Shown in pieces: positions 1-64,000 of a stretch of DNA of 64,000 bases. Position 1 is the stretch's first letter. The number at the start of each line of letters is the position of its first letter. The notes under the pieces were generated by a model. It saw nothing but the letters and a program-made list of their open reading frames with translations. It did not search any database and had not been told where the DNA came from. Position numbers and translations under genes: made by a program. The stretch spans positions 10,981,111-11,045,110 of the forward strand of contig NC_092576.1 of assembly GCF_037975245.1 (NCBI RefSeq), written 5' to 3'. The DNA is from Apostichopus japonicus. Its lineage: Eukaryota > Echinodermata > Holothuroidea > Aspidochirotida > Stichopodidae.

Positions 1-279
1 TTTGATACATTCCAATCCATCGTTCCCGTATTCCCCTCCTTCCTTCCTATATTATACTTTAAACTAATATTCATCATGTCACCCAGGAATTGTTAATTAA
101 CACGTGTAAGAGAATGAGAGTAAGCAATATCTGGTGACGACATCATTAAAGTATAATATGGATTTTTTCTTTAGGTTGGGGTAGAAGAATGTTGACTTAT
201 CATAGTCGTCTTTAAGAGTAAATGCCTTAAAAAGTCTGAAAAAAATATAAATTAAACTATGTGGTTCATTTTTGTTCAG

Positions 280-1748
280 GACATGTCAAGGCACAGAAGA
301 ATTGTTTCATCCATGAAGACCTACTATTGAAGTACTTTTGTGTGTCATGTGACTCAAAAATATGTCCAGAATGTGTCCTTTTCGCTCATAATCGAGATGC
401 CGGTTGTGACGTCATTAGCCTCCACGAAATGTCCAAGGAAGTAAGTCAGCGCCGTGAAAAGCTAATGAAAGAATTAGAAACGTTGAAAACAGGGATCGCC
501 TCGACAGAGCAGCTTTGGAAAGGAAAGAGGGAGCACTTGGCGCGTTGCCGTGAAATATCTCGAACAGAAGTTCAAAAGGATTATTTGACACTGATTGACA
601 AAACTGAAAGTATGAAGCGATTGCAAACAGAAGTATTAGATGGGAAGGAATTAGATGACATAAATCAAATATTTGAAGAGAAAAAGGAATCGCAGATTTT
701 AGAGAACGAACTCGCAAAAATAACTAAATGTCACAAATTTTCACACGAGAATGCTCTTGATGAAATCCAAAAGATAAGCAAGAGCACGAAGAAAACGGCT
801 GAAATTAAAGATAAATTAGAGAAACAGAAGGAGATGCTTAAACATAGGTATGTTGATCTCTTGTACAGGAAGATACCCAATGATAGAATATTCTGTAGCA
901 TCACAGTCAGTACGCTGATTGGAAGTTTAAGCTTGTATGATAATCAGTTATTACATATTTTTGATGAAAGACATATTCATAGGGGCGTTCTTCTTAGTTG
1001 CATTGATCCTAAAGATTCCAGTAAGGAATACTGGAGACATCTGCAGAAGATTGATAATCACGATGATCCTGTAGTTATGTCGAATAGATCTATGTTTAAT
1101 GATGCTAGACACCATATAATATTTGCTGTTGGAAAATCTGTCTTCATTGTACATCCTCACTGGACAAGTTCCTTGTATGATTCTGTAAAATCAGTCTCAT
1201 CCTTGGTGATTGATGAGGTACCTGAAGGTTCTTGGATTACCAGTATTACAGAACATCGTCCAAACAAGGATCCTAACAATGAGTTTATCATCTCTACCAG
1301 CTATGACCATTCTATTCGAGAGTACGTCTCCGGATCTGCTATAAGAGAAATAGATACACGAGACTTGGTACGTTCTAATGATATATACAGAGTTGCTTAC
1401 TGTCGTAATTTATTTGCTATCATTGGTCGAAGTCTTGATGACGTCATACTGATAGATTCTGATGGTACAGTCAAGCAGTGTGGCACTTTAAGGCTTCCGT
1501 CAGCTATGTCTGGTATGTTACCGATCAATATCATCTGGACTGGTGCTGATTGGTTGGTATTGTACATCAGTGAGGGAGTAGAGAAAGAGTGGAAGGCTGT
1601 AAACTATAAGAAGACTGGAGAGTTTGTCAAGGTGTGTGATGAAGGAATATCATCCAATGAGATGGATGTTCCTCTTAATGTCGCTCGAAATATAAACACT
1701 GGATATGTTACTCTTGCTAATGCCACAGTACGTACATTTCAGTACTGA
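280..1748 (+). CDS. B-box / coiled-coil (TRIM-like) protein, terminal exon, 5' truncated by window
   Basis: Large last exon of a TRIM-like gene. A pyrimidine-rich acceptor (ttttgttcag) ends at 279, and the exon enters in phase 1 (one base of the codon comes from an upstream exon outside the window), so 261 is not a real start. In order it encodes a B-box-type zinc finger (CFIH, then FCVSC, CPEC and AH..GC, with the last ligand Cys rather than the usual His), about 150 residues of charged coiled coil, and a C-terminal region of about 290 residues. That region has repeated hydrophobic strands (SSLVIDEV, SWITSI, FIISTSYD, DGTVKQCG), possibly propeller-like; I do not recognise a named family for it. 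It ends at TGA 1746-1748. No RING is visible. The homologue at 61244-64000 carries a DED upstream, so a death-fold N-terminus outside the window is likely but unseen. Proteins of this type usually act as cytoplasmic scaffolds or ligases; the role here is inference. Confidence 0.85.
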
Positions 1749-2521
1749 AATCTGATCTCGGTTACAGAAGACATCTTAGGTTAAACAATAACGTTCGACT
1801 ATAGCACACAGTGTTGAGGTAAACATTCATCAAAAGTGGAATAACGTTTATTAGGAAAGATACTGGTTACGTCACTATATTTTAACGGTAGAAATCTCCC
1901 TATTTGCTGTGCGTGATATACTAATGTCATTTCCGCTCAGAGACTTTGCCTATAACGCCTCTTCCGTTTAAAACATCGATGAATTACGTGTACATTTTTA
2001 TTCATTTCAGTGACTATAGTTTTATAAAATGTTTAAAAGTGTTTATTTTGCTTAATGTGCTCATATCATTTCATTCATGCAACAAATAAATACGCAACAT
2101 AATTTGAATCAAAACATTTCATCCACCCCCGCCACCCTCACCCCCTCCCCTCCCCGTACTCTATACCCCATTCTCTTATTCCGTATCACCGTTGTCGAAG
2201 ATCACCATTTCAAATTAATTCAAATTAACCACAAGTTACTGTTATCCATGTTACATTCTTCACGAACTTGTAAACATAATTAAATTCCTGCAGGCTTTAG
2301 CTTATGTGTTTCTCGGTAATGATGTAAAAACAACGTTAATGGTAATTGACGGTCGCATAAGGTTTGAATTCTTAGCGCCGCATGTCTATTTTATATTAAA
2401 AAATGTATAGTATTTAAAATAAGAAATGGTAACATTTCTTCTTTCGTCTAAACCTACAATTAGAACGGGTAATATCATAAAAACATAATGTTCGCACATA
2501 GTTGTACATTAATCAAATAAA
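1749..2521 (+). other. Probable 3' UTR of the B-box gene with two poly(A) signals
   Basis: No coding signal follows the stop. Two AATAAA hexamers on the + strand, at 2085-2090 and 2516-2521, are candidate polyadenylation signals for the preceding gene. The segment also holds a C-rich tract around 2120-2170. No RNA evidence is available, so the true end is unknown. Confidence 0.4.
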
Positions 2522-5500
2522 AATAACCCGAAGACTTGCCTCATTGATTTTTTATATATTTTTTTTCCTTTTTAGCATTTGGCCGTAAGTCATTAACGCT
2601 TTAAATTCAATGCTATTAGGATATGCTTTTACAAAATAAAATCCCTATCTATGTGGTTTTCTCATTATTTGTGGTATAATTATATCTACTGTCCCGTAGC
2701 CAGTAATAGTGAACCATGCATATAACTAATAATCGCTAAGTATGTCGACAAAATGACCTCTTAATTTTCCATTTTTACAACCGTCACGGTCCAATGTACC
2801 TCTCTGACACTATCTGAGGTCATATTGTACTTCAAATATTGCCTATATTGTGAAACTAATCAATTGAAACAGAATAGGTCTTTTTTCTGTCTTGCGTTCT
2901 CCAAATTTAACTTTATTCTATGTATCCTGCAACTTGAATGGATTCGTGAATGTAAACCACGTCCTCATAGCATTTCTTTTTCACAAAATGTTTTAATATT
3001 TTTTTTTTCTTTAAACTAAACTTACATTATGAGATTGTTTGGATTTCTGTTTACCCTTTTTCCCCGTTTATTTCTTCTCTCATATTTACTTTTTCTTGTT
3101 GCTGTTATTAGCATTGTGTATGGTAACATGATATGTACTGTATCCACCAATCATGTGTGTTCGGATATAAATCATCCATTTGTTCTTTTCTTTTCATTTT
3201 CGTCTGTCATGACATGCCCTTGTACTATACTTGACACTTTAAATAAAACAGTTCATCTTGAACAGCACTTATTTGTACTGTGAGATATTTGAAGTTAATC
3301 AATCATTTTTATCAATATTTCTGAAGTAGAAGACGAAAACTGTTCTGGTGGTATTTATCCATCACAAATTTTGATAAGTATAGTCAAACTGTAATTAAAA
3401 AGTTCAATATATCTGGAAACCGCAAATGAGTTTACAAACTTTTTGTTTTTATTTGTTATTTATTTTTGTTTATTGGATAATTATCTTTTTGAATAAAAAC
3501 ACTGAATTGAATTAATAGAGTACTGGAACAATCAGGCTAGGTGGATTAGCTAAGGTTACCGGCTGACAGACTCGAGAACTGTACTCCCCCTTCAACTTGG
3601 CCGATTCCAGTGGTATTGGAAAAGTTGCTAGTTTCTCGCGAAGCATCAATTTGCACCCGCTTGTCTCAATTCGGTCCAGGACCGCCGGGTTACATCAATG
3701 AATTGGTAGTAATCTATGCCCCTGTGGTAACAGTTAGTAATAAACTTATATTGTCATTATTAGTACACTCGGGCGTATTAACTTCATTGAATCACGCAAA
3801 GATATATGACCAAACTGCACATCATAATATTGTTGCCAGCTGTCTGGAAAGTAACAGTGTTAAATCGCCTTTGTCGCCCTCTTTTTCACCATGTCATATA
3901 ACAACATGAGAGAAAAAGACGTTGATATGAATGCGAAACTAAAGTAGCCCGTAGTAACAATTAGCTACCATAAAAATGGTATAATGAACTATTGTTTGTA
4001 TAATTCAAATAAAACTATGACAATGGTTGTAGCACCAGTAAAGGGACGAGAACTGAACAAGGAAGAGGACCGGATGAGTCAGACCGTCGATTAGAATCGG
4101 TAACGGCAATAAGGGCGAAATCAGAGATTACAGTTACTGTTGATTTATTAACCGAGGAATTTAACCTCTGAAATTTTTGAAATGATTTAGATATTAGCAC
4201 AGGATTAGAAACATGCACAACATTATAACATGATATTAGTGCTTGTAATAAACACTTGTGCACAGATACATGTCTATGTCACACAGTCAGAAGGATTGGT
4301 CACGTGCATTACTTTAGTTATTTGACCATGCTCCCCAAAACATGAGAGTAAAATATTTAGAATACCAAGATGCATGGGCACTAGATTAGCGCCTCTATAT
4401 CCATCAACCAGTGTTTAACAATTATTATAAAATAAGTATCCAAATGACCATCCCATAACTATTCATAATTATCAATCTATGAGTCTTCGATATTTAACCG
4501 ATCACTACATCTTGGGTGGGAGTACATCTTAACTCACAAGATTAGAACACTGGATTCAAACCCATCAACTGATGCATACAGAATTGAAGGAAAGTATAGC
4601 GCGTGAAATAGCGCCCTGTTATCTAAGTATCTTTAACATGAATGATAATACTACGATAATATATCACAACAACAATACTAACTACATGGACTACCATACA
4701 ATTCATGGGACACACGTTGGACTATTTACTCATGTACCAAATGACAACAAGACAATAACCTTGAGCTTAACTATCATTGAGGAAACACTAACTATATCAA
4801 CGAGTTGTACAATTATAAAGATTGATAATTAAAGATTGAGCACATATACTTGTAGCAAACGAGTTTAAATATGTAGAGCCGTAATAAAACACCTGATTTT
4901 GACTTACTGATGTTCAGATTTATTTTGTTCGTTTCTGTGCCGATGTCCTGTTTGACTCGACTTTATTTTTTAGTAGAGATGTTTTGATTGGCGAGCGCGG
5001 CTACCTAGCCCGGGTTTCCTATGCGGCTTCCCGCCTGCATATTTATCTTGGTCACGAACCCGCGCTACCGTGATTTCCTGGAAGTCTCCCCTTGCAGAAA
5101 CTGGCGCGCTCATAAAAGAAGGAGAAACACGTGCATGTTTGGGCACTCCGAATTGAGACGTCGATGCGACAACACGTATTTGTAAAGAGTAGTCTACTGC
5201 ACTACATAGGCCTGCTCTGTAAGGGGTAAGCATTTTTTACCTCAGTTGTGACCCAGGGAGCGCTGAACCCTAGGAGTACGGATACGCCAGGGTTTGGCAG
5301 TATTGTTGGATTTGGCAATTTTGGGACCGGGATTTCGACCCAAGGGCGAGTTCAGGGAGTCGGAGAATCTGAGAGGCAGGCCTAAGTAGGGGTAACGGGA
5401 TGCAGATTGTTTTAACGTGTCCAATTAGGTTATTTGCCAGGTGAAGGCTGTGTAAAAGTCCTGTTGAAAGGTCAATCATATGCTCTTCATTCTCGTGTGA
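2522..5500. other. Intergenic DNA without a recognised gene
   Basis: AT-rich sequence with only short open frames and no recognisable domain. From about 4975 to 5420 base composition becomes distinctly GC-richer (for example gcgagcgcgg and agcccgggtt) just before the minisatellite array. I cannot say whether this is a relic of a mobile element or part of the array flank. Confidence 0.5.
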
Positions 5501-6349
5501 TAGGGTGGGTAACGAAAGTCTCACAGTAATGACAGAAACGTAAGGAGTGTAACACCGGTTACGCACGAAGGGTACAGCCAGCGACGCACGGAGTGTAACG
5601 CCAGTGACGCACGGAGTGTCAACGCTGGTTACACACGAGGTTTAACGCCAGTGACGCATGAACAGTTTATGCCGGTCACGCTCCAAATGTAACGTCAGCG
5701 ATTCACGGAGAGGTTACGCCCGTTATACACGGAGTGTGTCGCCAGTAACGCACGGAGATTCTACGTCGGTCACGCTCGGAGTGTAATGCCAGTGAAGTAC
5801 GGAGATTTTGCGCCGGAAACGCACGAAGTGTAACGCCAGTGATTTACGGAAATTTTACACCGGTGACGCACGGGAAAGTCTGGTCGGTTACGCACGTAGT
5901 GCATCTCCAGTGAAGTACGGAGGGTTCACCTCGGTTTCACATGAAGTGTAACGCCAGTAAAAATCGAAGAATTCACGCCGGTTAGAAACGAAGCCTAACG
6001 CCAGTGACGCAAGGAGAGTCTCCGCACATTCACGCTCAAAGTGTAACGCCGCTGACTCACGGAGATTTTACGCCGGTGGCTCCTGGAGTATAACGCCAGT
6101 GAAGTACGGTGAGCTTTCGCCAATGACGCAGGAGAAGTGTTACAGGGTATGCACGAAGTGTAACGCCTGTGAAGCACGGAGAGCCTACACTGGTAACACA
6201 CGCAGTTGAACGCTAGTGAATCTCGGAGGGTTTACGACGGTCAAGCTCGAAATATAACGCCAGCGACTCACGGAGAGTTTACGTCCGTTTCGCACGGAGT
6301 GTAATGCTAGTGAAGTACCGAAAATTTACACCGGTTACCCACATCGTTA

Positions 6350-6563
6350 TCTGTGTAAAATCTCCGTTCGTCGCTGGAGTTACACTTCGAGCGTGACCGC
6401 GGAACTTCATAATGCAGTTTTGTTACACTCCGTTCGTCACCGGCGTTAAATCACCGTGCGTCGCTGTCATAACTCTCCGTTTGCCAACTCGTAGTCACCA
6501 TCGTTATCGTCGTAAATTCTACGTTCGTCATCGGCATTACACTTCGTGTGTCGCGAAGTCTAA
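6350..6563 (-). repeat. Inverted block inside the minisatellite array
   Basis: Here the units run in the opposite direction (ttacactccgttcgtcacc and aaatcaccgtgcgtcgctg, the complements of the usual motif). Read on the minus strand the block matches the forward segment at about 15400-15560. The shared landmarks, in order, are a gacgaacgtagaatttacg stretch, a gatggt stretch, ggcaaacggagag, and ggagtgtaacaaaa followed by a gatgaagtt-like stretch. Forward units resume at about 6565. Confidence 0.85.
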
Positions 6564-6815
6564 CGCCAGTGATGCAAGAAGAATCTCCGCCGGAAATAGT
6601 TGAAGTGCAACGCCACTGACGGAGATTCACGCCAGCGACGCACAGAGACATGTGGAAGGTTTACGCCGGTGACGCATGGAAGGTTACGCTCACGGGGAGT
6701 TAACGTCGGTTGGGGTCAAAGTGTAACGCAAAAACCTCTCGGAGAGTTTACGCCCGTCACTCAAGAAGTGTAACGCCAATGACATAAGAAGAAGTTTTGC
6801 CAGTTAAGCACATAT

Positions 6816-8430
6816 TGTAACGCCATGGACGCAAGGATAGTTTACGCACGGAGTGTATTGCCAGCGACGCTTGGAGGGTTTAAAAATTAAATGTAACGCC
6901 AGTGACGTCCGGGGAAGTTTCACCGGTTACCAAAAAAGTGTAACGGCTGCGTATCGAAACGGGAAAATTCCGCCGGTCACGCTCGAAGTGTAACACCAGC
7001 GACGCACGGAGAGTTTAAGCAGATTATGCTCAAAATGTGACGATAAGAATGCACGGTGACTTAACGTCGGTGACCCACCAGTAACGCACGATGAGTTTTA
7101 TGCCGTTCACGCTCGAAGTGTAACAACAGCTACTCACGTAGAGTTTACGCCGGTAGCGCTCGAAGTGTAACCCCAGTGACGTACGGAGAGTTTACGCCAG
7201 TTACGCACGAAGTGTAACGCCCGCGACATAAGCGGAGATTTCGCCGACTATGCACAAAGTTGAATTCCAATAACTCACAGAGACTCTTACGCCGGTGACG
7301 CAAGGAGTGTAGCCCCTGTGACGAACGGAGAGATTACGCAAGCGACGCACGTAGAATTTACGCCGGTTACTCAGAAAGTAACACGCCAGTGACGCACGGA
7401 GACTTAGCGCTGGTGACGCACGGGGAAGCTTACCGATTAGGGACAAAGTGTTACGCGATTGACTCATGGAGGATTTACGCATGTCACGCAAGAAGTGTGA
7501 CGCACGGGAAAGTTTCATCGGTTACGCATGAAGTGATACGCAAGTTATTAACTGATACTTTACGTCAAGTATGCATAAATTGTAACCCCAGTGACGCACG
7601 GGGAAGTTTTGACAGTTAAGCACGTAGTGTAACGCCAATGACGAACGAGGAAGTTTTGCCGGTTAAGAACGTAGTGTAACGCCAGTGACGTACGTGGAAG
7701 TTTCGTCGATTACGCATGAAGTGTTAGTCAGTAATTAACGGAGAGTTTACGCCGGTTACCGAAAAGTGTAACGCCAGTGACCTACTGAGATATTTTGCCG
7801 GTTAGGCACGAATTGTAACGCTAGTGACGCACGGTGAGTTTACAGTGGTGACCCACTGGAAATTTTTGCCAGTTAGGCACAAAGTGTAACGTCATGGACA
7901 CAAGGATAGTTTACGCACGGAGTGTATTGCCAGCAACGCTTGGAGGGTTTAGAATCTAAGTGTAACGCCAGTGACGTCCGGGGAAGGTTCGCCGGTTACC
8001 AACGAAGTGTAACGGATGTAAAGCACGGAGAGTTTACGCGTAACGAAACGGAAAAGTTCCGCCGGTCACGCTCGAAGTGTAACGCCAGCGATTCACGGAG
8101 AGTTTACGCAGATTATGCTCAAAATGTGACGATAAGAATGCACGGTGACTTAACTTCGGTCACGCACGATGTGTAACACCAGTGACGCACAATGAGTTTA
8201 CGCCGTTTACGCTCGAAGTGTAACAACAGCGACTAACGTAGAGTTTACACCGGTAGCGCTCGAAGTGTAACTCCAGTGAGTGTATTGCCAATAACGAATT
8301 TCTGCGAAGTGTACCGCCAGTGACGTACGGATAGTTTACGCCGGTTTCTCACGAAGTGTAACGCCTGCGACCCAAGAGAAGATTCGCCGACTATGCACAA
8401 AGTTTTAATTCCAATAACTCACAGAGACTC
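6816..8430 (+). repeat. Diverged ~1.06-1.09-kb duplication in the left part of the array
   Basis: 6816-7310 and 7875-8430 share an ordered series of unusual unit variants: the ggacgcaaggatagtttacg type, tgtattgccagc, cttggagggttta, cgataagaatgcacggtgac, and cagagactcttacgccg. Offset is 1059 at the start and about 1089 further on, so an insertion of about 30 bp separates the copies. Confidence 0.7.
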
Positions 8431-8574
8431 TTACGCCGATGACGCGCGGAGTGTAGCACCGGTGACGAACGGGGAGTTTCGCTAGTGACGCACAGGGAAG
8501 TTTCATCGGTTACGCACGAAGTGTAACACCAGTGACGAACGGAGAGATTACGCCAGTGACGCACGGAGAGTTTA

Positions 8575-11500
8575 CGCCGATGACCCACGAAGTGTAACGC
8601 TAGTGACGCACGTATTGTTTACACAACAATTGTAACGCCAGTGACGCAAGGGGAAGTTTCGCCGGTTACCAACGAAATGTAACGGCTGTGAAGCACAGAG
8701 AGTTTACGCGTAACGAAACGGGGATGTTCCGCCGGTCACGCTCAAAGTGTAAATTTACCAAAGGAGTGTAACGCCAGTGACTTTCCAAGAGTTTTCTCCG
8801 GTAACGCTCGAAGTATAACACCAGCGACTTGCGTAAAGTTTACGTTGGTGACGCACGACCAAGCTTACCGATTAGGGACAAAGTGTTACGCGAGCGACTC
8901 ACAGAGAGTCTACACCCGTTTCGCACGGAGTGTAACGCCAATGAAGCACGGATAGTTTACGCCGGTTACCAACGAAGTCTGACGCCGGTGATGCAAGAAG
9001 AGTCTCCGCCGGTCACGGTTGAAGTGCAATGCCACTGACTCACGGAGATTTACGCCACCGACGCACAGAGACCCATGGATAGTTTACGCCGGTGACACAC
9101 GGAGTGTAACGCCAGAGACTCACGGGGACTTTACGTCGGTTACGCACGAAGTGTAACACCAGTGACGCACGATGAGTTTACCAAAGGAGTGTTACGCCAG
9201 TGACGTTCCAAGAGTTTTCTCCGGTAACGCTCGAAGTATAACACCAGCGACTTGCGTAGAGTTTACGTTGGTGACGCACGAGGAAGCTTACCGATTAGGG
9301 ACAAAGAGTTACGCTAGCGACTCACGGAGAGTTTACGCCCGTTTCGCACGGAGTGTAACGCCAGTGAAGCACGGATAGTTTACGCCGGTTACCAACGAAG
9401 TCTGACGCCAGTGTTGCAAGAAGTGTCTCCGCCAGTCACGGTTGAAGTGCAATGCCAATGACTCACGGAGATTTACGCCAGCGACGCACAGAGACCCATG
9501 GATAGTTTATGCCGATGACACACGGAGTGTAACGCCAGAGACTCACGGGGAATTTACGTCGGTTACGCACGAAGTGTAACACCAGTGACGCACGGTGAGG
9601 TTATGTCGTTCACGCTCGAAGTGTAACACCAGCGACTTACGTAGAGTTTACGTTGGTGACGCACGGGGAAGCTTACCGATTAGGGACAAAGTGTTACGCG
9701 AGCGACTCACGGAGAGTTTACGCCCGTTTCGCACGAGGTGTAACGCCAGTGAAACACGGATAGTTTACGCCGGTTACCAACGAAGTCTCCCGCCAGTGAT
9801 GCAAGAAGAGTCTCCGTCGGTCACGGTTGAAGTGCAATGCCACTGACTCACGGAGATTTACTTCAGCGACGCACAGAGACCCATGGATAGTTTACGCCGG
9901 TGACACACGGAGTGTAACGCCAGAGACTCACGGGGACTTTACGTCGGTTACGCACGAAGTGTAACACCAGTGACGCACGATGAGTTTACCAAAGGAGTGT
10001 TACGCCAGTGACGTTCCAAGAGTTTTCTCCGGTCACGCTCGAAGTATAACACCAGCGACTTGCGTAGAGTTTACGATGGTGACGCACAAGGAAGCTTACC
10101 GATTAGGGACAAAGAGTTACGCGAGCGACTCACGGAGAGTTTACGCTCGTTTCGCACGGAGTGTAACGCCAGTGAAGCACGGATAGTTTACGCCGGTTAC
10201 CAACGAAGTCTGACGCCAGTGTTGCAAGAAGTGTTTCCGCCAGTCACGGTTGAAGTGCAATGCCAATGACTCACGGAGATTTACGCCAGCGACGCACAGA
10301 ATCCCATGTATAGTTTACGCCGATGACACACGGAGTGTAACGCCAGAGACTCACGGGGACTTTACGTCGGTTACGCACGAAGTGTAACACCAGTGACGCA
10401 CGATGAGGTTATGTCGTTCACGCTCGAAGTGTAGCACCAGCGACTTACGTAGAGTTTACGTTGGTGACGCACGAGGAAGCTTACCGAATATGGACAAAGT
10501 GTTACGCGAGCGACTCACGGAGAGTTTACGCCCGTTTCGCACAAAGTGTAACGCCAGTGAAGCACGGATAGTTTACGCCGGTTACACACGAAGTCTAACG
10601 CCAGTGATGCAAGAAGAGTCTCCGTCGGTCACGGTTGAAGTGCAATGCCACTGACTCACGGAGATTTACTTCAGCGACGCACAGAGACCCATGGATAGTT
10701 TACGCCGATGACCCACGAAGTGTAACGCTAGTGACGCACGTATTGTTTACACAACAATTGTAACGCCAGTGACGCAAGGGGAAGTTTCGCCGGTTACCAA
10801 CGAAATGTAACGGCTGTGAAGCACAGAGAGTTTACGCGTAACGAAACGGGGATGTTCCGCCGGTCACGCTCAAAGTGTAAATTTACCAAAGGAGTGTAAC
10901 GCCAGTGACTTTCCAAGAGTTTTCTCCGGTAACGCTCGAAGTATAACACCAGCGACTTGCGTAAAGTTTACGTTGGTGACGCACGACCAAGCTTACCGAT
11001 TAGGGACAAAGTGTTACGCGAGCGACTCACAGAGAGTCTACACCCGTTTCGCACGGAGTGTAACGCCAATGAAGCACGGATAGTTTACGCCGGTTACCAA
11101 CGAAGTCTGACGCCGGTGATGCAAGAAGAGTCTCCGCCGGTCACGGTTGAAGTGCAATGCCACTGACTCACGGAGATTTACGCCAGCGAAGCACAGAGAC
11201 CCATGGATAGTTTACGCCGGTGACGCACGGAATTTAACGCCAGAGACTCACGGGGACTTTACGTCGGTAACGCTCGAAGTGTAACACCAGTGACGCACGG
11301 TGAGGTTATTTCGTTCTCGCTCGAAGTGTAACACCAGCGACTTACGGAGAATTTACGCCCGTTACTCACGAAGTGTAACGCCAGTGAAGCACGGATAGTT
11401 TACGCCGGTTACCAACGAAGTCTAACGCCAGTGATGCAAGAAGAGTCTCCGTCGGTCACGGTTGAAAAGCAATGCCACTGACTCACGGAGATTTACGCCA

Positions 11501-14160
11501 GCGAAGCACAGAGACCCATGGATAGTTTACGCCGGTGACGCACGGAGTGTAACGCCAGAGACTCACGGGGACTTTACGTCGGTTACGCTCGAAGTATAAC
11601 ACCAGCGACTTGCGTAAAGTTTACGTTGGTGACGCACGATGAAGCTTACCGATTAGGGACAAAGTGTTACGCGAGCGACTCACAGAGAGTCCACGCCCGT
11701 TTCGCACGGAGTGTAACGCCAGTGAAGCACGGATAGTTTACGCCGGTTACCAACGAAGTCTGACGCCGGTGATGCAAGAAGAGTCTCCGTCGGTCACGGT
11801 TGAAGTGCAATGCCACTGACTCACGGAGATTTACTTCAGCGACGCACAGAGACCCATGGATAGTTTATGCCGGTGACACACGGAGTGTAACGCCAGAGAC
11901 TCACGGGGACTTTACGTCGGTTACGCTCGAAGTGTAACACCAGTGACGCACGATGAGTTTACCAAAGGAGTGTTACGCCAGTGACGTTCCAAGAGTTTTC
12001 TCCGGTCACGCTCGAAGTATAACACCAGCGACTTACGTAGAGTTTACGTTGGTGACGCACGAGGAAGCTTACCGAATATGGACAAAGTGTTACGCGAGCG
12101 ACTCACGGAGAGTTTACGCTCGTTTCGCACGAAGTGTAACGCCAGTGAAGCACGGATAGTTTACGCCGGTTACACACGAAGTCTAACGCCAGTGATGCAA
12201 GAAGAGTCTCCGTCGGTCACGGTTGAAGTGCAATGCCACTGACTCACGGAGATATACGCCAGCGAAGCACAGAGACCCATGGATAGTTTACGCCGGTGAC
12301 GCACGGAACTTAACGCCAGAGACTCACGGGGACTTTACGTCGGTTACGCACGAAGTGTAACACCAGTGACGCACGGTGAGGTTATTTCGTTCACGCTCGA
12401 AGTGTAACACCAGCGACTTACGGAGAATTTACGCCCGTTACGCACGAAGTGTAACGCCAGTGAAGCACGGATAGTTTACGCCGGTTACCAACGAAGTCTA
12501 ACGCCAGTGATGCAAGAAGAGTCTCCGTCGGTCACGGTTGAAGTGCAATGCCACTGACTCACGGAGATTTACGCCAGCGAAGCACAGAGACCCATGGATA
12601 GTTTACGCCGGTGACGCACGGAGTGTAACGCCAGAGACTCACGGGGACTTTACGTCGGTTACGCTCGAAGTATAACACCAGCGACTTGCGTAAAGTTTAC
12701 GTTGGTGACGCACGATGAAGCTTACCGATTAGGGACAAAGTGTTACGCGAGCGACTCACAGAGAGTCCACGCCCGTTTCGCACGGAGTGTAACGCCAGTG
12801 AAGCACGGAAAGTTTACGCCGGTTACCAACGAAGTCTGACGCCGGTGATGCAAGAAGAGTCTCCGTCGGTCACGGTTGAAGTGCAATGCCACTGACTCAC
12901 GGAGATTTACGCCAGCGACGCACAGAGACCCATGGATAGTTTATGCCGGTGACACACGGAGTGTAACGCCAGAGACTCACGGTGACTTCACGTCGGTTAC
13001 GCACGAAGTGTAACACCAGTGACGCACGGTGAGGTTATGTCGTTCACGCTCGAAGTGTAACACCAGCGACTTACGTAGAGTTTACGTTGGTGACGCACGA
13101 GGAAGCTTACCGAATATGGACAAAGTGTTACGCGAGCGACTCACGGAGAGTTTACGCCCGTTTCGCACGAGGTGTAACGCCAGTGAAACACGGATAGTTT
13201 ACGCCGGTTACCAACGAAGTCTGACGCCAGTGTTGCAAGAAGAGTCTCCGTCGGTCACGGTTGAAGTGCAATGCCACTGACTCACGGAGATTTACTTCAG
13301 CGACGCACAGAGACCCATGGATAGTTTACGCCGGTGACACACGGAGTGTAACGCCAGAGACTCACGGGGACTTTACGTCGGTTACGCTCGAAGTGTAACA
13401 CCAGTGACGCACGATGAGATTATGTCGTTCACGCTTGAAGTGTAACACCAGCGACTTACGTAGAGTTTACGTTGGTTGCGCACGAAGTGTAACGCCCAAG
13501 AAGCACGGAGAATAACTCCAGCGACTCACGGAGAATTTACGCCGGTTACTCACGAAGTGTAACGCCCGTGAAGCACGGATAGTTTACGCCGGTTACCAAC
13601 GAAGTCTAACGCCAGTGATGCAAGAAGAGTCTCCGCTGGTCACGGTTGAAATGCAATGCCACTGACTCACGGAGATTTACGCCAGCGAAGCACAGAGACC
13701 CATGGATAGTTTACGCCCTTGAAGCACGGAGTGTAACGCCAGAGACTCACGGGGACTTTACGTCGGTTACGCACGAAGTGTAACACCAGTGACGCACGAT
13801 GAGGTTATGTCGTTCACGCTCGAAGTGTAACACCAGCGACTTACGTAGAGTTTACGTCGGTTGCGCACGAAATGTAACGCCAAAGAAGCACGGAGAATAA
13901 CTCCAGCGTCTCACGGAGAATTTACGCCGGTTACTCACGAAGTGTAACGCCAGTGAAGCACGGATAGTTTACGCCGGTTACAAACGAAGTTTACGCCAGT
14001 GATGCAAGAAGAGTCTCCGCTGGTCACGGTTGAAGTGCAATGCCAATGACTCACAGAGATTCACGCCAGCGACGCACAGAGACCCATCGATAGTTTACGC
14101 CGGTGACGCACGGAGTGTATCGCAGAGACTCACGGGAACTTTACGTCGGCAACGCACGAA
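8575..14160 (+). repeat. Higher-order repeat core of the minisatellite
   Basis: Subunits of about 315-425 bp, marked by the landmark cagagacccatggatagttt, recur about 14 times (near 9066, 9487, 9875, 10298, 10683, 11195, 11507, 11848, 12270, 12585, 12923, 13308, 13696 and 14078). Longer near-identical copies are visible. 8575-9067 matches 10703-11195 (offset 2128). 9172-9590 matches 9980-10398 (offset 808). About 11200-12270 matches 12275-13345 (offset about 1075). Array flanks on either side are more diverged, as expected if the core is homogenised by unequal exchange. Confidence 0.85.
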
Positions 14161-14287
14161 GTGTAACACCAGTGACTTACGTAGAGTTTACGTCGGTTGC
14201 GTACGAAGTGTAGCGCCCAAGAAGCACGGAGAATAACTCCAGTGACTCACGGAGAATTTACGCCGGTTACTCACGAAGTGTAACGCC

Positions 14288-14510
14288 AGTGACGCACGGA
14301 GACTTTGCGCTGGTGACACACGGGGAAGCTTACCGATTACGGACAAATTGTTACGCGGTTGACTGATGGAAGATTTACGCATGTCACGCAAGAAGTGTAA
14401 CGCCAATGACGCACGGGAAAGTTTCATCGGTTACGCATGAAGTGATACGCCAGTGATTAATGGATACTTTACGTCGAGTATGCATAAATTGTAACGCCAG
14501 TGACGCACGG
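14288..14510 (+). repeat. Array segment duplicated from about 7388-7600
   Basis: Both segments run through the same rare variants in the same order (gcgctggtgac, ggggaagcttaccgatta, tgttacgcg.ttgact, gtcacgcaagaagtgt, gggaaagtttcatcggttac, gtatgcataaattgtaac). The offset is about 6900 bp, bracketing the homogenised core. This fits an old array split by later expansion of its middle. Confidence 0.7.
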
Positions 14511-16612
14511 AGAGTTTACGCCTGCTACGAAGTTTAATGCCAATGATGCACGGATATATTACACTAGTTACGATGGTTATGCTGGTTACGACGGGCGGGC
14601 GCACGGAAAGTAACACGAGCGACGCACGGTGAAGTTACACCGGTTACGCACGGAGGGTAATGCCACTGAAGCACGGAGAGTCTTAGCACGGATTGTAAAG
14701 CCAACAACGCACGGAGACTTTACGCCGGTGACGCATGGAGTGTCAGGCCAACTCATAAGGAAATTTCGCCGGCCTCGCACTGAATGTAATGCCAGCGAGG
14801 TACGTAGAGTTTACGCCGGTTACCCAATCGTGTAACGCCAGTAACCCACTAGGAACCTTTGCCAGTTAGACACGAAGCTGGCAAACGGAGAGTGACGCCA
14901 GCGACGTACGGAGATTTTACGCCGGTGACGCACGGAGTGTAACAAAAACGCACGATGAAGTTCTGCCGGTTACGCACGGTGTGTACAGCCAACTCAAAGT
15001 TTCGCCTTTTACGCACGGAATGTAACGCCAGCGACGTACGGAGAGTTCACGCCGGTCACCAACTGGATTTTTTGCCAGTTAGGCACGAAGTGTAAAGTCA
15101 TTGACGCAAGAAGAGTTTACGCACGGATAATTTTCGCCGGTTTCCTAAGAAGTGTAACGTCTGTGAAGCACGGAGACTTAACGCGTAACGAAAACGCTCG
15201 TAGAAGTTCCGCAGGTTACGCACGGAGTGTAACACACGACGCACGCAGAGTTTACGCCGGTGACGCGCAGAGTTTAACGCCATTGACGCACGGTGGGTTT
15301 GCGCATTAAGTATAACGCCAGTAACGATCTGGTAGTGTCGCCGGTTAGGAACGAATTGCGAAGGCTGTGGAGCTTGGAGAGTTTATGCGTACCAAGAACG
15401 CTCGAAGTGTCATGACGATAAGTGTGATGACGAACGTAGAATTTACGCCTATATGGATGGTTATGACGGGCTGGCAAACGGAGAGTGACGCCAGCGACGC
15501 ATGGAGATTTTACGCCGGTGACGCACGGAGTGTAACAAAAACGCACGATGAAGTTCTGCCTGTTACGCACGGTGTGTACAGCCAACTCAAAGTTTCGCCT
15601 TTTAAGCACTCAATGTAACGCCAGCGACGTACGGAGAGTTTACGCTGGTTACCAAAAAGTGTTACGCCAGTGACCAACTGGAATTTTGGCCAGTTAGGCA
15701 CGAAGTGTAACGCCAGTGACGCACGGGGAGTTACACTGGTGACACACAGGGAAGTTTCACCGGTTACGCACAAAGTGTTACGTTATTGACGAAAGGATAG
15801 TTTACGCACGGAGTCTATTGCCAGCGACGCATGGAGGTTTTACAAATTAAGTGTTACGCCAGCTACGCAGGAGAGTTTACACTGTTTACCCTCGAAGTGT
15901 AACTCCAGTGACGCACGTAGAGTTTACGACGGACACTCACGTATTGTAAGGCCAGTGTTCCACTTGGAAGTTTGCCGGTTCATTACGAAGTGTAACGGCT
16001 GTGTAGCACGGAGAGTTTACGCGTACCGAGATCGCACGGGCAAGTTCCGCCAGTCACGCTCGAAGTGTCATGATGATAAGTGTGATGACGAACGTAGAAT
16101 TTACGCCGGTAAGGATGGTTACTCCGGTTACGCACGAAGTGTAAAGCCAACTCATGGGGAAGTTTTGCCTTTTACGCACGGAATGCAACGCCAGCGACGT
16201 ATGGAGAGTTACACTGGTGACGCACAAGGAAGTTTCACCGGTTACGCACAAAGTGTAACGTCATTGACGCAAGGAAAGTTAACGCACGGAGTATATTGCC
16301 AGCGACGCATGAAGGGTTTACACATTAAGTGTAACGCCAGCGACGCACGGAGAGTTTACACCGGTTACGCCGGAAGTGTAACGCCAGTGACTCACAGAGA
16401 GTTTACGCCGGTGACGCACGGAGTGTAACGCCTGCGACGCAAGTGGAAGTTTCGACGGTTACGCACTTAGTGTAACGCCAGTGACGCACGGAGAGTTTAC
16501 GCTGGTTAATTACGAAATGCAGCTCCAGGTATATACTGGGAAGATTCTCCGATTACGCACAAAATGTAACGCCAGCAACTCACAGAGAGTTCACGCTGGT
16601 TAAGCACGGAGT

Positions 16613-19600
16613 GTAACCATGTAACCATGGGACCATGTGGTCGGTATATATGTCGTTTTAAATCCTTTGTTCTCTATAAACAAATTTATGGTGGTCATTC
16701 ATTCAACATCAACCCATTTAACAGTATCATGACTCTCCTAACAAACCTACCATGCTAGTTTACATAGAAACATAACTTACACCTATCACCGACTATATTT
16801 AGGAACCGAGATTTAGTACAACTTGACAGAATTATGAAGTAATGAAATAATTTTCCATGCTGTAAAATTTGACGAGGATAGGGAGTCGTTTGTTGAAATT
16901 AATTTTTATCGATAATATTATTACACTCGCCATTCTTTATTACTAGAACAATACCTGTGTTTTAATAACATAGTTAATTATAGGCGCTTATCATAACTTA
17001 GTTTAGTTTTAAAAACTGTGTTTTCATTGTCCTCTTGTCCATCTTTACATTAATGCCATATTCGTGAGAGATATTTGATGATATTCTCCATGTTTGGGTC
17101 TTTATCGCATAAGATGTTATATACAGGGTTAGCTTGTTTGTAAAGTAGTCATGTTTTTAGTCTAGCGGAATATTCTTGCGCCCTAGATTCTCTTTCTACG
17201 TAGTCATTGTAAAGTGATATATGGGTTTACGCAGTGCGATTTAAGATTTTTTTTCTATATAGCATGCTGGTCTGGTTTCTGGTAACGTTCCCTCATGTGT
17301 GAGCATTGATGGAACTTTCAGCTATCAATACACATGCACAAGGACAACTCAAATGTTGCTCGACTGCGTCCAAATATCACAAGTGACTGATATTGTCCTA
17401 TTTGAAAAGTACAAGCATAGCACAACGTATAGGGAAGATCTATTTCGCCCAACATACAGTAACTGTGACCAACAGAGATCCTACCATTGTACAATATTAC
17501 TCAAACAGTAGTTATTTTCCCCGTAAGTACTCCGTATTGTAATGTACGTCTTTGAAGCGGTGGTCGTTCGCCTTTATACTAGACCTATCATTTTTATTTG
17601 CCTGCTGTGATTTGATCATTTTTAGTCAAGTACTACACCACCACTTTTTTTTCCAGTTTCCATACAGTTATTGTAAATACAGCATGAATTTTCGTATTTA
17701 ATGTTGTTCAATGTACACATTGGAAATTATCGTAAAACCATCAACAAGAAGAAATCATGTCAAAAACTAAACTATCTACAAAGAGTTACGAAATGTACGG
17801 AACGTAAAATACAACTTTGCATGACTGTATCAAACTATACAGCACTAGGGCATGCGTACAGCTATTGCAAGCCTCGTGTGAAATAATTTAAAAACAACTC
17901 AGTTTATAGGACGCTAGGCTTGCTATATACAGCAGGCTGTTTACTCTAGATGACGCTAGAGGATATTGATCAAAATACAAACATTTTCAAACAAAGTCCA
18001 AATTCCCACAAAGTTGTTCATGCAAATAGACTTTGAAGCCACTGATGTTGCACTATTTCGAATGTCAGTTGTCAAATTACAGAACAAAGTATTGTCCAAA
18101 GCTCTAGCTTCAATCTAAAACCGAAAGAAACTGACGCCTAGAAGATCTCTCTAAAATTATACCAATGCTACTGCAGTCTACATTTACGTGAATATTTTGT
18201 CAACGAAAATAGTTACAACACATATCAACAACAGCTAAACTGATAGTTCTAATGATAGAGCACTGACACCCATGGTGTCCAAAGTCTCTGCCCTCCCCTA
18301 CGGTATAGATGGTGTTATCCATATAACACTGTTCCTGGTGTTCGTATTCCATCCTTAAAGACTTCTTTAACGGCACCATCTTTTACCAACTGTGTCAGAT
18401 GGAAAAGTTTGAAGACCAAAGTATTTTTTCCTTAACTAGTGTTACAACTGCACACCTTCATCCGCTTCATTGAGGATGTTTCCATTATTTTGGACTTGGC
18501 CAAGGAAATCTGGCAGTACTCTTGATACCATTATTATTAGTTGCCTATTTAATTCACAATAGACTATTTAAAAATCATTGTAACATAACTATATCGACCC
18601 TAAGAGTTCTCTTGTAGACAGATCTGTGAACATTGTAATATTTATATATATAACTCCCATGTGAGGTAAAATCAAAATGGAAACCAACCGGTGTATTCTG
18701 AGGCCTATGTAGATTATAATTTATGTTTCTATACGTAAATCTAAATGAAAGATTGTGCTAAGAAATAGTAACTAGTTCATAGTCATCTGACTGATTAAGG
18801 TAAGGCTGAACGTGTGGCCAAAAATGGATTTCATAACTATGAGAACTTTATTGAAAGTCGTTACAACGGAATTTGGATCGTTATGACTTTGGACACCTTT
18901 TCATGTGGCATCTGACAGCTGTTTGATATTTTGGAATAGATAACCTCTATTCCTGATAAATTGGGGACAAAAATTCCCTTGTACCTTAATGGATGCGATG
19001 ATTTCCAGTCTCGTTGAACAAGAGAGTGGCATGCACAGGATCTCGAGGTAGGGAGATTCAAAAATTTCGCGGACCGTCTTATTTACGGGTACAAAGCCAA
19101 TGGCCAGAGGAGAATGAATTATTTGATAAGGGGGAGGGGGTAAGGTCCTGAAGATTTTGAAGCTGAATGCCGTACAAGGTGTTTTATGGTCCCCTTCCCC
19201 TAGAATAAAATAAATTGTACATAAATTGCTCAGCTTTATTTTGGTAGTTGAAAAGTACACTTTTGATTTATGTTATTTAAAAATGCATTTTTTTTGGGAA
19301 AACATTTAGTTCAGTTTTAGAATGCACGAAACGAATCTGAACTTTTTGAGGTTATTTTGTAGTCTGTCTCCTCAAATCAACCCCACCCCTCACCCTCACC
19401 CGCTCACCACAAAAAAAAAAAAATGCACAAACGTGCGTGTATACCTAAGTTTTAGCATATTAGCAAGCTTACAAATGCAGCATTACATGTCAAAATTTCA
19501 TTTTGTTCGGGAGAGTAGCACAAACCCACTAGATGGGAGTCTTCAACTCTCATGTAGTGGGTTTTGTGGTCTTCAACTCTCTCGTTCAAAATCCTGAATT

Positions 19601-20279
19601 TTCCCCTACATACTCTTTGGCTGTCCCTACATTTCATTTTTCATGCCAGCAATGTACTCACTATGTGGTATTTAAGGGTAAAACCGATGGAATTCTGCCA
19701 TTATGTCAAAGTGCTCATAGTAGCGTAATGTCAACAGGCAAAAGTATAAAATTTGATGTAAAACATGATAGAAATTGTGACTTTTGTTTCGCTTATTTGT
19801 TATAAATTGCAACATTCTGGTATAACAGTCAAATCTTTGAAAGAGAAACTGCTGTTACATCTTACAATGTTTTCTTGTTTGTAATATCTGTGTTCTAACT
19901 TGACCGACGTATATCTGCAAAAACAAGTGTTGTTGAGGGAATGGCCGTAAACCTTCCCAGATTTATCCGTTTTTCTTTCAACAATTGCTACATCTATACT
20001 AACTGACGTGCTTATATGAAGAGAATATATATCAATAAAACATACATAATCAGGTCAAAATTCATTGTTTGAAACACATTCTGTACAAAGCTTAACACGG
20101 CCAATGTGGTCGTGTATGACATAAACAAATCCGAGGTGGAAAAAACTTATGGTTTTGCGTATGGTGTTGCAAATTATGTCTGTGCACGGTCCCGAACAGT
20201 TCAGATCTACGGAACTTTACAGTAGTTCCGATTATCAAACATCATTAAGACATGATAATTGTATTCGACATGAATTCCC
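16613..20279. other. Gene-poor AT-rich DNA
   Basis: No domain, splice-consistent exon or named element is recognised. A C-rich then A-rich stretch lies at 19380-19425 and a G-rich stretch at 19129-19144. Short open frames (for example 17299-17511 and 19322-19597) have no features that distinguish them from chance. Confidence 0.5.
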
Positions 20280-20990
20280 AATATGTTCCATGAAATGGAA
20301 AGAATATATTGATCAATCAGTACTTTACCTCTATCAGCAACATGTGGACTTTAATCAAGACTGTTTGCTATTAAATAATTTAGATTATTCATTATATGTA
20401 TTTCTTAAAAAAAAGTGGACTTTGATACCGTTCTGCCTATAGCTAGCTATACACATACATACATATCGCCTACACTTTTGACGGCGTGACGGTTGCCTTG
20501 TCTTGAAACTATCGGCAGTATATAGAGCATAATTTGCTTGTGTTTTTCGTTCCATTGGGTTCAAATACCGAATTGCTTATTTGAAGTTTCGTTCTTGATA
20601 ATGTAAGTGTAGCACAATTTACTTCGTACTATTAAAATAATGATCATTAGCAAAATACAAGATACTATTTTAACATTTGGTAATGGGCTGCAGTGCAAAT
20701 ATCAAATAGCACAAACAGCATAGCCACTCAGTTACATACATATACAATTTTGTCGCCATTTTGATTTTTTTGCTTTGTTGAGTGGTTTGTATTAAAGTTT
20801 TGTTCGCGAAAAGGTTAGTGTAACACAAATGACTATGTAATATTAGAGTAATATATATATAAGCGAAGTACTAAAGACTATTTAAATATCTGGTATTGGC
20901 GTGCAGTGTAAAAAACCAACAAATAAGATAGCACAAACAGCCGAGCCAGTCATTTACATTAGGCAGACTATATTAACTTCATAAAGATTT
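20280..20990. repeat. Diverged interspersed repeat, copy A (with internal repetition)
   Basis: 20333-20550 resembles 22244-22460. Shared strings include gtggactttaatcaag, atttagatt.ttcatt, ggactttgataccgttct, cctatagctagc and gcgtgacggtt. Within copy A, a segment of the gaagtttcgttcttgataa type near 20583 recurs in altered form near 20795 (about 210 bp on), and agcacaaacagc occurs twice. No coding capacity is seen. It could be a non-autonomous element or a plain segmental duplication. Confidence 0.65.
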
Positions 20991-22229
20991 CATTAATTCC
21001 GTTCAATTCCGTAAATTCCATTAAAAATTTTCAATTTACCTTTTACATGTGATTGATATACATATTACTAAAACGTGTCAGCCTCACAGATTGTTGAGTA
21101 ATGTTTGGAATCATCCATTATCTGCTAATTAACATCCACTTTGTGAAAAAAGTCCCTCACGGAGGCCCCCCCCCCCCAAGCAATACAACTATTTTGGGGC
21201 ATTTTATTTTTAATTCTTTACATTGTGACATTTTCTTCATGCAGAAAAATTCTGTAGAAGTCAACATTATTTTACTTCAATTAAATATATGCAATGTATA
21301 AGCACTCAAGAACTGTGTAGCACACAGTGGTGGAATAAAGTCATTTGCCAACATCGTAGGTAACTTATTTAACGGTTGTAGTCAGTAAAGATGGTATCTA
21401 TACTTTAACGGAATACCAAAATGTCGTTAAGCTTTGCATACTGACACGACGAGGGACAAATTCAATGCCGATGTGGACTCAATAAGCTAACACATGAAGA
21501 CGTGAACAAGGCGAATGTAGCCGATATCTTTACCTTGCTGACGATTTGGGATTTGCTAATAGAACAATTTAACGTATATTAAGTGATTCAATTCCCATTA
21601 AATACGTAATTTATGACTCTTCCAGTTGACCACTCCTGCTGTGTCAAGCTTAGTCCATCGTTATCAGCATACATAGTTTAAAACATATATAGGAAAAATT
21701 CACAACCATCAGTAGAAGTCGAAACTTAGAAAGAAGTCGACGAACCTTTTCGAGGACTGCGACTTTGCACTCCATCGCCCTAATGTGCAATATAATACGT
21801 ACAAAGTGATTAAGTTTCAGAATGACCGCTTAATCATGTACCCGGTGAAGACCGGGCTTCGTGGTGACGATGGTTTCAGGCTATATACCATAACATACAG
21901 TTTCTGGGCTCGGTTCTCTTTATCTGGTAATTAATTAGCACTTATATAATACACCGTATATAGCAAAATTTTATTATATCGTATAGAGGTATATTTTACA
22001 AAAAAAATCGAAACAATTAGCGGATACTAAGCCGACCGTAAAGGCATGTTGAAGAAGTAATATCCATGGATACGAATAATTTTGTGAAACTCTGGAGGTT
22101 TTGTGGGTAAATCATGACACAGGTAACTCCACATCAAATGCCGTATTTATTGTAGCGAATGTACACATTGAGATAACATAGAATGGTTTGCTTTATATTA
22201 CATCGAAATCGAAAGAAGATTCAGATCAC

Positions 22230-22700
22230 TGAGTAATTTGACCCTATCAGCTCCGTGTGGACTTTAATCAAGTCTATATACTGTTCAAGAATTTAGATTG
22301 TTCATTTCATGTATTTCTTATTACAACTAATTAACTCCCTATAGCGGACTTTGATACCGTTCTTCCTATAGCTAGCATTACACTTACAGACATATAGCCT
22401 ACACGATTGTTCGCGTGACGGTTACTTCGTCTTAAAACTATTGTGTAGTTCATAGATTATACATTGCTTGTATTTTACATTTATTTAGGTCCAAGTACTA
22501 AAATATTAACTTGAAGTTCCATTCCTGGAAAGGTACGTGTATCACATTTTACTACGCAGTATGAAACTAATGTACAATTTAGCAAAATATAATGTAACAT
22601 TTTAGCATCCAGTAATGGCGTGTATTTTAAATACCAAGTGAATTACAAACAACAGAGCCTTCAGTTATAGTACATGGATTATTTTAACTCCATTCTGATT
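22230..22700. repeat. Diverged interspersed repeat, copy B
   Basis: Second copy of the repeat at 20280-20990, offset about 1.9 kb and in the same orientation, with several indels. It retains the ggactttgataccgttct and cctatagctagc blocks and the following gaagttcc.ttcctgga block. Confidence 0.65.
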
Positions 22701-23029
22701 TCATTCATGTCGTTCAGAGCTTCTTATTATCATAATTTGGCATATTATAGTCAATATAGTTAATTTCACTTGCATTTCACTTTTGAAATAAATATCGCAA
22801 ATTGTATAGCTTTTTTTTAACCTGTACTTCACTAATATAATAATAAAACTATTTATTATACGAATTCATGAGAACTGTTTGGAATCTGTCATTATCGTCG
22901 AATTAAAATAAAACACATGACTATTAGTTCGTGTATTTCCTTTCATCGCCGAGCCTATAGCCAATAGGATTTACTCGTTCATTCATAAACATAATATACT
23001 GTCAAGTTGTTAGTAAGGCTTCCGTCCCG

Positions 23030-23950
23030 GCCGCTCTACAGACCTTGCTCTTATAGACACCATGGACAAACTCAACAAAGTTCCATTCTTGGACGCCTTC
23101 TCTTCATCATGTATATTAATGACTTAACTTATGTATCTAAGAATGTCTAACTTGTCTTCTTTACTGACGACACAAATATCTTCTTTAGTGAATCGAACCC
23201 ACATCGCCTGGAGGAGCTGGTGTGTAGTGTAGTTAAGCTATATTTTGATTGGTTTGCTATTAATAAACTCTCACCAAATGTGGCAAATAAAGCTATATGG
23301 TCTTCAATGACCTGACCAGCCGGAGTAGTTTTGAGTTTAATATATCCATTTATGGTAACTTGCTGATAATGTACAATTCATCGGTGTCTATATTGATTCT
23401 AAGCTATCGTGGAGCGATCATATTTGTAATGTTGCATCTCAGACTGATAAAGTCGTTGGTATACTAGAAAGGCTGAAGAATTTGCTCCCTAGAAATGCTC
23501 TGCGTACAATCTATCTTACTTTCATCTACCCCTACCTCAGCTACTGTATGGTTATTTGGTCTAGTGCTAGTAGATCCCAACTGCACAGGCTTAATATTCT
23601 TCAAAAGCGTGCTATTAGACACATCACTTGTTTCAAACAACGTGACCATACAAATCATTTATTCAAGTCACTGAACCTACTGAAACTTACTAACATAACG
23701 AACACCAGTATTGCTACTTTCACCCACCGATCCCTTCACGACCATTTTCAATGATTACTTCTCAAACTACCTATCACACAACTTCTTAACCCATGACCAC
23801 AATACTCGACAGTCTACATTCCTGCATCAAGACATCATCCAGACTTCTTCACTATGTTACAATCTTTGAAACCGTGCAATCAGGCTCTGGAATTCCCTTC
23901 CTTATTATGTAACCGCTAATCCAAGCATTCATTACTTTTGAAAAACGGTG
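23030..23950 (+). mobile_element. Degenerate LINE (non-LTR retrotransposon) reverse-transcriptase remnant
   Basis: Translated in shifting frames, the interval shows the hallmarks of a LINE RT and its C-terminal extension. These are an IYINDLTYVS-like segment, FTDDTN at the place of the catalytic F/YADD, and WFAINKLSPN. They are followed by FIGVYIDSKLSW, LRTIYLTFIYPYLSYC and RLNILQKRAIRHI. Stops and frameshifts interrupt it (for example a TAA just before the catalytic motif), so it is dead. Only the 3' half is present. The longest open piece is 23482-23754. The order of motifs fits Jockey/CR1/RTE-like LINEs; the exact clade is not determined. Confidence 0.85.
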
Positions 23951-24078
23951 TCGCGTTATTTTGTTGACAGCTACTAAGTGCAAGCCCAATTCTTGTTTTC
24001 ATTGCTGTACTTGGATTGAACTTGTAGAACGTAATTGCTACATGTGTCTTCATATCAACTTGCTGTTAAAATTATCAT

Positions 24079-24128
24079 GGGTTGGGAAGGGGAGGGGAAG
24101 GGAAGGGGAGGGGTTTGAGTGGTTGGGG
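24079..24128 (+). repeat. G-rich tract with quadruplex potential
   Basis: Eight runs of three or four G separated by one to five bases, then a further GGGG, within 50 bp. It lies just 3' of the LINE remnant and may belong to its 3' UTR. Confidence 0.6.
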
Positions 24129-24487
24129 TGTTTTTCCTTTTCTACTTTGTGGTTCAAACCTAGATGTCTCTTTTCTGCTAGTCTTCGTAGTTGTTCATTT
24201 TTTTCGATGTTTTTGTGTATTGTATACGGGAGTGCACATATTCCTTGTCGATTCCAAGTCCTTGTCGATTTCTGTACACTTCCTTCAACCTCATGTTTAT
24301 ATAATTTGTGTAATTACAATTTATGTTATGTTGAATCTGTTGTGTTTATAAATTATGTGATAAAGCAAACAAAAGAAACGAAACGTCTCACATTGAAATA
24401 TATGACCCCACGATTTCTGCTCTAGTGGGGAGTTTTTTTTTGTCTATTTTTTATTCCCCTAATTCTCATTTGTTTTACACTCGTGAC

Positions 24488-24560
24488 CAGGGCCGTCTTA
24501 ACGCATGGGCCCACTGGGCCCTGGCCCAGGGCCCCGCGATGTCAGGGGCCCCGCAATCGT
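24488..24560. mobile_element. Possible terminus of a hAT-like DNA transposon
   Basis: A strikingly GC-rich island (cagggccgtcttaacgcatg followed by nested gggccc palindromes) in AT-rich DNA. Many animal hAT-type termini start with CAGGG and have this look. I found no opposite terminus in the window, so this is a lone end or chance. Confidence 0.3.
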
Positions 24561-27500
24561 AGTAACTCCACATATCGGCAGTTCACTCTCTATATATTGA
24601 CATCGAGCCGTAGTTAGTAACAAAGGGAGTTCGTTGTATTTGGTATTTCGGTTGACATTAGCATTCGATAACCAGATCTACAACAATACAATTGTTGTAC
24701 TTCTAATTTGCCCGAGTGTTTAATGTGTAGAATTACTGGATTATCACGAAAGTGAATTGTAAATATCATTCCACAGTACGTTATGTACTACATTGCATGA
24801 GATTGGTAGTCTTGGTATGCTGTCAACACTGCATGACACGATGGACATTTAGTGGAAATGTAAAGATATTAGGGACGTTTGCAAGGGGGTCGTTTGAAGT
24901 CACTATGAATGGCGATCTTGAACTTAATATCAAAAGATTATAGCAGATGTTGTTATACGGACTGTTAAATCTTGTCCAGGGACTTGGGTGTTTCTTTTAC
25001 AGGAGTCTTTATGGATCATTTTAGTATGATTATTATGCAGTTTGGTACAATGATGAAGTGCAATAAGGTAACAAGCACCCGTGTTATTATTTCGTGAATG
25101 AAGATGGGTTTGCTAGCCAGTATACTTAAGGTAACAAGGTAAAAAAAGGCCGCTATTTGCTCAAGAAATCCAGGGACACGATACGGATGTTGAACAATTA
25201 TGTTTAACATCATTGGTAGCATCTACAATAAACGCTCAAAATGAGGGTATTTAAACAAGTGCAGAGGAGTACCGGTCATGTAAACAAAGTTTGGTAGGCA
25301 TATCTGGAAATATAGTCGAAGCGCGTTGAGACATTTCACAAGTATTTCCCTACAGTTTCTTTGACGTAAAGTTAATATCACGGTTGAGAGGAGCGTAGTT
25401 CCACTGGCTTATTTTGTACTTTCTGCTAATATCACAGTACAAGTTAGCGTTTGAATTTTAATTGTGGTTAAACAAAAGCATCGCCAATATATAATTGAAG
25501 TTATTTTATCGGCATGCAATAATTATGGTTTTCGTTCTTGTTCGTCATGGGAACAAACTGGTACAAAAACCAGTTTAAAATCTCAAGCACAATTACTTCA
25601 TCTAAAGGAATGAAATAGGGAGCTGCAAGCAGACAAGTCGACTCTCGATTCCAAAAGAGAGCAAAAGAATGCAAGGAGTTGGGGATCCAAACACTGTTGA
25701 AAGCAGACATTACAGAGATACATTCAAGTAAGACCATTTATTACTAGATTGAACATTTCAAATGAGTCATGTCTTTCAGTGTACTGTATAGAAGATTATA
25801 AGATATGTAATTTGATACAAATTGTTACTTTACCACGTTAAATGTTTAAGCATATTATTATGTGTTATTATAAACAAGCAATGTCCAGTTAGTTTGTACC
25901 TGTCACCAGCAAGTTTGCAAAATAGCATCACACAGAGGCGATATGTTTTGATTTATTCAACAAACCAGGGAATTTTTTTTTAACGTCACATTCACCAATC
26001 ACTCGTCGTGTACTTTCAAACGAAACACAAACAATAAATGATAAGGATACTATGTATCAAAATACAAATCGTTCGGACCACGTGCATGGAACATCTATTG
26101 AAAATAGTCAAATCATTTGTAAACTCGTTGGCTATACTGATGCATATCTACTAAGTAACGAATATCAGCTTCGTTGTTTTTGTGTCCTTTGTATATCTTT
26201 AAAATTCAATAAACAATATGGATGACTGTTCATAGCATGATTTTTACTATTTGGGAGATGATTAGCTTGTTCGCCCGAAGCTTATTTTCTACAATTTCAT
26301 CCACTCTGTAACAGAGACAAGGGTATCAGTTAACTTATAGAACATGTTAGGAAGGCATACCTGTAAATTGTAATAACATAAAATATCAAACCTTTCGAAT
26401 GACCATTCGTATGTTCTTCTCTGTGCTCATATGTGGAGTCATATTATATCGTATACATGGTGATTACTTCATAAAAACATCACAGATGTTGAAACTGAGC
26501 AATAATTTCAAGAAGCTTTTACTGAGAACGTCTAGATTTCAATCAACCATTTCGTTTGTCCTTGTCATTGCGCTAAACAAGCTAAACACACAAAAAAAAA
26601 ACTCTCTGAAAAGATAGCGATGTTGTGCAAAAGTTTCCGTAGTGATGTAAACTGGGGCTAGAATCTAAATTGAGATGAGCGATTTACTCCTTTAACTCAC
26701 TGCAATGTGTTGTTTGTTGTACACTCGCTGTTATTAATAACGTTTAAGATATTCAACAATTCTTGCCTTGTTATGAACATAATACGTGTTATTATCCACT
26801 TCACTATATTAATTGTTGTCAATAGGTCGTCGCTGTATTATGATGTTGTATCAATCTTTCACAACTTTCTGTCCCTTCAAATTATTTGTTTCTTACTTTA
26901 AGGGAACTATATTAAATATTGAGAATAGTATCTCATAAAAAGATGTTAGCCAATTACGATACAACAAGTAATGGCAAAACAGACCGCATTGTTGTAAAAG
27001 TGCTAAAATACAGCTTTCACTTTTACAACATTCATTATGTTAGTACTCCATCAATAAAGCAATTTGCATGAAAAGCATACATAAATGCTTCATTTATGAA
27101 CCTCACATTTGATATTATTCACTTTCTAACATTATATTGCGACCATATCAATTACGCACATCTCATACATTACATTTACTTGACACAACAAAAAAGCAGT
27201 GCTCGTAAAGACCGTAGAATGTAACCAAATAGACCGCTCCATTGCAAATAATGAGTGTTCGCTGTACTGTCCACTTGAAGATGACAATAACAAGTCAAAT
27301 TTATATTATATTTTTACCACGTATATTTCCCTCTTAAAATCTTCAAATTTACTATGCACTGATAGTGTCGACATTTGTAGACATTTACAACTTAAAGTTT
27401 ATGTTTGGTGGTGTTTCGTTGAAATGTTTTCAGTTGAGAGTAGAGTTTAGCCTTCCAAGTTGTTTTATTAATTAAGTATCGGTACCCATTTTTTACATAG

Positions 27501-29239
27501 TTATATCTGCACATGTCAGGTTTGCTCATATATTTCTCAAGAATTGATACCTTATCGATTTCCTCTCACCTCGTCAGTAGAGTCTTCTGCTCTTTTCTGT
27601 TATATATTATACGTTTACCCAATGTGTGTGGCATAACACCTATCATACATTATCGACTTATTCATACAGTAGATCAAATTAGAGAGTAACCATTTGCGGG
27701 ACGAAAATGAAGACGAATTTGTCTCTTTCCGGCATCATATCATTCCTATTGCAATACTCTATGTTTGACGGTGGATTATTATAATCAACTGTTGCAGGAA
27801 TCCGATCATATTTCAGGCGGTTGACAATTATAAAAAGATCTAGTCTGAATCATTTGTATTTGGAATAGTGTGGGTAAATTCTGAATTCTGAGCATCCAAT
27901 GTCTATCAGTAGATGAAACTAAAAGCAAGCCCTTTTACATTTTTAGTTTCTAAGTTATTATTTCAAAAATTACAGGGTTCAAGGAAGTCACTGGCTCCAC
28001 GGTTAAACAATTGGGACATTTAATAAGTCATCAAAGGTTCTGAGGACCTTTACTTTCACTGTATTATCTATAATTCCAAGGGTCTTGCTTCTATTATTGA
28101 AAATGGTCTTAGACATGTTTAAAAGTTAATAACAGTAAAGAATTAACAGATCAATAGATCAAAGTATGAAAGAGAAAATGGTCGGTTCTTAATATTTCTA
28201 TGGACCTTTGTTCTGCGACTCTGTTCGTCGTATTGTTTGCAACTTTCATATTATTCTTGAAAAAAATTGTTTTACTGCTAACATGAACTCGTTTGATACT
28301 TGACATTTGATATACAAAATGTGTTCTAAAGGTAAAACATGTTATGTGTGGAATGTGTAGCCTAAATGGCGCAATCATCAGACAAATAACGTGAACCCTA
28401 AATACAAATAACGTCACTACAAGTGCTGGAAATAATGTCTAGATGCAACAACATAATATACATGAACTTTTCCGTTAGTTTATGATGTATTACTCTGGGT
28501 TTGTAATAAAAGTTGTTAATATCTCTTTGCAGCAATTTATATAACAAGTTTGCTCTAGGGAAGAAGAAAATTAATAAACCTCTCATTAGTCATGGGTTTG
28601 TTATTTTTTGGGGGTAATTGTATGAAAAGGAATAAAATTCTCTGATAACAATTAAATGTTCTTTCAGAACCACTGGTAAAAAATATGATATTCATTCTTG
28701 GGGCAAACATATTTATATATCTCACTGTGCATGGTATTTAACGCAGACGAGCTGTTATTGGTGAATATCATGTGTCAAATTGGAGATTTATTTGGATAAA
28801 GTTGTTGCTTATAGACTCTGTTCACTTATTCAACGTTGCTTAGGAAGCAAAATGGGATGAGTTTATTCCCGACGTTGTATTTTGTTTTGAACTGGTCACA
28901 TTGGGTGGTACAACAATAAGATATAAAAGAAATATATATATTTATAAGTGTTACTGTAGTCATCAATACGCAACAGTGGTTTTGCTGTAGCTGTTATTGG
29001 TATTGCTCTTGCTGCTGACTTTGAAACCGTTCACCCTACTGCACGGCAGTTAGTTACTGCCACCACATGTTTCACCTGTGTTCTTCTATATCAATTTGCA
29101 ATATCCATATTAAACATGTTAACAACGACTACATCGCTGCTCAACGTCCGGGTCGAGGCCAAGAACAAGTCGTTTCCAAAGTTGAAGTTTAAGATGAAGA
29201 TTTACAGTCTTGTTTAAAGTCAATGCCCTCTCATACGAC
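24561..29239. other. Gene-poor AT-rich DNA
   Basis: No exon or element could be supported. The only structured feature seen is a perfect hairpin at 26990-27030 (listed separately). Open frames such as 25501-25737 (-) and 27199-27450 (+) show no family resemblance. Confidence 0.45.
26990..27030. repeat. Perfect 13-bp hairpin
   Basis: TGTTGTAAAAGTG at 26990-27002 is the exact complement of 27018-27030, with a 15-nt loop. It could be the core of a small inverted-repeat element or a transcribed hairpin; nothing else supports a function. Confidence 0.5.
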
Positions 29240-29675
<436 letters not shown>

Positions 29676-30659
29676 CAAGGCTAACTTGTCAATTTATTAA
29701 TTTGAAGAAAACTAAATACTGAAAAAAAGAACGATGAAGTTCATAAATAGAGAACGTCAGGAGGTCTTTAAACTAGCATATCCTTGTCGAGATTTGAAAC
29801 TGTTAAACGTTTAGCATTAGTACGATATCTATGATACGTGTCTCTGTGCAAAGAATTTCATTGCAAAAGACATACCAAACATGGAAAAAAGAAAAACGAT
29901 CCAACGCAGCGTTCATTTATGTAATGTCCATTAGGACCTAACTGTATAAGAATACAATCAGTATGAGATGAAGACCAACACATAATGGTACTTCATGGCG
30001 ACTTCCATCTACTTGTACATCGTCCTTTCATTGCGCATTATTAACACATGTTGGTCTTTTTGCGATGGAGTATTTCGATATCTACTGATCACTTTGACAT
30101 CTGTAAAGAAGATAAATGACTGGTATGAGGTTAACATATTATAAAAATAAAATAACAAATATCTCCAAGCAATGCACCATGTATGAAGTACATTTCATGA
30201 CGGTAACCGCATGTAAGTTTCATTTCAAGCGTCAATACAAATGTTATAAGAGAGAGCCAGAATTTGTGAGACAAACAAACCAGATACCTTCCTAGCATTG
30301 AAACGTGTGCGGAGCGTTATACAATGTGCATGAAGATTATTTTAGTTTAATGCTGTCGCATATGAAGAGAGGCTGTACCTCGTACGTTGTAGATTGCAAT
30401 CAAGTATTCTTACTTGGTAATCCGTGGAACCACCATGATATTCTCCCACCAGTATGTACCAAAGCTTACGTAACCAATGTCAGCTAATTTGCCATATCCA
30501 ACACCACTAGCACTTATATGGAATAAAATGAAAATACAAATTAATAAAGATAACAAAACGTCGCGGAAATGCAAGCTAAGATGAAGAATTTTGCAACGCT
30601 TGTAATTTGAACATCAAGAATACTAGAAAATGAACAGATAAAAAATGTACACATTTTAG
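29676..30659. other. No recognised feature
   Basis: AT-rich sequence with no supported exon, RNA or repeat; only short random frames. Confidence 0.4.
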
Positions 30660-31310
30660 AAAAAGATATATATAGATATCGACATTTTGAGTAGAATTCG
30701 ATACGTTGCGAATCCTATCCCCCACACTTTATATGGGTTTACATTATTTTTTGTATAACGTATCGAAATTATGTTTGTTTTTCCACTTTTCTTCTAATCT
30801 CTTTTTTCGCTATTGCGATCGAGTTTGCATTTTTGGCAGGTTTCGAATGTAAACATTTTAAAAAGGATATATATATATATATATCAAAATTTCGAGTAGA
30901 ATACGATACGTTGCAAATCCTATCCCCACAGCTACGAACATCGTTGGAAACACTCTTTCGCACAATAAATGGGTTTACATATTTTGTGTATAATGTATCG
31001 AATTTATGTTTGTTTTTCCACTCTACTTCTAATCTCTTTTTCACTATTGCGATCGATTTTGTATTTTTTGCAGGTTTCTTATGTAGACATTTGGAAAAGG
31101 ATATATATATCTATATCAAAATTTTGAGTAGAATACGATACGTTGCGAATCCTATCCCACAGTTACGAACATCGTTGGAAACACTCTTTCGCACAATAAA
31201 TGGGTTTACATATTTTGTGTATAATGTATCGAATTTATGTTTGTTTTTCCACTTTTCTTCCAAACTCTTTTTCACTGTTGCGATCTATTTTTAATCCATT
31301 GCATGTTTCG
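30660..31310 (+). repeat. Three-copy tandem repeat, unit ~205-235 bp, each with a short TA run
   Basis: The string cgatacgttgc recurs at 30699, 30904 and 31136. Each copy begins with an atatatat run, then a gagtagaat block, a tcctatccc block, a gggtttaca block and a gtttgtttttccact block. Copies two and three also share acgaacatcgttggaaacac and are longer than copy one, which lacks that piece. The apparent frame at 30833-31294 simply spans the second and third copies. Confidence 0.85.
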
Positions 31311-32669
31311 AATTACCTCGCTCAAAATCTTATGCCTTGATTTTGTTGCTTTTAACGATTTTTGTTTTATTCAAAATTACTTATCTTACGAATGTATGCG
31401 ATTGACAACTCGTGTTACATTTTTCTTACAAATTACAGTAAGACATACTTTAGTCTACCGGGTACTTCGTACAAGTGCAAAGCCTCTTATTGGATATTTT
31501 ATGCTCTGATTAAGTAAACATTCCATATAATCCTTCTTATGTTTATAAAGTCGATTTTTTTTCCGACGTATTTATATTTAAGAACGAATTATACTTTGTT
31601 ATGGTCGAACAATCAGTTCTATGGAATAATCTAAAACAGAGAGTCCAATCAGATACATTTCCTTAATACTACATATGCGTTTCCTTCTAATTGTTATATT
31701 TAGCCCAGATTTCGTTATGAATATATACTCTTACGTTGCTTTTGGAAGTTTCTGGCAGTGATAACTTCAACAAATGTCTTTTTTGTGTCCCCTAAAGGGT
31801 TCATTCACCAAAGCGGGTTAGTTACTATAAATAATTGTGTAAGCAGGAAAAGGGAAATCTTAATAAAGCATTATTAAGACAGAATGTAGAAGTACAGTAA
31901 TTATGGGCAACGCTTTGGATTCTGTATAAAGTCCGACCCTTCTCTTGTTGTAGAAACAGTTTACTATTTGATGTCTCCTTGTTCAGCAATTATTTATTGT
32001 CCTATGTTTAAGTCAGCACACAGAATATCGACAGTCATTTCCCAATTTCAGACTTACCAGGCAATAATCGACTAGGAAAACCAACAATTTTAGATGGTAT
32101 TGAAATGAAAATGATATGCGCTGGATTCTTTCTTAAATATGCATTCTGAAGTCACAGTTTTGCTGACAATTTTTTTTATTTTTTTATTTTTTTTTGGGGG
32201 GGGAGGTTTTATATTCTTACTTATTTGTATATTGAGCTTAGCGTGTCATTTCATGTTCAAAATTGGTTAGGGTACATATTGATGTTCTATTGGTACATAA
32301 ATCTTTCATTCGTTGGTACCTATCACAACGTGAGACATCACTAGGCAACAAGATACCGTCTTAAATACACAAAGCTATATTTTTCATTAGTTTTCTGGAA
32401 GAAGTCATTAAATTACTACTCACACGTAATTGAGAGAATAACTGTTAAGCGATGTCGAAGCATACTTTAAAAGTATCGCAATGAAAAACGAGCGGCCAAT
32501 CATTATGAAGAAATTATTTAGAAAGTTTTAAATCTTGATTTAAGGATGATCGTAGCTCATAAGAAACTCGTGCAAAATTCCTGATCTTTTCAGATTAAAA
32601 TATATTTTGAAATTATCTTACCGTCTAATACTTGTTACCCCAACTATTGAATAACAGTAACATCAGAAG
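31311..32669. other. No recognised feature; would contain the downstream part of the minus-strand Ig gene
   Basis: No further Ig, transmembrane or tail exon of the minus-strand gene at 32670-33008 could be recognised here, though short exons may have been missed. A T-rich then G-rich run lies at 32169-32206. Confidence 0.4.
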
Positions 32670-32670
32670 C

Positions 32671-33008
32671 TACAAACCTTCTACTGCTACGTGGTGTGTC
32701 ACAGCTGTTGTCAGGTTCCTTCTGCATTCGTATACACCTTCGTGGGAGATATTCACTGATACAATTAGTAGAGAATAATTTCCAGAGAGCATTATACTGT
32801 CACCATATTGTACTTGCATCAAGTATGGACCAAAGTAAAGAATTTTATCATTGAGGTTCCACTGATTACTAATTCCAAATCCATGGCAACCACTCAATAT
32901 AATTCGGTCTGCAACAGATACAGAATGAAATATTTCTTCACCGGAATTCAGATGCAGTGCATACCACAAAATCAAGAAATAAAACTTCGAAGACATTTTA
33001 GTATGCAC
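32671..33008 (-). CDS. Ig-superfamily gene, first exon (signal peptide + V-type Ig domain), minus strand
   Basis: The minus-strand exon starts at ATG 33008 or, more likely, at the in-frame ATG 32996. It encodes a hydrophobic signal peptide (FYFLILWYALHL) and one Ig V-like domain. Both canonical cysteines are present: LSGCHGF, then NQW for the core Trp, and the HEGVYECRRN motif for the second Cys. Several N-glycosylation sequons are present. After VAVEG comes a GTTTGT donor in phase 1, so more exons should follow at lower coordinates; none was identified. The motif SLLIVSVNISHEGVYEC parallels GSLIVTNVTVQHDRVFS in Ig1 of the neighbouring plus-strand gene, so the two are paralogues placed head-to-head. 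It may be a full receptor, a secreted protein or a solitary leftover exon. Confidence 0.7.
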
Positions 33009-33384
33009 TGAGTACGCTCTACATGAAAGAGGTATATCCTAAATGCAATCGAGCAGGAAACTAAAATGAGTTACTGAGTATTGAGTTACAAATAATAGTA
33101 ACTCTTGAATATATTCTGATACTGTACGGATGCCTTATAGTGGCTGTTCTTCAATTTCATGAAACCAGATGATCATCAGGTTTAAAGTTCAGACTTTTAT
33201 ATCTTTTAATCACGGGTGACCTTTGATATCTACAGAAAGTAATGGGTTATTTAATATAACAAGGTGAAGGAAGGCGATTATTAATGTAAGTAGTATTACT
33301 TTCATGTCTACAATTGACTATTAGAATAAAATGAATACCTTATTTTCATTCTTTTGAAGCAAAAACTCTACCAGTACTTCTGCG
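33009..33384. promoter_or_regulatory. Shared intergenic region between two divergent Ig genes
   Basis: Only about 376 bp separate the start codons of the minus-strand Ig gene and the plus-strand Ig receptor gene, so both promoters must overlap here unless unseen 5' exons exist. It is AT-rich and no unambiguous TATA or other element could be assigned. Confidence 0.4.
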
Positions 33385-33433
33385 ATGCTGCATAAACAAT
33401 TTTTGGCATTCATTATGCTTTCGCTTTGTTATG
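33385..33433 (+). CDS. Ig receptor exon 1: signal peptide
   Basis: ATG at 33385 begins MLHKQFLAFIMLSLCY, a short basic start with a hydrophobic core typical of a signal peptide, and the exon ends in phase 1 at a strong donor (G|GTGAGT). Phase 1 is the usual phase for joining to Ig exons. Confidence 0.75.
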
Positions 33434-36400
33434 GTGAGTATTAAACTTCAACATTCATTACTATTGTTGCACAATATCAGCAAGAGTACCATATTTTGCG
33501 CATAATGTTCTGGTCATATTTATGTTAAATGGCGTGAAGAAACGCATAATTACCCAGATCATTGAACTATATTATCTATAAATCTCATTTAATACTGATA
33601 TTTTTAAAGCGTTACCGTTTTAAATAATGGCCATGTCATGGTCAATAAATGTTATCATTTCACAATGTCATCTATTAGAATGTTTGTAAACAAAGCTGGG
33701 CACCACTGTGTTAGTAAGACAGCGAATTCCGAAAATACACCAAAGACGACGTACTTTGCTGTTTTAGCCAAGCTCAGCATCAAACTGCACTGCAAAGAAG
33801 GGTTTTTACACTGATCGGTTGTAGGGTTGCCTTTCCATACATTTAAGCCTATCACTGTACATCTTATTGAAATTGCAGCCATGAGTTGTAGCCATGAATA
33901 AACCAGCAAGCACAAGTAACGAGAGTTGTACTGCTACTTTTTCGAGTTACCTAAGGAGTAAAAAATAACTAATTTTTCATTTTTTAGGAACAAATTCTTT
34001 AAAAAATGTGTTCGATACTTATTTTACTACAAGTTCATTAAAATACGTGAAAAAGGGATGCATTATGTGATTTTTGTTTCTAAGAGTCGCATGGCACCAT
34101 TTGACGAATCCGTACGCGTTTAGAAAGATAAAACACAACTTTTCCTATGTAGGATACATCAAGGCATCCTTAGCGTTGCACAATGCCCTCACTGTGGCAA
34201 GTTTAAATTTGTACTAATTAGCTTACATACAGAATATTTTCACATCTCTATCATGGAAAGATGTTCTTGCAGCGGTGAGAATGGATTAATCCGGAGATTG
34301 TTGTTGGATAGTTTTTTGCTGTGAATTAGTTTTTTGCTGCTTGAGTTCATAAGTGGTGTTACGTTCCGTTGAGCGGATCACGTGATTAGAAGTACAATTT
34401 CGCGAGAAAACGTTGTTTGCTGGATCCATTTTCGTATAGAGTAACTATAATATATGTTTCAATGATATTGATCACATATTTGTAATGCCGACCTCATTTT
34501 CGGTTTGGCCCTAATTATTAATTTTGTGTTTTTGCTATATCGTCTTCATATGATGAAGTAGACCTAAACTAACAGTTATCAATTACGTGTATGAATTAAC
34601 TATGGTAACTAAACTATCGTTGCCTTTGGTCAAGGGCAAATATCATCTAGAGTATGCAGCCTTAAAGAGTAGCTTGCATGTATAGTAAGCCATGTATAAT
34701 CTCGAGAACTAAAGCTTGAGCATAATTCACATATGGTATTTGGATGTACCACATTGCTTACAATACGCATATTTTCTTTATGCAAATGTACCTGATTGAG
34801 TTTGAAAACACATTTCTAGTTCTGATGACGAGTTATAACAGTAAGTTAGAAAAGAGAGAGTTATGTCGAAAATGTTTTACTGCTGGGATCAGTAGGAAAT
34901 AAGATGAAACATGCATTATATTGTATTTTTATTCTTTAAAATACAGAGGTGGGGAATTCCTTTGACCCATGTAAGGATCTACAATACCTAGAGATGTATG
35001 AAACTGGTATCATACAATGTTCTTTTGATGACGGTTTCGTGGGAATCCAATGGTACGATTCTACAAAAGAAGGGACAACGCCAATCATCACCTTCGTGAG
35101 ATCACTTAAAAGTGGACGTGGATACATGTCTGGTGATTATGATATATTTCCAAATGGTTCACTGATCGTCACAAACGTAACAGTTCAGCATGACAGAGTT
35201 TTCAGTGTCGTGTTGGCTGCTTCAGAGGAAAGCTCTGTCACCCAGTATACCATACGGGTTGAAACAGTTGGTAAGAATTGATAAAGTTTTTTGTATAGTT
35301 AAACATTCTTTATGGACTTAAGAAAGGTGGAACGTTTCAGCTGATGACTATAGCTAAAGTAACGGCATAATCCCGAGCAAACATATTAATGTTTTTAGCT
35401 GTCAGTAGAGTGTGAGGATGGTGACAATTATTTTATCCAAGTATGAGCTCAGTAGGCAATATTGTATGATGTTGAAAAATAGTTCAATCAATAGATTGTT
35501 ATTGTTTTAAAATACCGATTTATTGATTAATAATTTAATCTGAGAAAGGTTATGTGATCTCACTGAAGTATTTCATCATATACTAACCAATCAAATGATA
35601 TCATAATAATAATTCGATTGCTGCTTTCTGGTAGCGTTCTACTATTGCAAGAAAGTGCGTCTAAGTCAGTTATTGTCCGTATGGTATGAATCATTTTCTA
35701 AACAATTGCTGCCATGGTTCGACGAGGCATTTTACGAAAATAACAGAAACACAAAAGTGCCAAACAAAGGCTCATAAGATAACATCTCCAAACTACTTTC
35801 GATTTTTATTGGGCAAGAGTGCGTGCCATCATGTGATGTAGTGACGACGTAATTATTACTAATAAAGTATATTAGACGTATCGTCAAAGTCTACAGAATG
35901 TCTGCTAATATATGCCTAACATAGTTATCTCTCAAGACATGACCTCAAGATATCACTTTTCTTTCTGACAATTGCTGATACTTTCCATCAATCTCATTAC
36001 ATTCCACCCGGATAGTAATTGACAATTACATATTGGTATTGTAAATTGCCGTATAGAAGAGGTTACACGTTACCTCTCGTTTATTGTCCGAGGTAGAGGT
36101 ATATAGGGCTGGGCTAGATGATGTCGTTTTACATATTAGCTCTGTAAATCGACGCATAAAGGACAGCTGGAATTCACGTAACATCTTCTTCGTTGGTCGA
36201 GCTATAGAGAGGGGTTAAGCCAGAGGACACTTGCTTTTGAAATATTATAGTACAGCGTAGAACGTTTGGCTTATAATTTACGGGGGAAATTATTGCGGGT
36301 ATTCGTGCAAAGGGAAATGTTAAAGATAAGTTTAGCTGTAGTGCCAATGCGCTTGAAGGATCTACACTGAAAAAATAAACTAGTCAATATTGCCACGGAC

Positions 36401-39400
36401 TAACGTTGAATTAGCCTGTAACGTTAGTCAATTCACACGGACTAGCAAAAATCTTCGTTTCATCGCTGCTTCTTAGTCAGTTTACACTGACTAAGGAAAA
36501 TATAATCGCAGCTGAGTCGGTGGCGACGGACTAAAGTACTTTAACCCATGGACTAAGAACGATACGGACACCCGATTTACGCCATAATCGTATCTTAGTC
36601 GGTGTCGACGGACTAATGTATTTTAACCCACTTCGATTCACTTCAATTTGGAAACCGAGAGGCAACGGCAGCTTGCTGGACTTGGCATAGTTTCATACGA
36701 TCACTCTAAGCAACTTTCAACCGTAAATCACCCAAGAAGTCTTTAGAAGAATGGAAGTATTAACTGCCATCATCGGCCTACCTGTTATTCCTTTAACTTG
36801 AAGGTAAAATTAAAGTTAATTGTTAGGCCACTGGCACTAGTACTGTATTATGGTTAGTGTAACGCTACCGTTGTCACGCTGGCGTTTCGCAATACACAAG
36901 TGCAATGACAGTGAGTAGCCTATAGGCTTCTACAGTGCATTCTTAACACTAAAGTGTGCATTCTAAACACCAATTAACAATGTGTTATGTGTGTATTGGG
37001 CTAGATTGAACAGTGGCACATAATCTTCTAATTTATTCCCAAACAAATGCTGGAACTATAAGTCTCAATAGTATATTTGAAGTCTACACTCATTTGGTAA
37101 AGATTTCCTGTAATTTCCCATGTGAATCTAAATGGGTAGGCTTTGTGATATTGAATAAGCAAGGCTAGACCTTCAAACGTACAGTCACAGTAGGCTGAAC
37201 AAATTATGTTGGCTAGTCAACGGTATTATATGTTGCGAGCAGTCAGGATGCACGCTTCAGTTCTATTTAACCTTTTCATTTATCATTTTTTAGTATTTAA
37301 TTTCCGGTCACGCCCAGGAAACAATTGCGACATTCCTTCACGGTCGACTTGTTTACTGTAAGAAGTATTAACCGTTTTTTTCTCAGGAAAGCTTGATAGT
37401 CTGAAGTTATTATAACATGTGCTTTTAGTATACTGCAAAAAGAGTAAGTTGTTGTATCTGTATTGATATTTTATGTAGAAGTAACGGAAAATTTAGTATG
37501 TTTAGTTTGGTCTAATTGCACGTTTTTTTTTTCTGTCCAATGTAGTGCAGGGTTCACTTGCGCGAATTCAAACTATTCTGTTTATGTATATGTATATGCA
37601 TCGATTCGTAGATTATGATGTTTTTTGACATTTATTTGTAATTCAAGCATATCTGTTTAGTAGCAAAGTTTAAAGGTTAAGATTAATTAGTTTCTCTTTT
37701 TGATCCTAGATTGAATGAAACTCATTGACGTAAATAATAGATCAGATGATACAGTTTAACGCTGTTGCTAAAACTTTGGGTATTCTCTAGTCTTCGCCGG
37801 TCCATTATGTACTTTAGTACTACTAGTAAGACTAAATCAAAACGACCGAAAAACAAACTTAGTGTAAGAAAGTACTGATTCTCCTCTAGCCTAGGTCTAA
37901 ACAAGCTTGTTATGTGAGCAAGCAAAATAACAACTAAAAACGATTAGGCCTATAAATAAGTTGGCTCAGTGCATTTCTGTTTCTAAAATTTTATATTTTT
38001 AAAGATCATAAAAACAAACAAAGATTTAGCCCATGTTTTATTATCTCTGTATTCTGGGCATTTGATTCTGGTTGCAATGGTGATGACACTCTCGTTCAAA
38101 TTTTCAGCTTTATACAGTCTGCTTCAAACTTTGGGATTGTTTTTTGAGACTATGGTGGAAGCAAATCTCACATAACTTTGTGGTGACAACTTTATTTAAT
38201 TTTTTTTTCAAATGATGAATACTTTGCTGTTTCTTTTTTCCAGCAGGAATTGAAAAGCCAAATATCTAAGTCGAGGGTGAGGTTTCCTGTGATGTACGGC
38301 ACCAGTGTGGCGGCAACAACAGAAGAGGAGAACTGTGTTATATATGGCTTAAAGACATGTTTTAAGGTGATATATTGGTACCCTTCGCAGAACAAAAGAG
38401 TTTATCCAAGAGTCCAAAAAGCAAAGGAACAAGTACCATAGAGAAAAAAGATGGAAGAGTGAGTTTAACTATTGTACCCAACTGTTTAATGATATTAAAG
38501 ATACTTTTCATAACCTGTTTAAAAAAAAAAACAGTCTAGTATATCATTTACGTGCAAGCTTCATAAGTTTGGTCAAATTTTCACTGATCTGAAGAGCGGG
38601 AGTCCAGAGGGTTTGGTTAGCTGGGAAGGTAACCAATTGCCTGGTACATCACAATGTTCACAATGCATTCCTGTATATGAAACCTGACGACTGGCAAACC
38701 GACTGTGGTGGATGTGGCTGGGAGAGCAATTTTAAAGTCACCTAATAGCTAACCTAGATCAGCTTTCATGGTAACCACATCAAAGTAAGAAAAATGTGTC
38801 AGGTATGGCCCCAAGAGCAACAAATGGCCATCGCCAGTAATTATTGGTGGTGGGGTACCCCTGCCAGTGATCAACAATTGACCCCTCACGGCTGAACTAG
38901 GTCAGCTCATGAGGTAACGACTTGAAACCTACTGGAAAATGATGGTTAGGACTTCAGATACAAGGGATGGGCATTGCCAGTAATTTTTATTGGTGGGGTA
39001 CCCCTGCCAGTAGACCCCCAATATGCCCATCCCCTCATTGACCTAGGTGAGCTCATGATTTGACCAGTTGAAACCTACAGGAAATGTGCTATATCTGTAT
39101 CTGTGCTTACACGTATATCATATTTTCTGTTCACAGGTCAATAATGGTGCAGATTTTGGCTTCCTAAAGACAAGTGAGAGGCCATTTGTAGTTAAGAGAA
39201 ACACTCTTTGTTCGTGAAGACTTAACTGGTGTCGATTTGGGGTACCACTTTAAAACGAAAGTCATGAGGAACCCTTGCCCGAGATTCAACTTTGCATTAT
39301 TGTGCAGTGCTATACTTTTGCGATTCATGTTTGATCTATTAACTTGTCTTAACCTCGTTGGAATAAAATCATATTTTCAGATTTTTGTTTACAGTGATTT

Positions 39401-42400
39401 CTTCTCTATCTGTCGAAAGTCAGCCTTTGTAGACATCAGAAGTTATATCAGAAATAAATACTGCCAACGTACACATTATTTGTGTTTCTTCTGCTCTCTT
39501 TTCTTTCAGTGATGCTAGTCAGTGAAACTAGTCGGGTTTAATTCTTTCAGTGATTCTAGTCAGTGCAACTAGGCAGTCGATACCGACTAAGAAATGTTAG
39601 TCGGGAGAGGCACCATCCTGACTAATGTAAAAACCTGCTATAAACTAGTCGGTGGCTCATATAAATTAGTCGGTAAAGACCGACTAATGTCACCAACTAA
39701 TGTAACTGACTAATTTACATTTACCGATTAAGAAATTGTTGATCGACTAAGCTGACGGACTAAGATGACCGACTAAGAAATCCAACTGACTAAGGAATAA
39801 ATTAGTCGGTATAGCAACGAACTAAGGCTATGTTAGTCGGGAGAGGCACCAGATGGACTAACGTTATGTTAGTCGGTGAACCAATTTAAGTTTTCAGTGA
39901 TAAGCATGCCTCAAATTTGCTAAAGTCACTACCAACGGCATATTAATCAATATCAAACAAATAATATAAATATGGATGACTTATTTGTAACAATATTACA
40001 ACTTGATCATAATCGTAGGAAGGGACACAAATATCATGTTTTGTTTCAACAAAAGCTGCCAACGTTCACCTTTGAACACTCTGAGCTTATTGGTTCCACT
40101 TTATTGGAAGGGTGCGATTTAGGTTTGAGATTTTCGTCATACTGCTATTACGATATAAATATTGATGAAATAATTCTTATAATGCAAAGAATATTGATAA
40201 CAAAATATGTATTGGTTATACGGTATGTCACTTTGTAGATTTGGTGTAAGTTTTCCCCTCTCTTTTCGTCGATAATGAAATATGTCATGGAGTGAAAGAT
40301 AGACATTGACTAAATAGCAAAATCAAAACGGTTGAAAATGATATTCTCTGTTCATTTTACACATGCGGTGCTGGTTTGTGGGCTTCTCCGGGAATTATTA
40401 TCTAATAAAGCTGAAAATATTTCTTTCTGCGGCTGCATGTTTACGTTTAAGTTTGTTTCTTGCTATCGACATAATTAATGTATTACCATTTCAAATAAAT
40501 ATTGCCTCTTCGCAAGCAAACATAGCATGTCGATCAAGATACATATGACTTTTAATTTCACATTTATTGTTTCCAACAGTAACTCAACATTTGTACCCAA
40601 CTATTGAACAATGCCACGAAGAGAGTAATATGTGTTACTCAGTAGACTACCCGCCATCATTGAATTGCTTTATACGAAATGTACGACCAGAAGCATTGTT
40701 GACATGGAGTCAGCGTATGGTAGATTATGATAGTATATTGAAATCTGAGCTTATAGTTACACCAGGAAAGCAAAACACATTCACGTCTCATGCAAGCGTA
40801 AACCTCACAAAGAGCAAACCGCTACTGTCAGTCTATACATGCAAACTGACCAGAGAAGTATTTCATGTGGCGGAATATGAAGCTTTCATAATCGTAGAAA
40901 ACACAAAATTTAATCTACATAGGCAACCAATTAAATTCAATGCTGAGCTCCATTCCACGCTGGTTCTACCTTGTACTGCATTTAAAGCAGACGTTATTGT
41001 ATGGAAACGATCAGTTTTTGCCGGCACAGCTCCTCAAGTCATTATTGTTAGTGTTAAAAATTGGAAAGATGATCGTAATATAACGTACAACGAAGACTTT
41101 ACACTAGGTACAGACGGGTCATTGATTTTGGAACGTACTGATTGGCACCACTCGGGGATATATACTTGTGTCGCCACCAACTACAATTTAGCGGATTTCC
41201 AGATCATCGATGTTATGATATTCGGTGGGTATTTAAGCCTTTGGCAGTTAGTATATAATAATATTATCACTATTATAGTGTTATAATTATCGTTGTAACA
41301 ATAAAACAAGGAATTATATAGTGATAATGATTAACGTACTTTTCAAAATTACGTGTATAAGGTCATGAAACAACCGGAGTTGATATGCCTGCTTCAGCAT
41401 TTATCAGAGCCAAATAATACAAAACAGACGGAATCAGAAAAGTGATATTGATACAAGACGGTTACGGATATAAATACCATGCATAAATATGTGATAACAC
41501 TAGTTGTAATTTGTTGTCTCATTTTGATTACATTTGTCTGTGTTAATCACTGGACATTGTGAACGTTCCCTGAAATTATATCAGCAAGGTTAATGAGGCA
41601 CGAAGGAATTGCTGTCAGTATATTAATATATATTTTGGATAATTTTGTCATATTAGTTAATGTATGAGTACCGTACTATTGGGATTTAAGTAACACTTTA
41701 AATAACATCAGACTTCCAACGATAATTATCACATGCTACAATTATGAGTATACATATATTTACGTTATCAGGAAAATGTGAGAAAAAGCTTATAAGAAAA
41801 AGCTATCATAATATACTGACGTCAACTCTTTCATGCCTCATTTACCGTGCTGCTGATATGGTTTCAGGGAACGCATGGACTTCTGAATAAATCTACAATA
41901 AATATTCTTCGAAGCATATATAATATGTCTAAAACATTATTAATAATTAACACATAGAGGGATATAACGTGCTAGTCAAACTATAATTTTTGTTTTATAT
42001 GTATTGTTTACTTTTTTTTAAATAGTATCTCCAAGTCCGCCATATTTAACCATAGAAGGATGTAATTATCAACAATACTGCGTGCTGGAAGTCGAAAAGG
42101 AAGGAAACATCACCTGCTCAGTTTATGGGATACGACCGGAGGTAGAGCTTCAGTGGAGTTATTATTCTCAAGATACTGATGGACTGGTTATCAAAGGAGA
42201 ACAACGCAAGTCAACCCAAAATGCGAATACCTTTGACATATCTCTCACTACGAACTTCATATTTTCCTCCACATTCAAAGGGAGAATTACAATAGAGTGT
42301 ATCACCGTTGGAAAATATTCTGATTTATTTCCATTCGCGACCAAACTAGATCTGTTAGCAATTTATGGTAAATGTCTATTACATTTTCAAAATAAACACT

Positions 42401-45400
42401 TGTCGTTTGCTTTTATTTTATTCATTCACATATATATATGTACAATCTGCACTAAACAACGGAACCTTTTTACGCTATAAACAACCATGAAAATGGTACA
42501 TAATTACTATTACTTCGGTTACACATTACGTTAATGTATTAATGACGAAAGATCTAATCATGACGTGAGTTTTGTCATGACCGGGAATACCATATACCTA
42601 TAAAACGTTTCCATTCGGACCTGGCAATATATTCATTGATATTATATTATAATTATTGGAAACCAGTTTTTCTTTATTGAACAGTTTGTCTACCTCTGAA
42701 TGTTATAGCGTTCATTAATCGCAAAATATCATGCAATTCCAACGTTTATTATTTTCGTGCAGGTGATGAAAATGGTTTTGACTTGAAGCACCCAAGTACC
42801 ATCTGGATAATTGCAGGTTCCGTAATTACAATACTCGTTCTCTTTGGCATATTAACCTTCTTGTGTAGAGGTAGGTGTTTTCATATTTTTTAGCTTTATT
42901 GTACTTCAGGCACTCTAGACATTTCATAGAACGATGCACACATACAAATAAAGGTACTGCATTAGAAAGAAGTTGAAATTTCAGCCTCTCTGAGAGCTTC
43001 TTTAGCAACGCTAGACTGTGATATCCAAAATAAACACTTGAACACAAAGAAAATGAGACGGTAGATATTTAATAATAGTGACATGATAAAATATGTGACA
43101 AATAAAAGCTCTGTATAAGTTAAATTAATGATGCGGAGAATCACTGCTTTCATTCTTTAAACTTGGTGATTCAGTTCATTAGTGCATATACATAAACATC
43201 ATGTTTAAATGTAATTCTTGTGAAGCTAGCAGTATTACGTAAACACATCGGTTCATTATAAGACTAGATATGAATATATAAATATATATATATAAAATTC
43301 CAGTTGTGTGATTATTTTTGTAATTTAAATTCGAGTTTTCAACCAGCGTGTACCTATATTTGTTTCTAGTTACAATGAGATCAAGACGAAAAAAGAAAAA
43401 TGACAATCAACGAACAGAAGAGGTACTGTATCGTTACCGTCTTTCATCCTCATAAAGATGATGATGATGATGGTGGTGGTGGTGGTGGTGGTGGTGGTGG
43501 TGGTGGTGGTGGTGGTGGTGGTGGTGGTGGTGGTAGTAGTGTTGGTGGTGGTGACTAACTCTTCCAACCCTGTAGAAATGAAACTCATGCTCGCTATATT
43601 TTAACGTTCTCTGTAATCGTTGTAATAACCAAATCTACTTCAACCATATTTAAAATCATATTTAAAATCTTCCTCCTCTTCAGCAAATCACCTCTAACAG
43701 CCACAACATTCTCCTCACTTCAGACAGACTCCAACGAGCCGTCCCTGAAAAACCCACCATCGCCTACAGACGACCACGCAACCAACGAGACCTTCCTTTG
43801 CGTGCTGCTGTTCCACCTCTAACTTCTTACCCTACACCCATTTAGCATGGAACTTTCAAATGTGATCGTACTTCGAGATTCATCGTCTGCAGCCACCACA
43901 TTGTTGAATCCAATTCCATCACCAGCCACAGCATGCAACTCAAACACAAAACTAACGGTCACACCGCTTGCACAACCAATAATGTCATCTATCTGATCTC
44001 TTGTAGAGTTTTCAGCATCCAATATGTTGGCAAAACCAAAACCACCTTCAAGAAGCGATTCTATGGTCACAGATCCGCAGTCAACACCATGAAGACTAAG
44101 ACCCCAGTTGGAGAATACTTTAACTTTCCCAACCATATCATTAGCGACATGTCCCTACAGGGGATTGGATCCTTAGGTAGCCGTCCTGACCTAGTACGAA
44201 TCAGCAGAGTGAGGCTGTGGATGCAACGCCTTCGCATCATTCAACCTCATGGGCTCAACATTCAAAAAGGACTACTCCTTCTCCCCTCTTCTCATAGCTC
44301 TCTTCCACCCTTTTTTCTCCACACCTTTTTGTCTTTGTCCTTTTCCAGTTTATTCCCTACCCATTCCCGCAATCTTCTCTTGTCCCTCCACTGTTTATCT
44401 CCTTCCCCTTCTCTTCCCCTGTTGGTTTCTTTCTTTCTTCTCTCCATCCCTTGTCTACTAATACCCTTACATCTATATCTTTGTGTTCACCATGCTCATT
44501 AAACTGTCTGTATTCTGTGCGTGTTTTTGTCCCTTCTGTCCCTTATGTTACTGTTACTTGTCATTTAGCCTCTGAAATAGATCCTGCTAGGATTGCAACA
44601 CACATTTAAAATTTAATAAAGATACCGTTTTTGATAGTTTCATTACTAAACATATTTCTTTTGAGAATGGTTCTCTTTATTGATTCAGTGTAATAATTAT
44701 CAAAACAAGTTTTGGTCACAAATGTAACTTGAGATCATCCAAAAGAAATGTTAGCAATGTTGGAACTTGATTCGTGGCCGATGACATTAATTTCAGTTAA
44801 CAGATTTCCAACTAATAACATTGAGGGTATCAAAAATATAATTTACAGTACACTTGGATTGACAAAAAAATATCAAAATATTAGTCAGTGTTTAATAGTT
44901 CGGCTATTGTATTGTTAGAAAGCATTATGTTAAACATAACTAATGATACATTATTTTGATAATAAATCTCTTTATTTTGTCTTTCTTTTAGAATATGCAG
45001 ATGATGGATTCTGTAAAAGGTAGATAAACAATACTAAAAGCGTAAATTCCACGACGGGAAAGACGTCGTTTATTAAAGCGTTTTAACGTTCATTTTGATC
45101 ATATTGAAACATGAATCTTTTCGCAGCCAAAATTCACATTTTGTCTATAGCCATATATCATTTCACATGCTCCATAAAAGTGTGAAAGAGACAAAATTGT
45201 GGTAGGATGGAATGTGACAGCATTTACTCAGAGACAAAACATTTTAATGTGACCAGCCTTCAATCTATCCATTCTTTTCTTTCTGATGTGTTTTATTTGA
45301 GACGATACTTCCAAGGTTGCTAATATAGATAACGAAACGCAAATCTGCTTTCAAACGCAAATCTGCTTTAGAGGTGGACAGAACGGTGTTTACATAGACA

Positions 45401-48400
45401 TGATTTCATGTATTTATTCATCCATCCACGTTCATTATTTTATTTATACTATACTGCTATTATCGAAAAGAGACGTGTTCATTGCTGGTTGAAGATAAAC
45501 CGGTACTGAATGAATTCAGCAAAAGGCAATGTGACTGTTGTAGATATCATTTAGTTTAAGTAAATTCACTAGAAATCCACGTAGCCATTTTACTCTTATA
45601 TATAATGATTTTTAATGTCCATAGACATTACAACTCAGACCCTATTCATATATTTAACTAAATATAATGAAGAGAGATACTGCTAACGAACTATTCATCT
45701 TCTACATAAAAACATATAGGTAAAAGTATCAGTTTGTAAAAGAATAAATTTAAGCAAGTTACTCATTTTAACTATATCACCCGGACGATTTATTCTAGCA
45801 ACAGCAACATCAAGAGGGTCTAAGAAAGTTGAAGACGTCATAGACGCAGAAAAGGTAATAAGCTTTATCCACCTGTCTGTATTCTGTGCGTGTTTTTGTC
45901 CCTTCTGTTACTGTTACTTGTCATTTAGCCTCTGAAATAGATCCTGCTAGGATCAAAACGTCAGACCAACTTACCTTTACACATATTTAAAATTTAATAA
46001 AGAAACCGTTTTTTATAGTTTCATTACTAAACATATTTCTTTTGAAAATGGTTCCCCCTAATTGATTCAGTGTAATGATTATCACAACAAGTTTTGGTCA
46101 CAAATGTAACTTGAGATCATCTAAATGAAATGTTAGCAATGTTGGAACTTGATTCGTGGCCGATGACATTAATTTCAGTTGACAGATTTCCAACTAATAA
46201 CATTGAGGGTATCAAAAATATAATTTACAGTACACTTGGATTGACAAAAAAAATTCAAAATATTAGTCAGTGTGTAATAGTTCGGCTATTGTATTGTTAG
46301 AAAGCATTATGTTAAATATTTCTAATGATACATTATTTTGATAATAATTCTCTTTATTTTGTCTTTCTTTTAGAATATGCAGATGATGGATTCTGTAAAA
46401 GGTAGATAAACAATACTAAAAGCGTAAATTCCACGACGGGAAAGACGTCGTTTATTAAAGCCTTTTAACGTTCATTTTGATCATATTGAAACATGAATCT
46501 TTTCGCAGCCAAAATTCACATTTTGTCTATAGCCATATATCATTTCACATGCTCCATAAAAGTGTGAAAGAGACAAAATTGTGGTAGGATGGAATGTGAC
46601 AGCATTTACTCAGACACAGAACATTTTAATGTGACCAGCCTTCAATCTATCCATTCTTTTCTTTCTGATGTGTTTTATTTGAGACGATACTTCCAAGGTT
46701 GCTAATATAGATAACGAAACGCAAATCTACTTTCAAACGCAAATCTGCTTCAGAATTGGACAGAACGGTGTTTACATAGACATGATTTCATGTTTTTATT
46801 AATCCATCCAGGTTCACTATTTTATTTATACTACACTGCTATTATCGAAAGGAGACGTGTTCATTGCTGGTTGAAGATAAACCGGTACTGAATGAATTCA
46901 TCAAAAGGCAATGTGACTGTTGTAGATATCATTTAGTTTAAGTAAATTCACTAGAAATCCACGTAGCCATATTACTCTTATATATAATGATTTTTAATGT
47001 CCATAGACATTACAACTCAGACCCTATTCATATATTTAACTAAATGTAATGAAGAGAGATACTGCTAACGAACTATTCATCTTCTACATTAAAAACATAT
47101 AGGTAAAAGTATCAGTTTGTAAAAGAATAAATTTAAGCAAGTTACTCATTTTAACTATATCACCCGGACGATTTATTCTAGCAACAGCAACATCAAGAGG
47201 GTCTAAGAAAGTTGAAGACGTCATAGACGCAGAAAAGGTAATAAGCTTTATCCACCTGTCTGTATTCTGTGCGTGTTTTTGTCCCTTCTGTTACTGTTAC
47301 TTGTCATTTAGCCTCTGAAATAGATCCTGCTAGGATCAAAACGTCAGACCAACTTACCTTTACACATATTTAAAATTTAATAAAGAAACCGTTTTTGATA
47401 GTTTCATTACTAAACATATTTCTTTTGAGAATGGTTCCCCCTAATTGATTCAGTGTAATGATTATCACAACAAGTTTTGGTCACAAATGTAACTTGAGAT
47501 CATCTAAATGAAATGTTAGCAATGTCGGAACTTGATTCGTGGCCGATGACATTAATTTCAGTTAACAGATTTCCAACTAATAACATTGAGGGTATCAAAA
47601 ATATAATTTACAGTACACTTGGATTGACAAAAAAAAATATCAAAATATTAGTCAGTGTGTAATAGTTCGGCTATTGTATTGTTAGAAAGCATTATGTTAA
47701 ATATTTCTAATGATACATTATTTTGATAATAATTCTCTTTATTTTGTCTTTCTTTTAGAATATGCAGATGATGGATTCTGTAAAAGGTAGATAAACAATA
47801 CTAAAAGCGTAAATTCCACGACGGGAAAGACGTCGTTTATTAAAGCGTTTTAACGTTCATTTTGATCATATTGAAACATGAATCTTTTCGCAGCCAAAAT
47901 TCACATTTTGTCTATAGCCATATATCATTTCACATGCTCCATAAAAGTGTGAAAGAGACAAAATTGTGGTAGGATGGAATGTGACAGCATTTACTCAGAC
48001 ACAGAACATTTTAATGTGACCAGCCTTCAATCTATCCATTCTTTTCTTTCTGATGTGTTTTATTTGAGACGATACTTCCAAGGTTGCTAATATAGATAAC
48101 GAAACGCAAATCTACTTTCAAACGCAAATCTGCTTTAGAGGTGGACAGAACGGTGTTTACATAGACATGATTTCATTTATTTATTCATCCATCCACGTTC
48201 ATTATTTTATTTATACTATACTGCTATTATCGAAAAGAGACGTGTTCATTGCTGGATGAAGATAAACCGGTACTGAATGAATTCAGCAAAAAAGCAATAT
48301 GAATGTTGCAGATATCATTTAGTTTAAGTACATTCACTAGAAATCCACGTAGCCATATTACTCTTATATATAATGATTTTTAATGTCCATAGACATTACA

Positions 48401-51400
48401 ACTCAGACCCTATTCATATATTTAACTAAATATAGTGAAGAGAGATACTGCTAACGAACTGTTCATCTTCTACGAAAAAAAAAACATATGCAGGTTAAAG
48501 TAATAGTTTGTAAAAGAATCAATTTAAGCAAGTTACTCATTTTAACTATATCACCCGGACGATTTATTCTAGCAACAGCAACATCAAGAGGGTCTAAGAA
48601 AGTTGAAGACGTCATAGACGCAGAAGAGGTAATAAGCTTTATCCACCTGTCTGTATTCTGTGCGTGTTTTTGTCCCTTCTGTTACTGTTACTTAATTTAG
48701 CCTTTGAAATAGATCCTGCTGGGATCGAAACGTCAGGCCAACTTACTTTTACACATATTTAAAATTTAATAAAGAAACCGTTTTTGATAGTTTCATTATT
48801 AAACATATTTCTTTTGAGAATGATTCTCTTTATTAATTCAGTGAGATAATTATCAAAACAAGTTTTGGTCACAAATGTAACTTAAGATCATCTAAATGAA
48901 ATGTTAGCAATGTTAGAACCTGATTCGTGGCCGATGACATTAATTTCAGTTAACCGATTTCCAACTAATAACATTGAGGGTATCAAAAATATAATTTACA
49001 GTACACTTGAATTGACAAAGAAAATATCAAAATATTAGTCAGTGTGTAATAGTTCGGCTATTGTATTGTTAGAAAGCATAATATTTAACATTTCTAATGA
49101 TACATTATTTTGATAATAATTCTCTTCATTTTGTCTTTCTTTTAGAATATGCAGATGACGGATTCTGCAAAAGGTAGATAAACAATACTTAAATCGGAAA
49201 TTACACGACGGGGAAGACGTCGTTTATTAAAGCGTTTTGATCATATTGAAACATGAATCTTTTCGCAGCCAAAATTCACATTTTGTCTATAGCCATATAT
49301 CATTTCACATGCTCCATAAAAGTGTGAAAGAGACAAAATTGTGGTAGGATGGAATGTGACAGCATTTACTCAGAGACAAACACTTTTAATGTGACCAGCC
49401 TTCAATCTATTTTTTTTTCTTTCTGATGTGTTTTATTTGAGACGATATGTCCAAAGTTTCTCATATAGATTACGAAAAATCTGCTTTCAAACGCAAAAAA
49501 AATATTTATACTACACTGCAATTATCGAAAAGGGACGTGTTCATTGCTGGATGTAGATAAATCGGTACATAATGAATTCAGCAAAAAGCATTGTGACTGT
49601 TGTAGATATCAATTAGTTAAGTAAACTCACTAGAAATCCACGTATCAATATTACTTGTATATTATCATTTTTATTGTCCATAAACATTACAACTCAAACC
49701 CCGTTTCATATATTTAACTAAATATAATGAAGAGAGATACTGCTAACGAACTGTTCATCTTCTACGAAAAAAAATATGTAGGTAAAAGTATCAGTTTGTA
49801 AAAGAATAAATTTAAGCAAGTTACTTATTAACTATATCACCCGGACGATTTATTCTAGCAACAACAACATCAAGAGGGTCTAAGAAAGTTGAAGACGTCA
49901 TAGACGCAGAAGAGGTAATAAGCTTTTTCCATTATAAAGATATATATTTTATACTTTGTTGCATTTTTAGCTGATTTGTGATGTCTGATAAAGTATACTT
50001 ATGTTAACAATGCATAGGATACCCTTCCTAACACAAATTATTCATGAGCTATAACCTGTGTAATTATTTGAAGTTTATTGCTTGAATTTTCAAATGCAAA
50101 TCTTTGACACTGTTGTCTTACGTCATCATTTATCAGCGGATTTTGGCGGAGTTAGAGTAACAGATAACTGTAAAATATAAGTTGCGTTATCAGGCCAGTA
50201 TGGAAACACATAATATTGTTTAACACTTTTTTAAACTTTGAATGGATGATCATTCAGTACAAAGAATAAAATTAAGTAAGTCCCTTTTTTCCTGTATTTG
50301 CCTTTGAATGACCAGATGTCAACTGAAAAGATCAAAGAAACATATTTCGCGAGTTTATCAAAAGTTTAAGCACCCTGTAACATATTGTACCTATTGTCCT
50401 ATATAACAACAGCCTCTAGCGTGCCTTCTTCTATATATATCTGGAGCTATGTCATTATATGTGTTTGTTCTTTTGTATTAGTATCAGAAAGTATTTATTA
50501 ATAAACTCTTAATCATTGATTAGTATTCATACAACTTTATAAACAGTGAATGTCATTGATCGCGCATTGTCCAATGCTATAATTGCGTAACGATTAAACA
50601 CGCATCTTGCCGTTCTTTATTTAGATAGTTCCTATGTTGGAGTCTGAGTCTAGAGGTAGGTGAAGTAGGCTTGTTACTTCTTAAAGGTTAAACCTCCAGC
50701 AAACGAATGGGAACTATCAACGTCATAATAAAATCAATTATCTGCTCAATTATCTGTGGGGAAAAAAAGCGGAACGTCAGCGGCACATTACAGCTTACAG
50801 AAAGGTTATTCTGTTCGCCTAAAATTCATAAAACGTATCTGGAACGGCAGTAAATGTTGGATAATCCTTTGAGATTGGTTCCTTGCTATGTTTGTTCGCA
50901 AAACTAACCCTAACACCATGTGTCCATTAATACCACCGTCAGCTACCACCCTTCTCTCGGCGTCCATTAAACTCGTATTAAATATATGGAAACGTATCTT
51001 TAATGTCGCAGCCACTTACGGTTCTTGTAAAATCAATTCTTGTGAAATAATGGTAAATGTTGGTTGCACAACAAAAGCTTTTATCAATTTGTCATTTCGT
51101 AAGATTATCACGTTAACTGCAACTGCCTATGAACGTATGAACTCATATTTTATCCAATAATCTACCGAAATATTTAAGCTTCGCGTGGGCTATTCAAAAG
51201 TGAATTATACACCTGGACGAGTAGTACTTGCAGCTATGTTTAGAACCAAGCTCGCTAAATCTTAAATCGGCGGTGGTCTTCTACAAATTTTACATAATTT
51301 ATTGAATGTTTTAATTTGTTATTGCCCCTTGTATCCTGCTGTAACCACCAATAATGAACACACAAAAGTAATAAACAGGGAAAACCAATAACTGGTGAGG

Positions 51401-52762
51401 CACGTAGGTTTTAAATAAGCTGTAAGGGGAACAAATGTAAAACAAATCTGCAGAAATGTATGCACACCGAGGATGCGAAAGGTTTGGTTGTCATCCTCTG
51501 ATAGTATGTCATTGGGGTTTCGTTTCGTTTCCCTAATTTGTTTAACTCCTGCATGATGAATTAAAGGTAGTATACATTACATCGCCACATATGCAGTTAT
51601 TTAATACCTGATTTGATAACATGTTGACCGGAAGCTATTTAACTTTTGGGTGGGGTTGGGGGCGGTTGAACTACTTTGTTGTGATGTTTTGGCATGTCAG
51701 TGTTCGATGTTACTTGCAGTTCCTGCAAATTATTATAGGTAAAGTATTCAAATTCCATCTTGAAACTTCGTATTGACTACCATACTCTCACAACCACTGG
51801 CATTCTCCCTTAAGCGTTTAGTTTATTCAGTATTTCCATGGCTTAATATTGTATTCTTCCATTAGTTGGGAAACTAAGGCGGTATTCAAACTTAATAATG
51901 TGTTGACGCTCACTAACGAGACAACGAAATAACTGGTTATCTGAGATATTATGGATAGGACAATCGCTGTGTGTTTCCTGCTCCTCATTCATATTCTGCC
52001 CCCTCCCTCGTCAATATAACAATATTAGAGAGGTTAAAGGTACATTGTTCCATATTTAATTATTTCTTCCCGTTTACAAATCAACAATGGCCGAATTTAT
52101 GTGTAGCCGTCCTTTTCATTAATTTGAGGTTATTATTAAATAAAATTACTACATGCCAGGTAAAAAAATATACGAATTCATCTAAAATTATGTTGAAGTA
52201 GTTTAAAACTTTACGGCTTGTTTTTATCTTCACAGACAGTGATATTAAATACAACGATGAAGAAGTCCATAAACGTCATGAAGAGCTTAAGAAAAGCATT
52301 GAAGCAGTAGAAGCTAATACTGTCATCGCTGAAAAACTATGGAAGGAAAAGAAACGTTCTCTAGTACAGTGTCGTGAAGATGTTTATGCAAAGATTAACA
52401 AAGACACGATGGAACTGATACAAAGAGTAGAAAGAGAAAAACATGACTTGATGAAAAAAGTGGATGATAAAGAATCATCTGATATAACTAGATCTGTTAG
52501 AGAAAGGAAAAATATTAACGTTCTAAAATTCGAAGTGGAGCAATTGAAGAACAAAAATTATACTTCGGCTGTCTCCCTTGATGATACACTACAAGAACTT
52601 AGGAATATAACCAAAGGAATAGATAGAATCAAAGACATTCAGTTAGAGCTCGATCATCAAAAGGAAACATTAAAGCAGAACGCGGATGATTTATTATATC
52701 GAAAAATACCTAATGATGGAAGCTTCTGTAGTATAAAGATTAATACTCCGGTAGGCGAGTGA
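33385..52762 (+). CDS. Transmembrane Ig receptor with tandem-repeat tail and TRIM-like coiled coil (gene model)
   Basis: Model: 33385-33433, 34947-35270, 40580-41224, 42026-42367, 42763-42870, 43370-43422, four exon pairs (44992-45019/45799-45854; 46374-46401/47182-47237; 47759-47786/48573-48628; 49146-49173/49859-49914), 50625-50655, 52236-52762. All introns are GT-AG and phases match throughout. The total is 2415 nt, 805 codons including TGA. It encodes signal peptide, Ig1 (V-like), Ig2 (C-like), Ig3 (V-like), Ig4 (C-like), one transmembrane helix, a basic stop-transfer, four 28-residue modules, a short linker and ~175 residues of coiled coil like that of the adjacent B-box genes. Type I membrane protein, probably recognising an extracellular ligand; the signalling role is inferred. 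Confidence is high to 43422, good for the repeated pairs (phase and conservation), and moderate for the last two exons. An alternative end is the TGA at 50661-50663 if the 50656 donor is not used. Confidence 0.65.
34947..35270 (+). CDS. Ig receptor exon 2: Ig1, V-like domain lacking the second canonical cysteine
   Basis: Symmetric phase 1-1 exon of 324 nt with acceptor aaaatacag and donor G|GTAAGA. The first core Cys (IIQCSF) and Trp (GIQWYD) are present, as is the strand NGSLIVTNVTV. Where a V domain normally has D.G.Y.C the protein reads DRVFSVVLAA, so the second disulphide cysteine is replaced by Val. There is another Cys near the start (FDPCKD). It may fold without the core disulphide. 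Confidence 0.8.
36365..39899. mobile_element. CACTA/EnSpm-like non-autonomous DNA transposon, 3.5 kb
   Basis: It begins CACTGAAAAAATAAACTAG and ends with the complement of CACTGAAAACTTAAATTGG. Both ends carry dense subterminal motifs TTAGTCGG/CCGACTAA in both orientations (left about 36383-36628, right about 39525-39880). CACTR termini with arrays of short subterminal repeats are the signature of CACTA elements. Flanking bases are cta on the left and ata on the right, so a target duplication is imperfect. No transposase is recognised; a 63-codon frame at 38250-38441 is unassigned. An internal duplication lies at 38824-39083. The element sits in the 5.3-kb intron between Ig1 and Ig2-Ig3 of the receptor gene. 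Confidence 0.7.
38824..39083 (+). repeat. Internal ~130-150-bp direct repeat of the CACTA-like element
   Basis: Two copies share gccagtaat.tttattggtgg, ggggtacccctgccagt, gacctaggt/gaactaggt, gagctcatga and gaaacctac.ggaaa blocks. They start near 38826 and 38972. Confidence 0.7.
40580..41224 (+). CDS. Ig receptor exon 3: Ig2 (C-like) plus Ig3 (V/I-like) in one exon
   Basis: A 645-nt, phase 1-1 exon (acceptor tttccaacag, donor G|GTGGGT). Ig2 has the core SLNCFIRNVRPEALLTW and SVYTCKLTRE, plus an extra cysteine pair near its start (IEQC and NMCYS). Ig3 has STLVLPCTAF, VIVWKRS and SGIYTCVATN, a textbook core. Two Ig domains in a single exon differ from the one-domain-per-exon pattern on either side, pointing to loss of an intron between them. 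Confidence 0.88.
41561..41876. mobile_element. Inverted-repeat (MITE-like or foldback) element of about 315 bp
   Basis: The left arm from 41561 (cgttccctgaaa, atatcagca, aatgaggca, gtcagtatatta) is repeated in complement at 41809-41876 with about 80% identity by eye. Arms are roughly 65 bp and the centre is AT-rich. It lies in the intron between the Ig3 and Ig4 exons. No coding capacity; superfamily not determined. Confidence 0.75.
42026..42367 (+). CDS. Ig receptor exon 4: Ig4, C-like domain
   Basis: 342 nt, phase 1-1. The core NITCSVYGIRPEVELQW resembles Ig2 (FIRNVRPEALLTW), including the additional cysteine pair (IEGCNYQQYC). The second core Cys is in TIECITVG. The similarity to Ig2 and of Ig3 to Ig1 suggests a V-C pair was duplicated. 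Confidence 0.85.
42763..42870 (+). CDS. Ig receptor exon 5: transmembrane segment
   Basis: 108 nt, phase 1-1, acceptor ttttcgtgcag, donor G|GTAGGT. It encodes a short stalk (DENGFDLKHPS) and a single hydrophobic helix (IWIIAGSVITILVLFGILTF) followed by LCR. The frame joins cleanly to Ig4 and to the basic exon that follows. Confidence 0.85.
43370..43422 (+). CDS. Ig receptor exon 6: basic juxtamembrane tail
   Basis: 53 nt, enters in phase 1 and leaves in phase 0 (GAG|GTACTG). It encodes TMRSRRKKKNDNQRTEE, a stop-transfer cluster just after the transmembrane helix, which fixes a type I topology. The switch to phase 0 matches the start of the repeated exon pairs. Confidence 0.75.
43457..43553. 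repeat. (GAT)n/(TGG)n trinucleotide microsatellite
   Basis: Five GAT units, then about 30 TGG/GGT units with one GTAGTAGTGTT interruption near the end. It is intronic, directly 3' of the juxtamembrane exon and 5' of the Penelope-like fragment. Confidence 0.95.
43690..44640 (+). mobile_element. 3' part of a Penelope-like element (GIY-YIG endonuclease)
   Basis: The translated frame gives the linker typical of Penelope-like elements (IAYRRPRNQRDLPLRA, then HGTFKCD) and a GIY-YIG endonuclease: NVIYLISC, QYVGKTK, KKRFYGHRSAV, TPVGEYF and RLRIIQPHGLN. The longest open part is 43933-44502. One in-frame TAG (43843-43845) breaks the linker, and the reverse transcriptase is absent, so it is a 5'-truncated, inactive copy. 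The pyrimidine-rich 3' UTR ends around 44620-44640 in an AATAAAG stretch. It lies in the intron immediately upstream of the tandem exon array, and its tail is copied in every repeat unit. Confidence 0.85.
44992..45854 (+). CDS. Tail cassette 1 (exons 44992-45019 and 45799-45854)
   Basis: 28 nt + 56 nt = 84 nt, phase 0 in and out. It reads NMQMMDSVK, then ATATSRGSKKVEDVIDAEK. Acceptors are cttttag and tttattctag, donors are GTAGAT and GTAATA. There is no tyrosine, so no ITAM/ITIM. It is rich in Met at the start, with a Gly-Ser-Lys-Lys turn and an acidic end. Confidence 0.75.
45926..45970 (+). ncRNA. Degenerate hammerhead-ribozyme-like motif in the Penelope tail (also in the other units)
   Basis: The tail reads CTGAAAT, then a perfect 5-bp stem GATCC-TGCTA-GGATC, then a GAAACGTC-like segment (AAAACGTC here; GAAACGTC in the fourth unit at about 48725), flanked by GCCT/AGRC complementarity. 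Penelope-like elements are known to carry minimal hammerhead ribozymes of the CUGANGA-stem-GAAA type. Here the CUGANGA box is altered in every unit, so cleavage activity is unlikely. Equivalent positions are about 44572-44600, 47309-47352 and 48699-48742. Confidence 0.45.
46374..47237 (+). CDS. Tail cassette 2 (exons 46374-46401 and 47182-47237)
   Basis: Sequence and splice sites are the same as in cassette 1. The 84-nt length and phase 0 borders are kept, so including or skipping it does not change the frame. Confidence 0.75.
47759..48628 (+). CDS. Tail cassette 3 (exons 47759-47786 and 48573-48628)
   Basis: Identical to cassettes 1 and 2 except that the last residue changes from Lys to Glu (AAG to GAG). 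Splice sites are intact. Confidence 0.75.
49146..49914 (+). CDS. Tail cassette 4 (exons 49146-49173 and 49859-49914)
   Basis: The most diverged copy: it reads NMQMTDSAK then ATTTSRGSKKVEDVIDAEE. It keeps both exon lengths, all four splice sites and the frame, although its introns have indels. This fits the oldest copy still being coding. Confidence 0.75.
50625..50655 (+). CDS. Candidate small linker exon of the Ig receptor
   Basis: A 31-nt segment between a pyrimidine-rich acceptor (ttctttatttag) and a good donor (AGAG|GTAGGT). In phase 0, as required after the tail cassettes, it reads IVPMLESESR and ends in phase 1. That is exactly the phase needed by the coiled-coil exon at 52236. If the donor is not used, translation stops at TGA 50661-50663, giving a shorter isoform. 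Evidence is signal and phase only. Confidence 0.45.
52236..52762 (+). CDS. Coiled-coil exon homologous to the B-box genes but lacking the B-box
   Basis: The exon follows acceptor tttatcttcacag and reads in phase 1 (G|AC AGT). About 175 residues are strongly helical and charged, and align with the coiled coils of the genes at 280-1748 and 61244-64000. For example, it has EKLWKEKKRSLVQCRE (EQLWKGKREHLARCRE in the first gene) and DDLLYRKIPNDGSFCSI (VDLLYRKIPNDRIFCSI). Homology starts right after where the B-box would end and stops within a few residues of NTPVGE, where TGA follows (52760-52762). B-box and C-terminal domain are both absent. Either it is a truncated pseudogene of the TRIM-like family or, since strand and phase fit, the terminal exon of the Ig receptor. 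Confidence 0.75.
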
Positions 52763-55700
52763 AATGCAAATGTTTATTCATTCGGATGTAGACAGCAGTA
52801 ATGAATAGTTTACCTTATTTGTACGTAAGCAGATGATAAAAATACGGTTTATGATTGTGGCAACCTGCTTTGATTATTTCCAACGTTGCATCAGGTTATC
52901 AAACATTGATGAGTTGTTCAGTTTCCTAATTTTGACTTGATGCAACACTTTAAAGGAGCTGCTATACAATGAACGTATGCAAGAGATGGAAGAGACCGTG
53001 TCCAATTATTTTTCTTTGAAGGATTTTCTATACTTGTATAACTAGTTGTAACCTTCCGCACTTCGGATATTTTTAGTTACGTTCAAACAGTACTGTTACA
53101 TGTTTCGTTGTATTCTTTATATCATTCCGATCAGAGTATGAGCAAGTTAATTGCATGATTTTTTTTCAGATGCACAATGGGGAAATATGGAGAAAGACAG
53201 GAAAATTATATTTTGAAGGTCTCATATACCATGTGACAAGGAATCGTTGAGCCAGTTCGCTTTGTGGTTACTTGATACAATGTTGGCAAAAGTTACTTGA
53301 AATAACAGAGGTCAAAGTTGGTAATATTGTAAAATTGGAAAAAATTCCTATCATTCCAATTCAAATTACATATGCGCCTGTTGTACTTTACGGAGGACAG
53401 AGCTTATGAGTCATGTCTTGGAAGTTTGAACCCATGATAACTTTACAGTTAAGCTCGGACAAAGGTAATTCTTGATATGCGGCTTAATCTTACTGAAATG
53501 AAGAACTTTAGAATATTTCATTTGAGGGCAGTAGGGGAGAAGCCTCAAAAGCTTGAAAATACGATTGATATAAAAGTAACTCTTTGGTACAATTTTATCT
53601 TTGTGTATATATCAAGGAAAATAAGGCCAATAATCCTGTACTTTAGTTTACAGGTATTATATAACACGTGGTAATGACATCGTTGGCTCTCTGGATATTT
53701 TAAAGATGTTGGATTATGAAGTTATGTTTATTACTTTCTTGCAAGTTTGTGTGCCTACTGTATCAAACCTCTGTTTCAAGGCGAGTAAAAAGTTTCAAGC
53801 ATCTTCCCTAGCAACATGGGGAAAGTTGCAGAGACCATGTATTTATTTAATATTATGATTTTAATTTCATTTCTTTCTTTTTTCAAAACGGCTATGCTAA
53901 AATTGAAAAAGGTAAACGAATGTTAAAATGTCCATGACAGCAGGACGACGTAAATCTTATTAAATTATACCGTGCTTTGCTTTATTGTCTATTGTCATTG
54001 CTTCAATAAAATTAAAAACGAACATCCTTTCAAGCAAAAAGATGCCACTAAATATATTGTCATACAAATAAAAATGATATGTTGTTTTGTTGAAGTTTGG
54101 GTGTGAAAACTTTACTCTGTAAAGAAATTGCTCATCATTACCAGCCCAATATCACGAGCCACCTCACAAACAAATTTAATAAAAAAACTAGCAAAGTAGT
54201 AGTGTTATTGTTTGTTGCTTCGTCCCTACTACTGGAGTTTCATTGTCGATCATCACTTTCTATTTGTTTTAGATTTGCACGAAAAAAATCCCCATGTGAG
54301 GAAATAGGGGAGATCCGTTCATCTCTTGGTGTCAAATGGCATAGAATAAAATTGGAAATAATATTGGTTGAAAGCTATGATAAAGATTACTTTAGACTAT
54401 TGACCAATGAAATACGGAAATACAGCTGACACGACGAAAGACCAGTATTTAGGTTATTTCTGCTTACAAATTTGAAGATGTTTGAATCCTAAGTATAAAA
54501 GTATTCGTAAACAATCAGTTTAATACCAATATTCCGTGTATCTAGACCGAGAATCCAAGATATCCCGAAATGAATAATACAATAAACAAAGTAAGTATAT
54601 ATAATTTGTACACGCACCTTTAATTTCAAGAAAATAAGACTAGCATCATCTGTTGACTCTTATGTAGCAAGAGGAGTTTAACGCCCGGTGCATTAGTAAT
54701 TAGTTACAACTATATTATTCATGGAATACAAAACGGTGTCGCTTAAAACAAATGAATGACATTAATTTCAAAAATGTATCCAATCACTGGGAAAAAATTA
54801 TCCATGTGACCGAATGGAGCACAGGTCATTAACAGAAGACATTTATTCGGGGTGCCTTTCTCGGGCGTACATTGTCCGACTATGGATGTTAACGGCTATC
54901 GAAAACTAGGTTATCACAATCGAGTTTTGTCGCGTCTTCTTATTCTTCTTCTAGAAGCTTGCGGCTGATGTAGCAGCATATTTTATCATCTGCAGATAGT
55001 TTCCGATCATTATTGTCCACTAAACTATATACAGCATAAACAGTGTGGTTCGTCGTGATTTACAATAGAAGATAGCCCCCCCCCCCCCCCACGGTTCCAC
55101 CCGTTTCCCTCCCTCTCAGCCCAACCCACCTCAAGTAAACTTGGCTGATGTAACCAGTTGATAAACATTAAGTGTGCTACCAATTAGGCGAGGTTCATAA
55201 CTTGAAATAATGTCATATGGAAATAACTGCATTCGACACAACACGAGAAAGGGTAGAGTAGATTTAATTCCATACTGAATGATTTACTTCTTATATTTAT
55301 TATTTAATACGATCAACCTTTATTCAGCGTGGGAAGGGCCGCGCATACTCAGGAATGGTGTGTATAATCCTTTGCAAACATTCCAGCCATAGCGTATTAA
55401 TGTTAAGTAATGAACTGAACATAGTGGTAGTTGTCCAAGATAAGAAGTCACAGTACTATCAGACAATATTATGTGCCCACATTTCGAACTTGGTGTGAAA
55501 TTGAACGTATACTGTATAAAAGTATTATGGTGTTGTATACATTTAAGAACTGCAAATTGTTTATAAAGAAAACTAGACACGCATATGAAACAACAAGATA
55601 GTCCAAATGCATCATGATGAAGATGGTCAAATACACGTACTGCATGTCTTCCGTCAAAGGTTTGAATCATCCCGAACTGAAAACGACAACATTTACTAAT

Positions 55701-58700
55701 CTCTCGGCTCGATTCGAGACCAGGAAGGTCCCTGTCCAAGACCAACATAAGAGATTGACCTCTGAGACTGATCCCAGCAAAAAAAAATGGTGTTTCGGAA
55801 AGCAATATTTAGATTATTCAATTACCAATTAGACAATACACTGTGTCTAGTGAAATATTCATCTCATTCTTCGGAAATGTATACTATTAATAGCATTATT
55901 CTACTTCTGGCAGATCAAACTAAACTTACAAGGGAAGTGTTGAATCCCGTGAGTCAAACTACTGAAACCTGGCCTAGTACTGTGTTTCTTTATGACTCTT
56001 CTGAACTGTGTTCTGTCTGTCTAACGTCCCTGTATAAAGCAGTTTCAATTTTAAAATGAGAGTCCTTGGCAAGGGTCAAATTTAACAACAATATTGAGCT
56101 GCCAATCTATGCGCAGATTGTTGATTTTCCTTTTGAACCCCAGCTTTTGTTTTGAAATCAGTAGCTGGGCCAAGTGGGGGCTTGAAGGAATTTCCCCAAG
56201 CATTTCGCTCCCCCCCCCCCTTCCAGTTGCCACACTCCCTAGTTGGAAAAACAAAACTGAAGATTCTCCCTAGAAATTACCTCCATTTGGTCCTATTATG
56301 ATAAGAAAGTGCTAACCCTTCCGTAGGCTTCGCCCGTTGAACCCCACAGGAAAATTCTTTTCCGTTTAAATTGGAATCTCTAGAATGTATGTCAGTGCTT
56401 AAGTTAAAATAGCTACAATTCTGAAGGCACTGTAGCTTTTGTGCTTGGAATACATTATATATAGTAATTAAATCCTCTTTCTTTTCGTAACGTTGTTTCG
56501 AAATCTATCAAAATCTCTCTTTAAATATTCATAAATTAAATTTTGGTTCACCCACAAGCATTGGATTGGGGCCGGTGTAGGACGTGTTCCCAGGCCCATT
56601 ACATTTTACCGTGTTGGTCACATTATTAAGCTACTATTTGCTTGCCTTCACTTTTCTACTTCCTCCATCTACTTTGTAATTTCTGGTGCTGCCACCACTT
56701 GAAATAGGACCGCCTGTAAATTTGGCCATGTTTCCTTAAGGAGCCAAACTGTTCACTGAAATAACATAATATAATCCTTTCGTTTTTTATTTGAGTTCAT
56801 GAATTGCTCCCTCTATTAGCAACTATTCCCTATGTATTTTACCATAGTTAATTTAAGTTCAATTTTACAGTCTACCAGTTAATTGAGATGACATGTCTTT
56901 TTCTGTTTGTGTGAAAAAGTTTTTCTGCAGTCTCGCAGTTTTTTTTTTCTACCAATCGTTTTAAATTTCCATACTCGTTTCAATTATATACAAATTTGCA
57001 TCGCAATTAACCATTGTTTATTGGACATGGTTCTAAAGTTTTCAGTTGATTCCGTGATTTGTTACTTTCTTACCCAGTTCACATCTAAACTAGAAAATTT
57101 GGTTACGTTAATTCCAAGTACCATGCACATGAGGACGTTTGATATCTGTCTTACATCAATCTACTTTAACTATCAAATTATTGTAATAACATGTCAATTT
57201 GGTACCGTTCGTGACTATATGAATGTACTGAACGAAGATCCGGTGCTCTATATGCTTTGTATTTATGTGTTCCCTATTTAATATGAAAACTTGATACAAG
57301 AGCAAAGGTTCCTGTAGGGTTTATTAGCTGTACATTAGTTAAACGCCAGTTCCTAAGACATTTTCAACAATGACAAGCTTACTTAGAGTAAATAATATGT
57401 GCTCACGTATTCAGTGTTCTCTCTTAAATGACCCAGTTTACTTCAAATATACTTCAAACCAGGTCCAATGTACCTTATATATGCGAATTTCAAGATTTGG
57501 TCTATTTCAATGCATTTGGCAAAATCATAATGAATGATATGATCATGACAATTGAGCTGAAGTTGTATTTAATATTTTAATATTTCAATCCGCAGATGAA
57601 AATAATGTTTCTACCAAACAGGTGCGAATGGATAAAGTTTTAAATACTGAGAAAAAACAGCTATAAACACATAAAATTCCAAATATATCACATTTTATGG
57701 ATGTCATAGGAATATATTGTTATAAAGAACATCCCAAAGTACCCATAATGTTTATACCTCCCGGAGATTTTAGCCAGTCAAAATTGATAGTTATTGGGAC
57801 ATGTTCTTGAGCCAGTAACGTGTATGCTCTTGGGCGATGTTTTACTGTCCTCGCATCGATATTTATATTTAACAACAGGATTGGCAAAATGATGGTGGTC
57901 AGAAGTGACCACAGCCCCGCGTCCCGGGATCAATTAGTGGACCCGGGAAATATGGGACAAAACATAATGTGTTCTCATTTTCGTACTGTACTTGACCCGA
58001 CCTGGCTCTTGACGCCACTGTGTACCAATAAGCCTAACACGGTTTACCGTAGTGTGCAAGCCGTCATAGTATTATCCCTTTTACATGTCCCTGTTTAAGA
58101 AAGGCTACCTATGTTGCCTAGGGACAGTCCTCGAAGTTGTTATCGATACAGTGCCATGGATCACAAAAATGCATACTTTACGTAGTGTATAGCACATGCA
58201 GACCACAACTGCTGGTGCCAGGTAAAAAACACGGTGTCATTTTAGGGTAAATTATTTGGCTTTCTGCTGCCAAATAATTCCACACAAAAAAAAACAGATA
58301 TCATGTGCAATCATCGATAATTATCGTTCTCTATTCGTTCTGAAAAAAAAAATGAACGGGATGTACCTTCGTACCGTAAGTTACCATTCACCGTTTGTCG
58401 TAGAATAACAGTCGAACGTAATTTAACGTCTTAGTCGCATGTATAATGACCTGATATACACTATGTAATATTTGTGTGAATGTACAATTACAATTCATTA
58501 CCGTTTTGTATCGTGACACTGACAAATTACATTTTCAAAGTGAAAATGTTATACGATTTTTTGACTGTTTATTCTTGTTTGGTGATTAATAATGAACAAA
58601 AATGCGGTAATACCGATTAATGAAATGTAACGACAAGAGGGCAATCAACGAAGTTGCATATCTCAACGCCAGGAAACACTGATTTCAAATGAACAAATTT

Positions 58701-58844
58701 ATTTTTAGCTATTCAACCTGGTAATACCGTTTTTGAGTTAATATGACTACATTATTTGGTCCATTTTATATTAACTTTAACACTAGGAAGACTACCACTT
58801 ATTGTCAATCAGTGAAATTCTAATATCGCGTGAAGGTCATTATA
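52763..58844. other. Gene-poor DNA; possible receptor 3' UTR at its left edge
   Basis: No domain is recognised. AATAAA at 54005-54010 is the first hexamer I noticed downstream of the coiled-coil exon and could end its transcript. C-runs occur at 55077-55090 and 56211-56220. A 161-codon minus-strand frame at 55320-55805 has no recognisable family. A perfect 11-bp hairpin lies at 58250-58279. Confidence 0.45.
58250..58279. repeat. Perfect 11-bp hairpin
   Basis: AATTATTTGGC at 58250-58260 pairs with GCCAAATAATT at 58269-58279 across an 8-nt loop. No run of T follows that would suggest a Pol III or bacterial-type signal. Confidence 0.5.
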
Positions 58845-59095
58845 CATAGAATAGGCCGACTTTGCCCTCTTGCGCGCTTCGACGCAGGGAATAGACTAGG
58901 CGCAGTGCAGTATATATGTATCGCGCGTATACTCACGCACGCGTTTTAAAGTTATTGGCTAGACTCGAACGCAAAGGTGAATCGCGTCACGAAACTGCGA
59001 CTTTCTCACTTCCATTTTGAACGCTCTATCATCGCGTCGCGCTTTACCGCCGTTCTCACCCTGTTTTGTACGTAGACAGTTTCGGATATTCCAAT
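58845..59095 (+). promoter_or_regulatory. CpG-rich patch, candidate promoter of the downstream DED/B-box gene
   Basis: Within AT-rich DNA this 250-bp patch has many CpG (ttgcgcgcttcgacgc, atcgcgcgtatactcacgca, atcgcgtcgcgctttacc) and a tatatatgta box near 58911. It lies about 2.1 kb upstream of the acceptor of the exon carrying the DED start codon, where a noncoding first exon would be expected. The assignment is inference. Confidence 0.35.
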
Positions 59096-61224
59096 GCCCG
59101 TCAATTAAGCCAAGTTTTAAAATAGAAGGAGACTAGTTCAGGCACAACATTGTACTTTGTAGCCTAGTTGAGTTAATCATTTTTTCCAGGCCTAACATAA
59201 CACTTATGTTCAGGCTAGTGCAGCTTAAGCTAGATATAGGATAGATTTATGCTCCTCATTTTCACTAGACATGTAACTAAGGACTGATAACAGGTATAAA
59301 ATATGCATTTGACATTTCACCAAGTGACCGTTTTACCATACAAAAGAAATGCAAAGTTTTTAAAAGTTCACATAAAAGCATACTCGCATGGCTCTTAGAA
59401 AACTGTTAATGTGATGGGATAAGTGTATACTTCCTTTTATTAATAGTGGTGTTTCTGCTACTAGCAGATTTAGTTTATTTTGCAATAATGGGTTCATATT
59501 GTATACTGCAAACAATAACTGGTTTGTAGCCTACTAGGCAAAGTAAATTTATAAAACGTACGATTTATTCAAGTCGTTGATGATCGATAGGTCGCATGAT
59601 TAGGTAAATAAACAGAACCATGTACAAGAGGTTAACGTGTAACCAATTCATTGGTATGACGCCACCAGTGGAAAACAAGGTCACCTTGAGCAGATACGCA
59701 CATAAAAAATAATATTCTATACTAAACGGTTCCTAACGAATTTGGAACGCAGGTCGTTGAATTTCAACACATGTACTTGTCATTGAACACACTGTATTAT
59801 TCTAAAGTGACTTGACGGAAAGATATTTCACGATAGGTAAGCCTTAGACTCCAATTGTGTGCAGCTCATTTTCTATCATCTTTTCTATCTTTTTTTTTTT
59901 TGTGAATGTAGGTAAACGGGAGTTAATTTAACAACGACAGGTATCTTCATGAATGCTTTTTCACCTTGTATCACTAGCATGTATCACTAGCAGAAATTCC
60001 ATACATGATTTGTTTTAAAGCTGTAACGTTGGGCGACAGAGGGGTCATGACCATGTCCGAGAGAATAAAAAAGTACCTTCGTAAAGTGAAAGTTTTAATG
60101 TTTAATTTAGTCTACAGAAATACACGCTAACAAGGTATACGAAATTTATTCGTGTATAAGTATGTATCATCACTATCTTTGAGAATTGAACCCAAAACAA
60201 TGAAAAGTATCTTAAGATATTGATTCATTGTCTATTCTAAGTTTACGTGAGATATATATTTTAATAATATACAATTAGAAAAGTACTTGTGTTTATGTCT
60301 CTTTTATGTTCAGTCTCAAAATGTACTTAGGGCAAAAAATTATGAAATTCCCATGTTTCAGAAGAGAGACTAACCAGAACTAACCGATCGGTGCGATATC
60401 GTACAGATATAGTAATGTGACTGTATATAAAAATGATTTCATTCAGAATTGTACAAAACAAGTGCTGCCATTTGCATTACCTTTAACATATTTTTATTCT
60501 ACAATATTTATAATAGCTGACATTGCACTGATGGCTATGTACGCTACCTGTAACATGTTGCTATATTTTGCAAGTACTCTCATGCCTAGTGTAAATATAC
60601 TTCTGTGACCAATTCATGTTTGTAGTTAATTTTGAAGAGATGTTTGTAAGATGTGGTGAAGTTAAATGTATCAAATAACTATAACAATGTCCTTTCTATG
60701 CATGGTATTTTGTAAATTTAGTATGTACTTATTTCTTGTTTCCTTATTTATTTCCTATTCATGGCTCAACTTGTTTTCACCCAGCTTTAAATTTATGACA
60801 TCAAAATGTTGATTAGATCAATTCCATATGGATATAATAATAAAAATAATAATAATAATAAATATCTGGTCAGAATTACATATACAGCCGAATTCTTTTT
60901 GAACTTCTATTTCACGTCCATTGCACGACATTTGAATTTTACAAAGCAGTCGTTATAGTTAAAAAACACTTTCCGAGTTTCCTTTTTCCTCTTATTTGTT
61001 TGTTTGTCAATTGTAAATTTCATAAATTAATACATAAAAGTTAAAAACGTTATACCATTAACATTATCTTACGTATCCAGAGTTACTCTAATGTAGTTTT
61101 GTGTATCACAACTTTGTTTCTTTCAAGTATTATTTAGCAATGGTAGCAACCATGTAGCATTATTGAAATTTCATAGCATATAAAACAAACTCATGTTTGT
61201 AATTTGAATTTATTTCACAACAGG
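59096..61224. other. Presumed 5' intron/flank of the DED/B-box gene
   Basis: AT-rich, no open frame of note. It contains a short (AAT)n run near 60836-60862. No first exon could be pinned down. Confidence 0.4.
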
Positions 61225-61526
61225 ACAATAATAGTTAACAGATATGAAGTCATCGAGAGATACGTTACAGTTCAAACTCTGCCTTCTTAAGGTAGCTGAT
61301 ATGTTAACAGAGAAAGGGAATGTTCAGGACCTAATTCAACTCTGTAAAGGAGATATTTCAAATAATCCGGAGCTAATTAAAGATCCCAGAGATCTATTCG
61401 TTGCTTTGCAACACAACAACCTGATCCATGAAAAAAAGGTCGACTTTCTTATTCACAAGTTAGAAAAATTGTTGCTCACGGAAGCTGTAAAAATCTTGAA
61501 AGACTACGAAAGGTCGCACCTTGATG
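61225..61526 (+). CDS. DED exon of a DED/B-box/coiled-coil gene (coding from 61244)
   Basis: An acceptor-like tttcacaacag precedes 61225, so a noncoding exon probably lies upstream. ATG 61244 starts 94 codons ending in phase 1 at G|GTAAGT. The product (QFKLCLLKVADMLTEKG, DLFVALQHNNLIHEKKVDFL, HKLEKLLLTEAVKILKDY) has the six-helix pattern and the LF.aL...nLi.e..v.fL signature of a death effector domain. The usual RxDL motif at the end is not kept (KLLLTEA). DEDs mediate homotypic assembly of caspase-8/FADD-type complexes. In this gene the domain takes the place of the RING seen in classical TRIMs. Confidence 0.75.
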
Positions 61527-62757
61527 GTAAGTTCAATAGTAATATTACTTAATTGATATGGAATATGTTATTTTTTGTGCAGGGATGTAACTAACGAATA
61601 CAACGTAAGGACAATTGGATCATCTGCGAGATTTTCACACAAAGAAATTTAAACCGTTTCTGTTTCTTTCTCATACCACTTATTATAACTCTAACTTTGC
61701 TGATATAGATATACATATGTTCTCACGTGAGTTAGCAAAGGAGGTTCCGGAACATAACGAAATATTAAAATAGATGTAATATTATACACAACTAAAATTA
61801 TGAAAATAATCAGACTGAGTCTCCGTAACTCATTTTTCTATTGGCAAATAGCTTAAGCGCAAAACAATGCGTAACAGCAAACCACTGAACTTTCTTGTGA
61901 CCATATTACAATTCGACGAGCCTTAAGACTCAAATGAAGCGTTCAAAGTGACTCACATATCTTAATTCAACAAAATCTCACCATGGTTTAATATAAGAAA
62001 CATGGATGAACACACTAACTTCAGTTTGTAAAATTTAAGTGCAGGTAAAATCATGGACCATTTTATAATGTACAAATATTAAGTATAATATTAGTAATTC
62101 ATTTGTACAAGAGTTACGGAATCATCGTTGTAGTATATTTCAGATAAGGCATGTGATATTCAAAAACGTTAAGTTATACTAAAACGCAGTCGACTGTGAG
62201 TCTCTGCTTCCTGCTAGCAAATGTTTAAGTGATATGTAGCATAAATCTTGCAACAAAGACGATGACGAAAGAGTTCATCCGTCTCTTTCGTCTGAAGTGT
62301 GATGCCTTGACAACATCAACATTTTCGTCAATACTGTTTACAGTTTTAACATTGAAAGCTACATAAGGGTTGAACGATAGTAAGGTTATTCTTAATTTAC
62401 AGTCACTGGAAGTTGCGAAGTAATACACCAACGATCGTTGCACATTGGTAAACAGCCGCCGTCAGACAATGCACTTACAAGGTTTTAGTTACATTCTATA
62501 TGGTTTTGATATCGAGTCAGGAAAACGGTTTACCTCACAAAAGTTTATGCTAAAATTGTGATATATTAAAAGTGTTGACGTGATATACTTGTAACCAACA
62601 ACAAAGGTGAATCACCGACGTCAACATGCTTCCGATAAATTTGAGGAAGACTAAATTTCTGATATACACTTTATAAAGCGAAATAAATGACATTGTAGAT
62701 GCTGGATAATATTCATTACAATATTAAGAGCAATGCCATATGTTTCTTCTTTTATAG
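61527..62757 (+). other. Intron between the DED and B-box exons
   Basis: GTAAGT to TAG boundaries with matching phase 1. Nothing recognisable inside, apart from a short minus-strand frame at 62225-62443 that looks random. Confidence 0.7.
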
Positions 62758-64000
62758 ATGGTGGTGCTGCTAATTCAACATGTGTTCACGAAGAAAGAGA
62801 ATGTACGTATTTCTGTTTGTCGTGCAAATCCAAAGCGTGTCCCAACTGTGTCCGTTCTCAACACAGTCAGCCTAATTGTGACTTTTTTGTACTAGCCGAT
62901 ATTTCAGAAGAGAGATATAAGCGTCGACATAAACTCATTGAAGAAATATCGTTAGAGAAGCAACACATCGAAGGCCTGGAGAAACTACGTATGAAAAGGG
63001 AAAGTCTTATCAAAACATCTTTATCGGAAACGCGAGCTAAGATAGATCGGGACTTCGAGGAACTGAAGATAAACGTAAAAAGGGTGGAAGAAGGTTTAAT
63101 ACGAAAAGTGCAGGAAAAACAAGAGTTCCATGAAGGGCAACTGAAGGGAAAAAGGGCGGAAATTCAGAAGTTTAGTGCGGAAGTGGACCGTTTCTCGCAG
63201 AAGGAGAAAGGTTCATTTGGTGACAGTTTAAGACAATACCTACAGTTAAAGGAAGGATTGAAAGTTATATCAAATGTTCAGACCGAGGCTGTCAAAAAGA
63301 ATGAAATATTAAACAAAATGAATGTTAGTTTCCTGTACAAGAAGTTGCAGCATGACGGAACATTTGGTACTTTTACGGAACGTACATTAATTGGTAGTGT
63401 ACTCGTTAATTTCCAGACACTGTTGCACTTCTTTGATAGCAGAAGAACAAAAAACGGTATCCTTCTTGTTTCAGTTGACTGTAGTGTTCGTAAAAAGGAG
63501 GTTTGGACACACCTCGTTAAGATTGACAATCCAACTGATCCAGTAGTCATATCGAATTTAACGATGCTTAATGGTGAAAGACATCATTCATGTTTTGCTG
63601 TAGGTAAGATGGTATTCATCACAAAACATCAATATTCACCATTGGGGAATGCCTGTGTAGAATCAGTAGCATCATTGGTAATTGATACGGTGCGTGAAGG
63701 GTGCTGGATTACCAGTATTAGTACACACTATTCGACGGATGGTCCCAAAGATCGCTTTGTCATCTCTACCAGCTTTGACCAAGCAGTGCGAGAGTACAGT
63801 GTCGCTGGATCTGCACTTAGGGTAATAGAGACACAAGGTATCGTCTCCACACAAGTCACTAGAGTCGCATATTGTAACAACAAGTTTGCTATCATAAGTC
63901 AAGATTGTAATGATATAATTATCGTTGATTCAAACGGTACAGTCAAACAGTGTGGTGTATTCGTACGTCCATCATCTGTATCAGGGATGCTACCGATCGA
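62758..64000 (+). CDS. B-box / coiled-coil exon of the same gene, open at the window end
   Basis: Acceptor tcttcttttatag, entry in phase 1 (G|AT GGT), matching the DED exon donor. It encodes a B-box (CVHE, YFCLSC, KACPNC, SQHSQPNC; the last ligand is again Cys), a coiled coil of about 150 residues and the C-terminal region shared with the first gene. Shared strings include SLVIDTV.EG.WITSIS, FVISTSFDQAVREY and DSNGTVKQCG. No stop occurs before 64000, and by comparison about 80 residues are still missing. Together with the DED it defines a DED-Bbox-coil protein, probably cytoplasmic; a role in death or immune signalling is inferred from the domains. Confidence 0.88.

Follow-up and report, generated by a model that had tools for sequence, protein, structure and literature searches.

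The window (the whole 64-kb stretch of Apostichopus japonicus DNA that we analyzed) contains a predicted Ig receptor gene, which sits within a cluster of B-box genes. Its features are listed in Table 1. The initial annotation's reading as an Ig receptor holds: the signal peptide, Ig, and transmembrane (TM) exons are all of phase 1-1, and a basic stop-transfer sequence follows the TM helix. In exon 3, the third Ig domain was above the Pfam cutoff (ig, E = 7.7e-5) and the second gave only a weak C1-set match; for exon 4, Pfam gave nothing above cutoff. No inverted repeats were found in 36200-40000 at the settings used.

Table 1. Features of the Ig receptor gene and its downstream flank, in window coordinates.
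Feature	Position	Strand	Details or basis
Exon 1: start codon and predicted signal peptide MLHKQFLAFIMLSLCY	33385..33433	+	sequence, phase; signal peptide by eye
Exon 2: first Ig (V-set-like) domain, phase 1-1	34947..35270	+	Pfam V-set E = 0.0044, under Pfam cutoff
Exon 3: Ig domains 2 and 3 together (Ig2-3), phase 1-1	40580..41224	+	Pfam and genome matches
Exon 4: fourth Ig-type domain (Ig4)	42026..42367	+	~35-54% identity to relatives
Exon 5: transmembrane helix	42763..42870	+	hydropathy 2.66, phase
Exon 6: juxtamembrane (JM) exon VTMRSRRKKKNDNQRTEE, phase 1 to 0	43370..43422	+	sequence, phase
3' part of presumed Penelope-like element with GIY-YIG domain, in JM-A1 intron	43846..44502	+	Pfam GIY-YIG E = 7.7e-5
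Tandem unit 1	44504..45872	+	exon A1 44992-45019, exon B1 45799-45854
Tandem unit 2	45873..47255	+	A2 46374-46401, B2 47182-47237
Tandem unit 3	47256..48646	+	A3 47759-47786, B3 48573-48628
Tandem unit 4, most diverged	48647..49934	+	A4 49146-49173, B4 49859-49914; right boundary placed 20 nt beyond B4
Last PM-type exon IVPMLESESR, phase 0 to 1	50625..50655	+	sequence, phase; donor GTAGGT
Candidate terminal exon: coiled coil, starts in phase 1	52236..52762	+	174-codon open frame, stop 52760-52762

Behind the TM helix lies an array of four tandem two-exon units. The initial annotation's description of these cassettes holds: exon A has 28 nt and exon B has 56 nt, AG/GT is present at all 16 predicted splice sites, and A runs from phase 0 to 1 and B from phase 1 to 0, so that each A+B pair of 84 nt keeps the frame. 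All four copies are in frame and would add 4 x 28 residues. Copies 1 and 2 encode NMQMMDSVKATATSRGSKKVEDVIDAEK, copy 3 is the same except that its final residue is E, and copy 4 encodes NMQMTDSAKATTTSRGSKKVEDVIDAEE. The A exons are spaced 1382-1387 nt apart and the B exons 1383, 1391, and 1286 nt apart. Units 1-3 are 97-98% identical to each other over 0.9 kb (~3% difference); unit 4 differs from them by ~7%, with 13-14 indels. In a genome search that passes over very common words, the A-to-B stretch was confined to the array (5 matching pieces, all within it; all four candidates were scored). As a repetition of DNA, the array is far beyond chance. Selection on the predicted cassette is weakly supported: intact frames across the cassettes have P of about 0.05, and all four variable exon positions alter the amino acid (0/4 are silent), which does not support strong purifying selection. 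We also rejected an amphipathic-helix docking module at the B-A junction (hydrophobic moment 0.09; 4364/5000 shuffles were equal or higher). The absence of a tyrosine motif, which had been noted for the module, extends from the JM exon through the last PM exon: there are no tyrosines in these 140 predicted residues, and hence no ITAM or ITIM, which rules out tyrosine signalling via the linker tail. The candidate coiled-coil exon does hold tyrosines.

A genome search with the Ig2-3 exon gave 94 matches, one of them the exon itself; 75 lie on C16. In the one relative that we traced fully, the Ig part is followed by TM, JM, and PM exons and then by an exon that Pfam assigns to NACHT (E = 1.5e-17). 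Pairing of Ig and NACHT was scored among the C16 matches (75 of 94 Ig matches and 44 of the 87 listed NACHT matches): at least 33 of the 75 have NACHT within 25 kb, as do at least 17 of the best 20 (the window gene included). Two further loci among the best 20 are C16:45.82 Mb, which has a NACHT, and C16:32.54 Mb, with none in the stretch examined. For the window gene, we found no NACHT match in the 64-kb window or the next 10 kb, and one could lie more than 23 kb downstream. The same query recovers family NACHT exons at 42% and 52% identity.

Although the initial annotation did not recognize the module, it is probably a copy of the exon pair that links the membrane to NACHT in this family, with A resembling the PM exon and B the JM exon. 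The four A+B cassettes stand, but once the gene's own JM exon and last PM exon are counted there are five linker pairs. With flanking sequence, B4 scored 46 against its own JM exon (19.4 +- 3.8 in 300 shuffles) and A4 scored 34 against its own PM exon (15.1 +- 2.6 in 300 shuffles), scores that partly reflect splice signals. For the exons without flanks, B4-JM scored 31 versus 18.9 +- 3.6 (P = 0.01) and A4-PM scored 14 versus 9.6 +- 1.8 (P = 0.04). The crossed pairs were near background (17 versus 15.5 and 13.3; P = 0.30 and 0.08). Against 15 PM and 11 JM exons, A had a mean z of 1.3-2.0 to PM and -0.6 to 0.4 to JM, and B with flanks had z of 1.4-1.9 to JM and -0.8 to PM. Without flanks, the mean z of B to the JM set was near 0; its own JM exon ranked among the top, with 1.1 for B1 and 3.3 for B4, as did that of one relative, with 2.3 and 3.0. 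At the protein level, A was not significantly similar to PM exons (shuffle P = 0.08-0.16), and B gave P = 0.0065 against its own JM and 0.04-0.12 against the JM set. This test has little power, because the control (own JM versus the JM set) reaches only 0.05-0.07, and the shortness of the exons limits all of these comparisons. The PM-type motif occurs once in 14 of 16 relatives, in none of the other 2, and five times in the window gene, a count that is post hoc because the motif was widened to CAG on account of exon A. Left out of the 16 were p32751 (NACHT past the sequence end and only a JM exon found), p32543 (where the motifs picked up neither JM nor PM and ~9 kb beyond Ig4 showed no NACHT), and a C9 locus (where ~9.6 kb showed neither an Ig4 exon nor a NACHT). 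The JM motif fails to pick up exons at other loci too.

Membrane receptors of A. japonicus with Ig and NACHT domains are described in PMC8699970 and PMC13133943. AjNLRC4, according to the former, is a membrane Ig-NACHT receptor for Vibrio; membrane location with surface display and the binding of microbes are published for AjNLRC4 only. Using the primers given there, we located AjNLRC4 at C16:4.497 Mb, within the family (EX-F and EX-R match with 1 mismatch; qF and qR are exact). The Ig exons of the window gene, with the double Ig2-3 exon and Ig4 among them, are related to those of AjNLRC4 (C16:4.497-4.502 Mb), and in both genes TM, JM (phase 1-0), and PM (phase 0-1) come next in the same order. 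The two differ in the number of JM-PM pairs, one in AjNLRC4 and five in the window gene, and in NACHT, which is intracellular in AjNLRC4 and for the window gene was not found downstream on the same strand in the window or the next 10 kb; PMC8699970 also gives AjNLRC4 a second predicted TM. AjNLR-new is another published Ig-TM-NACHT protein of this species, but NACHT is reported as extracellular and Ig as intracellular (PMC13133943). Dscam genes are also Ig superfamily genes with exon cassettes in tandem, but going by the title of PMC4835542 those are 5' cassettes, whereas these are near-identical cytoplasmic linker exons, all of which can be included.

The origin of the units may involve a mobile element. 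The JM-A1 intron contains the end of an element that we take to be of the Penelope-like class; its tail recurs genome-wide and is present at each unit joint. We propose that the PM+JM exon pair had already been copied (as A+B) when the Penelope-like element inserted into the intron ahead of this copy, and that the resulting unit of element tail, A, and B was tandemly duplicated up to four. Overall, we predict from sequence comparison, with a probability of roughly 70%, that the window gene is a derivative of the AjNLRC4 type that lacks NACHT, has the two-exon linker five times instead of once, and reached four cassettes by these steps.

The predicted tail has two candidate ends: the coiled coil of the 52236 exon, or a stop codon just beyond the last PM exon. 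The 52236 exon lies 1.6 kb downstream of the last PM exon, is predicted from its single sequence to form two long helices, and is kin of the neighbouring B-box genes (best relative 41%; 36% to the TRIM-like gene at window 240-1748). The likeness to these neighbours is confined to their coiled-coil part: at 52236 there is no in-frame B-box or C-terminal part, the exon may be joined to the Ig receptor, and the B-box zinc finger that precedes the coiled coil in TRIM proteins appears only as a poor B-box-like remnant at 51922-52002 (E = 0.62, and 2.8 in a second search), in a different frame. Searches of solved structures gave only weak matches for the coiled coil (best E = 0.27) and weak TRIM-type B-box matches for the B-box protein (best E = 0.022).

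An alternative that we lean only slightly against is that translation stops directly behind the last PM exon, giving IVPMLESESRGR-stop, and that the 52236 frame is part of a B-box-type gene that is separate or has degenerated. The receptor would then be short-tailed and dead for signalling, and the cassettes would be passenger duplications. If the donor at 50655 is unused, GR and then TGA (50661-50663) follow, with AATAAA at 50727; the gene's placement in a B-box cluster, the nearby remnant, and the weak constraint on the cassettes also fit. However, the 174-codon frame is open despite at most 41% identity to relatives (0/20000 base shuffles stay open), and the phase-1 donor at 50655 is compatible with the exon's phase-1 acceptor. 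Also, no convincing first exon for this frame came up between 49.9 and 52.2 kb when the 61244 DED exon and the 240-1748 B-box protein served as tblastn queries.

It is rather unlikely that tail length is a dial, as the initial annotation suggested, with the number of cassettes varying by animal or by splicing and setting the receptor's reach or its number of partners. Any number of pairs does keep the frame, because the phases alternate (0 to 1 in PM exons, 1 to 0 in JM exons), and the ~3% divergence of units 1-3 may mean that amplification is recent enough for copy-number polymorphism. But none of the variable exon positions is silent, and an amphipathic docking helix at the B-A junction was rejected, as described above.

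We doubt even more that A and B are an unrelated inserted pair and not kin of the JM and PM exons. The exons are short, some protein-level scores are insignificant, and unflanked B is near background against most JM exons; yet A and B share phases, alternation, and similar sizes with PM and JM, and in DNA comparisons each resembles its own counterpart, with crossed pairs near background. HiFi reads usually span 5.5 kb. An assembly artefact is very improbable despite the ~97% identity of units 1-3, given the divergence and indels of unit 4 and an assembly made from HiFi long reads (PMC10344927).

If the window gene is a NACHT-less derivative of the AjNLRC4 type, then its tail would be a long, polar, tyrosine-free spacer, and it would no longer signal through NACHT. 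The receptor would more likely be an Ig ligand-binding decoy, or a partner or adaptor for its NACHT-bearing siblings. The 52236 coiled coil would probably sit at the end of the tail, as a unit for dimerization or partner binding. More tentatively, a membrane NLR-type receptor may have traded its NACHT for the coiled coil of a TRIM-like neighbour, while duplication through a Penelope-like element made the linker fivefold; the resulting Ig-coiled-coil receptor would have a long stalk, perhaps of different length in different animals. Ig-NACHT receptors are a large family in the A. japonicus genome, and this locus shows a possible remodelling of such a receptor, in which phase-matched linker exons multiply freely and the signalling module is lost or replaced. 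It is a natural test of what linker length and NACHT contribute.

We predict that the receptor gene in the window has a tail made by multiplying a short linker found in its relatives, the membrane Ig-TM-NACHT receptors of A. japonicus. In the relative at 31.25 Mb of C16 (the contig of the window), the order is Ig exons, TM exon, a basic juxtamembrane (JM) exon, VLKYRRSRRNIVEDEE, a small exon that we call PM (MLPMTETHRTP), and a large NACHT exon. The Ig2-3 exon of the window gene has at least 94 matches in the genome, itself included (150 of 166 candidates were scored), and 75 of these are on C16. A NACHT search of the genome gave at least 87 matches among the scored ones of 579 candidates. At least 33 of the 75 C16 Ig matches are followed on their own strand by a NACHT no more than 25 kb away, and so are at least 17 of the best 20, a set that includes the window gene. 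These counts are lower bounds, because C16:45.82 Mb, one of the two other best Ig matches without a listed NACHT, does have one that is missing from the matches listed; at the C16:32.54 Mb relative, no NACHT was seen in the stretch examined. C7 has many NACHT exons at 1.9-12.5 Mb, some up to 91% identical to that of one Ig-NACHT receptor, and just one of the Ig matches listed (at 25.46 Mb).

AjNLRC4 is reported, in the available part of PMC8699970, as a membrane protein with Ig outside and NACHT inside. From the same part of that paper, primers qF and qR map exactly to C16:4.497 Mb, and EX-F and EX-R map there with 1 mismatch each; IN-F, IN-R and the siRNA have no match within the 4.5 kb examined. 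AjNLRC4 is a member of the window gene's family. At its locus, a JM exon (KIKTRIPPIGGRDPE) and a PM exon (GFPMLPNVSP) occur once each, with the JM motif matched additionally within the Ig4 exon.

The initial annotation had placed eight small exons after a transmembrane helix and stop-transfer, as four tandem units each with a 28-nt exon (A) and a 56-nt exon (B). Their positions are exactly as it gave them, and every one has AG and GT borders. Exon A runs from phase 0 to 1 and exon B from 1 to 0. Exon A (NMQMMDSVK) has the same phases as PM exons and a similar length and sequence (KMPMMKTK, AIPMMSTT and GIPMMENTN in relatives), and exon B agrees with JM in phases and size. With flanks, DNA of A4 scored 34 against the gene's own PM exon (15.1 ± 2.6 in shuffles) and B4 scored 46 against its own JM exon (19.4 ± 3.8), while the crossed pairs both scored 17 (15.5 ± 2.7 and 13.3 ± 2.3). 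Without flanks, the scores were 14 (9.6 ± 1.8, P = 0.04) and 31 (18.9 ± 3.6, P = 0.01). Compared with 15 PM and 11 JM exons, A tends towards PM, and B tends towards JM when its flanks are included; B without flanks averages near zero against the JM set, standing out chiefly for its own JM and one relative. At the protein level the tests were mostly not significant, these exons being short, and a control (own JM against the JM set) was itself only marginal. A PM-type motif, after being widened to CAG to take in exon A, occurs once in 14 of 16 relatives, in none of the other two, and five times in the window gene. Together with the likeness of A to PM and of B to JM, these five motifs make a tail of five JM-PM pairs the most likely reading. 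The four A-B units are most likely the product of later amplification.

Features of the window and their positions
Feature	Position	Remarks
B-box gene at window start	240-1748	Pfam B-box E 8e-6
Degenerate tandem arrays	~5500-16600	GC-rich (0.47-0.52); periods 47 nt and 315-423 nt; numerous open frames of ~85 codons
Open frame like LINE reverse transcriptase end	23359-23754	by eye
Minus-strand ORF	32670-33000	read by eye as signal peptide + Ig-like exon
Receptor start	33385	
Element-like stretch, Ig1-Ig2 intron	36380-39900	GACTAA/TTAGTC-rich ends
JM exon	43370-43422	
TGG microsatellite	43471-43553	~28 copies
Starts of units 1-4	44504, 45873, 47256, 48647	
Last small exon (family PM)	50625-50655	IVPMLESESR
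AATAAA	50727	
Candidate terminal coiled-coil exon	52236-52762	
DED exon	61244-61526	Pfam DED E 1.7e-7, below Pfam's cutoff
B-box-like exon, after DED exon	62758 onward	by eye

Among units 1-3, the sequence outside the exons diverges by 2.8-3.2%, and unit 4 is 6.8-7.3% away from them. Within A and B together, any two units show 0-4 differences in 84 positions; the variable positions number four, and each alters an amino acid. In ~5% of random placements on the unit alignment, two gap-free segments are conserved as well as the exons with their splice sites, so the intact frames speak only weakly for selection. A genome-wide search with the A-to-B stretch found no copy outside the array.

Between JM and A1 lies a piece of an element with a GIY-YIG domain, which we take to be of the Penelope-like class; the TGG microsatellite adjoins it. 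Its 3' tail is dispersed across the genome and is also present at every later unit joint, and all four units start with the same word of this tail, which argues that the insertion preceded the duplications. Their breakpoint lay inside the element.

A query that detects family NACHT exons of 42% and 52% identity found no NACHT exon in the window or 10 kb beyond. The candidate terminal exon has a plausible acceptor, its starting phase of 1 is the one required for splicing from the donor at 50655, and it stays open for 174 codons before a stop (0 of 20,000 base shuffles stayed open). Its relatives are the coiled-coil parts of B-box-type genes (at most 41% identity), and 27 of its 28 matches, itself included, are at C16:10.2-11.1 Mb, with one on C1. 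A single-sequence structure model has two helices, one of 72 residues and one of 71, at a mean pLDDT of 80 and a pTM of 0.33. The rival is that the protein ends directly after the PM exon, with no junction to this exon, and the AATAAA lies behind the stop that follows PM. We put capture as a terminal exon at about even odds or slightly better; a captured exon may have replaced NACHT.

The DED and B-box-like exons and the B-box gene flank the Ig receptor. The minus-strand Ig-like exon is head-to-head with the receptor start, less than 400 bp away. A search of the element-like stretch in the Ig1-Ig2 intron for inverted repeats at least 25 nt long found none.

Receptors of the Ig-NACHT type are already known, and so is the tandem duplication of exons. 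We found no description of a multiplied linker or of a NACHT-less coiled-coil relative among the papers listed by our searches or in the available parts of PMC8699970, PMC13133943, PMC10344927 and PMC9128100.

For AjNLRC4, others have shown membrane location, microbe binding and phagocytosis (PMC8699970, available part). The 28-residue module of the window gene was said to have no tyrosine motif, and indeed the 140 residues from the JM exon to the last PM exon contain no tyrosine. From this anatomy, which is all that we observed, we infer that the protein would bind ligand through its Ig domains and would carry a long, polar, tyrosine-free tail without NACHT signalling. The coiled coil of the candidate terminal exon would possibly dimerise it. 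Most likely, the protein would act as a decoy or an adaptor.
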